A DNA stretch of 64,000 nt, from NCBI GenBank assembly GCA_030426665.1, contig JAUHYD010000008.1, positions 62,001-126,000 on the forward strand, given 5' to 3'. Each line of letters opens with the position of its first letter. The stretch's first letter is position 1. The notes beneath the pieces are model-generated. The model was not told the origin of the DNA and did no database searches. It saw nothing but the letters and a program-made list of their open reading frames with translations. Of this stretch, positions 1 to 64,000 are shown piece after piece. A program made the translations under genes and the position numbers. This DNA comes from Bacteroidia bacterium (lineage in GTDB: Bacteria; Bacteroidota; Bacteroidia; Chitinophagales; Chitinophagaceae).

Positions 1-794
1 TACCCCAGCAACACAATCGTCCCGACCGACCAAACCACACCAATGGCTACAACAAGCATAGATGCCATCACCGCCATGAACGACCGGAAAAACAATACAA
101 GAATAACAGCGGTAAGTACAAATGACATTATCAGAAACAACTGCATTTCCGACTGCACCTTCATTGCCATCCGGGTTCTGATAAGCGGCAACCCCGAATA
201 GTGCATTTCCATGTCATGCTTCTCTCCAAATGCATCCCCTAAATCTACAATCGCGTTTATAACGCCTGCCCGGTTCTTTGAGTTAAGTACATCTTTCTCG
301 ATACGCACAGCCATCATGTAGGCATGTGTCTCGGGATTGTATAGGAAATCTTTGTAAATGGGTAAATTCAAAAATATCTTGCTGATACTATCTACATTAT
401 CAAAAGGTGGGTCACCGGCAATGGGCGCTACCTTAAGACGAGAAGTAAGCGTATCCTTAACCAGTGTTACAGCACCGGGAATACTGAGCACATTTTCTAC
501 AGACTCTACTTTAGCGACTGCTTTTGCCAATACGGCATAGTCGTTGAAAAACTCAGGTGTAAAAAACTTGTCTGTCTGCACCCCGATAACCATCAGGTTG
601 CCATCCTCGCCAAACTTCTTCCTGAAATTCTGATATTCTACATACTTCGGATTGTCGGTAGGCACCGCACTTGTAAACTCATAACTGAGTTTGACCTGCG
701 ATGCAAAATAGCCCATTATACCTGTTGCTGAGAGCAGGATAATGAGTAATGCAATTCGAAATTTTATTATGAAAGCGGCTATATTATGCCACAT
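1..794 (-). CDS. RND/MMPL-superfamily exporter, N-terminal 264 residues (cut by window edge)
   Basis: The reading frame starts with ATG at 794 on the minus strand and runs off the left edge, so only the N-terminal part is present. Residues about 12-30 form one membrane segment (IALLIILLSATGIMGYF). A long soluble, presumably periplasmic, domain follows (about 31-215), then two closely spaced membrane segments (about 218-236 and 240-262). This TM1, large loop, TM2-TM3 order is the first half of the RND/MMPL 'predicted exporter' fold. A TAATTTTG box upstream (823-830, minus) fits the local promoter motif. Substrate cannot be told: members export lipids, hopanoids or drugs. The family is fairly sure; the specific role is unknown. 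Confidence 0.8.
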   Translation of the reverse strand, partial: MWHNIAAFIIKFRIALLIILLSATGIMGYFASQVKLSYEFTSAVPTDNPKYVEYQNFRKKFGEDGNLMVIGVQTDKFFTPEFFNDYAVLAKAVAKVESVENVLSIPGAVTLVKDTLTSRLKVAPIAGDPPFDNVDSISKIFLNLPIYKDFLYNPETHAYMMAVRIEKDVLNSKNRAGVINAIVDLGDAFGEKHDMEMHYSGLPLIRTRMAMKVQSEMQLFLIMSFVLTAVILVLFFRSFMAVMASMLVVAIGVVWSVGTIVLLG

Positions 795-822
795 GCGGAA
801 TGTGTTGAGTTTACAAAAGCGA

Positions 823-830
823 CAAAATTA
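823..830 (-). promoter_or_regulatory. -7 promoter element of the exporter gene
   Basis: Reads TAATTTTG on the minus strand, matching the Bacteroidota -7 consensus TAnnTTTG, 28 nt before the exporter ATG. No TTTG -33 element lies at the ideal distance, so confidence is moderate. Confidence 0.4.
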
Positions 831-1034
831 CTAAAACGACAGGGGATAAACGACTTTTTAGGAATAACAATATATCAACCTGCACATTGAACGACGATAT
901 AAAATGCCTAAAACGAAACAAATATTATAACATGCCTAATTTACTGATATTGTTATTGGTGTCACATTTTGACGGCAAATAAACTAATTGCGAATGTCGG
1001 TGATGGACTTAGGGCATCGGAGGGCTTACTCCTG

Positions 1035-1060
1035 TAAGAAAACCCGCACATAGGCGGGTT
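1035..1060 (-). terminator. Rho-independent terminator of the DUF2795 gene
   Basis: Perfect 7-bp stem AACCCGC/GCGGGTT with a 6-nt loop, followed on the minus strand by TTTTCTT. It lies 50 bp past the stop codon of the DUF2795 gene and points the same way. Confidence 0.7.
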
Positions 1061-1109
1061 CCCAAATCATGTCTACTATAGGCTTCTAACTCTGTCGATA
1101 ACTAACAAA

Positions 1110-1331
1110 TCAATATTCATCTTCATTAAAGAAGAAGTCTTCCTGAGTTGGGTAGTCCGGCCAAATGTCTTCAATCCCCTCGTATATTTCTCCTTCATCG
1201 TCAAGCTCCTGCAGGTTTTCTACAACCTCCAGCGGTGCTCCCGAGCGTATAGCATAATCTATCAGCTCGTCTTTCGTGGCGGGCCACGGAGCGTCTTCGA
1301 GGTGCGATGCTAGTTCTAGTGTCCAAAACAT
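1110..1331 (-). CDS. DUF2795 domain-containing small acidic protein
   Basis: A 73-residue, strongly acidic protein recognised as the conserved Bacteroidota DUF2795 protein from its core LASHLEDAPWPATKDELIDY and its acidic tail ending FFFNEDEY. The length fits the family. Its molecular role is unknown. The compact helical fold, with a start like an SAP/HTH-type domain, has led to guesses of nucleic-acid or protein binding, but nothing in this window tests that. It is monocistronic: a TACATTTG -7 box lies about 34 bp upstream and a strong terminator follows the stop. The family assignment is firm; function is unassigned. Confidence 0.88.
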   Translation of the reverse strand: MFWTLELASHLEDAPWPATKDELIDYAIRSGAPLEVVENLQELDDEGEIYEGIEDIWPDYPTQEDFFFNEDEY

Positions 1332-1364
1332 ATTAAGAATAGATTTATTTTATTCAACTTTCCG

Positions 1365-1372
1365 CAAATGTA
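1365..1372 (-). promoter_or_regulatory. -7 promoter element of the DUF2795 gene
   Basis: Minus-strand TACATTTG, a full match to TAnnTTTG and followed by C as in most other promoters here. It ends 33 nt before the ATG. No TTTG at the ideal -33 position. Confidence 0.5.
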
Positions 1373-1538
1373 AGGGAAAAATCAAAAAAACTATGACAAA
1401 TTTTTGCTCATTTCACTATTAACAAATAGTTGGCACGATACACATCGAATCGGCAACTACCGGTATCCATGTTATGCGATTAATAGATAACTTGCAACGA
1501 ACTTGTAATCAACCCAACAAAGGTTTCTTATTAGTAAT

Positions 1539-2204
1539 ATGCTGTCAGCAAAACACCTTTTCAAGAAGTATGCAACTTTCACGGTAGTCAATGACGTTTC
1601 ATTGGATGTCGGGAAAGGGGAAATTGTGTCAATTGTGGGGCCATCAGGCGCGGGCAAAAGCACCCTGCTCCATCTGTTAGGCGGCTTAGACAAACCCGAC
1701 AGCGGTAGCGTACTTATTGACAATACCGATATGCTGCAGCTACCACCCAAAAAACAAGCGGCATTCCGCAATGCTCATATCGGCTTTGTATTTCAGTTTC
1801 ATCACCTGCTGCCGGAGTTTAGCGCGGCCGAAAATGTATCGGTGCCGCTTTGGATAAAGGGACTAAATAAGAAAGAAGCACTAAAGGAAGCAAATGCCAT
1901 GCTGGACATTGTCGGGCTTAAAAGCAGGACAGACCACAAACCATCGGAATTGTCGGGTGGAGAACAGCAACGGGTAGCTATCGCAAGGGCGTTGGTTACC
2001 AGGCCATCAATAATAATGGCAGATGAGCCTACCGGCAATCTGGATAGCGAAAATGCACAATTAGTTCACCAACTGTTCCTACAGCTGCGTGACCAGCTGG
2101 GGCAGACGTTTATTATGATTACGCATAACGACGCATTGGCAAAAATGACAGACCGCACGCTGACCATGCAAGACGGTGTGATAGTCAACCACCAAAACAA
2201 CTAA
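1539..2204 (+). CDS. lolD: LolD-type ABC transporter ATP-binding protein
   Basis: 221-residue ABC ATPase, full length for the LolD/MacB-like class. The Walker A is GPSGAGKST (34-42), the Q-loop [12 protein letters not shown] (83-94) is characteristic of LolD, the signature is LSGGEQQR (138-145), and the Walker B/E region is [13 protein letters not shown] (158-170). In characterised bacteria LolD energises the LolCE membrane pair that releases lipoproteins from the inner membrane. No LolC/E permease gene is adjacent, so the partner must be elsewhere, as is common for this gene in Bacteroidota. A related lipoprotein or antimicrobial-peptide exporter ATPase cannot be fully excluded. The next gene, a CPBP protease, has its own promoter. 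Confidence 0.85.
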
Positions 2205-2251
2205 TTACGCATGAGCCACATACGGCTGTTAAGAACTAACTACCTATCCAT

Positions 2252-2259
2252 TACCTTTG
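2252..2259 (+). promoter_or_regulatory. -7 promoter element of the CPBP protease gene
   Basis: TACCTTTG followed by CAGAC, 19 nt before the ATG. The same 13-nt string TACCTTTGCAGAC occurs at the clpX promoter (48,704-48,716, minus strand), which supports this being a real start region. Confidence 0.5.
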
Positions 2260-2278
2260 CAGACGTACTACAAGTTAT

Positions 2279-3238
2279 ATGATGAAGTATTTCCGTTACT
2301 ACCCCTGGGGACTACAGTTGACTCTGTTTTTGCTCATGACATTTACATTCCTCTCCGGTATGGGGGCTATAGTTTTGAGCCTGCTTCCCAAACTGAGCAA
2401 TTATCAATATACCGACTTGTCAGGCCTGAATGCAGACAGCCCCTATTCATTAGTTAAGACATTTCTGGTAGTTCAGGGGTTTAACAGTGTCTTTATGTTC
2501 CTGTTGCCAGCACTTACGTTTGCTCACCTTACCCACCCACAACCGGCACACTACCTCGGCCTCAGGCAGCCCGGCAAAAAGATACAATGGCTATTAGCCG
2601 TATTGGTTATGGCAGGAGCTATGCCGGTGCTTATAGGCATAGAAAACCTGATGGGAATGATAGACTTCGGGGCTGACGCCAAAGCAGCACAAGCAGCCAA
2701 CGACAATGTATTTCATGCACTGATGAAGATGCCCAGCTTCTTAAACATGCTGGCGGTACTATTTGTGGTTGCGGTTATTCCGGCAATAGGCGAAGAGTTT
2801 TTCTTCAGAGGCATTTTCATGCGATTTGCCCGTAAGCGCAGCCGCAATATGATTTTCCCGATACTGTTTTCCGCGGCAATATTCTCCTTTTCCCATGCCA
2901 ATATCAATGGATACATATCCATATTTCTGGCGGGGGTACTGCTGGCGGTCATTTACAACCTTACCGGCTCTCTATGGTGCAGTATTGTAGGGCATTTCTT
3001 TTTCAATGGCTTTCAGATTGCACTCTCCTACCTGGGCGATAATAATGCGAGTATTAAAGCGCTAACCGATAGCGATACAATGCCAATACCTATCGTTATT
3101 GCCGGCGCAATAGTATTCGGCATATCCTTCTATCTGCTTCTTAAAAACCGTACGCCACTACCTCCCAACTGGACGGACGATTTCTCTCCGGCCGAGCTTG
3201 AGCAAATGAAAGAGGAAAGAAAGGGAAAGTTTCTGTGA
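2279..3238 (+). CDS. CPBP-family intramembrane metalloprotease (Abi/Rce1-like)
   Basis: 319-residue polytopic membrane protein. Hydrophobic segments lie near 12-37, 62-84, 104-122, 155-171, 192-205, 212-230 and 270-290. The CPBP/Abi (PF02517) motifs are complete: EExxxR as E172, E173, R177 within GEEFFFRGIF, then FSHAN with H206, and GHFFFN with H239 and N243. These residues form the zinc and catalytic site in Rce1-type proteases. In bacteria the family covers possible peptide maturation, bacteriocin self-immunity and membrane protein quality control; no bacteriocin gene is nearby, so the substrate is unknown. It faces tyrS tail to tail with 24 bp between stops. Confidence 0.88.
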   Translation: MMKYFRYYPWGLQLTLFLLMTFTFLSGMGAIVLSLLPKLSNYQYTDLSGLNADSPYSLVKTFLVVQGFNSVFMFLLPALTFAHLTHPQPAHYLGLRQPGKKIQWLLAVLVMAGAMPVLIGIENLMGMIDFGADAKAAQAANDNVFHALMKMPSFLNMLAVLFVVAVIPAIGEEFFFRGIFMRFARKRSRNMIFPILFSAAIFSFSHANINGYISIFLAGVLLAVIYNLTGSLWCSIVGHFFFNGFQIALSYLGDNNASIKALTDSDTMPIPIVIAGAIVFGISFYLLLKNRTPLPPNWTDDFSPAELEQMKEERKGKFL

Positions 3239-3262
3239 GAAGTAAGCAACTACCTATCTGCC

Positions 3263-4540
3263 CTACTCAAACATCGCCAGCGTATAGTTTTTCTTTCCTT
3301 TCTGGAGGAGTATGTAGCGGTCGTTCAGCAAATGAGCTTCTGTTAGTTTGAAGTCGGCATCGGTTACTTTTTCCTTGTTGATGCTTACCCCTCCGTTCTG
3401 TAGCATCTTGCGTGCTTCGCCCTTAGATTTGAACACTCCACTTTCTGCGAGGAAGGTCGTAAGGTCTAACCCCTCGGCAAGGGTACTTTTCTCACCACGC
3501 ACCTGACTCACACCATCCATTACTTCAAGCAACTGGCGTTCGTTAAGCGAACGCAACACGTCAACAGGTGCCTGCCCAAACAGTATTTCAGTAGCCTGTT
3601 GAGCAAAGGCCAGGTCTTCTGAACTGTGTACCATTGTGGTCATTTCCTCTGCAAGTGCTTTTTGTAGTTTACGCAGATGGGGTGCTTCCTCGTGCTCCAC
3701 TATCAAAGCTTTAATTTCCGCAACAGGCTTGAAAGAAAATACCAATGCCATCTTTGCAGCATCGGCATCCGGAAGGTTCATCCAGAACTGGTAAAACATA
3801 TAAGGAGAGGTACGCTCTCTGTCAAGCCATACATTACCGCCCTCTGACTTGCCGAACTTAGAACCGTCACTCTTGGTAATGAGCCTGCACGTGAATGCAA
3901 ATGCATCGCCACCACCCTTCCGACGGATAAGCTCTGTACCGGTTACAATATTACCCCACTGATCTGCGCCACCCACCTGCAAGCGCACATCGTGATTGTT
4001 GAACAAATGATAAAAGTCATAGCCTTGTATCAACTGGTAGGTAAATTCAGTAAAAGACATACCAGTTTCCAGACGCGTTTTTACCGAGTCTTTAGCCATC
4101 ATGTAGTTTACAGAAATGTGCTTGCCTACGTCCCTAATAAATTCCAGAAAAGAGAAATCCTTAAACCAATCGTAGTTATTAACCATAACTGCAGCATTTT
4201 CAGCCTCACTGCCAAAATCTATAAAACGCTCCAGTTGCCGGCGTATGCCATCGCAGTTATGCTGTATCGTATCCAGGTCCAGCAGGTTACGCTCCTGCGA
4301 CTTCCCCGAGGGGTCACCGACCATTCCGGTAGCACCACCTACCAATGCGTACGGCTTGTGACCTGCACGCTGCAGACGCATCAATAGTGTTATTGGTAGC
4401 AGGCTGCCCACATGCAAGCTATCGGCGGTAGGGTCAAATCCGATATACGCGGCAGTCATTTCTTTATTCAACTGCTCTTCCGTACCCGGCATTATGTCTT
4501 GTATCAGATTTCTCTCTTGTAATTCGGCTATTAAGTTCAT
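3263..4540 (-). CDS. tyrS: Tyrosyl-tRNA synthetase
   Basis: Charges tRNA-Tyr with tyrosine in the cytoplasm. The class Ic Rossmann core has the HIGH-type motif HVGS (43-46) and the KMSKS-type motif KFGKS (228-232), with the tyrosine/tRNA-site region QVGGADQWGNI near 188-198. A C-terminal S4-like RNA-binding domain (about 355-425) contains FKSKGEARKMLQNGGVSIN. The start is placed at MNLIAEL, giving 425 residues, the normal TyrS1 size. An in-frame ATG 33 nt earlier would add an unconserved leader that runs up to the promoter. A TACTTTTG box lies 22 nt upstream. Identification is certain. Confidence 0.97.
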   Translation of the reverse strand: MNLIAELQERNLIQDIMPGTEEQLNKEMTAAYIGFDPTADSLHVGSLLPITLLMRLQRAGHKPYALVGGATGMVGDPSGKSQERNLLDLDTIQHNCDGIRRQLERFIDFGSEAENAAVMVNNYDWFKDFSFLEFIRDVGKHISVNYMMAKDSVKTRLETGMSFTEFTYQLIQGYDFYHLFNNHDVRLQVGGADQWGNIVTGTELIRRKGGGDAFAFTCRLITKSDGSKFGKSEGGNVWLDRERTSPYMFYQFWMNLPDADAAKMALVFSFKPVAEIKALIVEHEEAPHLRKLQKALAEEMTTMVHSSEDLAFAQQATEILFGQAPVDVLRSLNERQLLEVMDGVSQVRGEKSTLAEGLDLTTFLAESGVFKSKGEARKMLQNGGVSINKEKVTDADFKLTEAHLLNDRYILLQKGKKNYTLAMFE

Positions 4541-4561
4541 TTCAGTATAGTAGTATTGCGA

Positions 4562-4569
4562 CAAAAGTA
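4562..4569 (-). promoter_or_regulatory. -7 promoter element of tyrS
   Basis: Minus-strand TACTTTTG matches TAnnTTTG and lies 22 nt before the chosen tyrS ATG. A start upstream of MNLIAEL would overlap this box, which supports the shorter protein. Confidence 0.5.
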
Positions 4570-4668
4570 ACATTTACATCTTTGCGATAGTTACCTATGT
4601 GACGAATAACTGCACAATCGCACCTGTTTTCTGTAGAAACTGCGGCTCCGGACCTGTACTTTTTAACC

Positions 4669-4676
4669 TATTTTTG
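4669..4676 (+). promoter_or_regulatory. -7 promoter element of cysS
   Basis: TATTTTTG followed by C, 47 nt before the cysS ATG; full match to TAnnTTTG. Confidence 0.5.
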
Positions 4677-4722
4677 CAGCAAAGCCCCAAAAAGGCATTG
4701 TAGCGATTATAAAAATTAAATC

Positions 4723-6216
4723 ATGTCGGAATTTCATATATACAACTCCTATACACGCCAAAAGGAAAAGTTTGCACCCATTACGCCCGGTTATGCCGGC
4801 TTGTATGTGTGCGGCCCTACAGTATCGGGAGAGTCGCACCTCGGTCATGCGCGCCCTTACATTACTTTTGATGTGGTGCAGCGGTACCTTACACACCTTG
4901 GTCATAAAGTTAGGTATGTCCGCAACATCACAGATGCAGGTCATTTCGAAGAAGAAGGACGCGATGCTCAGGACAAAGTGAGTGAGAAAGCGAAGCTGGA
5001 AAAAATAGAACCGATGGAAATGGTACATAAGTACACGTCTCTGTTCCACTATGGCATGCGGCTGTTTAACTGTTCCGAACCTTCCATCGAGCCGACAGCA
5101 ACCGGTCATATCATTGAGCAGATAGACATGATACAGACCATTATGGAAAAAGGCTATGCCTATGAGGTCAACGGGTCTGTATACTTCGACGTTACCAAAT
5201 ACGCTGCCGACTATCCTTATGGCAAGCTATCTGGCAGAGTGCTGGAAGACCAGTTAGAAACAACACGCGACCTGGACGGACAAGACGAGAAACGCAACAA
5301 AGTGGATTTCGCCTTGTGGAAAAAAGCACCACCGCAACACATCATGCGCTGGAATAGCCCGTGGGGCGAGGGCTTCCCGGGTTGGCACATAGAATGCTCT
5401 GCCATGAGCAGCAAGTATCTGGGAGTAACGTTTGATATACACGGTGGCGGTATGGACCTGCAGTTTCCGCACCACGAAAGCGAGATAGCACAAAGCACCA
5501 TAGCTCACGGACACGCTCCGGTAAACTACTGGATGCACAACAATATGATTACCATCAACGGTAAGAAGATGGGCAAGAGCTACAACAACGTAATTAAGCT
5601 TTCGGAATTGTTTAGTGGCAACCACCCATTACTGGAGCAGCCCTACCACCCTATGGTAGTACGCTTCTATATACTGCAGACTCACTACCGCAGCACGCTC
5701 GATTTTAGCAATGAAGCATTACAGGCATCAGAGCGGGCACTACGCAGACTTTGGGAAGCTTATGAAGTACTGAAAAAGCTTAATCACTCCGGCAATGCAA
5801 CCCCACAAGAAACGGCCCTCGACGCTCAGGTAACAACATGGTGCCATGAGTGTGCCGACTTCATGAACGATGACCTGAATACGGCAAAAGTAATCGCCAA
5901 TCTCTTTGAGCTGGCACCGGTAATCAACGGTATAAAAGGTGGACAGGTAGCTCCGGACGCCTTGTCAGCAGACACTTTCAGCCTGCTCAACGATACTTAT
6001 CGTATATATCTGGAAGAGATTTTGGGTATGCAGGCACTACAAGTAGAACAAACAGACAAATTAGATAAAGTACTCTCTCTATTGATAGAAATTCGTAAAG
6101 ATGCCAAGAAGCGTAAGGACTTCGCAACCAGCGACCTGATACGCAACCAACTGGCCGAATCCGGCGTTATGCTAAAGGATGAAAAAGACGGAAATGTCAG
6201 TTATACGATAGAATAA
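4723..6216 (+). CDS. cysS: Cysteinyl-tRNA synthetase
   Basis: Charges tRNA-Cys. The 497-residue length is normal for bacterial CysS. The HIGH-type motif is HLGH (39-42) after the zinc ligand C30 in YVCGPTVSG. Further zinc-site residues are C225 (WHIECSAMS) and H250 ([12 protein letters not shown]), and the KMSKS motif is KMGKS (282-286). The C-terminal anticodon-binding helices include [15 protein letters not shown]. The gene is divergent from tyrS, has its own promoter box, and ends in a strong terminator at 6239-6270. The identity is not in doubt. Confidence 0.97.
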
Positions 6217-6238
6217 AGTCACTACTAAAACAGACAAG

Positions 6239-6270
6239 CCCTCTTCAAAAACGAAGAGGGTTTGTTATTT
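6239..6270 (+). terminator. Rho-independent terminator of cysS
   Basis: Perfect 8-bp stem CCCTCTTC/GAAGAGGG, loop AAAAAC, followed by TTTGTTATTT; 22 bp past the cysS stop. It may also act on the convergent comA transcript, whose stop is at 6297. Confidence 0.8.
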
Positions 6271-6296
6271 ATAAATGATTTAATCCTGTGTTCGTT

Positions 6297-7067
6297 CTAC
6301 TTACTTTCCTTGTCGAGGTACAAATGGAAAGTATCACCGCGCAACCCTATTCGCATAGCCTCCAATGGAATAACCTCTGCAGGGGCCAGGTTTCCTAAAT
6401 TAACATTAGCGCCTAGCAACTCCATAAAATACACCTGCTGTGCTTTCTGCGGCGCTTCCCATATTATCTTTTCGTAGGGAATCTGCGTTAGTATCTCTTG
6501 TACCAACCCTTCCCGCACTTCGCCAGAGCCTCGGTAGATACCCACATTACCCGCTTCGCGAGCTTCTGCTATCACATATGTCGATCCTGCATCTAATTCC
6601 GCTTTCATCAGCTCTATCCATTTGTAAGGAGGCATGATGTGCGCCGCATCCTTAGAACCGACTTCAGAAAATACGGTAAAATGTTTCGCCATTTTTTCAA
6701 TGTACCCACACTTTTCAACATGTGGAATCGTTATCGAACCGTCCGAAACTTCAACATGCGAGATGCCATGATCCTTCAACACAGCGATATAATCGTCTAT
6801 CTGATTGCGGACAAGAAAAGCTTCAAACAATGTTCCACCGAAATATACCGGTATATCATACTGTTGATAGATTTTTATTTTTTCCCGCAAGTTTGCAGTT
6901 ACAACACTTGTACCGAACCCGAGTTTCACAATGTCGGCATAGGGTGCGGCAACGGAAAGAAAATCCCGCACTCCTTCCAGCCCCATCCCCTTATCCATCA
7001 CCATGGTGAGACCGTACGTACGGGGTTTTACGGTTCGCTGCGGAAGATTCTTAAGTTTAAAATTCAT
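6297..7067 (-). CDS. comA: Phosphosulfolactate synthase (ComA family)
   Basis: A 256-residue TIM-barrel enzyme that adds sulfite to phosphoenolpyruvate to give phosphosulfolactate. Family hallmarks are the N-terminal KPRTYGLTMVMDKGMGLE, the central KLGFGTSVV, the substrate loop VYFGGTLFEAF, and the late EAPQKAQQVYFMELLGANVN. The start MNFKLKN is chosen over an in-frame ATG 54 nt earlier because the promoter box TATCTTTG (7093-7100) lies between them. ComA was described in methanogen coenzyme M synthesis. Homologues in Bacteroidota may instead feed sulfonate or cysteate products such as capnine-type sulfonolipids; that is inference, and no sulfonolipid gene is adjacent. The gene is single, convergent with cysS. 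Confidence 0.88.
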   Translation of the reverse strand: MNFKLKNLPQRTVKPRTYGLTMVMDKGMGLEGVRDFLSVAAPYADIVKLGFGTSVVTANLREKIKIYQQYDIPVYFGGTLFEAFLVRNQIDDYIAVLKDHGISHVEVSDGSITIPHVEKCGYIEKMAKHFTVFSEVGSKDAAHIMPPYKWIELMKAELDAGSTYVIAEAREAGNVGIYRGSGEVREGLVQEILTQIPYEKIIWEAPQKAQQVYFMELLGANVNLGNLAPAEVIPLEAMRIGLRGDTFHLYLDKESK

Positions 7068-7092
7068 GAATATGTGTGTTAAACAGACAGCG

Positions 7093-7100
7093 CAAAGATA
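7093..7100 (-). promoter_or_regulatory. -7 promoter element of comA
   Basis: Minus-strand TATCTTTG, 26 nt before the comA ATG, full match to TAnnTTTG. Confidence 0.5.
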
Positions 7101-7168
7101 ATTCATTCCCGCTTTTAACACTAATAATGCCCCTCTTGGTTGTATATTGCAGGCATAATTTAACGTAT

Positions 7169-7459
7169 ATGCGTAAGAATGTTCCGATTACTGGCTTTAT
7201 TATTGGCTTAATACTCCCGATAGTTGGTTTCGCTCTTGTGTACTTCGCATGGTTTAACGGCAGACCGGTTGGCTCTGTTATCAATTCGCTCATGCACGAT
7301 GGCATGATGGCTGGAAAAGTACTGACAATGAGTCTCCTTGTCAATCTTGTGCCTTTTATGTATTTCAATATTAAACGATTGGACTACGCACTAAAGGGAA
7401 CCGTAATAGCCACCACTCTGTATGGTGTTTTTATTGTAATTATCATGTATGTCTGGTAG
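7169..7459 (+). CDS. Small membrane protein, conserved hypothetical
   Basis: The 96-residue product begins MRKNVPITGFIIG. It has three predicted membrane helices: about 7-27, about 47-64 (interrupted by MMAGKVLTMSLLVNLVPFMYF) and about 74-95. Nothing resembling a catalytic motif is visible. The upstream in-frame ATG at 7076 would overlap the comA promoter region, so the shorter start is preferred. Its stop TAG is one base before the ATG of lpxB, so the two are almost certainly co-transcribed. That suggests an envelope or lipid-A-related role, but this is guilt by association only. I do not recognise a named family. Confidence 0.7.
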   Translation: MRKNVPITGFIIGLILPIVGFALVYFAWFNGRPVGSVINSLMHDGMMAGKVLTMSLLVNLVPFMYFNIKRLDYALKGTVIATTLYGVFIVIIMYVW

Positions 7460-7460
7460 C

Positions 7461-8570
7461 ATGCGGTATTATATTTTAGCCGGAGAGGCAAGTGGCGACC
7501 TGCACGGTAGCAATCTTATAAAAGCTATTCACAGAAAGGACAGTAATGCCGACATACGTTGCTGGGGTGGCGACAAGATGGAGCAGTCCGGTGCCACACT
7601 TGTAAAACACTACAGAGATTTAGCATTTATGGGTTTCGTGGAGGTACTGACGCACCTGCGCACTATATTCCGGAATATCGCGTTCTGCAAAAATGACATC
7701 CTAACCTACAAACCGGACGTACTTGTACTTATAGACTATCCGGGGTTCAACCTGCGCATAGCTGAATGGGCTAAAAAGCAGGGCATAAAAGTTGTGTACT
7801 ATATTTCACCTCAGGTATGGGCTTGGAAGGAGAACAGAGTCAAACAAATAAAACGGGATGTTGACAAAATGCTGGTCATTCTCCCCTTTGAGGTGGACTT
7901 TTATAAAAAGTGGGACTACGAGGTAACCTATGTAGGACACCCGCTCACAGAGGTCATCCGTCATGAGCTGAATGATGTACCAACAACCCCAGTATCAGAC
8001 AAGCCCCTGATTGCATTACTTCCCGGCAGCCGAGCACAGGAAATAAGAGTAAAGCTACCCGTGATGTTACAAATGGCCGACCGCTTCCCCGATTATCAGT
8101 TTGCCATAGCACAAGCGCCATCCCAACCCGACGAATTTTACACAGACATCATAGGAGACAGGAATGCCATACTTGTAAAGAATGGCACCTATAACTTATT
8201 AAAACAAGCCCGTGCCGGTCTGATAACAAGTGGCACCGCTACTCTGGAGACTGCACTATTCGAACTACCACAAGTGGTCTGCTACAAAGGGAATGCTGTA
8301 TCATTTTGGCTCGCAACCAAACTCGTAAATGTCAAATACATCTCGCTTGTAAACCTTATAATGGACAAACCCGTAGTTACTGAGTTGATTCAAAACGAGC
8401 TTACTCCCGACAAACTGGAAGCTGCCTTGAACCGCGCGCTAAATGACGAAGCATACAGAAAATCCCTTGCAGCCGACTACAAACAACTATGGACAAGTCT
8501 GGGTAGTAGTATAGCTTCAGACAATGCAGCAATGGAAATCATAGCTGTTGCAGAGCGCGCGAGCCAATAA
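7461..8570 (+). CDS. lpxB: Lipid-A-disaccharide synthase
   Basis: A GT19 glycosyltransferase that condenses UDP-2,3-diacylglucosamine with lipid X to give the lipid A disaccharide on the cytoplasmic side of the inner membrane. The N-terminus AGEASGDLHGSNLI is the LpxB signature. Other diagnostic stretches are CWGGDKMEQSGA, VLIDYPGFNLRIA, YYISPQVWAWKENR, the acceptor-domain LLPGSRAQEI and the donor-site TSGTATLETALFELPQVV. Length is 369 residues, normal. The start at 7461 follows the preceding stop by one base; an in-frame ATG at 7449 would add four residues and overlap the upstream gene. The rest of the lpx pathway is not in this window. Confidence 0.96.
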   Translation: MRYYILAGEASGDLHGSNLIKAIHRKDSNADIRCWGGDKMEQSGATLVKHYRDLAFMGFVEVLTHLRTIFRNIAFCKNDILTYKPDVLVLIDYPGFNLRIAEWAKKQGIKVVYYISPQVWAWKENRVKQIKRDVDKMLVILPFEVDFYKKWDYEVTYVGHPLTEVIRHELNDVPTTPVSDKPLIALLPGSRAQEIRVKLPVMLQMADRFPDYQFAIAQAPSQPDEFYTDIIGDRNAILVKNGTYNLLKQARAGLITSGTATLETALFELPQVVCYKGNAVSFWLATKLVNVKYISLVNLIMDKPVVTELIQNELTPDKLEAALNRALNDEAYRKSLAADYKQLWTSLGSSIASDNAAMEIIAVAERASQ

Positions 8571-8777
8571 TTTGTAAAATGTCCCAACCGTAGTTAGGAG
8601 TGTCCTAAAATTCAATATTGCCGAAGGATTTGCAATCTCTCCTAAGATTGACCCTCCATTTAAATGCAAACAAAATTAAATACTTGCAAACAATACTACA
8701 ACCTATATATGCTCATTCAGTATACCTTCCGGCAACCAACTTCCAATAATGAGTAAGCATAGGTACTACGAATGTTG

Positions 8778-8794
8778 TATCTTTGCACACTTTT
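8778..8794 (+). promoter_or_regulatory. Promoter -7 element and start region of trigger factor
   Basis: TATCTTTG (8778-8785) followed by CACACTTTT. The 13-nt string TTTGCACACTTTT is identical to the one in the tuf promoter (28,030-28,042). It lies 64-80 nt before the tig ATG, giving a leader of about 70 nt. Confidence 0.6.
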
Positions 8795-8857
8795 TAACAG
8801 CACAACGAGTATTATATACTTCGGAGTGTCTTTTTAACATTTATAAATTCAATAAAT

Positions 8858-10240
8858 ATGGCTACTGTAACGCGCGAAAACTTAGGTACGTTGCATGACA
8901 AAATCATAGTGAAGCTTGTAAAAGACGACTACATGCCGTCTTTTGAAAAGACATTGAAGCAACACGCCAAAACTGCAAACGTTCCCGGATTCAGAAAAGG
9001 AATGGTACCCGCAGGCATGCTAAGGAAAATGTACGGTCAATCTGTATTCAATGAAGAAATCATTCGCGTTGCGGGTAAAGAACTCGAAAACTATATGAAA
9101 GGTGAGCAGATGTCCATCTTTGCTCAGCCGATGATTTTACCTCCCGACAGTGAATATACACTGAACATGAACAACCCTTCGGATGTTGATTTTTCATTTG
9201 AGGTGGGACTTAAACCTGAATTTGATGTAGCCGGGGTAATACAAGGCGCAACACTTCCTCGATATAAGATTGTCGTAACTGACAAGATGATGGACGATGA
9301 AATGGAGCGCATTGTACGTAGAGAAGGAAAGGTAGATGCACAAACAGAAGTTTCTGACAAAGAAAACATCATCTACTCTACTTATGAGCCATGTGACGCT
9401 GACGGTAATGTAGCAGAGGGTGCACAAAAGATAGAAGATACAGAAGTGGTAGATAAGTTGCCGGCCAAAATGAAAGAAATGGTTATGGGCAAAAAGCCGG
9501 AAGACACGCTTATCATTGTGCCTGCTGAGGTGTGCACAGAAGAAGAGCTTGCCGGGTTTATGAAAGACCCATTGAAAGCAACCCCGGAAACAGCCGGACA
9601 GCACTATAAATACACTATCACAAAAGTTGGACACCTTATCCCTGCAGAGTTAGGTACCGAGTTGTATGACAAAGTATTCCCGGGCAAAGAGATTAAAGAC
9701 GAAGCTGCATTCCGTGCAAAAGTTCAGGAAGAGCTACAGCTAGAGTTTGATAGAATTGCCGGAGAAAGGCTGCAAAACGAAATGTTTGAGCTGCTGGTTC
9801 ATAACACACCTATCGATTTGCCGGTAAACTTCCTGAAGCGTTGGATGCGCGAAGGTGGTGAGCAACAAAAATCTGAGGAAGAGGTAGAAAAAGAATACCC
9901 CGGTTTTGAGCACCAGTTGCGCTGGCAGTTAATCTCTGACAAGATAATGGGCGAAAACGGCATCAACGTAACTCGTGACGAGGTCATGGGCAACATCAAG
10001 GCAAGTGTACTTGCCTACTTCGGATTGGGTGCAGATGACGAAGATGAAGCACCATGGATGAGCGGTTACATGGAGAAGGTTCAGAAAGATGAAAAAACGA
10101 TGGACGAAACTTATCGTCGTCTGTTGTTCGGCAAGCTGTTCGCTTATCTGGAAACACAGTTCAAAACAGAAGTGAAAGAAATAGAAGAGGAAGCATTCTT
10201 TAAGTTGGGCGATGCGCACGCAGCACATCATCATCATTAA
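8858..10240 (+). CDS. tig: Trigger factor (ribosome-associated chaperone)
   Basis: Binds the ribosome near the exit tunnel and shields nascent chains. The N-terminal ribosome-binding signature is visible as NVPGFRKGMVPAGML (41-55), with F45-R46-K47 at the contact site. The middle PPIase-like region is divergent, as is usual in Bacteroidota, so prolyl isomerase activity is doubtful. The C-terminal helical arms follow, from about 270 on. Length 460 is normal. The protein ends in a native histidine cluster, HAAHHHH, immediately before the stop. It has its own promoter sharing 13 nt with tuf and is closed by the terminator at 10,264-10,304. Confidence 0.95.
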   Translation: MATVTRENLGTLHDKIIVKLVKDDYMPSFEKTLKQHAKTANVPGFRKGMVPAGMLRKMYGQSVFNEEIIRVAGKELENYMKGEQMSIFAQPMILPPDSEYTLNMNNPSDVDFSFEVGLKPEFDVAGVIQGATLPRYKIVVTDKMMDDEMERIVRREGKVDAQTEVSDKENIIYSTYEPCDADGNVAEGAQKIEDTEVVDKLPAKMKEMVMGKKPEDTLIIVPAEVCTEEELAGFMKDPLKATPETAGQHYKYTITKVGHLIPAELGTELYDKVFPGKEIKDEAAFRAKVQEELQLEFDRIAGERLQNEMFELLVHNTPIDLPVNFLKRWMREGGEQQKSEEEVEKEYPGFEHQLRWQLISDKIMGENGINVTRDEVMGNIKASVLAYFGLGADDEDEAPWMSGYMEKVQKDEKTMDETYRRLLFGKLFAYLETQFKTEVKEIEEEAFFKLGDAHAAHHHH

Positions 10241-10263
10241 TCGAAGCTAACAATATCACGTTG

Positions 10264-10304
10264 CAGCGGGTGTGTCATACTTATGAGACACCCGCTGTTT
10301 TTTT
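10264..10304 (+). terminator. Rho-independent terminator of tig (may serve arfB too)
   Basis: 15-bp stem CAGCGGGTGTGTCAT / ATGAGACACCCGCTG with one mismatch, 4-nt loop, and a run of T on the plus strand. It sits between two convergent stop codons (10,240 and 10,306) and could act in both directions. Confidence 0.85.
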
Positions 10305-10305
10305 G

Positions 10306-10701
10306 CTAATCAATTGATGGCGGCTTGCGCATCTCCTTTTTGATTGCTGCCTGCTTCTTAGCTTCCAGCCTTTTCTCTACTGCTGCTTTCGATGGCTTAC
10401 TAGCTTTACGTTTTTTCGGTACGACAAGGCTTTTAGCGACTAGCTCCTCCATTTTCCTGACGGCTATTTCCTTATTCTCCAATTGTGAGCGTGTCTCGCT
10501 GCATTTCACAACCAGAAAGCCGTCTTTATTGATCTTGGTCTGTAGCTGCTCTGCTATGCGCTCCTTTTCCTCCGGCGTAAAAAAGCGCGATGATGCTATC
10601 TGCCACAGTGCCTCCACCATGGTTTCCACCTTGTTGACATTTTGTCCGCCCTTGCCACCACTACGTGCTGTTTTAAACGCTATTTCCGTTGAGAATTCCA
10701 T
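10306..10701 (-). CDS. arfB: Alternative ribosome-rescue peptidyl-tRNA hydrolase ArfB
   Basis: Releases peptides from ribosomes stalled without a stop codon. The protein is 131 residues and opens MEFSTEIAFK, followed by the class I release-factor signature with the catalytic GGQ at 18-20 (SGGKGGQNVNK). The C-terminal ~35 residues are a lysine-rich basic tail (KKRKASKPSKAAVEKRLEAK), the part known in E. coli ArfB (YaeJ) to enter the empty mRNA channel. The short length without codon-recognition domains separates it from prfA/prfB. The frame could start 126 nt further upstream, but that would run into the divergent reductase gene. Start at MEFSTEI preferred. Confidence 0.93.
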   Translation of the reverse strand: MEFSTEIAFKTARSGGKGGQNVNKVETMVEALWQIASSRFFTPEEKERIAEQLQTKINKDGFLVVKCSETRSQLENKEIAVRKMEELVAKSLVVPKKRKASKPSKAAVEKRLEAKKQAAIKKEMRKPPSID

Positions 10702-10756
10702 CGCAGGAGCAAAAGTACAGCTATATCGCATTGGTTTGGTTATTTTTGAACTGATA

Positions 10757-11809
10757 ATGCAGGCTAGCAATGGCATACCACAACAAGTAACAGTCGTGTC
10801 TGTACACGAGGAGGTGCCGGGTGTCAAGACATTTACAGTAGCTTACGACGATGGCAGCAGCTTCTCATACAGGGCAGGACAATTTATCACGCTGGTGTTT
10901 AATCATACCGGAACAGAGGAGCGTCGCTCTTATTCTATCTCGTCACTCCCGGACAACCCGAAACGCTTATCCTTTACTGTAAAGAGAGTAGCCAACGGTA
11001 TCTGCTCGCGCTGGCTTACTGACATTGTAAAAGTCGGCGATAAGTTGTTCACCACCGGCATAAGCGGCTTTTTCTGCATTCCTGATTCACCCGATGAATA
11101 CAAGCAAGTTATCTTCTTTGGGGCGGGCATCGGTATCACACCTATGATTCCGATGATACAGTGGTTATTGAAAAACCGCCCCGATGCATTTGTCACGCTG
11201 ATATACAGCAACAGAACACAACCCGAAACAGCCTTCTATGAGCAGCTGACCCTACTGCTTCGTCAATATCCCGGTCGATTGTCTATTGAGTTTCTGTACA
11301 GCACTTCATTCAATCTGCTGCGGGCAAGACTCAACAAAAGCCTGACCACCACTTTGCTGAACGAATACCTACGTGTTCCTGCTTCTGAAACGCTGTTCTA
11401 TGTCTGCGGCCCGACCAACTATATGCGCATGGTTACCTATGCACTCACAGAATACGGAATAGACAAATCCCGGATAAAAAAGGAAATATTCAACAAAGAC
11501 AATGTTGGTTTCAAAGCATCAAAGCCTGACGATACAGACACCCATACGGTTACAATCTCTGTAGGCAACCGTGTCTTTACATTTGCCACTACCTACCCCG
11601 ACACCATCCTATCTGCAGCGAAGAAAAACGGCCTATCGATGCCCTACAGTTGCGAAACCGGCTTGTGCGGCAGCTGTGCCGCAATATGCACCAGCGGCAA
11701 GATGTGGCACGCCCACAATGAAGTATTGACGGACTCAGATTTACGGGAGGGACGCATACTTACCTGTACCGCCACTCCTATAGACGGCGATGTGTCTATT
11801 GTTATTTAA
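10757..11809 (+). CDS. PaaE-like ferredoxin reductase with C-terminal 2Fe-2S domain
   Basis: A 350-residue oxidoreductase of the phenylacetyl-CoA epoxidase reductase (PaaE/HmpX) type. Order: FAD-binding barrel with RRSYSISS (56-63), NAD(P)-binding domain with FGAGIGITPMIPM (121-133) and CGPTNYM (217-223), then a plant-type ferredoxin domain. The ferredoxin cysteines are complete: C299, C304, C307 and C337, spacing C-x4-C-x2-C-x29-C. It moves electrons from NAD(P)H through FAD to the iron-sulfur cluster and on to an oxygenase or desaturase partner. No paa or oxygenase gene is adjacent. The open frame extends 432 nt upstream through arfB on the other strand; the start MQASNG is chosen because homology begins right after it. 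The 3' end overlaps the convergent neighbour by 3 bp. Confidence 0.9.
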   Translation: MQASNGIPQQVTVVSVHEEVPGVKTFTVAYDDGSSFSYRAGQFITLVFNHTGTEERRSYSISSLPDNPKRLSFTVKRVANGICSRWLTDIVKVGDKLFTTGISGFFCIPDSPDEYKQVIFFGAGIGITPMIPMIQWLLKNRPDAFVTLIYSNRTQPETAFYEQLTLLLRQYPGRLSIEFLYSTSFNLLRARLNKSLTTTLLNEYLRVPASETLFYVCGPTNYMRMVTYALTEYGIDKSRIKKEIFNKDNVGFKASKPDDTDTHTVTISVGNRVFTFATTYPDTILSAAKKNGLSMPYSCETGLCGSCAAICTSGKMWHAHNEVLTDSDLREGRILTCTATPIDGDVSIVI

Positions 11810-13527
11810 TGCTGCTCTTCATTTCTCTTGTCCGTATCAACAACTTTCCACTTATCGCCCACCTGATATAGTAGTTGGTAGTACTGCATTGGCTTCTTAA
11901 GTGTCATCTCGTAAAAGTGCCCCCCGTCTATTAAGTTCAATTTATAGGCATCCGTTTCGTAACTCTGTCCGCCCTTGCCTTTGTACCACCACCATGTACC
12001 CCATTGATTGAGCGTAACTCTGATAGTACTATCGTTCAGCACAAGCACATTCGCGCCATCGTCGGGTGTCTGCATATTGTAGGCAAGTGCATCGTAAACG
12101 GCTCCTTTCAATGGCTTATCGGGTTGCAGCAAGTTGTGCATCAACTTAAACTCACTCTCCGGCCAGGCACCCAACATAGGGACGCCACGGAGCGATTCAG
12201 GTACATTGAGCAATACTATCGGCTTATCGTTGCCTACCGGAATGCTGTCTAATAGTTGATTAACAACCTTTGACGACTCAGTCCAGTACTCTACCGCCTT
12301 TGTAGCATAAAACTGGTTTGCAAGTAACAACAACGCAATTATCACGCCCTTTAAATTTTGCCACGGAATACCCCACACCAGCAATATAAGCAACATGTAT
12401 AAAAACCCTGACGCGACATACTTATATCTGTCAAACACTACCCATAAGGAATCACCAAACCAAAGTGGCGTTATCAGCAGCAGCGCGGCACCTGTCCATA
12501 CAAACAGCAAAAGCATTACCTGCAATCTCCCACTCAACAAACGGAAGCGCAACACACCGAACAACAATAACAGCAACGACAAACTATAAAACAGAATCAA
12601 CCCGAGGGAACCATCACAGAAATCGTACATGCTGCTTCTGAAATTACCAATTATACCGCCACCCCATTCCGAAGGCAGGAACCTCGCCAAAAAGAGCAAA
12701 TCAAATAAGTGCTTTGCTGCTTTCCCTAATCCTCCCTCTGCAACCTGCACGGCAGTCTCGGACCCTATCCGGGATACCCAATCGCCATACAAGACCCTAA
12801 ACTCTACCAGCCTTAAAATAAAAATCAGCAGCATTGGCAGAAAGAAAAAGCGGAAAAGCCTGCCAAATACAGGCCGCCCCCTACCATTCAGCCCGCGATA
12901 AAATAATGCCATTGAAAGGATAAACCAGGGTGTCAGATAAAACACTTCGAGCGTATGGGTTGACAATGCGAATAGCAGCAATCCGTACAAAATGTATTTC
13001 TGCTGCCCCTGCTCAATGTACCTTTGCGCACATAATAGCACCGAGAGTAACAACATTAACCCCTGCAAGTAGTGAAATGATGGCTCCCAAACTATCGTTT
13101 CTGTGAGATAGGGCGAGACACAAAACAATGCTGCCCCCAAATAAAGCACAGTTCTGTAGTTTCTGACACCTGCATCCCGCAACAGTCCGGCAATCAACAC
13201 AACCATCATACACACATTGACTACATGCATCGTAATAAACAGCGTATGCCACAGCCAGGGATTGACGCCGAAAATCTTATACACAAACCATGTTACCACC
13301 TGAGTAACCTGATATAGACTAACGACCTCAAAATTGGAGCGATTTACATACTCTGAAAAGGAATGATGCTGCACCTGATCGAGCCATCCGGTAAAATCAG
13401 CGACAAACCCTGCTTTAGCTGCGGGAAAGTACATCACAAACATCCACAGCCACATACTCCCGAATAACAAGGGGATGTTTAGAGCGCCGTCCGGTTTTCC
13501 GCTGCGAATATTTTTTAGTAGGGTCAA
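11806..13527 (-). CDS. Polytopic membrane protein, possible GT-C-type glycosyltransferase
   Basis: The 573-residue protein has roughly ten to twelve hydrophobic segments in residues 18-420, followed by a soluble C-terminal domain of about 150 residues. After the first membrane segment an external loop, AGFVADFTGWLDQVQHHSF, holds acidic residues where GT-C enzymes carry a catalytic Asp. This layout resembles the GT39/PMT-like or O-antigen-ligase-like membrane proteins common in Bacteroidota, but no diagnostic motif is certain, so the function is inference. Its stop codon overlaps the stop of the convergent reductase gene. It lies upstream of nothing obviously related; mgtE behind it is in the same direction, 57 bp away. 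Confidence 0.6.
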   Translation of the reverse strand: MTLLKNIRSGKPDGALNIPLLFGSMWLWMFVMYFPAAKAGFVADFTGWLDQVQHHSFSEYVNRSNFEVVSLYQVTQVVTWFVYKIFGVNPWLWHTLFITMHVVNVCMMVVLIAGLLRDAGVRNYRTVLYLGAALFCVSPYLTETIVWEPSFHYLQGLMLLLSVLLCAQRYIEQGQQKYILYGLLLFALSTHTLEVFYLTPWFILSMALFYRGLNGRGRPVFGRLFRFFFLPMLLIFILRLVEFRVLYGDWVSRIGSETAVQVAEGGLGKAAKHLFDLLFLARFLPSEWGGGIIGNFRSSMYDFCDGSLGLILFYSLSLLLLLFGVLRFRLLSGRLQVMLLLFVWTGAALLLITPLWFGDSLWVVFDRYKYVASGFLYMLLILLVWGIPWQNLKGVIIALLLLANQFYATKAVEYWTESSKVVNQLLDSIPVGNDKPIVLLNVPESLRGVPMLGAWPESEFKLMHNLLQPDKPLKGAVYDALAYNMQTPDDGANVLVLNDSTIRVTLNQWGTWWWYKGKGGQSYETDAYKLNLIDGGHFYEMTLKKPMQYYQLLYQVGDKWKVVDTDKRNEEQH

Positions 13528-13584
13528 CTATGGAAATATGTTTACGACAAATATACTTTAATGCATTCAGGAATAAAATCACCG

Positions 13585-14955
13585 TCAAATACCGAGTATA
13601 ACTGCTGCAATACTAAAATAAATAACCAACCCCGTAACGTCAACGAGCGTAGCTACAAATGGAGCGGACGAAGTAGCCGGGTCGAGGTTCATGCGCTTGA
13701 GTATCATGGGAATCATAGAGCCGGTAAGTGTTCCCCATAATACTATTCCGATAACAGAAAAAGACACCGTAAGGGCAACCAACACCCAATTAAAGGTTTC
13801 GCCGTAATTGTACCAACCCATGTTTTGCCATATAGCTAATCGTATAAATCCTATCGTACCAAGAATGACACCCAAAACAAGACCTGAGAAGATTTCGCGC
13901 TTCATTACATACCACCAATCTCTGTATGACAATTCCTTCAATGCCATTGCACGTATCACCAGCGTTGCTGCCTGAGATCCGGTGTTTCCTCCACTGGATA
14001 TAATCAGGGGAATGAACAACTGCAGCACAATAGCCTTGGATAGCTCCATCTCGAAAAACGCCATAGCTGTTGCGGTAAACAACTCACCTATAAACAGGAT
14101 AATCAGCCACACGGCCCTCTTTTGTATCATCGTAAAGATGCCGGTCTTTACGTAAGGCAGGTCCAGCGATTCCACACCACCAAACTGTTGCATGTCCTTG
14201 GTGTCTTTTTCTTCTGCTTCATCAATCACATCATCAATAGTTACCACACCCATCACCACATTGTTGCTATTGGTTACCGGTATGGCTACCCGGTCATATT
14301 CCTTAAACTTCTGTATGGCATCTTCTATACTGTCCTGTATGTCCAGCTTCACGTAAAAGCCATCCATTATATCCTCTATCTTCTTATCCTGATCGTTGAG
14401 AATCAATCGCCGAATAGCGAGTTCATCCACCAGCTTCCCATTATTATCCACCACAAATATTACGTTGGCGGCCGGGGTATCGGTATAGAAACGTCGGATG
14501 TGGTCCACTGCCTGCCCGAGGGTCCACTCCTTGCGCACGGTAGTAAACTTCGTATTAATCAATCTGGCAACACTCTCCTCGGGATAACCCAACAAGTCGT
14601 ACGTAGCCAGTCTGTTTTTATCGTTAAGCAGATTGAGATATTCCGTTACCTCTACACCACTCAGGCTATCGAAAAAAGCTACTCTTTCATTGGACTCCAG
14701 ATTGTTCAGTATGTTGGAGATATTGGCACGAGGCAGCTCCTCTGTGATACCTAACTGAATAACGTGGTCAAAAAACGGGAATAGCTTTATCTGCAGGTCT
14801 TCGGGTAAAGCCAGAAAAGTGGTAATGGTTTCGTCGTCGTCAAATGTTTGCAATATTCTGGCTACCTCAGCCGGAAGATCCTCATCTCCGCTGTGGCGCA
14901 ACAACTCGCTGAGGTCGCCCTCCAAAATTCTCTCCCTCAATTCCTGTGCCGGCAT
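13585..14955 (-). CDS. mgtE: MgtE-type magnesium transporter
   Basis: A 456-residue channel-like Mg2+ importer of the inner membrane. The N-terminal superhelical MgtE_N domain (about 1-130) is followed by a pair of CBS domains (about 135-255) that sense intracellular Mg2+. A transmembrane region of five helices (about 280-456) comes last and carries the family motif SSGGNTGSQAATLVIRA in the pore-lining part. Near the C-terminus PFVATLVDVTGLVIYF is the conserved last helix. All expected parts are present and the length is normal. Neighbours do not suggest a special role. Confidence 0.95.
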   Translation of the reverse strand: MPAQELRERILEGDLSELLRHSGDEDLPAEVARILQTFDDDETITTFLALPEDLQIKLFPFFDHVIQLGITEELPRANISNILNNLESNERVAFFDSLSGVEVTEYLNLLNDKNRLATYDLLGYPEESVARLINTKFTTVRKEWTLGQAVDHIRRFYTDTPAANVIFVVDNNGKLVDELAIRRLILNDQDKKIEDIMDGFYVKLDIQDSIEDAIQKFKEYDRVAIPVTNSNNVVMGVVTIDDVIDEAEEKDTKDMQQFGGVESLDLPYVKTGIFTMIQKRAVWLIILFIGELFTATAMAFFEMELSKAIVLQLFIPLIISSGGNTGSQAATLVIRAMALKELSYRDWWYVMKREIFSGLVLGVILGTIGFIRLAIWQNMGWYNYGETFNWVLVALTVSFSVIGIVLWGTLTGSMIPMILKRMNLDPATSSAPFVATLVDVTGLVIYFSIAAVILGI

Positions 14956-15167
14956 TGCCTGTCATTTTTTTATAATTTCGACTTGTTTGAGGCTGCAAAA
15001 TTACTTTTAATTTTTTTTAATGCTGCATTAATTTTTGGAGCAGTGCTTCAATTTTCCTATCGTTGTCATACTTCTGTGAAACACAGCAAGATGCATGAAA
15101 AGGCCATGCGACGACATCGCTCAATACGAATTAATGCATTACATTTATTGCACATTTCTATACAAAT

Positions 15168-18100
15168 ATGAAAACTCCCGCTATCTATCGGTTTAGCACT
15201 TTATTGCTTTTTATCTCCATCTGCTTCACTAGCTCCTGTTCTGAAGGGGACCTTGTATCGTATATCAGAGACTTTCAGGACGAAATTGCTGAACGGCAAA
15301 ACCTTGAGTTTACCTTCGATCGGGATGTTTGTCCGGACAGCTTGCTCAATAACTGGGACAGTAGTGAGTATTTCAAAATAACCCCGGCTGTAAAAGGCAT
15401 GTTTAAGTGGACGGGTACCCGGACCTTGTTATTCTCACCCGCCGAAGGTTTTTCTCCGGGGACATCCTATCAGGCTATTGCTCAGAAACAAATTCTGAAG
15501 TACGTGAAAGGAAACTACCAGATAGATGCAAAGCCTATACTCTTTCATACAGCACCTTTGAGCGTTTTTACCACGCAGGCATCGTGGAAAAGGGCAGATA
15601 ATATGGTCGATGTTATATCCGAGGTCGGGATTGGATTTAACTACAACGTCAATTATTCAGAAGCTGTAAAACATGTTCGCATCACCCAAAGCGGCAAGCC
15701 GATTCCAATACTTACCAGCAATAACGGAACCGGCCACGACCTGACGCTCGACCTAAAAATACAAAGCGAAGAAGATGAAGCCACAGCCATAGAAGTGAAG
15801 ATAGCGAAAGGGATATCCGTTATCGGCAGTGACTATGTATCGGAGCGGGACACTACCTTCACGGTGCTTGTCCCCTCAAGATTCAACCTGTCCATTTCGA
15901 ACCTCTCCGCACAACATACGGGCACGGAGGGGATAATAACAATGAGTACATCTCAGCCCGTTCTGGAACAAAACCTGAAGAAATGTATCACCTTCGAGCC
16001 AGCCGTTCCGTTTAATGTACAGGTCAGCAACAATAGTATAATAGTGACAAGCGAAAAATTCAGCCCGACTCAAATCTATCAGGTACAGGTATCTACCGGC
16101 ATAGAGGGGGCCTTTGGCGGCAAGCTGAAGCAGCAATACTCGGGATCAGCTTCGTTCGGGGAGATGATACCTGCCATCAGCTTCAACAACACGAAAGGAA
16201 CCTATATATCGAGTCAGGGGTACAAAAACATTGACCTTAGCATTGTAAACGTGCCTACCATCGAAGTTAGTGTAGTGAAAGTGTATGAAAACAACATAGA
16301 GCACTTCTTAGAGAATGACATGGACTACGACTACCACTGGGATGATGAAGCCGACGAGGGAAACTCTTATGAATATTACAACACGGCCAATCTGGGTGAT
16401 GTTATCTTCAGCAAAACCTATGAAACCAATAAACTGCCTTTCCAAAACGCTGCCAGACAGCTTCACTTAGACTTCGAAGACAAAATAAAGGAGTACAACG
16501 GCCTCTATGTAATTAAGGTCAAATCGAAAGACCACTACTGGATACAAAAGTCGAAAATCCTTGCCATTTCCGATATCGGGCTAATAGTAAAAGAGGGAAA
16601 AAACAATGTCTATGCATTTGCCAACTCCATAAAAAATGCCACCCCAATGGAGGGCGTAAAAGTGTCTTTTATAAGCTCCACCAACCAGAAGTTATTTACT
16701 GCGACTACCAATGCAGACGGCGTGGCAACTTTTGACAAAACCGATGCAACCGCACGCGGATTCCATACGGCATTGGTAACTGCAAAAAAGGATGCCGAGT
16801 TCAGCTATATAGCCTTTAATAAATCACGAATCGGCACATCGCGATTTGATATCGGGGGGCGACTGCCGGGTACGACTGGGCTGATTGCGATGATATATGC
16901 CGAAAGAAACTTGTACCGACCGGGAGAAACTGTTCACCTGAGCACTATTGTAAGAGACGAACAGTGGCAAACCCAAGCTGATATCCCCGTCAAAATAAAG
17001 TTTGTGATGCCCAACGGAAAGGAATTTGCCACGGCACGTAAAACGCTAAACAAACAAGGTTCCTGCGAAGCAACTTTTGCTCCTCCCCCGGAAGCAATGA
17101 CAGGGACATACATCGCTGAAGTTTATACCGGAAACGATGTACTACTTAACTCCTACAATATAGTTATAGAGGAGTTTATGCCGGACCGACTGAAAGCAGT
17201 GCTGAAAAACGACAAAGAGGTATATAAACCGGGCGACAAAATACAAACCAGTATTCAGGCAGACAATCTGTATGGGACACCGGCTGCCAACAGAAACTAC
17301 GAATGTGCTTTCTCCCTCACCAAGGCTGTCTTCTCGTCGGACAAATACGCCGATTACTCTTTCGATTTAAGTAACGATGTACGTGTGGGCGAAGAACTAA
17401 GAAAAGGCATGACCAACGAACAGGGAGCTGCATCTGAACAGTTCGACATAGATACGTCTCTGGCCGGTGCCGGGCTGCTTACCGGAAAAATAACAGGCAC
17501 CGTATTTGATGAGACAGGAAGACCCATGCATCGGTATGCCAATTTCAAAGTTTTTACGCAGCCCGTATTTGCCGGTATCCGTTGCGACGACCGATATGTA
17601 TCGTCGAAAAAACCTGTTAAAGTCGGACTGATTGCTTTAGACCAAGAAGGTGCCATTGTACAATCAGAAGTTGAAGTTGTTGTTATCAAGAAGCACTGGT
17701 ACTCCGTCATACAACGCCTCGGTGGCAGCTATCGCTATGTATCTCAAAGTGACGACAGGGTTATATCGCGCCAGAAAGTAAAAGTGTCGGGTGCAGGGTC
17801 TCACTTTACGTTCGTTGTTCCCGGCAGCGGGGACTATGAGGTACGTGTTTTTGCGCCGGGGTCGAGGGGGTATGTATCCAGACGAATATATGCTTACGGA
17901 TGGGGAGACACACAATATTCATCCTTTGAAGTTAATAACGAAGGCAATGTCACCATCAAGACCGACAAAAAATCCTACAACAAGGGTGAGGACATCAATG
18001 CGCTATTCACTACACCGTTCGATGGAAGAATGTTAGTCACGATAGAACAGGACGGAATAATCGAACACCGCTACGTAAACACAGAAAATAAGTCGGCATC

Positions 18101-20558
18101 CCTTTCATTCAAAACAGATGCCGGTTACCTTCCGAACGTGTACATAACGGCAACACTATTCCGCCCCATGGATGGTAGCGATATGCCACTGACAGTTGCC
18201 CATGGCTTTGCGTCGGTAACGGTACAGGATAAGCAAAGAGCCATGGAGGTATCCATTAAATCGGTTGAACAATCGAGGTCGCACAAAACGCAAACAATAA
18301 ATGTAACGGCAGCACCGGGCGCATTTGTAACTATTGCAGCTGTTGATGAAGGTATTCTACAGATAAAGAACTTTGTGACACCTGACCCTTATGGCTTCTT
18401 CTATCAAAAAACTGCATTGTCTGTCCGTAGCTATGACATATACCCCTGGCTACTTCCGGAGGTAAAATCCTACTACTCCAGCACCGGCGGTGATGGTGGC
18501 GGCTACGACGGCTCACGGGTGAACCCGATGTTTGTGAACAGAGTAAAGAATGTATCCTATTGGAGCGGCATCAGACAAGCAGATAACAATGGAAACATTA
18601 AATATGAGATTGACATCCCACAGTTCTCGGGAGATATACGCATCATGGCACTTGCCTATAAAGACAATGCGTTTGGGAGTAATGAGGCGCACATCAAAGT
18701 TGCCGACCCGATTGTTACCAGCGTTGCGCTACCTCGATTCCTTAGCCCAGGCGACGAAGTAAATATGGCAGTATCCCTGAGCAACACTACTAAAAGGGAT
18801 GCGGAAGCGTCTATAACCGTCAACACTGCAGGTAAACTATCGGTAAATGGCAGCACAACTCGAAATGTAACCATACCTGCAGGCAAGGAGCAGCGAATTG
18901 TGTTTCCTGTTACTGCATCGAATGCTATAGGTAAAGGCAATGTAACAGTGAAGGTAGATGCGTTTAATGAAGTGTTCACAAATGAGACAGACATCAGCAT
19001 ACGACCACCGGCCTCGTTGCAAAAAATCACCGGAAACGGATATGCTGCACCGAATAAGTCGGCATCCATAGCTATAGCAGAGAACTTCTTACCCGTTTCA
19101 TTCTCCGGGAAACTGACCATCAGCAAGTCACCGCTGACACAGTTTGCCAAGCACTTAGACGATCTGGTGCGCTACCCCTATGGCTGTGTTGAACAGACCA
19201 CATCTGCTGCTTTCCCGCAGCTTTACTACTCAGACATGGTCAAGAGCATTACCGGTTTTGCCACTGCCGACGAAAACCCGACAGCCAATGTGCAAAAAGC
19301 CATTACAAAGCTACAGTCTATGCAATCCGGAAACGGTGGTCTCTACTATTGGCCAACCGGTGGACACATTAGCTGGTGGGGAAGTACCTATGCATGCCAC
19401 TTCCTGCTGGAAGCACGCAAAGCCGGGTTTGAAGTCAATGCCCGAACAATTGAAAGACTACTGGACTACCTGAAATACAAGCTCTATAAAAAAGAGATAG
19501 TCAGTTACCGATACAACGGCAATAAAATAAAAAATGTCGCCCCCTCAGAAGTACCCTACTCGCTATACGTGCTGGCATTAGCAGGCCAGCCACAACCTTC
19601 TGAGATGAATTACTACAAGGCACATTCAGACTTGCTGACACTTAGCGGAAAGTATCTGCTTTCCGCAGCCTATGCTATGTCCGGCATGAAAGTACAGTCA
19701 AAAGAAATATTACCTGCATCCTATTCCGGTGAGCAGGCAGAACGGTGTCTTGACGGAAGTTTCAATTCATACATAAGGGATATGGCACTTTCGCTAAGTG
19801 TGATGATGGATACTGACCCATATAATAAACAAACAGGCACCATCGCCAAACTACTATCTGATCAGGTGCAACAGGAGCGATACATGAATACTCAGGAAAA
19901 AGCATTCAGCATACTTGCGCTCGGGAAGGTAGCCCGGTTATCCAATAAAACAGATGCAACTGCTACCGTTACCGCTAATGGCAAAACGATTGGTTCTTCT
20001 GACGGGAAGAGTGTTACCATTGACCTGAAAGGAAATGCAGGCAATACAATCGGGATAAATGTAAAGGGCAAGGGTGGTTTCTATTATTTCTGGGAGACAT
20101 CGGGTATATCTGCAGACGGATCAATCAAGCAGGAGGATAAGTTCATCAAAGTAAGACGCACCTATCTGACAAGAAATGGCATCACCGCCGGCAACACGTT
20201 TGACCTCAATGACCTCATTGTAGTTCACATCACTCTGGAATCGCTGACGGGCAAAGAGGTAAGTAATGTGGTGGTTACCGATATGCTCCCTGCAGGCTTT
20301 GAGATAGAAAACTCCCGTCTGAATAACCTACCCTCAATGAGCTGGATAAAGAAAAAATCGACGGCCGACTATGTAGATATAAGGGACGACAGGATAAACA
20401 TCTTCACCTCTGCTAATGGCAAAGTACAGGACTTCTATTACATGGTTCGGGCAGTATCTCCGGGAAGATTTGTATTGGGTCCGATTCAGGCCGATGCTAT
20501 GTACGATGGCAATTACCACTCTTATAATGGAGCCGGCAAAATAATCATAAAAGAATAA
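15168..20558 (+). CDS. Bacterial alpha-2-macroglobulin lipoprotein (thioester type)
   Basis: A 1796-residue periplasmic protease trap anchored as a lipoprotein: signal peptide with lipobox TSSC (C24). Tandem MG-type beta domains fill the first two thirds, with the stretch VYAFANSIKNATPMEGVKVS typical of bacterial A2M. An 'IYAERNLYRPGETVHLS' block marks the MG2-like region of YfhM-type proteins. The internal thioester motif CVEQ is intact (C1340, in YPYGCVEQTTSAAFPQ). The alpha/alpha-barrel thioester domain follows, and near the C-terminus is a domain with LSNVVV-like VSNVVVTDMLPAGFEIEN. The gene directly precedes pbpC (20 bp), the classic bacterial A2M-PBP1C pair thought to protect and repair the envelope after attack by host or competitor proteases. 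Confidence 0.95.
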   Translation: MKTPAIYRFSTLLLFISICFTSSCSEGDLVSYIRDFQDEIAERQNLEFTFDRDVCPDSLLNNWDSSEYFKITPAVKGMFKWTGTRTLLFSPAEGFSPGTSYQAIAQKQILKYVKGNYQIDAKPILFHTAPLSVFTTQASWKRADNMVDVISEVGIGFNYNVNYSEAVKHVRITQSGKPIPILTSNNGTGHDLTLDLKIQSEEDEATAIEVKIAKGISVIGSDYVSERDTTFTVLVPSRFNLSISNLSAQHTGTEGIITMSTSQPVLEQNLKKCITFEPAVPFNVQVSNNSIIVTSEKFSPTQIYQVQVSTGIEGAFGGKLKQQYSGSASFGEMIPAISFNNTKGTYISSQGYKNIDLSIVNVPTIEVSVVKVYENNIEHFLENDMDYDYHWDDEADEGNSYEYYNTANLGDVIFSKTYETNKLPFQNAARQLHLDFEDKIKEYNGLYVIKVKSKDHYWIQKSKILAISDIGLIVKEGKNNVYAFANSIKNATPMEGVKVSFISSTNQKLFTATTNADGVATFDKTDATARGFHTALVTAKKDAEFSYIAFNKSRIGTSRFDIGGRLPGTTGLIAMIYAERNLYRPGETVHLSTIVRDEQWQTQADIPVKIKFVMPNGKEFATARKTLNKQGSCEATFAPPPEAMTGTYIAEVYTGNDVLLNSYNIVIEEFMPDRLKAVLKNDKEVYKPGDKIQTSIQADNLYGTPAANRNYECAFSLTKAVFSSDKYADYSFDLSNDVRVGEELRKGMTNEQGAASEQFDIDTSLAGAGLLTGKITGTVFDETGRPMHRYANFKVFTQPVFAGIRCDDRYVSSKKPVKVGLIALDQEGAIVQSEVEVVVIKKHWYSVIQRLGGSYRYVSQSDDRVISRQKVKVSGAGSHFTFVVPGSGDYEVRVFAPGSRGYVSRRIYAYGWGDTQYSSFEVNNEGNVTIKTDKKSYNKGEDINALFTTPFDGRMLVTIEQDGIIEHRYVNTENKSASLSFKTDAGYLPNVYITATLFRPMDGSDMPLTVAHGFASVTVQDKQRAMEVSIKSVEQSRSHKTQTINVTAAPGAFVTIAAVDEGILQIKNFVTPDPYGFFYQKTALSVRSYDIYPWLLPEVKSYYSSTGGDGGGYDGSRVNPMFVNRVKNVSYWSGIRQADNNGNIKYEIDIPQFSGDIRIMALAYKDNAFGSNEAHIKVADPIVTSVALPRFLSPGDEVNMAVSLSNTTKRDAEASITVNTAGKLSVNGSTTRNVTIPAGKEQRIVFPVTASNAIGKGNVTVKVDAFNEVFTNETDISIRPPASLQKITGNGYAAPNKSASIAIAENFLPVSFSGKLTISKSPLTQFAKHLDDLVRYPYGCVEQTTSAAFPQLYYSDMVKSITGFATADENPTANVQKAITKLQSMQSGNGGLYYWPTGGHISWWGSTYACHFLLEARKAGFEVNARTIERLLDYLKYKLYKKEIVSYRYNGNKIKNVAPSEVPYSLYVLALAGQPQPSEMNYYKAHSDLLTLSGKYLLSAAYAMSGMKVQSKEILPASYSGEQAERCLDGSFNSYIRDMALSLSVMMDTDPYNKQTGTIAKLLSDQVQQERYMNTQEKAFSILALGKVARLSNKTDATATVTANGKTIGSSDGKSVTIDLKGNAGNTIGINVKGKGGFYYFWETSGISADGSIKQEDKFIKVRRTYLTRNGITAGNTFDLNDLIVVHITLESLTGKEVSNVVVTDMLPAGFEIENSRLNNLPSMSWIKKKSTADYVDIRDDRINIFTSANGKVQDFYYMVRAVSPGRFVLGPIQADAMYDGNYHSYNGAGKIIIKE

Positions 20559-20578
20559 ATAGGGGTGTATAGGAACCA

Positions 20579-22900
20579 ATGACGAGACATAGAAGGATAC
20601 TGAAGCGACTACTTGTTGTTGCGTTATCGGCTGTTGTATTGTTTTTCATTATCGACTTAGCGGCTCCGGTGGCAGTGACAGTACCATACTCCAAAACAAT
20701 TTATGCAAGCGACAGCACCGTACTGCACAGCTACTTAGCTGCAGACGAGCAATGGCGAATGGAAGCCCATCTGAATGAAATTTCACCGGAACTAAAAAAA
20801 GCAATAGTCTTTAAAGAGGATAAATACTTCTATCAACACTTCGGCATTAATCCGGCCGCCCTACTCAGAGCGGCAACCAACAACATCTTCAGTCGCAGGA
20901 GAACTTCGGGGGCGTCGACAATTACTATGCAGGTAGCCCGCCTGCTCGACCCAAAACCCAGAACCTACCTAAACAAGCTAAAAGAGATGTTCCGGGCCAT
21001 GCAACTGGAGCTACACTACAGCAAAGAAGAAATACTTAGGCTGTACCTCAATCTCGTACCTTATGGTTCCAATATCCAAGGAGTAAAGGCTGCTTCAATT
21101 CTGTACTTCAACAAAATGCCGGATCACCTTTCCCTGGCAGAAATAACAGCATTGAGTATCATCCCCAATCGCCCAAACTCGCTGGAAATAGGGACAAAGA
21201 ACTCTTACATTGTTCAACAGAGAAACAAATGGCTGCAAAGGTTTCGTGAGGCGGGGATATTTCCGGAAAATACCATCAGGGATGCACTGAGTGAACCGCT
21301 GACCGCATACCGGCATCCGGCACCGTCCTCGGCACCGCAACTGTCGTTACGTATGTGCGGGGCTGCGCCATTCCTAACTGACATATACACAACCATTGTT
21401 CCCAAACTACAAGCCAAGGCTGAGTCGATTACTTACAACTATGTCAACGAGCTGAAGCTGCATAACATAAATAATGCCGCTGTAATAATTATAGACAACG
21501 AGACTCATGAGGTGGTCACCTATATAGGTTCTTCAGACTTTAATGACAGTCTGCATTGCGGACAAGTAGATGGCGTACAGGCGCTGCGTTCTCCCGGAAG
21601 CACGCTGAAGCCACTGCTGTATGGCAAATGTATTGACAAAGGCCTGATAACACCTAAAACCAAAATAGCTGATGTACCGGTTAATATCAAAGGCTATTCA
21701 CCGGAAAATTATGACAGGGAGTTTCGTGGAAATGTGACGGTCGAGTTTGCGCTCAGTCACTCGCTGAATATCCCTGCCGTGAAACTATTGGAAAACTTCG
21801 GGTTGGATGCATTCATTAATTCTTTGTCACAGGCCGGTTTCTCCTCCATTGCCAATAGCCGGAAAGATTTAGGGCTCTCTGTCATCCTTGGCGGATGTGT
21901 CGTCCGGCTCGATGAGTTGACTTCGATGTATGCCTCGATAGCAAACAACGGAAATTACCGAAGACCAATATACTATACCAACACCGTGCAGAAAGAAACA
22001 TCGGAAAAAGATACCATTCCCGGAATATTGTCGCCTCAGTCGTGCTATATGATTACCAATATACTCACTGGACTTACAAGGCCGGATCTTCCGAATTCTT
22101 TGCAATCGGCAAAAAACATACCCCGCATAGCCTGGAAAACCGGCACCTCGTACGGCAGAAAAGACGCATGGAGCATTGGCTACAACAAAAAATACACCAT
22201 CGGCGTGTGGGTAGGCAACTTCTCGGCAGAGGGAGCACCTGAACTGAGTGGCACCACTACTGCAACCCCATTGTTGTTCCGGCTGTTTAATGCCATTGAC
22301 TACAGCGCAAGTGACAAATGGCCGGCAGAACCGAAGAACATGTCATTCCGGCTTGTTTGTGCCGAAACAGGTAATGTACCTGACGATTTTTGCGAACAGC
22401 AGATTATGGACTTTTACCTGCCCGGAATCTCAGACAACAGAACCTGTACGCACCTCAGGCACGTTTGGGTATCGGCGGATGAACGGTGTAGCTACTGTAG
22501 CCTATGTCTACCGCCGGCAGGGTATATAAATAAGTTGCTACCTAATGTGCCATCCGAGCTGGCGTCTTATTATGATGCGGTACACATACCTTATACCTCC
22601 CTTCCGCCCCATAACCCTGAATGCACGCACAACTTTTCCGGAAATCCACCAGTCATCACCTCACTCACTAATGGGTTAACTTATATTATCGAAAACCCGG
22701 AAATGCAACAGTTACAGCTTTCCTGTGTTGCCGCAGGAGACGTATCAAAGGTATTCTGGTATATCAACGACCGCATTTATGCAACCGCGGAAGTAGGGGA
22801 AAGGCTATTCTTTAAGGCTACAACGTCGACCATAAAAATATCTTGCGTGGATGACAAAGGAAGGAAGACCGACATAAATATTAAAGCCGAATACCTGTAG
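20579..22900 (+). CDS. pbpC: Penicillin-binding protein 1C
   Basis: A 773-residue bifunctional class A PBP, inner-membrane anchored by one helix (about 11-27). The GT51 glycosyltransferase domain has the catalytic EDKYFYQHFG (E80-G89). The transpeptidase domain has SxxK as S341-TL-K344, SxN as S395-L-N397, and KTGTS at 520-524. A C-terminal BiPBP_C-type beta domain (about 690-773) ends the protein, as in PBP1C. It forms the second gene of the A2M-pbpC pair, with only 20 bp between them, and is probably co-transcribed. Several Cys residues in the linker (residues about 600-650, spacing HLRHVW...CSYCSLC) look like a small metal or disulfide knot seen in PBP1C. Confidence 0.96.
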   Translation: MTRHRRILKRLLVVALSAVVLFFIIDLAAPVAVTVPYSKTIYASDSTVLHSYLAADEQWRMEAHLNEISPELKKAIVFKEDKYFYQHFGINPAALLRAATNNIFSRRRTSGASTITMQVARLLDPKPRTYLNKLKEMFRAMQLELHYSKEEILRLYLNLVPYGSNIQGVKAASILYFNKMPDHLSLAEITALSIIPNRPNSLEIGTKNSYIVQQRNKWLQRFREAGIFPENTIRDALSEPLTAYRHPAPSSAPQLSLRMCGAAPFLTDIYTTIVPKLQAKAESITYNYVNELKLHNINNAAVIIIDNETHEVVTYIGSSDFNDSLHCGQVDGVQALRSPGSTLKPLLYGKCIDKGLITPKTKIADVPVNIKGYSPENYDREFRGNVTVEFALSHSLNIPAVKLLENFGLDAFINSLSQAGFSSIANSRKDLGLSVILGGCVVRLDELTSMYASIANNGNYRRPIYYTNTVQKETSEKDTIPGILSPQSCYMITNILTGLTRPDLPNSLQSAKNIPRIAWKTGTSYGRKDAWSIGYNKKYTIGVWVGNFSAEGAPELSGTTTATPLLFRLFNAIDYSASDKWPAEPKNMSFRLVCAETGNVPDDFCEQQIMDFYLPGISDNRTCTHLRHVWVSADERCSYCSLCLPPAGYINKLLPNVPSELASYYDAVHIPYTSLPPHNPECTHNFSGNPPVITSLTNGLTYIIENPEMQQLQLSCVAAGDVSKVFWYINDRIYATAEVGERLFFKATTSTIKISCVDDKGRKTDINIKAEYL

Positions 22901-23059
22901 CATTTTTGTCCGTATAAGATAGTATTATATTCAACAAAACAAGTGTCTGAACGCATCACTTCATATTTTTTATTTATTCTAAAAAATGACAGTTGAATTT
23001 CCTTTTGTCAATTAAAACTCCTATTTTTCAAAATATTAATAACTATTTCCTGATATTTT

Positions 23060-24178
23060 ATGACTATAGGTGTATTGAAAGAACAAGCCCCGGAGACAAG
23101 AGTTTCCCTGGTCCCTGAAGTAGTAAAAGCACTTGCAAAATTAAACGTCACCGTTTGGATAGAAGACGGAGCAGGTGTTTCGGCTTTTTTCAGCAATGAT
23201 GCTTATACCGAAGCGGGAGCTTTGATAAAGTCAGCTGCCGACATCAATGCCGAAGCAGACATTGTACTTACCATTCAACCGGCACTTGCCGGCAAAGCCA
23301 AGAAGGGCGCGGTCTTGATGGGAGTATACCAGCCATTGTTCAATCACGAACTCATACAGGGGTGGGCAGAGCAAGGCTATACCGTTTTTAGTCTCGACAC
23401 CATTCCCCGTACCACGCGTGCACAGGCAATGGACGTGTTGAGTTCTCAGGCAAATATCGCGGGCTACAAAGCGGTATTGCTGGCAGCCTATCAGTACTGT
23501 CGTTACTTCCCGATGTTTATGACTGCTGCCGGTAGCATTCCACCAGCAAAGGTGCTGATACTGGGCGCAGGGGTAGCAGGGCTTCAGGCTATCGCCACCG
23601 CACGCCGACTAGGTGCTGTGGTTGAGGTATTTGATACCAGACCTGCGGTTAAGGAAGAAGTGATGAGCCTCGGGGCGAAGTTTGTAGAAGTGGAAGGAGC
23701 GGCAGACGCTTCAAAAGCAGGTGGATACGCAGTAGAGCAAACCGAAGAATTCAAACAAAGGCAACGCGATAAGATTGCCGAACACGCAAAAAAATCAGAT
23801 ATAATAATATCTACGGCTCAAATACCAGGAAGGAAAGCACCTATATTGATTACAAAAGCCATGATAGAAGATATGCGACAAGGCTCAGTAATCATCGATC
23901 TCGCTTCTGTTACCGGCGGTAATACCGACCTTACCGAGGACAATACTACTGTAATGCACAACGGAGTGGCGATAATAGGAAACTCTGCGCTTGCGGCTAC
24001 CGCGTCATCCGACGCCAGCAAAATGTACAGCAAAAACGTACTGAACTTCTCCAAACTTATCATTGACAAGGATGGTGGACTTAACCTGAACTTTGAAGAC
24101 GATATCGTGAAAGGGACTGCCATTACGCATGAAGGAAAGATTGTGAACGAAAGAGTGTTGGCGCTTAGAGGAGCATAA
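23060..24178 (+). CDS. pntAA: NAD(P) transhydrogenase alpha subunit, part 1 (domain I)
   Basis: The soluble NAD(H)-binding subunit of the proton-translocating transhydrogenase, 372 residues. It begins MTIGVLKEQAPETRVSLVPE, the alanine dehydrogenase/PNT N-terminal signature. The Rossmann motif is GAGVAGLQAIATARRLGA (about 171-188) followed by VVEVFDTRP. The stretch IISTAQIPGRKAPILIT is the PNT signature 2 region. In this organism the alpha chain is split, so domain I ends here and the membrane part is the next gene. With pntAB and pntB it forms an operon that makes NADPH at the expense of the proton gradient. Confidence 0.95.
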   Translation: MTIGVLKEQAPETRVSLVPEVVKALAKLNVTVWIEDGAGVSAFFSNDAYTEAGALIKSAADINAEADIVLTIQPALAGKAKKGAVLMGVYQPLFNHELIQGWAEQGYTVFSLDTIPRTTRAQAMDVLSSQANIAGYKAVLLAAYQYCRYFPMFMTAAGSIPPAKVLILGAGVAGLQAIATARRLGAVVEVFDTRPAVKEEVMSLGAKFVEVEGAADASKAGGYAVEQTEEFKQRQRDKIAEHAKKSDIIISTAQIPGRKAPILITKAMIEDMRQGSVIIDLASVTGGNTDLTEDNTTVMHNGVAIIGNSALAATASSDASKMYSKNVLNFSKLIIDKDGGLNLNFEDDIVKGTAITHEGKIVNERVLALRGA

Positions 24179-24228
24179 CCGTTACAACAAACGCAGCAAA
24201 TAATATTATTCATCTATAACTTTCAACA

Positions 24229-24549
24229 ATGGATACGTTAATCAATTTATTTACCGACCCGGCAACCTACCGGCTCATGACAATTGTCATCTTGTCAATC
24301 TTCTTAGGTATAGAGGTTATCTCTCGCGTACCGTCTGTCCTTCACACACCACTGATGAGCGGTGCCAATGCAATACATGGTGTCGTTATTATAGGTGCAA
24401 TTATTGTTATGGGTCAGGCACATACGGATGATTATCTCGCCCTCACGCTTGGCTTTCTGGCAGTGATACTTGGTACACTCAATGTGGTAGGTGGTTTTGT
24501 GGTAACTGATAGGATGCTCGAAATGTTCAGTAAAAAGAAGAAAAAATAA
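24229..24549 (+). CDS. pntAB: NAD(P) transhydrogenase alpha subunit, part 2 (membrane)
   Basis: A 106-residue hydrophobic protein with three membrane helices, the domain II part of the alpha chain. The conserved TPLMSGANAIHGVVIIGAI is the PntA-C signature. It ends in a lysine-rich tail KKKKK. The gene follows pntAA by 50 bp and precedes pntB by 56 bp. It assembles with PntB to form the proton channel of the transhydrogenase. Confidence 0.94.
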   Translation: MDTLINLFTDPATYRLMTIVILSIFLGIEVISRVPSVLHTPLMSGANAIHGVVIIGAIIVMGQAHTDDYLALTLGFLAVILGTLNVVGGFVVTDRMLEMFSKKKKK

Positions 24550-24605
24550 ATAACCATCTTTTCATATAATTCTCTGACTGGGTTCAGGGCAAAATACTTA
24601 TACAC

Positions 24606-26021
24606 ATGGAAGATATGATACTTCAGTTGAGCTACCTGATAGGTTCTGTAACCTTTATCATCGGACTGAAAATGCTTTCGCATCCGGATACTGCCCGCAA
24701 AGGGAACGCCATAGCAGCCGGGGGTATGACGCTTGCTATTCTGGCAACAATATTTCTGTACCGAGACGAAAGCGGTGTCCCGCTCCACAACTATATGTGG
24801 ATTTTCGGTGCACTTATAATCGGAACTGTGGTTGGAACCATGGTATCCAAGAAAGTACAAATGACGGCTATGCCGGAGATGGTAAGTATGTTTAATGGTA
24901 TGGGTGGTGCATGTGCCATGTTGATTTCCATTGTCGAGTACCGTCACTTAATGGAAAACATAAATACGCACACTCCTGACACAGGAACAATGACAGTTGT
25001 GGTTCTGGGCATGCTGATTGGTACGGTATCTTTTGCAGGAAGTATGATTGCTTGGGGCAAGCTAAACGGAAGCATCAAAGACAGAACGATACCCGGCGGA
25101 CAAGTCATCAACTTCATTCTGTTTGCAGGGCTCATTACACTGGTAATAATGGTAGTCGGCGGATTTTTCCCTGAAATGCCGGCTCTGTTTTATGGTATTC
25201 TTGCACTCGCTGCTATTTACGGGATACTATTTGTAATGCCGATAGGGGGTGCAGATATGCCGGTGGTAATTTCTTTGCTCAACTCATTTACCGGGGTTGC
25301 CGCAGCATTCGGAGGCTTCCTGTATGACAATCCGGTAATGCTTACCGGTGGTATTCTGGTAGGATCTGCAGGTACGATCCTTACTATTCTTATGTGTAAA
25401 GCGATGAACCGCTCACTTAAAAATGTACTGATAGGCTCCTTCGGGGGTGCTACAGCCGGCGGTGGCGGTGGTGCCGGTGGCGAGCAAGGTTCTTACAAGG
25501 AAATTTCGCTTAACGATACCGCTGTGCTAATGGCCTATGCACAAAAAGTAATGATAATACCCGGCTACGGGCTGGCAGTGGCGCAAGCACAACATACCTG
25601 CCACGAGCTAGAAAAAATATTGAATGAGAAAGGTGTTGAAGTGCAATATGGCATACACCCCGTCGCCGGTCGTATGCCGGGCCACATGAACGTATTGCTG
25701 GCAGAGGCAGATGTGCCATACGAGAAGTTACTGGAAATGGAAGACGCTAATGACCAAATGGCCGGCACTAACGTTGTTTTGATACTAGGCGCGAACGATG
25801 TGGTAAATCCTGCAGCAAAAGAAGATCCATCCAGCCCGATATATGGTATGCCGATACTAGAAGTAGAGAAGGCAGACCATGTAATTGTCAACAAACGAAG
25901 CATGAAACCAGGCTATGCAGGTATAGAAAACGACCTGTTCTTCAGACCTAAAACGTCGATGCTGTTTGGCGATGCCAAAAAGATGCTTCAGGCACTTGCT
26001 ACCGAATTGAAACAACTGTAA
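24606..26021 (+). CDS. pntB: NAD(P) transhydrogenase beta subunit
   Basis: The 471-residue subunit combines the proton channel, about eight or nine membrane helices in the N-terminal 270 residues, with the soluble NADP(H)-binding domain III. Domain III starts near 290 and carries YGIHPVAGRMPGHMNVLLAE and the late LFFRPKTSMLFGDAKK. A flexible glycine-rich linker TAGGGGGAGGEQGS (about 281-294) joins them. The N-terminal EMVSMFNGMGGACA is the beta-subunit hallmark. Last gene of the pnt operon. Identification is certain. Confidence 0.95.
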   Translation: MEDMILQLSYLIGSVTFIIGLKMLSHPDTARKGNAIAAGGMTLAILATIFLYRDESGVPLHNYMWIFGALIIGTVVGTMVSKKVQMTAMPEMVSMFNGMGGACAMLISIVEYRHLMENINTHTPDTGTMTVVVLGMLIGTVSFAGSMIAWGKLNGSIKDRTIPGGQVINFILFAGLITLVIMVVGGFFPEMPALFYGILALAAIYGILFVMPIGGADMPVVISLLNSFTGVAAAFGGFLYDNPVMLTGGILVGSAGTILTILMCKAMNRSLKNVLIGSFGGATAGGGGGAGGEQGSYKEISLNDTAVLMAYAQKVMIIPGYGLAVAQAQHTCHELEKILNEKGVEVQYGIHPVAGRMPGHMNVLLAEADVPYEKLLEMEDANDQMAGTNVVLILGANDVVNPAAKEDPSSPIYGMPILEVEKADHVIVNKRSMKPGYAGIENDLFFRPKTSMLFGDAKKMLQALATELKQL

Positions 26022-26126
26022 CCTACGCCCCGACCTATGACATTTCAAGCAGTGATTCTGAAGCAATCATAAAGAATATGTGTCGGGTAGTATTTCATAA
26101 TTAAAAACTTTAACTAAATTTATGCC

Positions 26127-26711
26127 ATGGTAAGTAAGAAAGGCGGCCTGGTTATAGCAATAATAGGACTATTATCATTTGTGTTTTCGGTTATGTCTCT
26201 TTCATCGTGTACGCAACCATTGGAAGAATTTCCGTGGTCGTGCAATTACGTAGTATGTAACAATGGAGGAACGTGCGACAGTGGCAGATGTGTATGTCCG
26301 GTAGGCTTTGAGGGTGGCGACTGTTCGGTAAAAACCGTTGACAAATATATAGGCACCTGGCAACTACACTCTACACTGGTAGGTAGTGACTCTGTAAAGC
26401 AAGTAGGTACTGACACGACTTATGACGTGTTACTTGATCGTACTGCTGCTAATACAACATTTTTTATCCGTAATTTTTACAACAACGTCTATTACGGCAC
26501 CGTATTGTGCCACATAGATAGTAATAACACTTCTGAGTTCTGGATAGATACAACGTCTTCACTTAACATGATTTATGATCACTTCAGAATAAGGAGCGGA
26601 TGGGGTAGAATATACGGAGACTCTATATCTGCAACCATGCGCATTCAGCGGCTTAATGCTAGTATTAACTGGCAACGCGATACGATTGATTTTGCGTGTT
26701 ATCGTCGCTAA
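26127..26711 (+). CDS. Lipoprotein with one EGF-like domain, function unknown
   Basis: 194 residues with a lipoprotein signal peptide (hydrophobic 8-24, lipobox LSSC, C28). Right after the anchor is a full EGF-like domain with six cysteines: C39, C44, C50, C55, C57, C66, including the hallmark CVCPVGFEGGDC. The remaining 125 residues read as a beta-rich lipocalin-like or calycin-like domain starting KYIGTWQLHSTLVG, a pattern seen in Bacteroidota 'EGF plus lipocalin-like' lipoproteins. Role unknown; a cell-surface binding function is a guess. No operon partner; tRNA genes follow. Signal and EGF reading are firm, the C-terminal fold is tentative. Confidence 0.75.
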   Translation: MVSKKGGLVIAIIGLLSFVFSVMSLSSCTQPLEEFPWSCNYVVCNNGGTCDSGRCVCPVGFEGGDCSVKTVDKYIGTWQLHSTLVGSDSVKQVGTDTTYDVLLDRTAANTTFFIRNFYNNVYYGTVLCHIDSNNTSEFWIDTTSSLNMIYDHFRIRSGWGRIYGDSISATMRIQRLNASINWQRDTIDFACYRR

Positions 26712-26830
26712 CGAGCTCGAAAATTACATTTTTACATAGCAGACATAACAACATATATACCAACATTTTACCGTTGTTTTATATCCGCTATAAGTTCTTT
26801 CAAATGAGGTTTTTAAAATTTTAGAAAATA

Positions 26831-26861
26831 TTTGCAAAACCAAATTTTCTTTTTACTTTTG
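26831..26861 (+). promoter_or_regulatory. Promoter of the Thr-Tyr-Gly-Thr tRNA cluster
   Basis: TTTG (26,831-26,834), then exactly 19 nt, then TACTTTTG (26,854-26,861): a perfect match to the Bacteroidota -33/-7 consensus TTTG-N19-TAnnTTTG. It ends 43 nt before the first tRNA. The bases after the -7 box (GCCATCC) resemble the rpmI and tRNA-His start regions (GCCGTCC). Confidence 0.8.
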
Positions 26862-26904
26862 CCATCCCTTCAGCGATGAGGGGCAACAAAGTTCTTTGAT
26901 TTTA

Positions 26905-26977
26905 GCCACTTTAGCTCAGCTGGTAGAGCAACTGATTTGTAATCAGTAGGTCGCTGGTTCGATTCCGGCAAGTGGCT
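26905..26977 (+). tRNA. tRNA-Thr (TGT anticodon)
   Basis: 73 nt cloverleaf. Acceptor GCCACTT/AAGTGGC, D-arm AGCTCAGCTGGTAGAGCA, anticodon stem ACTGA/TCAGT around loop TTTGTAA (anticodon TGT), T-arm with GGTTCGATTCC. Discriminator T, no encoded CCA. First of four tRNAs in the cluster. Confidence 0.97.
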
Positions 26978-26984
26978 CATTAAC

Positions 26985-27067
<83 letters not shown>

Positions 27068-27071
27068 CTCT

Positions 27072-27104
27072 CATGTTGACGGTCTTCTATGGCTCGTCAG
27101 CATG
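27072..27104 (+). other. Hairpin between tRNA-Tyr and tRNA-Gly
   Basis: Ten-bp inverted repeat CATGTTGACG / CGTCAGCATG (one G-T pair) with a 12- to 13-nt loop. It fills the spacer between two tRNAs. There is no T-run after it, so it is more likely an RNA-processing structure than a terminator. Confidence 0.5.
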
Positions 27105-27112
27105 ATTCAGAA

Positions 27113-27185
27113 GCGGGAGTAGCTCAGTTGGTAGAGCGACAGCCTTCCAAGCTGTAGGTCGCGGGTTCGAGCCTCGTCTCCCGCT
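27113..27185 (+). tRNA. tRNA-Gly (TCC anticodon)
   Basis: 73 nt. Acceptor GCGGGAG/CTCCCGC, anticodon stem ACAGC/GCTGT around loop CTTCCAA (anticodon TCC), T-arm GGGTTCGAGCC, discriminator T, no encoded CCA. Confidence 0.97.
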
Positions 27186-27264
27186 CAATTTGTGTTCTTT
27201 TACCAGTTTGTTTTTAAGCCAAGGCGTGAAGTGCCGCGATACTTCCGGGTTTATGACAACAATA

Positions 27265-27336
<72 letters not shown>

Positions 27337-27582
27337 CATTTTCCTCTTTCTTTTTTCTAATTTTTCCGGTTATTTCGTCAGCAAGAGCATAGCAGTTTAA
27401 CTACTTTTCTGCGTCAATACTTTTTATGGTGTTGGTTATGCCACTTCACTCTTGATTTATCCTTCAATATCTCTTTCCCTTATACATTAACGCGAACAGA
27501 TGAATCAGACATGCTGTTTCCCACATTTTGTAAATACGAATCGCAGTTTCTAAATCAATTGCTGCATTTGATTGTTACCTAG

Positions 27583-27600
27583 GTACAATTATACTTGTAC
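27583..27600. repeat. Perfect inverted repeat GTACAA-N6-TTGTAC
   Basis: An 18-nt palindromic site with 6-bp half sites and a 6-bp AT-rich centre. The size and symmetry fit a dimeric regulator's operator, but no gene starts next to it, so its role is open. Confidence 0.45.
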
Positions 27601-27878
27601 AATGATGGGAGTGCCAAAAGTTATGCGATGGGTCAGGGCGATATTTGCCGCTGCACTATCGAACGCTTAAGATTTCAAGGTTATCAATTAATTGGGTCGT
27701 GACTTTTCTCGATCGAGGCAGAATAAATAACAGATCAAAGAGCCAACAAAAAAATGCTAGCAGATGCGCACGCATTAAATTAGGTATCCGTGCATTTCCT
27801 CCGGTCGCCAACATTGGCAATTACCAGACAAATAACCAGCAGAATAGTACATATTCTTTTATATGCACGTAATATTTG

Positions 27879-27886
27879 TACATTTG
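27879..27886 (+). promoter_or_regulatory. Possible distal promoter box upstream of tuf
   Basis: TACATTTG followed by C, a full match to TAnnTTTG, with TTTT at the -33 distance. If active it would give a tuf leader of about 190 nt or an independent small RNA. Confidence 0.35.
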
Positions 27887-28005
27887 CCAATATCGGGCAT
27901 TATCGAGTGACAATTAGATAGACAATGCTATAAAAGAGGTAGGTTTTCAGTAGATTCTTTCTTGTAAAACAGCAATGAGTTTAAAGAAAGAAAAAAATAA
28001 TTTTA

Positions 28006-28042
28006 TTTGGAGACAAAATTTACCTTATATTTGCACACTTTT
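28006..28042 (+). promoter_or_regulatory. Proximal promoter of tuf
   Basis: TATATTTG (28,026-28,033) followed by CACACTTTT; the 13 nt TTTGCACACTTTT equal those at tig. A TTTG at 28,006-28,009 is only 16 nt upstream of the -7 box, closer than the usual 19. The leader to the tuf ATG is about 42 nt. Confidence 0.65.
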
Positions 28043-28081
28043 AAAATAGAGGACAAAACAATAATTTCAAAACAATAAAAA

Positions 28082-29269
28082 ATGGCAAAAGAAACCTTTA
28101 AGAGGGAGAAACCTCACGTAAACATTGGTACCATCGGCCACGTTGACCACGGTAAAACCACACTAACTGCAGCGATAACAACTATTCTGTCAAGCAAAGG
28201 TCTTGCGCAGCTGAAAGGATATGATGAGATTGATGCCGCTCCTGAAGAGAAAGAGCGTGGTATCACTATCAATACAGCACACGTTGAGTATCAAACAGAC
28301 TCAAGACACTATGCACACGTTGACTGCCCGGGTCACGCTGACTATGTGAAGAACATGATTACCGGTGCGGCTCAGATGGACGGTGCGATTCTTGTGGTTG
28401 CCTCTACAGATGGTCCTATGCCACAAACTAAAGAGCACATCCTTCTTGCCCGTCAGGTAGGTGTACCACGTATTGTAGTATTCATGAACAAGGTTGACCT
28501 TGTAGATGATGCTGAAATTCTGGAGTTGGTAGAAATGGAAATCCGTGACTTGTTGAGCAAGTATGAGTATGATGGTGACAATACACCAATCATTCAGGGT
28601 TCTGCAACAGGTGCACTTGCCGGCGATCCAAAATGGGTTAAGGCAGTTGAAGATTTGATGCAGGCGGTAGATGATTATATTCCATTGCCTCCACGCCCGG
28701 TAGATCAACCATTCCTTATGTCTGTTGAGGACGTATTTACAATTACCGGTCGTGGTACAGTTGCTACAGGTCGTATTGAGCGTGGTGTTATCAAAGTTGG
28801 TGACAACGTTGAAATCGTTGGATTCAACGAAGCTCCACTTACCTCTACTTGTACAGGTGTTGAGATGTTTAAGAAATTGCTTGACCGCGGTGAAGCAGGT
28901 GACAACGCTGGTTTGTTGTTGCGTGGAATTGAGAAGAAAGATATCCGTCGTGGAATGGTTATTACCGCTCCAAAGACTATTACTCCTCACACTGAGTTCA
29001 AAGGTGAAGTATATGTATTGAGCAAAGAAGAAGGTGGTCGTCACACTCCTTTCTTTAACAAATATCGTCCTCAGTTCTATTTCCGTACTACCGACGTAAC
29101 TGGTGAGTGCACAATGCCAGAAGGTGTTGAAATGGTAATGCCTGGTGATAACGTGAACCTTTCTGTAAAACTTATCGCTCCGATAGCGATGGAAAAAGGT
29201 CTTAAATTCGCGATTCGTGAAGGTGGCCGTACAGTAGGTGCTGGTCAGGTTACTGAAATCATCAAGTAA
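28082..29269 (+). CDS. tuf: Elongation factor Tu
   Basis: The GTPase that brings aminoacyl-tRNA to the ribosome, 395 residues. G1 is GHVDHGKT (19-26), the switch I motif RGITIN (59-64), G3 DCPGH (80-84), G4 NKVD (135-138). The three domains are complete, ending in [12 protein letters not shown]. Codon use is visibly more biased than in neighbours, as expected for high expression. In many bacteria tuf continues into tRNA-Trp-secE-nusG; here a strong terminator and an unrelated gene follow. A long antisense frame inside it is only a by-product of codon bias. Confidence 0.98.
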
Positions 29270-29321
29270 TACAGATAAGTTGGCTACAACTAGACAAGTA
29301 GTCTCTTACTGACAATAGTTG

Positions 29322-29354
29322 AAAATCCCTGCAGCCGTGCTGCGGGGATTTTTC
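29322..29354 (+). terminator. Rho-independent terminator of tuf
   Basis: Stem AAAATCCCTGCAG / CTGCGGGGATTTT (one G-T pair) with a 5-nt loop and a run of T; 52 bp after the tuf stop. It closes the tuf unit. Confidence 0.85.
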
Positions 29355-29386
29355 TTTTCAAAGGAAGTCTATAAAACAGCTACAAT

Positions 29387-29968
29387 ATGTATCCCCCTGC
29401 ATTTGAGTCCGACGAAACTTTTGACGCGCTCCTTCCGATGAGCATACGGACATTATCTGAGCAGCACTGGACGCCGATAAAGGTTGCAAAGGTTGCTGCA
29501 ATATTCCTTGCCGCTGATACGAATGCGAACATTGTAGACATAGGTGCGGGAATCGGGAAATTCTGCCTCACCGGAAACGCATTTACCAAGGCTAATTTTA
29601 CCGGAATTGAACAACGAAAAAACTTTGTGGAAGTGTCAAAGAAATTAGCCACCCGACTTGGGCTGAACCGAACGAAAATGATTCATGGCAACTTCGTAGA
29701 TATGGACATCACAGGTTACACCGGCATTTACTTTTTTAATTCATTCCACGAAAACATTGTCACGTCGGACTCTCTGGACGAGCGTGTAGAACGCTCGCCG
29801 GAATTGTACAAACAATACACAGACCACCTGACGGCACAGCTACTGGCAATGCCGATAGGCACCCGACTTGCTACTTACTGGCTGGCTGTAACGGAAATTC
29901 CGGGGTCTTACAAACTGGTGGGCGCCCAATTTGACAACTTGCTGAAAATGTGGATTAAGAAGTCTTAA
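29387..29968 (+). CDS. SAM-dependent methyltransferase-like protein
   Basis: A 193-residue protein with a recognisable class I methyltransferase core: motif I NIVDIGAGIGKFCLTG (48-63) and the acidic strand-2 end in FTGIEQRKNF. The residue run IYFFNSFHENI occupies the motif IV place. An N-terminal helix HWTPIKVAKVAAIFLAAD precedes motif I, as in DOT1-like and small tRNA/protein methyltransferases. The substrate is unknown. The gene is a single unit between the tuf terminator and the giant surface-protein gene, with no obvious functional link to either. Confidence 0.65.
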   Translation: MYPPAFESDETFDALLPMSIRTLSEQHWTPIKVAKVAAIFLAADTNANIVDIGAGIGKFCLTGNAFTKANFTGIEQRKNFVEVSKKLATRLGLNRTKMIHGNFVDMDITGYTGIYFFNSFHENIVTSDSLDERVERSPELYKQYTDHLTAQLLAMPIGTRLATYWLAVTEIPGSYKLVGAQFDNLLKMWIKKS

Positions 29969-30073
29969 GCTGCCTTCCCTGTGCGACAACTACTTATACA
30001 ATTGGGTTAAGATGTATTTTTTTATACCTTTATAGTAACTATTGTTTATATCTTACTCTATTAAGTATGTCCA

Positions 30074-33000
30074 ATGAAATTATGCCCAAAACTAAAATTA
30101 TATTCCGGCGCTCAGCGGGGTAAAAATGGTTACGACCTTAGGATACGTATCATCACGATGCTGGTGCTTATCGGCACGTGCGCTAAATCTCAACCGGTTA
30201 TTACCGCATTAAGTAGTTATGCCGGACATCCGGGTACAACAATTAATATTACAGGAACCGGGTTTAATACTACTGCTGATAGTAACGAAGTCTGGTTTGG
30301 TGGGGGAAAGGCAAACATAACTTCCGGTAGTGATACATCTTTAACGGTAACTATTCCGGTCGGAGCGACTTTCTTTCCTGTGTCTGTAAATAATAAAGCG
30401 AATTTACTTACGGGCTATTCAGCGAAATCGTTTTTACCGACGTTCGACAATAGCCAATACGTTGCCGACACAATAAATCTGGTTGAATCGCATAAATTGC
30501 CAGGAGGAAACAGGTTTAGCCCGGATAACGTCGAAATTATTGACATTGATGGTGACGGGAAACCCGAGTTAGTTGCACGAAAAAGAAAATCTGTATATAT
30601 ATTTAGAAATATCGGTTCTGCCGGGCAAATTAATGATGCCACATTTGCACCGAGTCATGAGTTCTTTTTTCACGATCAAGCTAGTGAAAACAGTGCCCTC
30701 ACGGATTTAAAAATACAAGACATAAATGGCGACAACAAGCCGGATCTGGTTGCCTGTTTTTCCAAAACAAAATACTATAGTTTAGGCATTGGGCTTGTTT
30801 CGGTACTTCTAAACACATCTGTTACAGGAACAATAGACAATTCGTCGTTTGCACCCTATATGCATTATTATGTAAGCCGCTTTCCCATGCGACTAGCGAT
30901 TGCCGATTTTGATGGTGACGGACGACCAGATATTGCAACTATGGGAACAGTTTACTACTTAGGGGTCAGCATTTTAAGAAACACGATAGTTAATGGCATG
31001 TTGACGGCCGGCTCTTTCGCTACACGAATAGACAAGAAGTTTCCCACTTCAGCACTTATCGAAGGAACAGTTCCAATAAGCGATATGGCAACCGGGGATA
31101 TAGATGGGGATGGTAAACAAGACATAGTTGTTAAAAGAGGTCTTGCCTTGTCACTAACGGTACTACGTAACGTATGCACACCCGGCGTTATTGATTTCGA
31201 ATCATTTTCTGATGGAGTTGACATTGCAAGCCCATATGAAACGGCGACACAAATGGTCCTTGCTGATGTGGACGGCGATGGTAAGCTCGATATGGTTTCA
31301 AGCGACAATAGTAAAAGTAAGATTGATATCTGGAAAAATATATCAACACCCGGGACAATTGAACCAACTTCCTTTTTCAAGGCTGGCACATATCCTGTAA
31401 ATGGCAAACCAGACTATTTAAGAGTTGGCGATCTTAATGGCGACGGAAAACCTGACGTTGCTGTAACATGCTCGTCAGATACAGAAGGAGCGTCTATCTG
31501 TATTTTACGGAACGGTTCTACGACGGGCTCTATTGACTCGACTTCATTTGCCCCATACATTCAGTACTATAATGAGTCAATCAGCAATAAAATAGCTATT
31601 GGAGATATGGATGGTGACGGGATACCTGATTTAGCATTAAGTAACGGCAACCGCACGTTCGGCGCCCCTAACTATATTACCCTGTATCGGAACAAACCAA
31701 TATTTCAGACTCCGATAGTTGGCCCTTCAAGTATGTGTGATGGAGGCGATACCACAACCTTCAGCATTGCGCTAACAGGCGGCACCTGGAGCAGCAGCGA
31801 CACAGGGGTTGCAACAATAGACACTCTAACCGGATTGACAACAAGTGCAAGTGCCGGAGTCACAATCATAACATACACCTACGACACGACTGTTACAACT
31901 ACTGCCCTTATTGTGCACCCGTCTGCATCGACAATTGCGGGGGGCTCCGAGTATTGTATCGGAGTTGGCGGCGTGCTTTCAAACCTCGCACCAAACGGAA
32001 TCTGGAGCAGTGCCGATACATCTGTAGCTGCTGTAGACTCCTTTGGAAATATTGCTGCAATGAGCGCCGGAACAACGCAAATAAGCTATGCCACCTCATG
32101 CGGCACGGCTGCCGTCAAAAACATTACGGTAAATCCTTTTCCGGACGCAATCGCCGGAAGTACCAGTATAGATGTTGGCGATACCAGTACTTTGTCAAAC
32201 TCGACAGGCGGCGGTATCTGGAGCAGCGTCGACACATCTATTGTTGTCATCAACCCGACAACAGGTTTCGCGTTTGGAAAGCGTGCAAGCAGTTGTGCCA
32301 TAACTTACGAGGTGAATGGGTGTAGCGTTTCGGCTACTGTTACAGTTAATGCAAGCTCGCTACCTGCACCAACAATAACAGCTGTAAGTACTGTCGCGGA
32401 AGAACCGGGCGAGAGTATTAGCCTGACCGGGACTAATTTCAATACGGCTACATCAGGCAATGTTGTCTATTTTGGTGCTACGCGTGGCACAGTCAACTCG
32501 GCTAGCAGTACGATGCTCAACGTAACAGTACCGGCATGGTCTACCGACGAACATATATCAGTTAACAATACTGAGTCGGCACTCACGGGATATACCAAAC
32601 CGCGATTCAGTCCATCATTCGACTATACCAACTATTTACCAGATATTAATTTTGTTAGTGAATATAAGATGTATAGTTTTCGTAGAGGCGGAGACGATGC
32701 AACAATTGCCGACATAGACGGGGATGGGAAATTTGACATTATAGATGTAGATGTGAGCAGCGAGAACATTGTTGTATCCCGAAACAACATTATGGATGGA
32801 GCGCTTACTGCCTCATCACTAGAGCAAGGTGTCTATTTTCAGTCTACCGCACCGAGTTCAGTCAATCATAGTTCTTATACGGCACATGTGCTTGCCACCG
32901 GAGATATAGATGGGGATGGACATCCGGATATTGTATCTGTAAATCCTGCACCAAAAACTTTTTCAGTATTCAGAAATACTGCCGTACCCGGAATTATAGA

Positions 33001-36000
33001 CTCTTCATCATTGGCCCCTGCTGTCGAGTTTGATGTAAGTGCAAGCGAGCCAAGCAGTATAGCTTTGTGCGACTTTGACCTTGACGGGAAACTAGACGTA
33101 GTGATTGTAAACAACGCATCAAACACTGTTTCCGTATTCCATAATACAAGTACATCCGGGTTCATAGATAGCAACTCGTTTGGTGCAAGGGTAGATTTCG
33201 CCACAGGAACAAGGCCTGTTGCCGTTGCGACCGGAGATATCGACGGAGATGGCAAGCCTGATATAATAGTAACAAACCATGTTGGTTATGCTTCAGTGGG
33301 CACCATTTCGATATTGCGAAACACAACAACCCCTGACACTATCAACAGCAGTTCGTTTGCGGCAAAAGTAGATTTTTCGGCTGGCCTGCAACCCTTTTTT
33401 CCTGCGATCGGGGATATTGACGGAGATGGGAAACCGGATATTTGTGTATTCAATAACGAGGCCTCCTATTTTTCATTATTTCGGAATACTGCTACCCCGG
33501 GTTCTATAACTTCAGGTTCCCTTTCATCGAGAGTTGCTATAACAGTTTCGTCAGCAAACACAACGCAGGGGTATGGACAATTGGTGGATGTTACCGGAGA
33601 CGGGAAACCCGAAGTTGTATTTACAATGTTGAATTCCGGAGAATATGCGAAGGTATATGTATGTAAAAACACAGCAACACCCGGAACAATAAACTCATCT
33701 TCTTTTGCAGCAAAAGTTCAGGTAGCAAATAGCCTCTACCGCTTCTTTGTCGGAGACATAGACGGAGACCATAAACCAGATATAATAGACCCAGGTTACG
33801 CAACCTATCTTAGGGTAATAAAAAACAACCCACTAGCCATTAGCAAACCCACATCAATTTGTGTAGGACAGACACAAACACTCCACCACGTTCAAACGGG
33901 AGGTTACTGGAGCAGCAGCGACCCTTCTATTGCTACCATTGGCACGGCAAGCGGTGTGGTAACAGGTGTTTCCGCTGGTTCGGCAACAATTATCTACGCA
34001 ATACCAGGTGGAGGATACGACTCTACAACAGTAACAGTGTTTGCCATACCTACCCCTATAACCGGACCTGCAACATCATGCACCGGGGATTTAGTACTGT
34101 TTACGAATGATGCCAAGGGTGGCGAATGGGACATTTTGAACTTTACCGGCCTCGGGCTCATTGACTCTTCCGGTTATGTCATAAGCCAACGGTCCGGCGT
34201 CGCCCGGATATCTTATACCATCGGTTGTGCCACACCTGTCATTAAAAATGTGACTTTCAATCCAGTTCCGGACTGGATTGAAGGCCCTGACAGCCTCTAT
34301 CCGGGAACCTACACAACCCTGACTAACACCGTTGCCGGTGGGACCTGGACCAGCAGCGACACCTCTATTGCAACGATAAACTCCTCCGGGGTGATTTCAG
34401 CAATGACCGAAGGCAATACTATTATAACTTATAGTCTTTCAACCGGCTGCAAAGTAATGAAGCGCATAAAGGTATACCCTGACATATTTCCACCGATTGT
34501 AACTTCGGTGACACCGGCAATTGCCATACCGGGAGACACTGTCACGATTTCAGGTTCTAATTTTGCTACGACGACTGATAGCAATGTAGCCTACTTCGGG
34601 CCGGTGAGGGCAACGCTTTTATCTGCGAGTTCTACATCGTTATCGGCAATTGTCCCTGTAAGCAGCACATTTAACCATGTTTCGGTCACCAGACCCGGTA
34701 CCGGACGTACAGGCCACTACATTAGTCATTTCCTGCCAACATTCGATAGTAATATTTACAGAACCGAAACTGTAAACCTGGAGCCAAAAGTGAATTTTCC
34801 GGCTGTTGACAAAACGACTTCGGTTGCAACCGGAGATCTTGACGGAGACGGGAAACCGGATGTAGTAGCGTTAAGTTGGTTCAACCGAGTGATTTCGATT
34901 TACAGAAACGTAAGTGATAGCGGAGTTATTGACTCCACATCATTGACTGAAAAGTACGAAATTGGTGTTGAGGCCGAATACGCAAGATATCTTGTATTAG
35001 CTGACTTCGACGGAGATGGGAAACAGGATATTCTTGTTTCTGCACGCAGTGGTTATCATACGAGCTATGAAGGAGGTGACTTCATATTCATCTATCGAAA
35101 TATCTCTGTTCCGGGTGTACTTGACTCCAACTCCTTCGCGGCACCGGTACGGCTACATTCTGTTTACAGCGTTAGCTCTTTTGCTGTTGCTGACTTAGAT
35201 ATGGATGGCAAGCCGGATATTATTGCGCCGAGACCATCTCCCTATTTTAGTTTTTGGCGCAACACTTCCACTCCCGGAGTAATAAAAGCCAATTTGCTAG
35301 ATGTACTGGATGATGTATCTATCACCAGTGCAGGTCCCAGTACAAAGGAAGTAGTAATTGGAGATTTAGATGGCGACGGATTGAGCGACTTTGTTGCCTC
35401 ATTAGGCAATAAAATTGCTCTTTATAGAAATACATCACAAAGAGGTCTTTTTTCATTTGTTGGTCCTATTTACATTGATTTTGGATTGAATGACTATGGT
35501 GATATTGCAATGGGAGATCTGGATGGTGATGGCAAGCAGGATTTGGTCACCCTGAGCACATCCACTACAAACAGGGTATTTTCTATACTTAGAAATACAG
35601 CGACACCCGGAGAAATATCAGGTAGCTCCTTTGCCGCAAAAGTTGACTTTCCCTCTACGTACTGGAATCTCTACGGAGTTGACATTGCTGACATGAACGG
35701 AGACGCCAAGCCGGACATTGTGATTACCTCGGAATACTCAGAAAGAATTGGAGTGTTCACTAATACTTCGACTCCCGGAACGATTGATACAAGCTCATTT
35801 TCTATGGCGGCATCTATCAATCTCATGGAGAAGGTGACGGAAATAACACTCACAGACATTGATGGTGATAAAATTACCGACATTGTGGCGGCAGGTAAAG
35901 AGACAGAATCTGTCATTATACTAAGAAACCATCCGCTATTTGCGTTTACCGACATCTGGGGCCCATCAGAGATTTGCCTGGGAACCACAGCATCATATAC

Positions 36001-39000
36001 CCATGATACAGCAGGTGGAATATGGAGCTGTAGTAACGATACAATAGCCACTATCTCCTCATCAGGAATAGTAACAACGCATTCCTCAGGCACGGCATTT
36101 ATTACTTATTCGACTCCTAATGATACTGCCACGAAACTAATTTCAGTAGTGACCTTTCCTGATCTTGATACGATTACCGGACCTTCAAAAGTGTATGTAG
36201 ACTCTTCTATCACACTCGCAAATACTGAGTCTGGGGGAGTGTGGCAATCATCTGACACAACAATTTTGGTTGTTGATGAATCGGGACACGCTACCGGTAT
36301 CAGTTATGGAACGGCAACAATAAAATACGTCTATGAAAATGCTTGTGGCGTAGACTCTACAGAGAAAGTGATTGATGTAGATACATTAATCGACTTTGAG
36401 GTTACGGGTTCACTTTTACTTTGTTCAGAAGCAAGTACCACGCTTGTCGCATCACCGTCCGGGGGCGCATGGAGTTGCACCGATACCACTATCGCAACTA
36501 TAGATGCTGCTACCGGGGTCGTTGTCGCCCAATCATCAGGGACTGCCACGATTTACTACTCCATCGGAGATCAAATGACATCGGTCAGCATAACGGTATC
36601 AGAACCTGTAACAATTACAGGAGCCGGGACACTGTGTACCGGACAATCAGAAAACTACGTGGGGCTTCCGACAGGTGGTGCATGGACAAACAGCGACACC
36701 ACTTATGCAACGATAAGCCCGACAGGTCTGGCAACCGGCATGGATGTTGGCACAGCAATAATTACTTACACTTTGCCAAACGGTTGTTCTGCCACAACCA
36801 CGATTACCGTAAACCAGCTTCCGGATGCAATTGTAGGGGTACAAGAAGTGTGTATTGACGCGACAACTGCGCTCTCTAATATGGCTACCGGCGGACTGTG
36901 GAGCAGTGCTGATACTGCGACGGTAACGATAGACGCAACGGGCGTAGCTACAGGAATCGCAACCGGAACAACAACTATTACCTATGCGCTGCCGGACGGA
37001 TGTTATACAACTACGACAATAACAGTAAATGCACTACCCGAAAGCATCACGGGAACGCTGGAAGTTTGCGAAGAAAGCGAAACTACTTTAATCTCCACAA
37101 CAGGTGGAGGAACATGGACAAGCGACAACACGACCATCGCCACAATCAGTAGTACAGGGTTGGCTTCCGGTGTCAATGCAGGTACTGCCAATATATCCTA
37201 CTCGCTGCCAACAGGCTGCTCTGTAACTACAGTTTTAACTGTAAAACAGCTGCCTGAAGTGATCACAGGTACGCTGCAGATTTGTGAGGAATCTACAACC
37301 ACCCTCACAAATACCATAACGGGTGGGACATGGAGCAGTGGCTCGACTGCAATCGCATCGATAATTGGAACGGGCATTGCAACGGGTGTAGCAGCCGGAA
37401 CAACAATCATAACGTATACGCTACCGGAAGGGTGTTATACTACTACGACTCTCACGGTAAATGTACTACCCGAAACCATAACGGGGGTATTTGAAGTATG
37501 TGAAGGAAGTACAATCACGTTAGCCAACGTAACAAGTGGCGGAACATGGGCAAGCGACAATATAACCGTCGCCACCATCAGTAGTGCAGGATTGGTTTCC
37601 GGCACTAATGCAGGTACCACCAACATCACCTATATGCTGCCGGCAGGATGTTATACCTCTGTCACCGTTACAGTAAATCAGCAACCGGAAGCAATCTCCG
37701 GAACGCTACAAGTTTGTGAAGGGGCGACAACCACTCTCTCAAATTCCATAACAGGAGGTACATGGAGCAGCAGCTCGATTGCAAATGCTACAATAACCGG
37801 AACAGGGATCGCAACAGGATCGGCTACGGGTACAACAACAATAACGTATGCACTACCCGACGGGTGTTACACAACTGCTACCCTAACAGTAAATGAAATG
37901 CCCGAAGACATAACGGGGACATTTGATGTATGTGAAGGAAGTACAATCTCGTTAACCAACACTACAAGTGGAGGCGCATGGACAAGCGAGAACACAACTG
38001 TCGCCACAATAAACGGTATTGGTTTAGCTTCCGGCATCAATGCAGGCACAGCCAATATAACTTATATGCTGCCTGCAGGATGTTACACCAGTGCCACCGT
38101 TACCGTAAATCAGCAGCCGGAAGCAATAAACGGAGTGCTACACGTTTGTGAAGGAGCTACAACCTCCCTCTCAAATTCCATAACAGGTGGCACATGGAGC
38201 AGTAGCTCGACTGTAAATGCGACAATAACAGGAACAGGGGTAGCAACAGGTGTAACAGCCGGCACGACAACGATAACGTATGCACTACCCGACGGGTGTC
38301 GCACAACAGCGACACTAACAGTAAATGAACAACCCGAAGACATTACCGGAACCCTTGAGGTTTGTGAGGGTTCATCGACAACACTATCCAGTGCCACGCC
38401 CGGCGGGAGCTGGAGCAGTGCAGATGTTTCTATTGCGACCGTCAGCACTGCAGGAGAGGTAACCGGTTTCGCTGCAAACACCGCAAGTATCATCTATACT
38501 TTGCCGGATGGCTGTAGTACGTCTACATCCGTTACGGTAAATCCATTACCGGAACCGATAACCGGTGACTCGACTATATGCAAAGGGGCAACAGAAACAC
38601 TTCATAATAGCACTCCCGGCGGTGTATGGAGCAGTAGCATTCACCTTATAGCCGACGTTGACACTTCGGGCACTGTATTAGGTATTAATGCCGGAATATC
38701 AAGAATCACTTACGCTCTTACTACCGGCTGTTTTGTAAGCAAACTGGTAACGGTAAATCCGGCCCTTCCGACCATAGTGGGACCGGAGACTGTATGTGTA
38801 GGAACCAACACACCCTTTACCAATGCTACCGTAGGTGGCACATGGAGTAGTGAAACATCGATAATTGCATCTATCGACGAATCCGGGATACTAAATGCCA
38901 TAACCCCCGGCATTACCACTATCAGCTATACTTTGCCCACAGGATGTTATGCAACTAAGGTAATAACTGTAAATCCGGCTATTTCGACGATAATGGGACC

Positions 39001-42000
39001 TGAGACGGTATGTGAGGGAACGGCAGCTACATTCACCAACGCTACTGTAGGTGGCACATGGACTAGTGAATCATCAACAGTTGCAGCCATCGACGAATTC
39101 GGAATACTAAATGGCATAGCAGCCGGCACCAACACCATCAGCTACACTTTGCCAACGGGGTGCTATGCAACAAAGCTAGTTACTATTAATGCGCTCCCTC
39201 CCGCTATCGATGGGTCACTTGAAGTATGTGAAGAAGCTACCGTGAGCCTGCATAATGCTGTAGCGGGTGGCAGTTGGAGCAGTTCAGACATTTCAGTTGC
39301 GGCTATTGCTCCTGATGGATTGGTTGACGGAATAATTAGCGGCACCGCAACCATTACCTATACATTGCCCACCGGATGTAGTACGACCGGCATCGTTACC
39401 ATTCATCCGCTACCAAGCCCGCTGACAGGCGTAATGGCAATATGCGAAGAAGAAGAAACAATAGTCAACGCTACCCCATCTGGTGGTACATGGACAACGA
39501 GCAACCCAACAATCACACAAGTTGACACAACAGGAAGTGTGACAGGGTTGAGTGCCGGGACTTCTAATATTTCCTATACCCTGCCAACCGGGTGTTTCGT
39601 TACGTCGACAACTACTGTAAATGAAAATCCCGCAGTAATATCGGGCAACCGACAAGTATGTGAAGGATTAACTACTACTTTGCTTGACACTATAACCGGA
39701 GGGTCCTGGCATAGTGATAACACCGCCGTTGCAGACATAGACTCCGATGGAATACTAACGGGAAACAATGCCGGCACCGCAATCATATATTACGTATTGC
39801 CAACAGGGTGTACAACAAATGCAATAGTTACTGTAAACTTTTTACCCTCAACTATAACAGGCCCTGAAGACGTATGCGAAGGCCTGACAGTATCGCTATC
39901 GAACCTTAGTACCGGTGGACTGTGGAGCATTGCTGATACCACAACTGCCAGTATAGATACGGAAGGAATAGTAACCGGTGTCAACGCCGGGAGTACCATC
40001 GTGACCTATACGCTACCAACCGGATGTATAACAACAACCACCATCATAACCCGACAAACACCAGCCACAATAACCGGTAATACTGCAATATGCAGTGGCT
40101 TTAACGATACGTTGTACAATGCTATAACGGGTGGTATTTGGACTAGCCTCAATGCGAGTATTGCATCCATCGGCTCAACGGGCATTGTAACAGGCATTGC
40201 ACCCGGAACGACGACGATTGAATATGCATCCTCCTTTGGCTGTATCACATCAGTACAAATAACCGTTAACCCTGTTCCCGATGCTATTTCCGGTGACCTG
40301 GAAATTTGCAAAAGCAGCACGTCCTTACTGTCTACTGCCAGTACAGGTGGCAGTTGGAGTAGCAGCAACACTACTGTTGCTAATGTTGATGCGGTAGGGC
40401 TTGCATCGGCAACAGCCCAGGGAACTGCATCTATTTCGTACACTCTTCCAACAGGCTGCCTAACGTCAAGCACGGTTACTGTCAATGCGCTACCGGCAGC
40501 GATTTCAGGAATACCGGAAGCATGTAAAAATGCATCTACACCCCTTTCTAATGCCACAGTAGGAGGTACATGGACCACTGGCGACCTATCGATTGCAACC
40601 ATTTCTTCCGGAGGAATGGTAACCGGCGCAAGTGCAGGAACAACTTATGTCACCTACACTTTACCAACAAGTTGCCTTACGACAAGTATTGTCACCATAC
40701 ATCCGCTGCCACAGATTGACACGTTGTTGGGTGGTGGGGGCTACTGTGCCGGCGGCACAGGTGTTGCACTATCGCTTGGCAACTCGGTTTCCGGCAATAC
40801 TTATACGTTGTATCATGCACCCTCCACACCACTCTCTTTCGCAGGCTCCGGACTTCCATTAGACCTTGGCATGCACACCGAAGCAGGTGACTATTACGTA
40901 TTGGCACAAAACCCACCGGGCTGCGTCAGCACAATGCATGACACCGCCACAATTACCATCATTCCAATTGCTAATCCACATGTGAACATAAGCACAACGC
41001 CAATGGGCAGCATTTGCGACGGGACATCGGTGGACTTTACCGCCAACCATATTGATGCAGGATTAGAACCGGGGATTGAATGGATGGTCAACGGAACCTC
41101 GGTAGATACCGGTAGCATCTTCACCTATATTCCTTCCGACAACGACGTAGTCACAGTAGTTCTAACGAGTAGTGCAACATGCGTAACAGCTCCAACTACA
41201 ACGGATTCTGTAAATATGTCCGTTATTACGAATGAGCTGCCAACTGTATCGACAGTTGTATCAGATGATTCGGTTTGTCAGTATACCCCCGTTACCTTTT
41301 GGGGAAGTGCGCTTCATGGCGGCACGTCACCCATATACACCTGGTTTGTCAACAACAACCCTGTTGCAACAGGTAGTGACTACACCTACATTCCTGCTGA
41401 CGGCGACAATGTTTTTGCTGAATTGCATAGCAGCTACCCATGCCTTGTTGCCAACGATATAAAAAGTGAAACCACGTACCTGAAAGTAGACTCTGTGAAA
41501 ATACCGAATGTAGATATAGACTATTCTCCGGTCCATATTTCCCATCCCGGTCAGCCGATTAGCTTTACTGCCCACATTAAATATGGTGGTAGTTCACTGG
41601 AATATCAATGGCTGAAAAATGGCGTGACCATAAGCGGGGCTACATCAATGTATTACACAGACAGCAATCTCCGCGACAATGATTCGATTACCTGTTTTGT
41701 AGAAAATACAGACTTATGCCGCTTCACCAGCTTCAATTCAATCATAGTACATATTGCTTCGGACTTTGTGCAGCTATCACCGAAAACCAGCAGCATAAAA
41801 TTGTTGCCCAACCCGAATTCAGGCAATTTTTCTGTTGTGGGTTCTTTTGCTTCAACGTCAGACAGTTTTGCACAAATCAGCATACTAAATATGCTCGGTC
41901 AGGAAGTACTACAAACGAACAGCCTGATTGCAGAAGGGCAAATTAATAAGAGAATTGTTCTGGATAATGGGCTGTCGAGCGGTATGTACACACTAGTCGT

Positions 42001-42049
42001 TCAACTGTCGACAGAACGGTATGTTCTTCATTTTGTACTTAGAAAGTAA
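30074..42049 (+). CDS. Giant T9SS-secreted surface protein: IPT, FG-GAP propellers, Big_2 repeats
   Basis: 3991 residues, exported and surface-anchored through the type IX system. An N-terminal signal region (hydrophobic IITMLVLIGTCA, 27-38) is followed by three modules. Each has an IPT/TIG domain (starting near residues 41, 765 and 1475) and then exactly seven D-x-D-G-D-G-type FG-GAP/VCBS calcium motifs, read here as one seven-bladed propeller. Big_2-like Ig repeats follow (G-G-x-W-S-S core): 3, 3, and 22 copies. About 330 residues of PKD/Ig-like sequence come next. A T9SS C-terminal sorting domain (about 3905-3991, with LLPNPNSGNF and LSSGMYTLVV) ends the protein. Each repeat of the long array carries two Cys. 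Adhesion or polysaccharide binding is likely but inferred; no lectin or enzyme domain was seen. Single gene, own leader. Confidence 0.93.
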   Translation: MKLCPKLKLYSGAQRGKNGYDLRIRIITMLVLIGTCAKSQPVITALSSYAGHPGTTINITGTGFNTTADSNEVWFGGGKANITSGSDTSLTVTIPVGATFFPVSVNNKANLLTGYSAKSFLPTFDNSQYVADTINLVESHKLPGGNRFSPDNVEIIDIDGDGKPELVARKRKSVYIFRNIGSAGQINDATFAPSHEFFFHDQASENSALTDLKIQDINGDNKPDLVACFSKTKYYSLGIGLVSVLLNTSVTGTIDNSSFAPYMHYYVSRFPMRLAIADFDGDGRPDIATMGTVYYLGVSILRNTIVNGMLTAGSFATRIDKKFPTSALIEGTVPISDMATGDIDGDGKQDIVVKRGLALSLTVLRNVCTPGVIDFESFSDGVDIASPYETATQMVLADVDGDGKLDMVSSDNSKSKIDIWKNISTPGTIEPTSFFKAGTYPVNGKPDYLRVGDLNGDGKPDVAVTCSSDTEGASICILRNGSTTGSIDSTSFAPYIQYYNESISNKIAIGDMDGDGIPDLALSNGNRTFGAPNYITLYRNKPIFQTPIVGPSSMCDGGDTTTFSIALTGGTWSSSDTGVATIDTLTGLTTSASAGVTIITYTYDTTVTTTALIVHPSASTIAGGSEYCIGVGGVLSNLAPNGIWSSADTSVAAVDSFGNIAAMSAGTTQISYATSCGTAAVKNITVNPFPDAIAGSTSIDVGDTSTLSNSTGGGIWSSVDTSIVVINPTTGFAFGKRASSCAITYEVNGCSVSATVTVNASSLPAPTITAVSTVAEEPGESISLTGTNFNTATSGNVVYFGATRGTVNSASSTMLNVTVPAWSTDEHISVNNTESALTGYTKPRFSPSFDYTNYLPDINFVSEYKMYSFRRGGDDATIADIDGDGKFDIIDVDVSSENIVVSRNNIMDGALTASSLEQGVYFQSTAPSSVNHSSYTAHVLATGDIDGDGHPDIVSVNPAPKTFSVFRNTAVPGIIDSSSLAPAVEFDVSASEPSSIALCDFDLDGKLDVVIVNNASNTVSVFHNTSTSGFIDSNSFGARVDFATGTRPVAVATGDIDGDGKPDIIVTNHVGYASVGTISILRNTTTPDTINSSSFAAKVDFSAGLQPFFPAIGDIDGDGKPDICVFNNEASYFSLFRNTATPGSITSGSLSSRVAITVSSANTTQGYGQLVDVTGDGKPEVVFTMLNSGEYAKVYVCKNTATPGTINSSSFAAKVQVANSLYRFFVGDIDGDHKPDIIDPGYATYLRVIKNNPLAISKPTSICVGQTQTLHHVQTGGYWSSSDPSIATIGTASGVVTGVSAGSATIIYAIPGGGYDSTTVTVFAIPTPITGPATSCTGDLVLFTNDAKGGEWDILNFTGLGLIDSSGYVISQRSGVARISYTIGCATPVIKNVTFNPVPDWIEGPDSLYPGTYTTLTNTVAGGTWTSSDTSIATINSSGVISAMTEGNTIITYSLSTGCKVMKRIKVYPDIFPPIVTSVTPAIAIPGDTVTISGSNFATTTDSNVAYFGPVRATLLSASSTSLSAIVPVSSTFNHVSVTRPGTGRTGHYISHFLPTFDSNIYRTETVNLEPKVNFPAVDKTTSVATGDLDGDGKPDVVALSWFNRVISIYRNVSDSGVIDSTSLTEKYEIGVEAEYARYLVLADFDGDGKQDILVSARSGYHTSYEGGDFIFIYRNISVPGVLDSNSFAAPVRLHSVYSVSSFAVADLDMDGKPDIIAPRPSPYFSFWRNTSTPGVIKANLLDVLDDVSITSAGPSTKEVVIGDLDGDGLSDFVASLGNKIALYRNTSQRGLFSFVGPIYIDFGLNDYGDIAMGDLDGDGKQDLVTLSTSTTNRVFSILRNTATPGEISGSSFAAKVDFPSTYWNLYGVDIADMNGDAKPDIVITSEYSERIGVFTNTSTPGTIDTSSFSMAASINLMEKVTEITLTDIDGDKITDIVAAGKETESVIILRNHPLFAFTDIWGPSEICLGTTASYTHDTAGGIWSCSNDTIATISSSGIVTTHSSGTAFITYSTPNDTATKLISVVTFPDLDTITGPSKVYVDSSITLANTESGGVWQSSDTTILVVDESGHATGISYGTATIKYVYENACGVDSTEKVIDVDTLIDFEVTGSLLLCSEASTTLVASPSGGAWSCTDTTIATIDAATGVVVAQSSGTATIYYSIGDQMTSVSITVSEPVTITGAGTLCTGQSENYVGLPTGGAWTNSDTTYATISPTGLATGMDVGTAIITYTLPNGCSATTTITVNQLPDAIVGVQEVCIDATTALSNMATGGLWSSADTATVTIDATGVATGIATGTTTITYALPDGCYTTTTITVNALPESITGTLEVCEESETTLISTTGGGTWTSDNTTIATISSTGLASGVNAGTANISYSLPTGCSVTTVLTVKQLPEVITGTLQICEESTTTLTNTITGGTWSSGSTAIASIIGTGIATGVAAGTTIITYTLPEGCYTTTTLTVNVLPETITGVFEVCEGSTITLANVTSGGTWASDNITVATISSAGLVSGTNAGTTNITYMLPAGCYTSVTVTVNQQPEAISGTLQVCEGATTTLSNSITGGTWSSSSIANATITGTGIATGSATGTTTITYALPDGCYTTATLTVNEMPEDITGTFDVCEGSTISLTNTTSGGAWTSENTTVATINGIGLASGINAGTANITYMLPAGCYTSATVTVNQQPEAINGVLHVCEGATTSLSNSITGGTWSSSSTVNATITGTGVATGVTAGTTTITYALPDGCRTTATLTVNEQPEDITGTLEVCEGSSTTLSSATPGGSWSSADVSIATVSTAGEVTGFAANTASIIYTLPDGCSTSTSVTVNPLPEPITGDSTICKGATETLHNSTPGGVWSSSIHLIADVDTSGTVLGINAGISRITYALTTGCFVSKLVTVNPALPTIVGPETVCVGTNTPFTNATVGGTWSSETSIIASIDESGILNAITPGITTISYTLPTGCYATKVITVNPAISTIMGPETVCEGTAATFTNATVGGTWTSESSTVAAIDEFGILNGIAAGTNTISYTLPTGCYATKLVTINALPPAIDGSLEVCEEATVSLHNAVAGGSWSSSDISVAAIAPDGLVDGIISGTATITYTLPTGCSTTGIVTIHPLPSPLTGVMAICEEEETIVNATPSGGTWTTSNPTITQVDTTGSVTGLSAGTSNISYTLPTGCFVTSTTTVNENPAVISGNRQVCEGLTTTLLDTITGGSWHSDNTAVADIDSDGILTGNNAGTAIIYYVLPTGCTTNAIVTVNFLPSTITGPEDVCEGLTVSLSNLSTGGLWSIADTTTASIDTEGIVTGVNAGSTIVTYTLPTGCITTTTIITRQTPATITGNTAICSGFNDTLYNAITGGIWTSLNASIASIGSTGIVTGIAPGTTTIEYASSFGCITSVQITVNPVPDAISGDLEICKSSTSLLSTASTGGSWSSSNTTVANVDAVGLASATAQGTASISYTLPTGCLTSSTVTVNALPAAISGIPEACKNASTPLSNATVGGTWTTGDLSIATISSGGMVTGASAGTTYVTYTLPTSCLTTSIVTIHPLPQIDTLLGGGGYCAGGTGVALSLGNSVSGNTYTLYHAPSTPLSFAGSGLPLDLGMHTEAGDYYVLAQNPPGCVSTMHDTATITIIPIANPHVNISTTPMGSICDGTSVDFTANHIDAGLEPGIEWMVNGTSVDTGSIFTYIPSDNDVVTVVLTSSATCVTAPTTTDSVNMSVITNELPTVSTVVSDDSVCQYTPVTFWGSALHGGTSPIYTWFVNNNPVATGSDYTYIPADGDNVFAELHSSYPCLVANDIKSETTYLKVDSVKIPNVDIDYSPVHISHPGQPISFTAHIKYGGSSLEYQWLKNGVTISGATSMYYTDSNLRDNDSITCFVENTDLCRFTSFNSIIVHIASDFVQLSPKTSSIKLLPNPNSGNFSVVGSFASTSDSFAQISILNMLGQEVLQTNSLIAEGQINKRIVLDNGLSSGMYTLVVQLSTERYVLHFVLRK
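30190..35945 (+). repeat. Three tandem IPT-plus-seven-FG-GAP modules inside the giant gene
   Basis: Modules start near 30,190, 32,370 and 34,490, a period of about 2.15 kb. Each begins with an IPT/TIG domain (GTGFN, GTNFN, GSNFA cores). In each, seven calcium motifs of the type D-I-D-G-D-G-K-P-D follow. Modules 1 and 2 are closed by three Big_2 repeats; module 3 opens into the long array. Seven blades is the count of an integrin-like propeller. Confidence 0.85.
36683..40786 (+). repeat. Array of 19 Big_2 repeats with exact 216-bp period
   Basis: The core Trp codon of successive repeats lies at 36,683, 36,899, 37,115, 37,331 and so on to 40,571: eighteen intervals, every one exactly 216 bp (72 residues), despite strong sequence divergence. 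The three Trp codons before it are at 36,023, 36,242 and 36,470, with uneven spacing (219, 228, 213). Each unit carries two Cys, in the L-P-x-G-C turn and in the V-C-E-G turn. Confidence 0.92.
37040..38335 (+). repeat. 432-bp two-repeat superunit present three times
   Basis: Within the 216-bp array, repeats alternate between type A (W-T/A-S-x-N-x-T/I, SG or SGxNAGTxNI) and type B (W-S-S-x-S, ATITGTG). The A-B pair recurs three times from about 37,040 to 38,335, with much higher identity between every second repeat than between neighbours. Boundaries are approximate. Confidence 0.75.
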
Positions 42050-42150
42050 CATATACCTATGCTCAACGTCTGACAAAATTCTGCGATTAGCGCATGCCTG
42101 TTATAGTTATACACAAACACTTGCTACCTTCATAACCTGAACGTGAGATT

Positions 42151-45100
42151 ATGAATGTAAAGGAAGATTTGTTTCTGGAACGATACAATAAGCTGAATGA
42201 CCGACAACGTGATGCGGTTGATACCATCTATGGCGCTGTAATGGTCATTGCGGGACCGGGCACGGGCAAAACAGAAGTGCTTGCAATGAGGATAGCTAAC
42301 CTGCTGCGCAGCGAGGCGCAGGTACAGCCACACGAAATTCTTTGTCTGACTTATACTGATGAAGCAGCCAACTCTATGCGGCGCAGATTGATACAGATTG
42401 CAGGTACTGCTGCGCACAAGGTTAATATTTATACGTTTCATGGCTTTTGTAATGCTATCATCCAAAATAACAGCGACTACTTCAGTAAACGCGAAATGCA
42501 ACCTGTCAGCGACCTGGAAAAAGCTGACCTGATGTACAATATGCTGGAAAGTCTTCCGCCCGGCCACCTATTCAGAAAGCTGAGCGGTGATATATATTCC
42601 GACTCGTCCCGGCTCAAGGATTTTTTCGAAACAATGAAAAAAGAATTCCTGACGCCGGAAGCTATTTCAACGGCTATAGATGAATACATAGCGTCTTTGC
42701 CCGAGCGGCCGGAATATATCTACCAGCGCAACGGGAAGGGATACAAAAAAGGAGACCTCAAGCAAGCGAAAATTGATGAGCAGGTAAAGAAGATGGAAAC
42801 AACGCGTGCCGCGGCTTTGCTTTTTGACGAGTACCAGAAAAGAATGAAGGCCATCCATCGCTACGACTTTCAGGATATGATTTTGTGGGTTATCGACGCG
42901 TTCAAAAAACATCCCGAATTATTACAAAGCTACCAGGAGCGTTATCAGTTTATACTTGCCGATGAATTTCAAGACACAAACGGCTCTCAAAACCAAATAC
43001 TCACCTATCTGACCTCCTATTGGGAGAACCCGAACATATTTGTGGTTGGTGATGACGACCAAAGCATTTTTGAATTTCAAGGCGCCAGAATACGTAACAT
43101 TACCGACTTCTATGAACTACATAAGAACGACATAAAGATTGTGGTGCTGCCACAAAACTATCGCTCGTCTCAGGCAGTGATTGACTGGGCCATGGCCACC
43201 ATCAAGAATAATAATCAGCGCCTAATTAACCACCTACAAAACCTGAACCTAAATAAAGACATAGTTGCTGCCAACGACAGATTTAAAGACGGGAAAGATA
43301 CCGTAGCCCCTGTAGTGCGGGTATATCCGAACATTCTGCAAGAGGAAGCAGACATAGTACTAAGAATTGAACAGTTGAAGAAAGAGGGAGTACCTCTTCA
43401 GGAAATAGGCGTCCTCTATACGCAACACAAACAAGCAAGCAACATTATTGAGCTCCTTGAGCGTAAGGAAATACCTTACAACGTGAAAAAGCAGGTCAAC
43501 GTGCTCACCCTCCCTATTGTTGAACAGATCCTGAACGTACTCCGATACCTGGAAGCAGAACGAAAAAAGCCATTTGAGGGAGAGACACACCTTTTCGAAT
43601 TAATGCATGCTTCTTATTTCGGAATTGAGCCGAATGATATTGCTCTTCTGGCGCTGTATATGCAAACCAAGCGTAAAGAAACGGGTCCTATACGCTGGCG
43701 ATTGGCATTGTCTAATCCCCTGATGATAGAAGCACTCAACCTAAAGTCGGCAAAGGCGCTTCACCGGCTCGGCAAAAACCTGGATGAATGGGAAAAACAC
43801 CTTTCATCCCTGCCATTGCCGCTACTTGTAGAAAAAATAATTCACGAAGGTGGAATCGTCGCCAAATTACTTCAGGAGACTGATCATGTATGGAATATGC
43901 AGGCACTCAACTCCTTCTTCGATTTTGTGAAAGAAAGTGCGTTTGGCAACGTAGGCATTAAAGTCTCAGAGTTCCTGCTAACCATTGACAGAATGAACAA
44001 GGAAAAGATATCCGTAAACCTTCAGCGGGTTGTTCAGAGCGACAATGGGGTGTACCTATTTACTGCGCATAGTGCCAAGGGAAATGAGTTTGAACATGTA
44101 TTTCTGATTGGTTGCACGAAAAATTTCTGGGAAAATAAACGGGGTTCGGGTGGTAGCATTATGCTTCCCGACACCATTACTGCTACGGAAATAGATACTG
44201 AAAACAGCTACAAAGAAGAAGTTGCACGAAGGCTATTTTATGTTGCGCTAACCCGCGCAAAAAAACATCTGCAGATTTCTTATGCTGTTAACGACAATAA
44301 CGGGAAAGGGCAGGAACCGTCAGTGTTTATCGACGAAATATCGCAACCGGAAGAACGGTTGTCCGGAGCGGTGTCGCCTGAGCAAATAGTAGACCATCTC
44401 TCCTGGGCCATGAAGCCCGTACCGGAAGTACGCATTAAGATTGCTAACGCAGAATGGATAACACGCAACCTGCAACAACTTACCATGAGTGTGACCCAGC
44501 TCACCAAGTATTTACGTTGTCCGTTGGCATTCTATTATGAAACCGTACTGCGGGTTCCGTTTCAGAAAAATGACGCGCTGGGCTTCGGTAGTGCCGTGCA
44601 CAATACGATAGAGCGCATGTACAAAGAAATGAAAGCAAACGACGACGTATTTCCGCCGATTGAAGAAGTTCTGGCTATTTTCAAAAAAGAGCTTTACCGG
44701 GAATCAGGCTGCTTTAACACTATTCAGTTTGAGCGTAGAATGGAGCAGGGAATTCAGGAACTTACAGACTACTACAACCACTATATTGAAACATTCCATA
44801 AAAATGTAGCGATTGAATTTAAGGTGCCCCGGTTCTACCTCGAAGGTGTTCCGGTTACGGGTAAAATAGATAAAATAGAAATGTTCAAAGACTCATGCAT
44901 AGTTGTTGACTACAAAACCGGCAATCCTGACAAATCAGCGAAAGCTAATCTTGCCCAGCCCAATGAGAAAGCACCGAACGGAGGTGACTATTGGCGACAG
45001 ATGGTATTTTACAAATTGCTGTTGGAAAACTCTGACGAGCGGCACTGGAAAGTTGAAAAAGGTTATTTCGACTATATTCAAAAAGATAAGAACGGCGATT

Positions 45101-45294
45101 TCAAACGACTATTTGTACCGATCTTTCCTGAAGATGAAACAACAGTGCGCAATCAGCTAAAGGAATCCTACAACCGAATTATGAATCATGACTTTGACAA
45201 AGGTTGTGGTGAGGAAAAGTGCCACTGGTGCAACTTTGCTAAAAGGTACGAACTGGTAGCATCGGGTGAAGAAACAGAAATTGATGATGAATGA
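42151..45294 (+). CDS. UvrD/Rep-type helicase fused to a Cys-cluster PD-(D/E)XK nuclease
   Basis: A 1047-residue SF1A DNA helicase. Walker A is GPGTGKT (35-41), the DEFQDTN Walker B begins at D271, and VVGDDDQSIFEFQGA has D301-D303. A late HSAKGNEFEHVF and VALTRAKKH are SF1 motifs V-VI. The C-terminal part is a RecB/AddB-like nuclease: LRCPLAFYYE (C790), H817, GKIDK (D907), VVDYKTG (D920, K922), then C1019, C1024 and C1027. These four cysteines match the iron-sulfur pattern of AddB, AdnA and Cas4-type nucleases. All catalytic residues are present. Such one-chain helicase-nucleases act in recombination or break processing; a defence role is possible but unsupported by neighbours. A solitary gene behind the giant protein. 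Confidence 0.85.
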   Translation: MNVKEDLFLERYNKLNDRQRDAVDTIYGAVMVIAGPGTGKTEVLAMRIANLLRSEAQVQPHEILCLTYTDEAANSMRRRLIQIAGTAAHKVNIYTFHGFCNAIIQNNSDYFSKREMQPVSDLEKADLMYNMLESLPPGHLFRKLSGDIYSDSSRLKDFFETMKKEFLTPEAISTAIDEYIASLPERPEYIYQRNGKGYKKGDLKQAKIDEQVKKMETTRAAALLFDEYQKRMKAIHRYDFQDMILWVIDAFKKHPELLQSYQERYQFILADEFQDTNGSQNQILTYLTSYWENPNIFVVGDDDQSIFEFQGARIRNITDFYELHKNDIKIVVLPQNYRSSQAVIDWAMATIKNNNQRLINHLQNLNLNKDIVAANDRFKDGKDTVAPVVRVYPNILQEEADIVLRIEQLKKEGVPLQEIGVLYTQHKQASNIIELLERKEIPYNVKKQVNVLTLPIVEQILNVLRYLEAERKKPFEGETHLFELMHASYFGIEPNDIALLALYMQTKRKETGPIRWRLALSNPLMIEALNLKSAKALHRLGKNLDEWEKHLSSLPLPLLVEKIIHEGGIVAKLLQETDHVWNMQALNSFFDFVKESAFGNVGIKVSEFLLTIDRMNKEKISVNLQRVVQSDNGVYLFTAHSAKGNEFEHVFLIGCTKNFWENKRGSGGSIMLPDTITATEIDTENSYKEEVARRLFYVALTRAKKHLQISYAVNDNNGKGQEPSVFIDEISQPEERLSGAVSPEQIVDHLSWAMKPVPEVRIKIANAEWITRNLQQLTMSVTQLTKYLRCPLAFYYETVLRVPFQKNDALGFGSAVHNTIERMYKEMKANDDVFPPIEEVLAIFKKELYRESGCFNTIQFERRMEQGIQELTDYYNHYIETFHKNVAIEFKVPRFYLEGVPVTGKIDKIEMFKDSCIVVDYKTGNPDKSAKANLAQPNEKAPNGGDYWRQMVFYKLLLENSDERHWKVEKGYFDYIQKDKNGDFKRLFVPIFPEDETTVRNQLKESYNRIMNHDFDKGCGEEKCHWCNFAKRYELVASGEETEIDDE

Positions 45295-45469
45295 CACAAA
45301 CATCACACGAGACAACACTTTTTATCGGCAAAATAGTACGCCTACTGAAAAGATATCAGTATTTTACGGCGTCATGACCCGTTTGGGCAATTCAAGTAGT
45401 AGGTATTTACTTTAAGAATACTTCCATATTGACCCATGGGCATAACGACCTAATTAAAATGTTGAATTG

Positions 45470-46396
45470 ATGAATATTGCAATTATCGGGGCAAATGGTT
45501 TTGTAGGAAGTCACCTCGTTCAGAAACTACAGCAACTCCCTGATACCGATTTGGTGTTATATGGCAGGCGGGAAGAAAGTGTTTTTGGGAATTCACTACC
45601 CTATAGACAAGTCGATCTTCGCAATAAGGAACACGTCAGTGAAGTAGTTGCAGGGGCAGACATTGTATACCATGTTGCATCTGAAACGATCCCGGCGAAA
45701 AGCTGGGAAAGCCCGATGATGGAAATAGAAAATAACCTCACCCCCTTTATCCATCTGCTCGAGCACTTGGTTGCTCAGAAAGTAAAAAAGTTTGTTTTTG
45801 TTTCAAGTGCCGGCACCGTATATGGTACCAGTGATCATAAGCTAACCGAGGATTCCAACAAAAGCCCGTTCTCACCGTATGGCATTACCAAGTTGACCAT
45901 GGAGTATTATCTCGAGTACTTCAGGGTTAAGCATGGTCTTAACTACGATATATACCGGGTTTCCAATGTTTACGGCGAAGGGCAAAATACCGGCAAAGGA
46001 CTTGGCGTCATCAACACTTTCCTGGAGAACATTCTATCTGAAGGCAAGGTTACTATATATGGAACGGGCGACATAGTTCGAAACTATATTTACGTCAAAG
46101 ACCTTGCTGAAATGATGAGCCTATCGGCATCTGAGCCGCTACATCATCACAACATCTTCAATGTTGCTTCTTTTGACACGCTTTCTATTAATGATATTGT
46201 ACAACAGGTAAAGGCAGTAGTAAATACAGAGTTTGAAGAGATCAGGGTCAGTGGACGGAAGAGTGATAATCCTATTATAGATATCGACAATTCTAAAATT
46301 ATGGAAAAGTTGCCGGGTTTTAAATTCACGCCGATACACGAAGGAATAGAAAAGACCTACAAACACATCCTGAACCAAACAACCAAAGTAATCTAA
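45470..46396 (+). CDS. NAD-dependent nucleotide-sugar epimerase/dehydratase
   Basis: A 308-residue extended short-chain dehydrogenase (SDR). The Rossmann motif is GANGFVGSHLV (8-18) and the catalytic triad includes VSSAGTVYG (Ser/Thr) and YGITK (Tyr, Lys), near residue 140. The closest class is UDP-glucose 4-epimerase or dTDP-sugar reductase. The ATG at 45,470 is preferred to the in-frame TTG three bases earlier. No other sugar-nucleotide gene is adjacent, so the substrate is not set. It shares a bidirectional terminator with rplT. Confidence 0.85.
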   Translation: MNIAIIGANGFVGSHLVQKLQQLPDTDLVLYGRREESVFGNSLPYRQVDLRNKEHVSEVVAGADIVYHVASETIPAKSWESPMMEIENNLTPFIHLLEHLVAQKVKKFVFVSSAGTVYGTSDHKLTEDSNKSPFSPYGITKLTMEYYLEYFRVKHGLNYDIYRVSNVYGEGQNTGKGLGVINTFLENILSEGKVTIYGTGDIVRNYIYVKDLAEMMSLSASEPLHHHNIFNVASFDTLSINDIVQQVKAVVNTEFEEIRVSGRKSDNPIIDIDNSKIMEKLPGFKFTPIHEGIEKTYKHILNQTTKVI

Positions 46397-46438
46397 GATT
46401 GCCGAAGCTGCCAGGAATACAGAATACGACTGAAATAC

Positions 46439-46471
46439 AAATAGCCGACCCTGAAAAGGTGTCGGCTATTT
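46439..46471. terminator. Bidirectional terminator between the epimerase and rplT
   Basis: Perfect 11-bp stem AAATAGCCGAC / GTCGGCTATTT with an 11-nt loop, between the stops of two convergent genes (46,396 and 46,490). Weak T-runs on both sides allow use in both directions. Confidence 0.75.
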
Positions 46472-46489
46472 AATTAAATATCGGGAGTA

Positions 46490-46834
46490 CTATTTAACTG
46501 ATGCTACAAGATTCTTGAATGATTCTGGCTCGTTCATAGCCAAATCAGCAAGTACTTTTCTGTTCAGGTCGATGCCCTTAGCAGCCAACTTGCCAATAAA
46601 CTGTGAATAGCTCATTCCTTCTTCACGTACTGCGGCGTTGATACGCACAATCCACAAAGAACGATAGTCACGCTTTTTCAGCTTACGACCTACGTATTTA
46701 TAACCTTGACCTTTCTCAAGTACGTTTTTGGCAACTGTATAAACGTTTTTACGTTTGCCGTAGAAGCCTTTGGCTTCCTTCAGTATTTTCTTTCTTCTCG
46801 CGCGTGATGCAACTGCATTTACGGAACGTGGCAT
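46490..46834 (-). CDS. rplT: 50S ribosomal protein L20
   Basis: The 114-residue product binds 23S rRNA and is needed for early 50S assembly; in several bacteria it also represses its own operon. The N-terminus [20 protein letters not shown] and the [20 protein letters not shown] stretch are diagnostic. Normal length. It is the second gene of the rpmI-rplT unit, 89 bp downstream of rpmI. The usual upstream infC is not here. Confidence 0.98.
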
Positions 46835-46923
46835 AACTTATGTTTTTATATCTCTGAATCAAGTCAGAGAATGATTTTATTATTAATACTTCTCTTTTGC
46901 TATTAAGGCTAATGGCATAGCAA

Positions 46924-47121
46924 CTACGCCATTACCAACATTTTCTTCACCAAACGTGCGTTACTTGGGTGAACAACAGCATGAATGCGCAAATGACGCT
47001 TACGCTTTGTAGCCTTCTTAGTAAGTAAGTGACTCTTAAAAGCTTTATATCTGCGTATCTTGCCCGTTCCTGTTACTCTGAACGTTTTTTTAGCACGTGA
47101 GTGTGTTTTTATTTTTGGCAT
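46924..47121 (-). CDS. rpmI: 50S ribosomal protein L35
   Basis: The 65-residue basic protein of the large ribosomal subunit. [20 protein letters not shown] and [15 protein letters not shown] are the L35 signatures. It is co-transcribed with rplT from a promoter at 47,132-47,149 that shares 18 identical nt with the tRNA-His promoter. In most bacteria infC lies directly upstream; here the upstream neighbour is an unknown 61-residue protein and clpX. Confidence 0.97.
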
Positions 47122-47131
47122 GGTATTTTAA

Positions 47132-47149
47132 ATTTGGACGGCAAAGGTA
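47132..47149 (-). promoter_or_regulatory. Promoter -7 element and start region of rpmI-rplT
   Basis: Minus-strand TACCTTTG (47,142-47,149) followed by CCGTCCAAAT. The whole 18-nt block is identical to that upstream of tRNA-His (59,288-59,305). About 10 nt separate it from the rpmI ATG, so the leader is very short. Confidence 0.6.
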
Positions 47150-47213
47150 AGGAAATTTTTGTATTGAAAATTGAAAAATAAACTTTTTTTATTTTTACGT
47201 TCCTGCAATCATA

Positions 47214-47399
47214 TCAGGGCATAAAATCATCGGCATCTTTTGCAGCATTATCAGCATCTGCAAAAAACTTATTGACAACCCCACTGAACATTGGCGGCAC
47301 CTTGCCATTAAGGAACTTTTTCATTGCCTGAATCGACTTTATTGCCTGTTCATCAGTCAATCCGGCTTCTGTTTTCAATAATTGCACCAACTCCTGCAT
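47214..47399 (-). CDS. Small conserved helical protein downstream of clpX
   Basis: A 61-residue product, MQELVQLLKTEAGLTDEQAI at its start, predicted mostly helical, with an acidic C-terminus (DADNAAKDADDFMP). It follows the clpX stop by 21 bp and points the same way, so it is probably in the clpX transcript. Similar small proteins occur in other Bacteroidota, but I cannot give a family or a function with confidence. It might be a substrate or partner of ClpX, which is inference from position only. The ORF is supported by its length and its close spacing to clpX. Confidence 0.6.
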   Translation of the reverse strand: MQELVQLLKTEAGLTDEQAIKSIQAMKKFLNGKVPPMFSGVVNKFFADADNAAKDADDFMP

Positions 47400-47420
47400 A
47401 TAATATTATTTATGAATTTA

Positions 47421-48677
47421 CTAAGCTGCCTTTTTTACTTTCTCTAGCTTTGAATGTTCTATCATATGCTCCGCATAATCAAGTGTAAGATGGAATGTAC
47501 CATCATGCTTCTCAGAAGGCAAGTCGTACATCGCATCAATCAATATCATCTCACAGATAGCACGCAACCCACGCCCTCCTAATTTATACTGCACAGCTTT
47601 CTTTACCATGTAGTCGAGCGCATCATCTTCTACTATCAATTCAATACCCTCATACTCAAATAGCTTTGTATACTGTTTTACCAATGCGTTCTTAGGCTCT
47701 GTAAGTATACGCTTTAGTGACGCCTCGTCAAGTGGATTCAGGTAGGTAACCACCGGCAAGCGCCCCAATAACTCAGGTATTAAACCAAACGTGCGCAAAT
47801 CCTGTGCATTTACGTACTGCAACAAGTTAGCACGGTCGATATCCTTTGTAGCTTTGATGGCATTGTACCCGATAGAGCTTGTTTGTATTCTACGGGCAAT
47901 CATCTTGTCAATACCTTCAAAAGCACCACCGCAAATAAACAGGATGTTCTGGGTATTTACTTTTATCATCTTCTGCTCCGGATGCTTTCTACCTCCCTGT
48001 GGTGGAACCAACACTTCAGAACCTTCCAGGAGTTTAAGCATAGCCTGTTGCACCCCTTCGCCACTTACATCTCTGGTGATGGAGGGATTGTCGCTTTTAC
48101 GGCCTATTTTGTCCAACTCGTCTATATAAACGATGCCTCTTTCGGCGGCTGCAACGTCATAATTACTTGCCTGCAGCAGTCTGGACAAAATACTTTCTAC
48201 ATCTTCTCCCACATAACCGGCTTCTGTAAATACTGTAGCATCTACAATTGCAAATGGCACCTGCAGCAGCCGTGCAATGGTTTTGGCAAGCAGCGTTTTA
48301 CCTGTCCCTGTCTCTCCAACCATCATAATGTTAGATTTTTCAATCTCCACCTCATCCTGCTTAGGCATGGTCAGCCGCTTGTAGTGATTATATATCGCTA
48401 CGGACAGCACCTTCTTGGCATCGTCCTGCCCGATAACATACTTGTCCAGGAACTCACTTATTTCTCTCGGCTTGTAATTTTTGTTCTTTTCAAATCCGGC
48501 ATCACTACTCTTTCCGGCATCAGCTTTGTCTTTCTCACCGGTCGCATCTTCAAGGAGTGCATGCGCATTTTCAATACATTGATCGCATATATTACCCTTT
48601 ATGCCTGTAAACAGAATATTGACATCTGTTTCTCCTCTATCACAAAAGGAACATCTTTTTTCAGTTTGTTTTGCCAT
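47421..48677 (-). CDS. clpX: ClpX, ATP-dependent unfoldase of ClpXP
   Basis: A 418-residue AAA+ protein that unfolds tagged substrates for the ClpP protease. The N-terminal zinc domain has C9, C12, C31 and C34; Walker A is GETGTGKT (121-128). The substrate-gripping pore loop lies within DATVFTEAGYVGEDVES. Sensor and C-terminal helical parts are intact. Normal length. clpP, often next to clpX, is absent here. A -7 box TACCTTTG (48,709-48,716) shares 13 nt with the CPBP-protease promoter. The small gene behind it is likely co-transcribed. Confidence 0.97.
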   Translation of the reverse strand: MAKQTEKRCSFCDRGETDVNILFTGIKGNICDQCIENAHALLEDATGEKDKADAGKSSDAGFEKNKNYKPREISEFLDKYVIGQDDAKKVLSVAIYNHYKRLTMPKQDEVEIEKSNIMMVGETGTGKTLLAKTIARLLQVPFAIVDATVFTEAGYVGEDVESILSRLLQASNYDVAAAERGIVYIDELDKIGRKSDNPSITRDVSGEGVQQAMLKLLEGSEVLVPPQGGRKHPEQKMIKVNTQNILFICGGAFEGIDKMIARRIQTSSIGYNAIKATKDIDRANLLQYVNAQDLRTFGLIPELLGRLPVVTYLNPLDEASLKRILTEPKNALVKQYTKLFEYEGIELIVEDDALDYMVKKAVQYKLGGRGLRAICEMILIDAMYDLPSEKHDGTFHLTLDYAEHMIEHSKLEKVKKAA

Positions 48678-48703
48678 TACTATTTAGTAGATATATGAAA
48701 TTG

Positions 48704-48716
48704 GTCTGCAAAGGTA
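48704..48716 (-). promoter_or_regulatory. -7 promoter element of clpX
   Basis: Minus-strand TACCTTTG plus CAGAC, the same 13 nt as at the CPBP protease gene; 26 nt before the clpX ATG. Confidence 0.55.
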
Positions 48717-48759
48717 CGGAAATAGCCCTACTGTCGTTCTAAATTATTCGCAGGCAAAA

Positions 48760-50175
48760 TTACAGCTCCTGAGCACTTACTTTGCCCGGCAACACAACTG
48801 GAATACCTTTTTCGTTTTTCATCTTACCAAATCCACCAAGAATATTTCTCAGGTTGTGATAGCCCTGCCTTTTCAGCAATGAAGCTGCAATCACAGACCG
48901 ATAACCACCTGCGCAATGTATATACAAGTTCTTATCGTCTTCTATCAAAGCAATTTCCAACGGGTTACTCAAATTGCTAAGCGGCACATTTATCGCACCC
49001 TTTACATGTGCTGCTTCATATTCGTCCAGCTTACGTACATCAATTACCTCAAGCATACTATCATGAGGCAAGTCCATAGCTAGCTCATCCGGCTCGATGT
49101 CAATAATCATATCGATTCGCTCACCTGCTGCCTGCCAGGCCGCGTAACTACCATCCAGATAGCCAACCACATTATCAATACCTACTCTGGATAGCCGGGT
49201 GATACTTTCTTTTTCTTTTCCCTGCTCTGTAACCAGTAATATTGGTTGATTGTACGGTAGCAGTGAACCTGCCCACTCCGCAAACCTACCATCTAACCCG
49301 ATACTGATAGACTCCGGCACAAACCCTTCCGTGAAAACGGTTGCAGGTCTTGTGTCCAGTATTATCATTCCGTCTTCTTTTGCCTTTTCCTTAAACGAGG
49401 CTATTGACAATGGCTGCATTCCTGTATTGTAAATTTTATCCATACTATCGTATCCTTCCTTATTGATACGGGCATTTACCGGAAAATATGCAGGCGGTTT
49501 ATTAAGACCTGATGTCAACACCGTTACAAAGTCTTCTTTCCGCATATCGCTTAAAGCATAATTACTTTCCCGCTGCTCACCAATAGTACTGAAGGTTTCT
49601 GCACCGAGGCTTTTCCCACAAGACGAACCCGGACCGTGTGCCGGATACACAATGATGCCATCATCCAATGTCTTTATTTTAGTCTGCAACGTGTCATACA
49701 TCATACCCGCAAGCGCTTCCTTACTCATATTGCCGCTAAAAAGGTCTGGCCGGCCAACATCACCCACAAAGAGGGTATCTCCGGTGAATACTGCATGTGG
49801 CAGTCCCATTTCGTTGTACAACAGGTAGCAGGTACTTTCTAATGTATGACCCGGAGTATGTATTGCTTTCAACTTTAGCTTTCCGATTGAAAACTCCTCA
49901 CCGTCAGTCGCAACATGCACTTTAAACGAAGCCTCTGTCCCCGGTCCGTAAACAATAGGCGCGCCGGTCTTTTCGGCCAATTCAATGTGTCCACTCACAA
50001 AGTCTGCGTGAAAATGCGTCTCGAAAATGTACTTTATAGTCACATTTCGTTCTCTTGCCATCTCCAGGTACACATCTACATCACGCAAGGGATCTATCAC
50101 AGCGGCTTCGCCATCGCTCGAAATAAAATAGGCTGCCTCGCTCAGGCATTTTGTATATAACTGCTGAATTTCCAT
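48760..50175 (-). CDS. Metallo-beta-lactamase fold plus two rhodanese domains (persulfide dioxygenase-like)
   Basis: A 471-residue cytoplasmic protein of the ETHE1/CstB-like class that oxidises persulfides. The MBL domain (about 1-230) has the metal motif THFHADFVSGH (H54, H56, D58, H63). Two rhodanese domains follow. The second (about 360-460) has the active cysteine in LYIHCAGGYRS. The first (about 260-350) lacks a Cys at the same place (LLVTEQGK), so it is probably structural, as in several relatives. Role: sulfide or persulfide detoxification, known from the family, not from neighbours. Own promoter box TACATTTG (50,227-50,234, minus). Confidence 0.88.
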   Translation of the reverse strand: MEIQQLYTKCLSEAAYFISSDGEAAVIDPLRDVDVYLEMARERNVTIKYIFETHFHADFVSGHIELAEKTGAPIVYGPGTEASFKVHVATDGEEFSIGKLKLKAIHTPGHTLESTCYLLYNEMGLPHAVFTGDTLFVGDVGRPDLFSGNMSKEALAGMMYDTLQTKIKTLDDGIIVYPAHGPGSSCGKSLGAETFSTIGEQRESNYALSDMRKEDFVTVLTSGLNKPPAYFPVNARINKEGYDSMDKIYNTGMQPLSIASFKEKAKEDGMIILDTRPATVFTEGFVPESISIGLDGRFAEWAGSLLPYNQPILLVTEQGKEKESITRLSRVGIDNVVGYLDGSYAAWQAAGERIDMIIDIEPDELAMDLPHDSMLEVIDVRKLDEYEAAHVKGAINVPLSNLSNPLEIALIEDDKNLYIHCAGGYRSVIAASLLKRQGYHNLRNILGGFGKMKNEKGIPVVLPGKVSAQEL

Positions 50176-50226
50176 AAAAACACTAATTAGTTTGCCGAGG
50201 CAACTTTCACAAATATTTCAATCGGG

Positions 50227-50234
50227 CAAATGTA
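50227..50234 (-). promoter_or_regulatory. -7 promoter element of the persulfide dioxygenase gene
   Basis: Minus-strand TACATTTG followed by CC, 51 nt before the ATG; full match to TAnnTTTG. Confidence 0.45.
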
Positions 50235-50291
50235 AGAAAAAACGCCTTCAGGCTTGCTTATCTGATTATAACATCCCTTGATAGCAGGGTA

Positions 50292-51590
50292 TTACCGGTC
50301 TGCTTTCTGCAGTTTATCTGCGAAGTCTATCAGCAAGTGCGCCACTCCTGCTACATTGTTAAGCGTTACTGCTTCTGCCTTGTCATACACATCGTGGTAG
50401 TAGCCCATTCCTCCGTTAGAGTAGATAAAAAATGCCGGCACACCCCTTCCTGAAAAATGATAATGGTCGCTATTGGCAGCCTCACCCCTGCTTTTTACAA
50501 CAGGCAAATAACCCTGCCCGGCGTTTATCTCTTTCAGTAGTTCAAACTCTTTTGGGTTCACCGTCGCATTTACCGCTGTAATACCGTCAGTAGCATCACC
50601 CATAATATCCACATTTGTAAGGAACCTGATATGGTCAAGCGGAATCATAGAGTGGTCAACAAAATAACCCGAACCCAACAAACCTGCTTCTTCGCCGCTG
50701 AATGCCATAAAGACAACCGAATATCGCTGTGGGTGCGTGGCATAATACTGTGCCAGATACAATAGCATTGCAGATCCGCTTGCATTGTCACTTGCACCAC
50801 AAAAAGTGGCATCGCGACCCATCATACCCAAGTGATCATAATGGGCCGAAAACACCAAAAAACTATCCGCTATTTTTCCCGGCACCATGGCGACAATATT
50901 CTCGCTCTTGGCGTGCTTCTGCAACTTTGCTGAAACATTTGCAGACACAAAGTCAATGTGTGGTGGCATGGCGGTGTCATTAACATAAAATACCGTTGCC
51001 TTCATTTGCTTACCGGAAACAGTCCACATTTGCTTTCCGGTCTCACAGATAATGAAACACCCCTCCGGCAGCAATTCCGGAAATGAGCGTTTACGAATAC
51101 CCGCCTTTTTACAAAAGGAATCTACATTTTTAAGATACCATACATACTTCCCCTTAAAAAACCCGGCGATTGTTGTCTCTAGCTCTGCCTTGCTATCGAT
51201 TTTGCTCAAGTCTTCCTCTCTCAAGCCGATATGCTCACCCCTAAATGATGCACTCGATGCGTCTACAAGATAATCGCGCCCGGGCTGCAACTCTTTGCCA
51301 TCAAGGACCAGACTTAGTTTACCGGGAAATGTATTTACCGGAAATGAGTAGGACTGTCGAAAGGTCTTACTCCCGGGAACAGGCTGCAGCCCGAAGTCTT
51401 TAAACTTATCTGAAATATAGTCAGCAGCTTTCTTTCTTCCATTGTTTACATACCCACGACCATGCATTTCCGGCGATGCCAGATCAGATAGATATGCCCT
51501 TATCTCTGTTTTTATGCTATTGCTATCCGTCTGACAAAAACTGACATTTGCCGAAAACGACAGCACGAATACCAACAATATTTTCCTCAT
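50292..51590 (-). CDS. M28-family zinc aminopeptidase, secreted
   Basis: 432 residues with a signal peptide (LLVFVLSFSANVSFC, about 5-19). The M28 catalytic layout is visible: SAHYDHLGMMG (first zinc His and Asp), ASDNASGSA (bridging Asp), FSGEEAGLLGS (catalytic Glu and zinc Glu), NVDIMGD (Asp) and SDHYHFSGRGVPAFF (last His). An N-terminal PA-like insert is possible but not clear. It hydrolyses N-terminal residues from peptides in the periplasm or outside. The gene runs toward the persulfide dioxygenase gene, with 116 bp between. The signal ends near a Cys (C20), so a lipoprotein form cannot be excluded. Confidence 0.9.
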   Translation of the reverse strand: MRKILLVFVLSFSANVSFCQTDSNSIKTEIRAYLSDLASPEMHGRGYVNNGRKKAADYISDKFKDFGLQPVPGSKTFRQSYSFPVNTFPGKLSLVLDGKELQPGRDYLVDASSASFRGEHIGLREEDLSKIDSKAELETTIAGFFKGKYVWYLKNVDSFCKKAGIRKRSFPELLPEGCFIICETGKQMWTVSGKQMKATVFYVNDTAMPPHIDFVSANVSAKLQKHAKSENIVAMVPGKIADSFLVFSAHYDHLGMMGRDATFCGASDNASGSAMLLYLAQYYATHPQRYSVVFMAFSGEEAGLLGSGYFVDHSMIPLDHIRFLTNVDIMGDATDGITAVNATVNPKEFELLKEINAGQGYLPVVKSRGEAANSDHYHFSGRGVPAFFIYSNGGMGYYHDVYDKAEAVTLNNVAGVAHLLIDFADKLQKADR

Positions 51591-51635
51591 AGCAAGATTG
51601 ATTTAAACACCACCAAAGTACAAACAACTCACGGA

Positions 51636-52328
51636 CTACTTCAATTCATCAAAATCCAAGTCTACAACATCGTAGTTTTTGTCCCGCCAATGATAGTGCC
51701 ACCATTCGTTAGGTACATAGTTGAAACCATGTTTCCACATTACATGTTTAAGTAATCGCCTGTTTTCCAAAACGTCCTTCGGCAAATTGGTGTAGGTGTG
51801 ATGTGCCTTTTCTGTAAAGTTGTCAAAACCGGTACCCATATTCAACTCTTCCCCTGTAGCCAGTTTTATGATTGTCAGGTCGACGGCAATACCTCTGTTG
51901 TGATGGCTCCCTTTTCTTGGGTTGGCCACGTATCTGTGACTGGTGGTGCTGCGCCACATTTTACAGGTAACGCCGTAAGGCCGATAGGCATCAAATACTT
52001 TCAACCCCAATCCGTTTTTTTTCAGCTCTTCCTGTACCGCTTTGAGGGCAATAGCCTGCCTGCTGCGCAAGTACGCGGTAGGATTGCGGTACAGCTTTAT
52101 GCCGGTAAAGTTATTTTGGGTGCCGTATTTCAAATCAACAACAATATCAGGAATCAGTTTTTTGAGCGCCACAAACTGCAAATCCGGATTTTCTCTGAAT
52201 GTTGCCGTCAGTTCCTCTTTATCGGAGATAACCCTTACTGAAGGTGTACATGGTTGTCCGTAACATTTGCTGCTGAAAATGATAATTGAAATAAATTTAA
52301 GAATGACAATAGGTCTGAAATGTAACAT
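51636..52328 (-). CDS. ddpX: VanX-like D-alanyl-D-alanine dipeptidase (M15D)
   Basis: A 230-residue zinc peptidase with a signal-like N-terminus (IVILKFISIIIF). The VanX family marks are present: FDAYRPYGV with the substrate Arg, SHHNRGIAVDLT with zinc His and Asp, and the late EWWHYHW with catalytic Glu and zinc His. It splits free D-Ala-D-Ala, which in Gram-negatives recycles wall peptide. The family also includes vancomycin-resistance VanX, but there is no vanH/vanA here, so a resistance role is not suggested. Located 45 bp upstream of the M28 peptidase on the same strand, so the two may be co-transcribed. Confidence 0.88.
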   Translation of the reverse strand: MLHFRPIVILKFISIIIFSSKCYGQPCTPSVRVISDKEELTATFRENPDLQFVALKKLIPDIVVDLKYGTQNNFTGIKLYRNPTAYLRSRQAIALKAVQEELKKNGLGLKVFDAYRPYGVTCKMWRSTTSHRYVANPRKGSHHNRGIAVDLTIIKLATGEELNMGTGFDNFTEKAHHTYTNLPKDVLENRRLLKHVMWKHGFNYVPNEWWHYHWRDKNYDVVDLDFDELK

Positions 52329-52464
52329 ACAGTTTCTACTTTGGACATCATATCTATTTGCTCAGACCGATACTATCGACCCAACAAATGGCACTTCAAA
52401 CATTAAGATATGAAAACAATGCTCCGGAAAGCTTAACCTCCGAAATAGACACAATAAAGGAAAA

Positions 52465-52686
52465 TTACTTCACCTCTTCGTAATCAATATAATCGCCTTC
52501 CTTGTTCACCTGATGCGTTCTGGTGGGCTGCTCGTTCATTTTTTGCTCCATGTCCTTCATCTGCTCCTGCATTTTGCGCATGTGACTGCTAGCCGCAGAC
52601 GTTATACGAAATACAGGCAATATATAGTAGAACACAATCCGGAAGATAACTGTTATCAGCACCCCCCAAAGAATTATCCTTATCAT
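52465..52686 (-). CDS. DUF4834-family small membrane protein
   Basis: 73 residues: an N-terminal membrane helix (about 3-23, IILWGVLITVIFRIVFYYIL) followed by a polar coiled-coil-like stretch (SHMRKMQEQMKDMEQKMNEQ) and an acidic end DYIDYEEVK. This is the DUF4834 pattern, limited to Bacteroidota; function unknown. The -7 box TATCTTTG (52,691-52,698) ends only 4 bp before the ATG, so the transcript is probably leaderless. A downstream start would lose the helix. Confidence 0.8.
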   Translation of the reverse strand: MIRIILWGVLITVIFRIVFYYILPVFRITSAASSHMRKMQEQMKDMEQKMNEQPTRTHQVNKEGDYIDYEEVK

Positions 52687-52690
52687 TACA

Positions 52691-52698
52691 CAAAGATA
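52691..52698 (-). promoter_or_regulatory. -7 element abutting the DUF4834 start codon
   Basis: Minus-strand TATCTTTG, then TGTA, then ATG. Only four bases lie between the box and the start codon. Confidence 0.5.
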
Positions 52699-52880
52699 AC
52701 AGATTGTAGTGTTACGTAGAAAATCCTACTGTTAATACCTGCCGGATTTTACGTTAATTCAGCATTTTAACAATTTGTCGACGTAATCGTATACCTGAAA
52801 ATCATCAGAATACGAGGAATACAGAACGCTATGCGCCCGCCGCGACGGTTCCACGAAATGCAATTGTACCTAATTTGACT

Positions 52881-52888
52881 TAGTTTTG
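52881..52888 (+). promoter_or_regulatory. -7 promoter element of the UbiA-maf pair
   Basis: TAGTTTTG, a full match to TAnnTTTG, 27 nt before the chosen ATG. It overlaps the in-frame TTG at 52,886, which argues against that TTG being the start. Confidence 0.5.
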
Positions 52889-52915
52889 GTGGTACAGCAA
52901 ACACAACTCTTCACC

Positions 52916-53845
52916 ATGGCCTGGTTGCGGCTCATTCGTTGGCAAAACCTGCTTATCATTATACTGACTCAGTTTATGGTATGGTGGTGCATCATTCTTC
53001 CGGAACACCCGACTGTGCTTTCGCTCTACCGAGCTTTGCTACTGATTACCTCTACAACACTGATAGCCGCTGCAGGATATATAATAAACGACTATTTCGA
53101 TATCAGAATTGACCAAATAAACCACCCCGATAAAGTGGTTTTGGGAAATTCGATACCCAGAAAAACAGCCATTATAGCACATACTATCCTCAATATCGCA
53201 GCATTACTGATTGCCGGGTTCGTAGCTCTGTCTGCTAACCACATCGAATGGTTGGCAATTCAGCTTGCCTGCACCGGACTACTTTGGGTATACTCTACCC
53301 GCTACAAGCGGCGATACATAACAGGCAACATAGTTGTTGCAGTACTCACTGCACTCACAATCATTGTGATGTACATCTATGAGCCGGCAATGCACCGTGC
53401 TGCAACTCTGGAAATGCTGACGTCAGGCACAACCGGGAAGTCATCTTTACCGGCATGGATGATAGCAGGCTACGCTTACTTCGCATTTGTATTTACGTGG
53501 ATAAGGGAAATAGTAAAAGACATGGAAGACCTGAAGGGAGATGAAGCGGATGGCTGTGTCACGATGCCGGTTGTAAAAGGCCTTGCTTATGCTTCCAGAT
53601 TCGCAACTGCGCTGGCCATTGCAGCTGCCACACCACTACTGATTGCCATCGCTGTACTGTTCCGGTACCATCACTTTCTATTGGCTTTATATATCTTAGT
53701 TTTGCTCGTAGCACCAACGCTTTACTGGATAAAATATCTCTGGCGTGGCGTTGCCGATGCAACACACTATCACAAGGCGAGCAGATTCCTCAAAATCATA
53801 ATGATTATGGGTATTTGCACATTGCTGATATACAAATACAGGTAA
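52916..53845 (+). CDS. UbiA-family prenyltransferase (geranylgeranylglycerol-phosphate-synthase-like)
   Basis: A 309-residue polytopic membrane protein with about eight helices. The two Asp-rich motifs of the UbiA superfamily are present: NDYFDIRIDQINHPDK (first) and DMEDLKGDEADG (second). These bind the prenyl diphosphate through Mg2+. Bacteroidota members of this size are usually annotated as geranylgeranylglycerol-phosphate geranylgeranyltransferase-like; menaquinone or heme-side prenyl transfer is also possible, so the substrate is open. It ends 3 bp before maf, so the two are one operon. The TTG at 52,886 sits inside the promoter box; ATG at 52,916 preferred. Confidence 0.85.
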   Translation: MAWLRLIRWQNLLIIILTQFMVWWCIILPEHPTVLSLYRALLLITSTTLIAAAGYIINDYFDIRIDQINHPDKVVLGNSIPRKTAIIAHTILNIAALLIAGFVALSANHIEWLAIQLACTGLLWVYSTRYKRRYITGNIVVAVLTALTIIVMYIYEPAMHRAATLEMLTSGTTGKSSLPAWMIAGYAYFAFVFTWIREIVKDMEDLKGDEADGCVTMPVVKGLAYASRFATALAIAAATPLLIAIAVLFRYHHFLLALYILVLLVAPTLYWIKYLWRGVADATHYHKASRFLKIIMIMGICTLLIYKYR

Positions 53846-53848
53846 GAT

Positions 53849-54415
53849 ATGAAAAGAATAATACTGGCATCTCAATCGCCACGCAGACAACAACTTATGA
53901 CCATGGCAGAACTGCCCTACGAAGTCATTGTTGCCAATGTAGACGAAACGAACCCACCCGGAATGCCCGGATCTGAGGTGCCGGCCCATCTTGCACGTAA
54001 AAAAGCCGATGCTGTTTCCGGTTTGGTGCCCGATGCTATTGTCATAACAGCCGACACGGTTGTGTTATTAGACGATGACATCCTCGGAAAGCCCGTAGAC
54101 GAAGCACATGCTGTTGAAACACTGCAACGACTGTCCGGCAAGACACATAGAGTTGTGACCGGTGTTTGTATCCGCTCTGCCGATAAGGAGCAGGTTTTCT
54201 CCTGTACAACGGAGGTGCACTTCCGCGAACTTACAAGAGCACAAATAGAGCACTACGTCCGCAAGTATAAACCATACGACAAGGCCGGTGCTTATGCCAT
54301 ACAGGAGTGGATTGGTGTCACCGGCATCGAGAGGATAAACGGTGACTACTACAACGTAATGGGGTTACCTGTTGGAGATGTGATAAAAGTATTGAAACAG
54401 GAATACGGAATCTAA
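53849..54415 (+). CDS. maf: Maf-like nucleoside triphosphate pyrophosphatase
   Basis: A 188-residue house-cleaning nucleotide pyrophosphatase (dTTP/UTP type) that removes non-standard nucleotides and slows septum formation when overproduced. It opens with LASQSPRRQQLM (the SxSPRR motif), contains ITADTVVLLDDDILGKP, and ends with the YAIQEW and NVMGLPV stretches diagnostic of YhdE-type Maf. Full length. The start codon follows the stop of the UbiA gene by 3 bp, so it is translated from the same mRNA. Confidence 0.95.
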   Translation: MKRIILASQSPRRQQLMTMAELPYEVIVANVDETNPPGMPGSEVPAHLARKKADAVSGLVPDAIVITADTVVLLDDDILGKPVDEAHAVETLQRLSGKTHRVVTGVCIRSADKEQVFSCTTEVHFRELTRAQIEHYVRKYKPYDKAGAYAIQEWIGVTGIERINGDYYNVMGLPVGDVIKVLKQEYGI

Positions 54416-54427
54416 GCTAACAATCGG

Positions 54428-55126
54428 CTATTTGTTCTTGTTCTTATACTTTTTGTTTTTATTGAAATTATTGCCGTAACCACTTCCGCCGCCACTATTA
54501 TTGCGGTTATTCCCTTTATAGTTTCGGTTATTGTTGTTGCGCCCGTTACCTCCCTTGAAGTTACGTCCACCTCCGGCCGGAGGGTTGTCAAAATGAACTT
54601 TATAGCCACCGGTCTCGTACTTCAACAAACCACCGGACAACTGCAACAATTCATTCTTAATCATGTCATCATGAACAGGCTCCCTGTGCCAGTTACCATA
54701 AGCGAGTTTCATGTAATAACCTATTGCCTGCGTAAGCCCCTGCCTTGTCTCTTCGTTAGTTTCTGCCATTGCCATGTCAAGCAACTTTTCAACATTTTTC
54801 CCGAGGTGACGCGTCTTGATTTTGCCTTGCGGATAAGGTAATACCTCCGGCTTTTTAAAGATAGACTCTGCCGTGGGACATGGATAGGGAGCGTCTACAT
54901 CCAGCTTAAATTCGGTCATCTGAAACAGGTGATCCCACAATTTATGTTTGTAGTCCTCTATAGTCTTCAGGTGTGGGTTTAATGTACCCATCAACTCAAT
55001 AATAATTTCGGCCTGCTGTAATCGTTTCTCACGATCATCAACAGTAACGAGATATTCCACCATCTTCTGGACATTACGTCCGTATTCGGGCATCAGCATT
55101 CTGCTGCGCGTAGTATTGTATTCCAT
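54428..55126 (-). CDS. DUF4290-family protein with Asn/Gly/Lys-rich tail
   Basis: 232 residues. The N-terminal 150 are the helical DUF4290 domain (MEYNTTRSRMLMPEYGRNVQ, YLVTVDDREKR), found across Bacteroidota and of unknown function. The C-terminal 60 residues are low complexity, rich in Asn, Gly and Lys (GRNNNNRNYKGNNRNNSGGG, ending in KYKNKNK), and very basic. Such a tail suggests binding to RNA or another polyanion. The gene faces maf tail to tail, 12 bp apart. Confidence 0.82.
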   Translation of the reverse strand: MEYNTTRSRMLMPEYGRNVQKMVEYLVTVDDREKRLQQAEIIIELMGTLNPHLKTIEDYKHKLWDHLFQMTEFKLDVDAPYPCPTAESIFKKPEVLPYPQGKIKTRHLGKNVEKLLDMAMAETNEETRQGLTQAIGYYMKLAYGNWHREPVHDDMIKNELLQLSGGLLKYETGGYKVHFDNPPAGGGRNFKGGNGRNNNNRNYKGNNRNNSGGGSGYGNNFNKNKKYKNKNK

Positions 55127-55352
55127 TAAGTATTAAAAATTCAAGCTAAGGAAAAGATTCAAATTGAAATCAGTTGTATTTCAGCAATCTGCTTGTAATG
55201 CACTCCTGTTATTTGAGATAATTGCTATGGCAAATATATGCAAAAACCCGCAAATGCAAAAGTGACTCCCATTTTTTCGAATTCCTCTATCCACGGCGAC
55301 CTAACATTGCTTCGGTATCCGGATTCCATCAATTCCCTTAATTTTACCTGAA

Positions 55353-55742
55353 ATGGAAAAACCAAGACTCGATAAATACCTATGGTCAATACGGCTGTTC
55401 AAGACACGCACCCAAGCGACGGATGCTATTGACTCCGGCAAAGTGAAGATGAACGGCATGTCTGTAAAGCCCTCAAAAACAGTTTCTCTCGGTGATCAAT
55501 TTCAAATAAAAACGCCGGCCGGCAAGAAAACCATCGAAGTCGTAGGCCTGATTGACAAGCGGGTCGGATACGAACTAGCTATCAAAAACTATGTAGACAT
55601 TACACCGGAAGAAGATAAAATAGCGAACATAGCAACCAGTCCGTCTTTTTACACAGGCAAGCGACTTAGCAAAATCGGTCACCCAACGAAAAAACAACGT
55701 CGCGATCTGGACAACTTTTTAAGCGAAGACTTCGATATCTAG
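55353..55742 (+). CDS. S4-domain RNA-binding protein (Hsp15/HslR-like)
   Basis: A 129-residue protein that opens with an S4 domain: LDKYLWSIRLFKTRTQATD, then IDSGKVKMNGMSVKPSKTVS. This is the HslR/Hsp15 type, which in E. coli binds free 50S subunits carrying a stalled peptidyl-tRNA. The C-terminal tail is basic (KKQRRDL) and acidic at its very end (SEDFDI). Normal length. It faces the BNR lipoprotein gene with two bases between stop codons. No close operon neighbour. Confidence 0.85.
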   Translation: MEKPRLDKYLWSIRLFKTRTQATDAIDSGKVKMNGMSVKPSKTVSLGDQFQIKTPAGKKTIEVVGLIDKRVGYELAIKNYVDITPEEDKIANIATSPSFYTGKRLSKIGHPTKKQRRDLDNFLSEDFDI

Positions 55743-55744
55743 AC

Positions 55745-56932
55745 TTAATTGACCGCAACATAGTTGCCGGGGAACGCCAATGTCCAGTTACGACCACCAT
55801 CGGAGCTTTCGAACAGCCCTTTATTTGTAGCTATATAGATAAACTTACGAACGGTACCATTCTTGTAAATATTCGATTTAGCTGCTATGTCTCTTACTGT
55901 CAGATTTGATGCAAGGCCCTGATTATTGGGTTCCCACAATCCGGTGTGCGTGTTTAGGATATACAAACCCTTTCCGGCAGTACCAATCAGGCAAACCTCC
56001 TCAAACGGTGCCTCAATGCAAAGTAGCGAAGTGTTATCCGGTAATCCCGAATATTTTTGCCAGTTTGCGCCATCGTCATCGCTGTACCATGCACCATAGC
56101 GGCATGAGCCGTCGATAGCTATGAGACGATTGTTGAGGTGACCAAGCGTAAAGAACCCTGTGTCAACATAAGTAGCGCCATATGGAGGTAATGGCGTCCC
56201 GGTTGTATTTGTAAATACAATATGCGGTATAATGTCAGGGTTTGCAGTTACTTCTTTCCACCTATTAGCATACACGTTATCGTCCTTACCTTTCCTAACA
56301 AAATTTCTGTTATGATAGTTATCGCCAAATGCAGGGCCGGAATACGCTAATCCGCATAGCGTTCCATTTGCCAGCATGGTAATAGACCTCATTCTCACGG
56401 GCATTCCCCCAACACCCAATGTGTCAAAATAACCATCAAGAGCCCAAGTCCTCGGGTTACCATAATTATCACTATACATTAAACCAAGCCAATTCCTTCC
56501 TGCATCCTGCGATGCCGACATTGTGTAAACACGGTTGTCCCACTGCGGATAAGTTACTAACATACTCTGGTTCAATCCAACAATACTTCCAATACAATTA
56601 AGTCTGGAAAACTGGGCAAGTGTATCATAGTCCAGGTTGAAATTTTTCCCATTGTTATTGCTATAGTACAAATGCGTTTTAGCCCAAAGTATATTTGGCC
56701 CGGAAGTAGTAATCGCTCTGCACGACTTACCGTCCGGTGGAAAAACCAGTTTGCTGTAAGTGCTGCCGTCATTAGAGTTAAATAATGCACCAGCAGTATC
56801 AGAAAAGTATAAACTGAAAGGGGTCTGGATTACATTATTGTTATCTATTCCGTTAGACCGCCTACATGCGGAATATAACATCAACAACACAATAGAAATT
56901 CCAGATATATAGAATAAGGGTAATTTGCGCAT
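55745..56932 (-). CDS. Lipoprotein with BNR/Asp-box repeats (sialidase-like propeller)
   Basis: 395 residues with a lipobox YSAC (C23) after a short hydrophobic signal. Four or more Asp-box-like repeats (S-x-D-x-G-x-x-W) are visible: SASQDAGRNWLG, YYSNNNGKNF, YSDDDGANWQKYSG and SSDGGRNWTLAF. These point to a six- or seven-bladed propeller as in BNR proteins. The sialidase catalytic residues cannot be recognised, so enzymatic activity is not claimed. Such proteins are common outer-membrane lipoproteins of unknown function in this group. Closest neighbour on the same strand is the DUF4836 lipoprotein gene. Confidence 0.78.
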   Translation of the reverse strand: MRKLPLFYISGISIVLLMLYSACRRSNGIDNNNVIQTPFSLYFSDTAGALFNSNDGSTYSKLVFPPDGKSCRAITTSGPNILWAKTHLYYSNNNGKNFNLDYDTLAQFSRLNCIGSIVGLNQSMLVTYPQWDNRVYTMSASQDAGRNWLGLMYSDNYGNPRTWALDGYFDTLGVGGMPVRMRSITMLANGTLCGLAYSGPAFGDNYHNRNFVRKGKDDNVYANRWKEVTANPDIIPHIVFTNTTGTPLPPYGATYVDTGFFTLGHLNNRLIAIDGSCRYGAWYSDDDGANWQKYSGLPDNTSLLCIEAPFEEVCLIGTAGKGLYILNTHTGLWEPNNQGLASNLTVRDIAAKSNIYKNGTVRKFIYIATNKGLFESSDGGRNWTLAFPGNYVAVN

Positions 56933-57016
56933 TTTTGACCCGGTTTGCTTTTGTTAAAAAAAATAAGTTATCAAAGATAAGTATTAAAGTGAGAATTATG
57001 AATACATAGTACAAAC

Positions 57017-58639
57017 TTACTGAGACTGTATGTCACTAATCTCTTTCAACCTTGCTCCAAAGTCTACTAACTCCAGAAGGCTACTCTCATCTTTGTTCAT
57101 AAAGTTAACTTCTAAACTAAACCTGTATGCATCTTCGGAATAATCGCCTCCATTTATCGTCACGTTGTCTATGAGGTTTTTACATTCCTGAATCATTGCA
57201 GAATCTGTAGCCGAACCGGTAATTGTAGGGTCAACATTTTTCATGAGTCGACGTACATCTATGTAGCATGCATACGGATGCCCATATATTGCTTCTCTCA
57301 TCCCATCAGGAAACTCGGACTTGGTATTCTCTCCCGACACAAAACCGGCAGCATGCTTCCTGCTGTTAGAAATTACAGCATAAGCATCAACAAACATCAA
57401 AAACACAGAATCCTTTGTTGTAAGTGGAAATACATAGCCGTAATTTGCCTTTTGCAAACCGGTATTCATAGCCAAACCAACGAGCTTCATAAAGTTCTCT
57501 TTTTTATTGAGCTTAATCGCATAGGTCATTTTCATGTTGGCCTTCTGCTTTTTATGCTGGACAACCTCTCCCATAAACTCATCTTCCCGCAACTCGGTCT
57601 GCAAGCTAAAATCATTCATACTCATAACAATATCCCCTGAAAATGCATCAAGCACATAGTCCACGTCTAGCGACATACTACTCAATGCCAAATTCGACAG
57701 CCCGTATAAACCTGCTTTTTCCAGAATTGCTTGGACAGTTGCCGGTGGTATGTGGGAAGCGTGCACTAAATCCACATTTTCTTTGGGCATTCTATCCAAC
57801 ATTACTTTGTCAAGGTTCTCTACGGATGAGCCTGCTCCACGCAACTTTGTGGGTAAGTAGTAATTCAAATCACCGGTAACTTTACCTCTCTCAAAGTTGA
57901 TACCCGACACAAGCACACCACCCTTTGCCAGGTCGGGCGACAGCGACAGGCCATTCATACCCATCGAAGTATTGTCATTAATATCCGACGCAAGCTGACC
58001 ATAATTAAGCCAGAAGGAAAAGTCATACCCTTCTCTTGCAAAAGTCTGATACCGTTTATCCTTAGTAATAGGTTTGTTTCCGGGCACTTCAAAAGCCTTG
58101 TCCAACTCCGCTTTCAATACTGCGTCGTCGTCTGTACCGTCGGTTGCCGCAGCTCGCAACACAACCAACAAATCTGTTTTCCATCCGGCATACAGTCCAT
58201 GCCCCAAAGCGGCCGTACTACGCCCTTTTTCATCGGTAACGATAGTTATACCGTCGAATGTGCTCTTTAGGTAGCGCTCGAATGCTGCTTTATCGGACAA
58301 TGGCACAAGGCCAACGAAAATACTACCACCTTCGAAGCGGACATCGGCACGACTATAAACATAAAAGGTATTGACCACGTCGATACCGGCGTTTTCAATA
58401 CCTTTTAAAACATTTGCAGAGCTGTCACCCTCAGGCATACGCTCCTTCATTTTTTTGAAGAACCTGCTACCTGTGAGCAGTTCCCATGCTATTTTTTTAC
58501 TAAGAGAACTCAGATTAACACTGGTAACCGTGACCGCATCGGCTGGTATGTATTGGGCATTTTCGGGGACACTCTTACACGCACCCAAGAGAAGCACCAA
58601 ACCGACTACGATAATATTTATCCGTCTGAATTCTCTCAT
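57017..58639 (-). CDS. DUF4836-family lipoprotein
   Basis: 540 residues, signal peptide with lipobox LGAC (C21), then MREFRRINIIVVG at the start and the typical ENAQYIPADAVTVTSVNLSS just after the anchor. The domain is common in Bacteroidota and its function is unknown; it resembles a two-lobed beta-rich repeat protein (similar stretches recur, for example AYAVISNSRKHAAG and DLLVVLRAAATDG). The gene starts 17 bp past the stop of the DUF3127 gene upstream on the same strand, so the two may form a small unit. Confidence 0.85.
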   Translation of the reverse strand: MREFRRINIIVVGLVLLLGACKSVPENAQYIPADAVTVTSVNLSSLSKKIAWELLTGSRFFKKMKERMPEGDSSANVLKGIENAGIDVVNTFYVYSRADVRFEGGSIFVGLVPLSDKAAFERYLKSTFDGITIVTDEKGRSTAALGHGLYAGWKTDLLVVLRAAATDGTDDDAVLKAELDKAFEVPGNKPITKDKRYQTFAREGYDFSFWLNYGQLASDINDNTSMGMNGLSLSPDLAKGGVLVSGINFERGKVTGDLNYYLPTKLRGAGSSVENLDKVMLDRMPKENVDLVHASHIPPATVQAILEKAGLYGLSNLALSSMSLDVDYVLDAFSGDIVMSMNDFSLQTELREDEFMGEVVQHKKQKANMKMTYAIKLNKKENFMKLVGLAMNTGLQKANYGYVFPLTTKDSVFLMFVDAYAVISNSRKHAAGFVSGENTKSEFPDGMREAIYGHPYACYIDVRRLMKNVDPTITGSATDSAMIQECKNLIDNVTINGGDYSEDAYRFSLEVNFMNKDESSLLELVDFGARLKEISDIQSQ

Positions 58640-58656
58640 ATTTAAACCTTCTTTAG

Positions 58657-59079
58657 TTAGAACGGCAAGTCGTCATTAGTATCTGCAGCGGGAGGTGCTG
58701 AAGTGTTTGCTCCTTGTGCGGGGGCCGCAGCAGGTGCAGGATTGTATGCCGGTGCAGGGTTATTATTAGCAGGCGCTGCCTCCACAAAGTTCTCTATCCT
58801 CCATGCATCCAGATTGGTGATATACTTTGTTGTGCCGTCTCTCTTGTCAACATAAGAATTACCTTTAATGTTGAAGTTGACTTTAACTACATCGCCCTCA
58901 TTAAAGCGGTCGATAAGGTCGCACTTATTCTGAACCAACTGCAGCTTTGCAAAGTTAGTGTACACATTTCCATTAATCTCTTCGGACAGTTCTAATACAA
59001 ACTCCCTCTTCTTGAACTTCTCGCTCACCTGTACGCCGTCGTACTTCACTAACAATTTTCCTGTTACTTCTAAATTCAT
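58657..59079 (-). CDS. DUF3127-family OB-fold-like protein with SSB-like tip
   Basis: 140 residues: an N-terminal ~95-residue domain beginning MNLEVTGKLLVKYDGVQV, with an OB-fold-like pattern (GNSYVDKRDGTTKYITNLDA), then a Pro/Ala/Asn-rich disordered linker, and finally the acidic tip DDLPF. That layout (OB fold, flexible linker, acidic tip ending in Pro-Phe) copies single-stranded-DNA-binding protein, whose C-terminal tip recruits partner enzymes. DUF3127 is not ssb itself. Own promoter box TATCTTTG at 59,115-59,122. Confidence 0.82.
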   Translation of the reverse strand: MNLEVTGKLLVKYDGVQVSEKFKKREFVLELSEEINGNVYTNFAKLQLVQNKCDLIDRFNEGDVVKVNFNIKGNSYVDKRDGTTKYITNLDAWRIENFVEAAPANNNPAPAYNPAPAAAPAQGANTSAPPAADTNDDLPF

Positions 59080-59114
59080 TTTCCTAAATTTTTATTGAAT
59101 AATCACTTTTGTAC

Positions 59115-59122
59115 CAAAGATA
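59115..59122 (-). promoter_or_regulatory. -7 promoter element of the DUF3127-DUF4836 pair
   Basis: Minus-strand TATCTTTG, 36 nt before the DUF3127 ATG. Confidence 0.5.
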
Positions 59123-59149
59123 CAAATATCGGGAATGGTAGATAGTTAT

Positions 59150-59181
59150 AAAAGAAAAAAGTGCTTAAAGAAGCACTTTTT
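59150..59181 (-). terminator. Terminator of tRNA-His
   Basis: 11-bp stem AAAAAGTGCTT / AAGCACTTTTT, loop AAAG, with a further T-run on the minus strand; 26 bp past the tRNA-His 3' end. Confidence 0.75.
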
Positions 59182-59206
59182 CACAAAAACCGAGAAGATT
59201 TTTTGG

Positions 59207-59280
59207 GGAGATTGAAGGGTTTCGAACCCTCGACCCTCAGAACCACAATCTGATGCTCTAACCAACTGAGCTACAACCTC
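59207..59280 (-). tRNA. tRNA-His (GTG anticodon)
   Basis: Acceptor GAGGTTG/CAATCTC, anticodon stem TCAGA/TCTGA with loop TTGTGGT (anticodon GTG), T-arm GGGTTCGAAACCC. The base before the 5' end is G (59,281) and the discriminator is C, giving the extra G-1:C73 pair needed by HisRS. No encoded CCA. Single gene with its own promoter and terminator. Confidence 0.97.
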
Positions 59281-59287
59281 CGTATTT

Positions 59288-59305
59288 ATTTGGACGGCAA
59301 AGGTA
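59288..59305 (-). promoter_or_regulatory. Promoter -7 element and start region of tRNA-His
   Basis: Minus-strand TACCTTTG followed by CCGTCCAAAT, an 18-nt block identical to that of rpmI-rplT (47,132-47,149). Confidence 0.6.
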
Positions 59306-59369
59306 TGAAAAATTACAAAGTTAAATACCTGCCGAAAATAATTTTTATTTTAACGTCTTATATCGCATA

Positions 59370-60656
59370 TCAAAACTCCCAACCTATGTCCTTACGATAA
59401 TATTTACCGTCAAAATTTACTTTGTCAGCTACCAGATAGCTCTTTGCCAATGCATCCTTAATGTTGCCACCAAATGATGTTATAGCTATCACTCTCCCAC
59501 CGCTGGTAACAATATTATCGTTTTGCGAGGCAGTACCGGCGTGAAAAAGTATTGACCCTTCGGTATTATCCAGCCCGGACACCACCTTCCCCTTGGCATA
59601 GCTACCCGGATAACCACCAGACACCAACATAACTGTGCCCGCAGCCTGTGTACTGTGCTGTACAACAACCTCATTAAGCTTACCGGCTCCCATTTTCAGT
59701 AGCATCTCTACGAGGTCGTTTTCTAACCGAGGAATAACCACTTCTGTTTCCGGGTCGCCCATTCTGCAGTTATATTCTATTACAAAGGGTTCGCCGGCTA
59801 CTTTTATGAGCCCGAAAAATATAAATCCTTTGTAATCTACTCCTTCTGCTTTCAACCCTTTTACTGTCGGCTCGACAATCTGGCCGACAACTTTTTGCAT
59901 AAAGCTGCTATCTGCGAACGGCACCGGAGATATAGCACCCATACCGCCGGTATTCAGTCCGGTGTCTCCCTCACCAATCCGTTTGTAATCCTTTGCCTCG
60001 GGAAGTAATACGTAGTTTTCGCCATCTGTCAAAGCAAAAACGGATAGTTCTATACCATCTAAGAATTGTTCTATAACTACTTTGCTGCTTGCATCGCCGA
60101 ACTGCCTGTCTTTCAGCATTGCGTGAAAGGCGGTGAGCGCCTCTTCGATATCCTGAGCAATCACTACTCCTTTTCCGGCCGCCAGCCCATCGGCTTTGAG
60201 CACAATAGGTGCTTGTTGGGTTTTCAGATAGGCAACTCCATCATCATAAGATTCAGTAGTAAACTCCCTATATGCTGCAGTAGGAATATCGTGCCTTGCC
60301 ATGAACTTTTTAGAAAACGCCTTGCTACCCTCTAATTGCGCTCCTTCTTTAGACGGTCCGGCGACAACAATATGACTTAGTGCAGGGTCGGCCACAAAAA
60401 AGTCGCTGATGCCAGCAACCAACGGATCCTCAGGGCCGGGAAGCAAAATATCGATACGATTGTCGATACACACTTGCTTAATGGCTTCAAAGTCTGAAAC
60501 AAAAACAGCTAGATTAGTGCCGTATTCGCCGGTACCTGCATTACCGGGAGCGATATATAAATTTCCGCAAAGCGGGCTATTTTTCAGTTTCCAGGCAAGA
60601 GTACACTCCCTGCCCCCTCCCCCTAAGAGGAGTATATTTTGTTTATTTGCCGACAT
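59370..60656 (-). CDS. purD: Phosphoribosylamine-glycine ligase (GAR synthetase)
   Basis: Second step of purine synthesis: phosphoribosylamine plus glycine plus ATP gives GAR. 428 residues from the chosen start MSANKQNILLLGGGGRECTL, where the family N-terminus begins; the frame extends another 135 nt upstream, into the divergent transporter's promoter region. ATP-grasp features are clear: the hinge PIVLKADGLAAGKGVVIA, the ADP-binding FLDGIELSVFALTDG, and the metal-binding IEYNCRMGDPETEVV. No other pur gene is adjacent. Divergent from the first POT transporter with 84 bp between starts. Confidence 0.96.
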   Translation of the reverse strand: MSANKQNILLLGGGGRECTLAWKLKNSPLCGNLYIAPGNAGTGEYGTNLAVFVSDFEAIKQVCIDNRIDILLPGPEDPLVAGISDFFVADPALSHIVVAGPSKEGAQLEGSKAFSKKFMARHDIPTAAYREFTTESYDDGVAYLKTQQAPIVLKADGLAAGKGVVIAQDIEEALTAFHAMLKDRQFGDASSKVVIEQFLDGIELSVFALTDGENYVLLPEAKDYKRIGEGDTGLNTGGMGAISPVPFADSSFMQKVVGQIVEPTVKGLKAEGVDYKGFIFFGLIKVAGEPFVIEYNCRMGDPETEVVIPRLENDLVEMLLKMGAGKLNEVVVQHSTQAAGTVMLVSGGYPGSYAKGKVVSGLDNTEGSILFHAGTASQNDNIVTSGGRVIAITSFGGNIKDALAKSYLVADKVNFDGKYYRKDIGWEF

Positions 60657-60740
60657 AGCCACAAAAAAACTAAAAAATGCAGTCTTTGCGCTGATTTTTT
60701 TATTTATATTGGCAGTTCCGAAATTTTTTAAATTTATTCT

Positions 60741-62435
60741 ATGAGTCAAACACCACAAGCAGATAATGCCGTTGCGGCAAAGAAAGGACACCCTAAGGGA
60801 TTGGCGGTTTTGTTTACTACAGAGATGTGGGAGCGTTTCAACTTTTATGGAATGCGCGCCATTCTCACTTTATTCCTTATCGAGTCATTGGGTTTTCAGG
60901 AGGCAGATAGCTCTATCATTTACGGTGGCTTTCTTGGTCTCTGTTACCTTACGCCCATGCTCGGAGGTTTTGTTGCCGACCGTTTTCTGGGTAACAGAAA
61001 TTGCATCATTCTTGGCGGATTAACGATGGCACTCGGGCAGTTTTTACTGTTTATGAGTGCATCGCAGTACGGAGGTCCCGGACAGGATGTAACATTTGCA
61101 CGAAATATAATGTATGCCGCCTTGGCGGTTATCATTTTGGGTAATGGTTTTTTTAAGCCTAATATCTCCTCAATGGTTGGTAGCCTGTATCCAAAGAGCG
61201 ATACGCGTATCGACTCTGCGTTTACAATATTCTATCTCGGTATCAACCTCGGCGCATTCTTAGGTAACTTCATTTGCTCTACTGTAGGCGATGTTAAGGT
61301 AGATGGCGTACGTGATGTAGAAGCATTCAGATATGGTTTTCTGGCGGCTTCGATAGCAATGGTACTGGCAACAGTGATCTTCTTTATATTGAAGAACAAG
61401 TACATAGTTACGCCGGAGGGTAAGCCCATAGGCGGCTTGCCGAGTAAGAGTGAGCTTTTTGACGGAGACGAAGCCGACAAAGCCGACTTCCCTATGAAGG
61501 CCGTAATAATCTGGGGTGCTATTGCTGTTGTTGCAATTTGTCTGTTCCGCTTTGCTATGGATCTCAACTGGATTTATTCTGTCATATACAGTAGTGGTGT
61601 GTGTCTGGCAGGCCTGATACTAACAGATACCAAACTGACAAAGCAGGAAAGAGACCGTATATGGGTAATATATATTGTTGGGTTCTTTGTGATATTCTTC
61701 TGGGCTTGCTTTGAGCAGGCTGGCTCTTCTCTTACATTTATTGCTGACCAGCAGACAGATACACATATATTCGGATGGGCAATGCCTCCGAGCCTGGTAC
61801 AGAACTTCAATGCCATCTTCATTGTGATATTTGCGTTCCCGTTCAGCTATATGTGGGTACAGTTGGCCAAAAAAGGCAGAGAACCTATCTCTCCTGTAAA
61901 ACAATCCATAGGCCTATTGCTTGTTGCTCTTGGATATTTTGTAATTGCAACCCGTGTGAAGTCACTAGGTATGACTGAGAAAATGAGTGTTGGCTGGTTG
62001 ATTCTTCTTTACTGGTTGCACACTATGGGTGAGCTTTGTCTCTCACCAATCGGGCTATCGCTGGTATCGAAACTGGCACCACGCAGGTTTGCCTCGCTGT
62101 TGATGGGTGTATTCTTCCTTTCTAATGCATCGGGTTATGCACTCGCCGGTACGCTCGGTTCTCTTATCCCTAACACGGGTGACAAGTTTACCGTTGCTGC
62201 CAAGAACGGCATTGACCTACAGGGTATTCTCGATGGCAATGTAGTACCAACAGCCGCCCAAAAAGCCATCATGGAAGTGGAGCGAATACGAGACACCTAC
62301 CCGACATTTGCAGGTTTCACTATTCATAACCTGTACGAATTCTTCATGGTCTTTGTAATACTTCCGGGCGTAGCAGCGGTATTGCTGTTTTTGATTTCCG
62401 GCAAGCTGAAGAAAATGATGCACGGCATCACATAA
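60741..62435 (+). CDS. POT-family proton-dependent oligopeptide transporter
   Basis: A 564-residue MFS protein of the POT/PTR2 family with twelve to fourteen membrane helices. The proton-coupling ExxER-type motif appears as TTEMWERFNFYGMRA. The signature FYLGINLGAFLGN and a later FWACFEQAGSSLTF are POT hallmarks, and MGELCLSPIGLSLV is the conserved segment of helix 10. It takes up di- and tripeptides with protons. A strong terminator closes it (62,461-62,488). A paralogue follows directly, so a duplication is likely. Substrate preference cannot be read. Confidence 0.93.
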   Translation: MSQTPQADNAVAAKKGHPKGLAVLFTTEMWERFNFYGMRAILTLFLIESLGFQEADSSIIYGGFLGLCYLTPMLGGFVADRFLGNRNCIILGGLTMALGQFLLFMSASQYGGPGQDVTFARNIMYAALAVIILGNGFFKPNISSMVGSLYPKSDTRIDSAFTIFYLGINLGAFLGNFICSTVGDVKVDGVRDVEAFRYGFLAASIAMVLATVIFFILKNKYIVTPEGKPIGGLPSKSELFDGDEADKADFPMKAVIIWGAIAVVAICLFRFAMDLNWIYSVIYSSGVCLAGLILTDTKLTKQERDRIWVIYIVGFFVIFFWACFEQAGSSLTFIADQQTDTHIFGWAMPPSLVQNFNAIFIVIFAFPFSYMWVQLAKKGREPISPVKQSIGLLLVALGYFVIATRVKSLGMTEKMSVGWLILLYWLHTMGELCLSPIGLSLVSKLAPRRFASLLMGVFFLSNASGYALAGTLGSLIPNTGDKFTVAAKNGIDLQGILDGNVVPTAAQKAIMEVERIRDTYPTFAGFTIHNLYEFFMVFVILPGVAAVLLFLISGKLKKMMHGIT

Positions 62436-62460
62436 TATATTCGGTTAATTCCGCATCAGT

Positions 62461-62488
62461 AAGCAGGGCTCAACGGCCCTGCTTTTTT
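62461..62488 (+). terminator. Rho-independent terminator of the first POT gene
   Basis: Perfect 9-bp stem AAGCAGGGC / GCCCTGCTT with a 6-nt loop and six T; 25 bp past the stop. Confidence 0.85.
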
Positions 62489-62561
62489 GTGGTAGAAAAA
62501 GGGTGAAATAAAAATTATACATTACTTTGGTGTTGCGAATAATCTCAAACACTACTTATAT

Positions 62562-64000
62562 ATGGAAAGCAATCAGGACAAAGCAATCACGCTAGCAGAA
62601 ATACAGGACTTTAAAGGAAAGTACCCCAAGCAGCTGTGGTATCTATTCTTCTCTGAGATGTGGGAACGGTTTGCCTTTTATGGTATGCGTGGAATGCTTA
62701 CCATATTTATGGTGGAGCAATTGCTACTAAATGAGCGTGAAGCCAATCTGCAATATGGTGGCATTCAAGCGTTTATCTATACTATGACGTTTATTGGCGG
62801 ACTGTTTGCCGATAAACTCCTCGGGTTTCGCAAGTCTATATTCTGGGGTGGCCTGATGATGATAATAGGCAGCTTTACACTGGCATTCTCGCCAAAAGAA
62901 CTCTACTACATTGGTATAAGTTTTACCATAGTCGGGACGGGTTTCTTCAAACCCAACATATCCACCATGGTGGGGAGTTTGTACAAAGAAGGTGACCCCC
63001 GACGAGATGCGGGCTTCGGGTTGTTCTATTCCGGTATCAATATAGGTGCGTTTCTGGGTGGGCTGCTTTGTATTAAGGTTGCCAATAATTACTCGTGGAA
63101 TGCCGCATTCTCACTGGCAGGAATTGGTATGATTATCGGACTGTTAGCTTTTATATTCACCAAGCGTTCTTTGGGTCCGATTGGGCTATCGCCAATGGCG
63201 GGCAAAGTAACTGCCAAGAAAATACGCCTCTACGACATTATGGTGTATGCAGGGTCGCTGCTTGTCATTCCGTTCATTCTGCTATTGGTATCAAATACCG
63301 ACTACACAGACTACTTTATGTACACAGTAGGCCCGCTGGCGCTGCTATACATCATCTACGAGATGCTAAAGTTCAGCAAGGTGGAGCAACAAAAACTCAT
63401 TGCCGCTCTTGTATTTATCATTTTCAGCATATTCTTCTGGGCGTTTTTTGAGCAAGCCGGCGGTTCGCTGAGCCTGTATGCGCGGTATAACCTCCACAAC
63501 TCTCTGCTGGGTGTAACCATAGACCCCAACGAGATAAATAACTCGTCCAATTCCATCTTTGTTATTGTTTTCAGTCCGTTGGCTGGTCTGCTATGGATGT
63601 GGATGGGCAAAAAGAAGATAGAGCCTAATACGCTTATCAAGTTCGGGCTGGGCTTCCTGTTTGTGAGTCTGGCATTCTATATATTCTACTATACCCGCTT
63701 CTTTGCAGACCCACAGGGCAAAACCTCTTTGAACATCTTTACACTCGCCTACCTTGTTATCACGATAGGAGAGTTGTGCCTCTCGCCAATCGGGCTGTCG
63801 CTGATGACCACACTGGCACCCCAAAAGCTGCAAGGTATGATGATGGGTATGTGGTTTCTGGCGAGCGCCTACGGGCAATATGCAGCCGGCATACTGGGTG
63901 CGGGCATGGCAACGGTAAACGAAAATGCCACACTCACCGAAAAGATGATGTCATACACAGATGGCTACAAACATCTGGCTATCTACGCATTGATAGCAGG
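62562..64000 (+). CDS. Second POT-family peptide transporter (cut by window edge)
   Basis: The frame opens with ATG at 62,562 and runs to the right edge without a stop, 479 codons so far. The same family marks as the gene before it: SEMWERFAFYGMRG, LFYSGINIGAFLGGLL, FWAFFEQAGGSLSLYA and GELCLSPIGLSLMT. The two differ too much for a recent copy (the first lacks the short N-terminal MESNQDKAITLAEIQDFKGK extension). It likely has its own promoter since a terminator separates it from the first gene. Full family length is about 500-560, so only the last helices are missing. Confidence 0.92.
   Translation, partial: MESNQDKAITLAEIQDFKGKYPKQLWYLFFSEMWERFAFYGMRGMLTIFMVEQLLLNEREANLQYGGIQAFIYTMTFIGGLFADKLLGFRKSIFWGGLMMIIGSFTLAFSPKELYYIGISFTIVGTGFFKPNISTMVGSLYKEGDPRRDAGFGLFYSGINIGAFLGGLLCIKVANNYSWNAAFSLAGIGMIIGLLAFIFTKRSLGPIGLSPMAGKVTAKKIRLYDIMVYAGSLLVIPFILLLVSNTDYTDYFMYTVGPLALLYIIYEMLKFSKVEQQKLIAALVFIIFSIFFWAFFEQAGGSLSLYARYNLHNSLLGVTIDPNEINNSSNSIFVIVFSPLAGLLWMWMGKKKIEPNTLIKFGLGFLFVSLAFYIFYYTRFFADPQGKTSLNIFTLAYLVITIGELCLSPIGLSLMTTLAPQKLQGMMMGMWFLASAYGQYAAGILGAGMATVNENATLTEKMMSYTDGYKHLAIYALIA

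Follow-up and report, generated by a model that had tools for sequence, protein, structure and literature searches.

Fibrillar adhesins and fibrillar adhesin-like (FA-like) proteins consist of an adhesive head, repeated stalk domains and an anchor. The excerpts of two papers used here (PMC8286594, PMC9210967) name Big_2 and TIG as stalk-like and report Por_Secre_tail in 124 FA-like proteins, mostly from Bacteroidetes; 'FG-GAP' occurs 0 times in the main text of either. Bacterial integrin-type propellers contain, according to a part of PMC3192720, seven FG-GAP repeats, each of which carries one calcium motif. According to sections of PMC10619420, the giant adhesin of Mobiluncus mulieris contains 51 Ig-like domains in 7651 residues, and its covalent cross-links lie within the domain and are combined with a flexible interdomain linker. 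GhpA of the Aureispira grappling hook is a chain of 5,898 residues that forms a heptamer, and the hooks are secreted by T9SS (sections of PMC13319060 and PMC11205867). Periscope proteins have a rod-like stalk of highly identical tandem folded repeats, and a section of a review on them ascribes the straightness of such rods to short linkers and intimate interdomain contacts (PMC9704523).

We analyzed a window of 64,000 nucleotides from a Bacteroidia bacterium (contig JAUHYD010000008.1), in which the gene at 30074..42049 encodes a protein with the repeated stalk and sorting domain of a fibrillar adhesin and three putative heads. Unlike the FA proteins described in those excerpts, this protein has three FG-GAP propeller heads and a predicted inter-domain cysteine ladder. 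Its propellers resemble those of the PMC3192720 section in having seven FG-GAP repeats with a calcium motif in each, but they number three per chain, each with a TIG domain before and Ig repeats behind it, and the chain ends in a T9SS tail. A very long, predicted cross-linked Ig-like stalk is shared with the M. mulieris adhesin, although the cross-links are predicted here between domains. The protein is similar to GhpA (PDB 9flp and others) as a giant T9SS-linked chain of Ig-like domains; however, it has propeller heads and is known from sequence and models, whereas GhpA is known as a heptamer and hook, and no sequence match to GhpA was present among the matches listed. The stalk is comparable to that of periscope proteins as a rod of tandem folded repeats, but not in repeat identity: the best pair of repeats is 82% identical in DNA, and the best partner of most repeats reaches 37-76%.

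Reading frame and domain plan

The gene is a single uninterrupted ORF. Domain searches and a motif script revealed, from the N- to the C-terminus, a TIG domain, a seven-blade propeller and three Ig repeats, the same unit again, a third TIG-propeller followed by 22 Ig repeats, a tail, and a sorting domain (Table 1). An earlier note, made by reading the translation, had proposed a 3991-residue T9SS protein with three TIG domains, exactly seven D-x-D-G-D-G motifs behind each, 3, 3 and 22 Ig repeats, and a terminal sorting domain. All of these parts were recovered: the domain search suggested there as a check, made with Pfam/NCBIfam, detected TIG three times and the type A sorting domain (TIGR04183 at 28.3 bits against a cut-off of 23; Por_Secre_tail also above its cut-off), the motif script found seven motifs behind each TIG, and the repeat HMM gave the same counts. 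The plan was nevertheless incomplete, as about four further Ig-like domains and the cysteine pattern had been missed. Within residues 3547-3900, one Ig_7 domain scored above the cut-off and one place matched Ig_3/PKD_3 weakly, and the remainder was assigned by eye. The long Ig stalk that the note had placed between the propeller heads and the sorting domain consists of 22 repeats and these additional domains.

Table 1. Features of the gene at 30074..42049 and its two neighbours; residue numbers refer to the encoded protein
Feature	Position	Strand	Basis
Methyltransferase-domain gene, upstream neighbour	29387..29968	+	Pfam; adjoins helicase gene in four relatives
Whole gene, 3991 aa	30074..42049	+	open frame; Pfam/NCBIfam
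N-terminal residues 1-39 with a hydrophobic segment; probably a Sec signal peptide	30074..30190	+	read by eye from sequence
TIG domain 1, residues 41-109	30194..30400	+	Pfam PF01833; strands 5-85 of model
Propeller 1, seven blades, ~residues 134-545	30473..31708	+	7 motifs; model
Ig repeats 1-3, residues 547-762	31712..32359	+	repeat HMM; model
Cysteine ladder (predicted)	31736..41719	+	24 predicted inter-domain pairs in repeats and 4 tail pairs by eye
TIG domain 2, ~residues 763-838, approximate borders	32360..32587	+	Pfam (3 TIG stretches); alignment
Propeller 2, seven blades, ~residues 857-1253	32642..33832	+	7 motifs; alignment
Ig repeats 4-6, residues 1254-1471	33833..34486	+	repeat HMM
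TIG domain 3, ~residues 1472-1549, approximate borders	34487..34720	+	Pfam (3 TIG stretches); alignment
Propeller 3, seven blades, ~residues 1565-1958	34766..35947	+	7 motifs; alignment
Ig stalk, repeats 7-28, residues 1959-3546	35948..40711	+	repeat HMM; repeats 15-19 modelled, pLDDT 95.3
Longer linker, junction of repeats 8 and 9, possible hinge	36383..36394	+	only in-array junction with neither cysteine
About four more Ig-like domains, residues 3547-3900	40712..41773	+	Pfam; sequence
T9SS type A sorting domain, residues 3912-3985	41807..42028	+	PF18962, TIGR04183
UvrD helicase with PD-(D/E)XK nuclease domain, downstream neighbour	42151..45294	+	Pfam

A frameshift or a fusion of separate genes by misassembly is ruled out by the single ORF, the lack of long exact repeats, and the presence of similar plans in independent genomes. 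Since the longest exact internal repeats are ~27 bases, none reaching 30, and no 25-base exact match was found between the gene and 40 other stretches of its own genome, short reads could resolve the gene.

The same genome encodes both T9SS components searched for, SprA_N (507 bits) and PorU (1206 bits); together with the type A C-terminal sorting domain, these are as expected for a T9SS type A cargo. As in fibrillar adhesins, stalk domains are repeated (28 Ig repeats, 22 of them in one run), and the sorting domain is detected above cut-off by both Por_Secre_tail and TIGR04183 in a genome with PorU. The three propellers are candidate adhesive domains; a propeller fold shows no function. The protein also matched TcdB_toxin_midN at 40.6 bits (Pfam cut-off 24.8), yet no single stretch passes, and a toxin was rejected. 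This match is read as the common propeller motif, because it recurs, next to FG-GAP, in two other loci of the genome (L036 and L037).

TIG-propeller heads

The 21 calcium motifs are split 7/7/7, and the full ligand set is kept in 20 of them. The structure prediction suggested in the earlier note yielded seven blades for module 1, and modules 2 and 3 were read by alignment, which bears out the integrin-like seven-bladed propellers claimed there. The modules thus have the seven motif-bearing repeats and, as modelled for module 1, the seven-bladed fold of bacterial integrin-type FG-GAP propellers. When blades were compared between modules, each of the three pairs scored highest where the blade numbers matched (75.6, 61.6, and 70.3), although the lead was narrow for modules 1 and 3 (next best 60.1). 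The unit of copying therefore seems to have been the whole propeller and not the single blade. A recent triplication of one module was not supported by a quick tree of 101 modules: modules 1 and 2 fell within a group of 39 rows that is rich in modules of the genus and internally unresolved (SH-aLRT 99), and module 3 joined modules of the genomes G019 and G002 (support 86), a placement that is possibly false owing to long branches.

Relatives of the domain plan

The earlier note had left room for the plan being new. This did not hold, because same-genus genomes carry multiple TIG-propellers with Ig repeats and other Bacteroidota carry TIG-propellers in tandem. The architecture search that it had suggested found similar multi-propeller plans elsewhere, while the exact 3/3/22 count was met only in this protein; a unique plan is ruled out by named Bacteroidota loci and 12 same-genus regions. 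With T for TIG, b7 for a seven-blade propeller, I plus a number for Ig repeats, and C for the sorting domain, these 12 regions include Tb7-Tb7-I-Tb7-I20-C (L222 of G016), Tb7-I-Tb7-I21-C (L221 of G029), and five propellers with I3-C (L219 of G033). At least nine TIG-seven-blade propellers stand in one frame, cut by the region end, in L224 (G010:C25:160000-179900), and one propeller is followed by 47 counted Ig repeats and a sorting domain in L225 (G004:C38:126000-145900). L222, L221, L219, and L224 are like our protein in having TIG-7-blade units and the same 72-residue Ig repeats; L219, L221, and L222 have the sorting domain, and L224 is cut before its end. Over the 12 regions, the number of propellers ranges from 1 to at least 9 and that of counted repeats from 3 to 47, and the best matches to the three modules are ~35-44% identical. 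These numbers of heads per chain and repeats per stalk, and the roughly 40 giants of the genome studied here, show the reach of the integrin-type propeller in one bacterial genus. Both cysteines of the Ig repeat (see below) are present in every counted repeat of L225, the first one included. Another multi-propeller region, L223 (G013:C1:22000-40000), is divided into ORFs Tb7Tb7, b6Tb7C, and I13C, which are separate genes or one broken gene.

Among the 80 named loci listed, tandem TIG-propellers, 2-5 per chain, were present in Flavobacterium, Pedobacter, and Mucilaginibacter: four in Flavobacterium restrictum, three in Pedobacter cryophilus, five in P. glucosidilyticus UBA7667, and five in Mucilaginibacter hurinus, two of which had only 5 or 6 motifs found. 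A search with residues 36-1975 gave matches in each of the 34 other genomes of the genus and in 35 of the 64 from outside it; such matches may be to propellers or Ig repeats alone. One module of the same-genus genome G014 is identical to a module of a MAG named Flavipsychrobacter stenotrophus, which makes Flavipsychrobacter (Chitinophagaceae) the probable genus. Proteins of this kind are already known, and the three-headed form is one variant in a genus-wide series.

Predicted cysteine ladder in the Ig repeats

According to the model strands, the two cysteines of the Ig repeat lie at the end of strand A (Cys10) and directly before strand G (Cys60). Cys60 is missing from repeats 1, 4, 7, and 9, and Cys10 from repeats 3, 6, and 8. 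The first repeat after each propeller lacks Cys60, the last repeat before each TIG lacks Cys10, and the single internal break is common to the adjacent repeats 8 and 9, which are also joined by the longest linker. This pattern of missing cysteines suggests that Cys10 of repeat n pairs with Cys60 of repeat n+1. The A-B turn and the F-G turn sit at opposite ends of an Ig fold; inter-domain pairing is therefore the one that topology allows. The predicted repeat pairs run from Cys555-Cys676 to Cys3412-Cys3534, and those assigned by eye in the tail are 3484-3617, 3558-3703, 3648-3790, and 3735-3882. The inter-domain rule is obeyed by all 24 repeat pairs of the protein with 0 violations, which was reached by 20 of 200000 random cysteine placements, whereas the within-repeat rule is violated 7 times. 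In the long array, the two repeats without Cys60 (7 and 9) each carry an additional cysteine at position 28 of the repeat (residues 1986 and 2135; 36029-36031 and 36476-36478), for which no partner is obvious.

The two rules were compared over the ORFs of the own genome and the relatives' loci L012-L035 and L076-L155, with counts given as both/single/single/neither cysteines present. Inter-domain junctions gave 831/6/1/4 of 842 (p 5e-8), within-repeat pairs 924/48/33/4 of 1009 (p 0.12), and pairing in the reverse direction 801/29/25/3 of 858 (p 0.08); these p values overstate the significance, because the repeats are related. Divided by set, the inter-domain counts were 657/5/1/2 in the own genome minus our protein, 75/0/0/1 in the same-genus loci, and 75/1/0/0 in the named-genome loci, a set that has no discriminating power alone; neither have the Ig_7 arrays of other genera (71/1/0/0 of 72). 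The 12 later same-genus regions, which partly overlap, gave 171/0/0/2 of 173 junctions vs 186/23/13/2 of 224 within repeats.

Repeats flanked on both sides break the within-repeat rule (8/747) and the inter-domain rule (7/842) about equally seldom, so that paired absences and array ends decide between the rules. Among interior repeats, there are four paired absences for the inter-domain rule vs 0 for the within-repeat rule. Cys60 is missing in the first repeat of 20 of 76 runs vs 3/747 inside runs, and Cys10 in the last repeat of 12 of 76 runs vs 5/747. Against the ladder, 56 of the 76 first and 64 of the 76 last repeats keep the end cysteine, perhaps due to an unrecognised adjoining Ig domain. 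The co-occurrence counts disfavour intra-domain disulfides and suggest that neighbouring stalk domains are linked by predicted disulfide bonds.

No report of an interdomain disulfide in Ig-like-domain adhesins was found among open-licence PMC papers, a set outside which most subscription journals and preprints lie, and neither an inter-domain cysteine ladder nor the family of this protein appeared in any title or abstract start among the matches listed (open-licence PMC, no preprints). An inter-domain disulfide would be a third way to stay straight, besides the two in the quoted section of PMC9704523. The predicted ladder differs from the within-domain cross-links known in Gram-positive adhesins, and, if true, it would explain the stiffness of surface rods of ~100 nm or longer. 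The cysteine rule offers a cheap and sharp prediction of pairing partners.

Giants in the same genome and proposed function

The own genome (4.62 Mb, 43 contigs) contains, in 40 stretches (L036-L075) among the matches listed, at least 48 other ORFs with the Ig repeat, at least 43 of which have five or more copies. Since some ORFs are cut by contig or region ends, the number of giant genes is nearer 40. When 38 heads were compared by blastp, they formed 24 groups, of which 19 had one member. The tails of L041 (+4104) and L062 are 97.8% identical over 451 residues and their heads have no match; such unrelated heads on near-identical tails suggest head exchange. Twenty of the 37 other heads were scanned. 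No Pfam family was detected in 10 at E 0.001, and the remainder had FG-GAP (two, one also with TIG), DUF7948 with SBBP propeller repeats (two), SBBP alone (one), and legume-type lectin, CUB, Omp28, DUF2341, and DUF7402 (one each). The lectin head is assigned by Lectin_leg-like above cut-off, while its best-scoring model is below its own cut-off. These heads represent an untapped set of candidate binding domains.

What was computed is the domain plan, model folds for module 1 and five repeats of the stalk, the T9SS genes, and the cysteine co-occurrence. On this basis we consider, with some reserve, that the protein is probably a fibrillar adhesin which is exported by T9SS, anchored at the surface and equipped with three heads for binding, and the 'ligand-binding filament' of the earlier note is the best reading of the predicted function. 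The probable Sec signal and the type A sorting domain would carry the protein across both membranes. If each Ig domain adds ~4 nm in length, the 22 repeats and about four Ig-like domains would make up a thin stalk with a length on the order of 100 nm. The TIG-propeller heads would be distal, at the N-terminus, with two three-Ig spacers between them, each propeller being a ring of seven blades in which every blade probably has one stabilising calcium. The ligand of the propellers may be a glycan or protein that belongs to another cell, a polymer or a surface, and three heads would give avidity. Disulfides that connect the A-B turn of each Ig domain with the F-G turn of the following one would lock the Ig domains into a stiff, pull-resistant rod, interrupted only at the propeller/TIG borders and at the junction of repeats 8 and 9.

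Alternatively, the propellers may hold polysaccharide near the cell for uptake rather than a cell or surface, which we regard as unlikely. The lectin-like and CUB heads of sister proteins and the link of VCBS-type propellers with carbohydrate recognition in a section of a review (PMC9218822) point in this direction, whereas the immediate neighbours of the gene that were scanned (methyltransferase, UvrD helicase, epimerase, and EF-Tu) include no carbohydrate-uptake gene and a stalk of at least 20 Ig domains suits reaching out better than feeding. It is quite improbable that the protein works like the Aureispira grappling hook, a multimeric filament snaring other cells before they are eaten, in spite of the fact that eight of the top 17 Foldseek matches for the model of the stalk are GhpA fragments (9flp, E 5.0e-17, 24% identity). 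Equally doubtful is a role in the matrix or surface coat, where the protein would build a scaffold together with the other giants and have no specific ligand: at least 43 ORFs or fragments with five or more repeats in one genome and S-layer proteins among the Ig-chain matches would fit it, but the diversity of the heads on sometimes near-identical tails suits target choice better.

The odds lean slightly towards a broader view, in which the stalks of these T9SS giants would be end-to-end disulfide ladders (A-B turn to next F-G turn) serving as rigid, force-bearing rods, and the ~40 giants, mostly unrelated heads on interchangeable and at times near-identical tails, would be a head-swapping adhesin arsenal built on one standard cross-linked stalk. 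In this view the ladder might extend to Ig stalks throughout the Bacteroidota.

Genomic site

The downstream helicase was matched in 34 and the upstream methyltransferase in 26 of the 35 genus genomes, the own genome included. Fifteen relatives were examined at this site. The two genes are 82-110 bases apart in G007, G022, G034, and G014, and the slot between them in G010 holds a 233-residue ORF with Por_Secre_tail at 32.3 bits (L160 1155-1856 (-)). The helicase has different upstream neighbours in the other ten, where no frame longer than the helicase was found in the fetched stretches. Two of these ten have an Ig-repeat frame, cut by the region start, on the 3' side of the helicase: G016 (L162 1-1770 (+)) and G013 (L163 2-1666 (+)). 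We infer that the giant gene was gained at the methyltransferase/helicase site in this lineage; the alternative is its loss elsewhere.

Farther upstream in the window, four tRNA genes (Thr, Tyr, Gly, Thr; 26905-27337) precede the EF-Tu gene, and 15168-22900 contains a bacterial alpha-2-macroglobulin gene (1796 residues) and, behind it, the gene of a penicillin-binding protein that combines transglycosylase, transpeptidase, and BiPBP_C domains.
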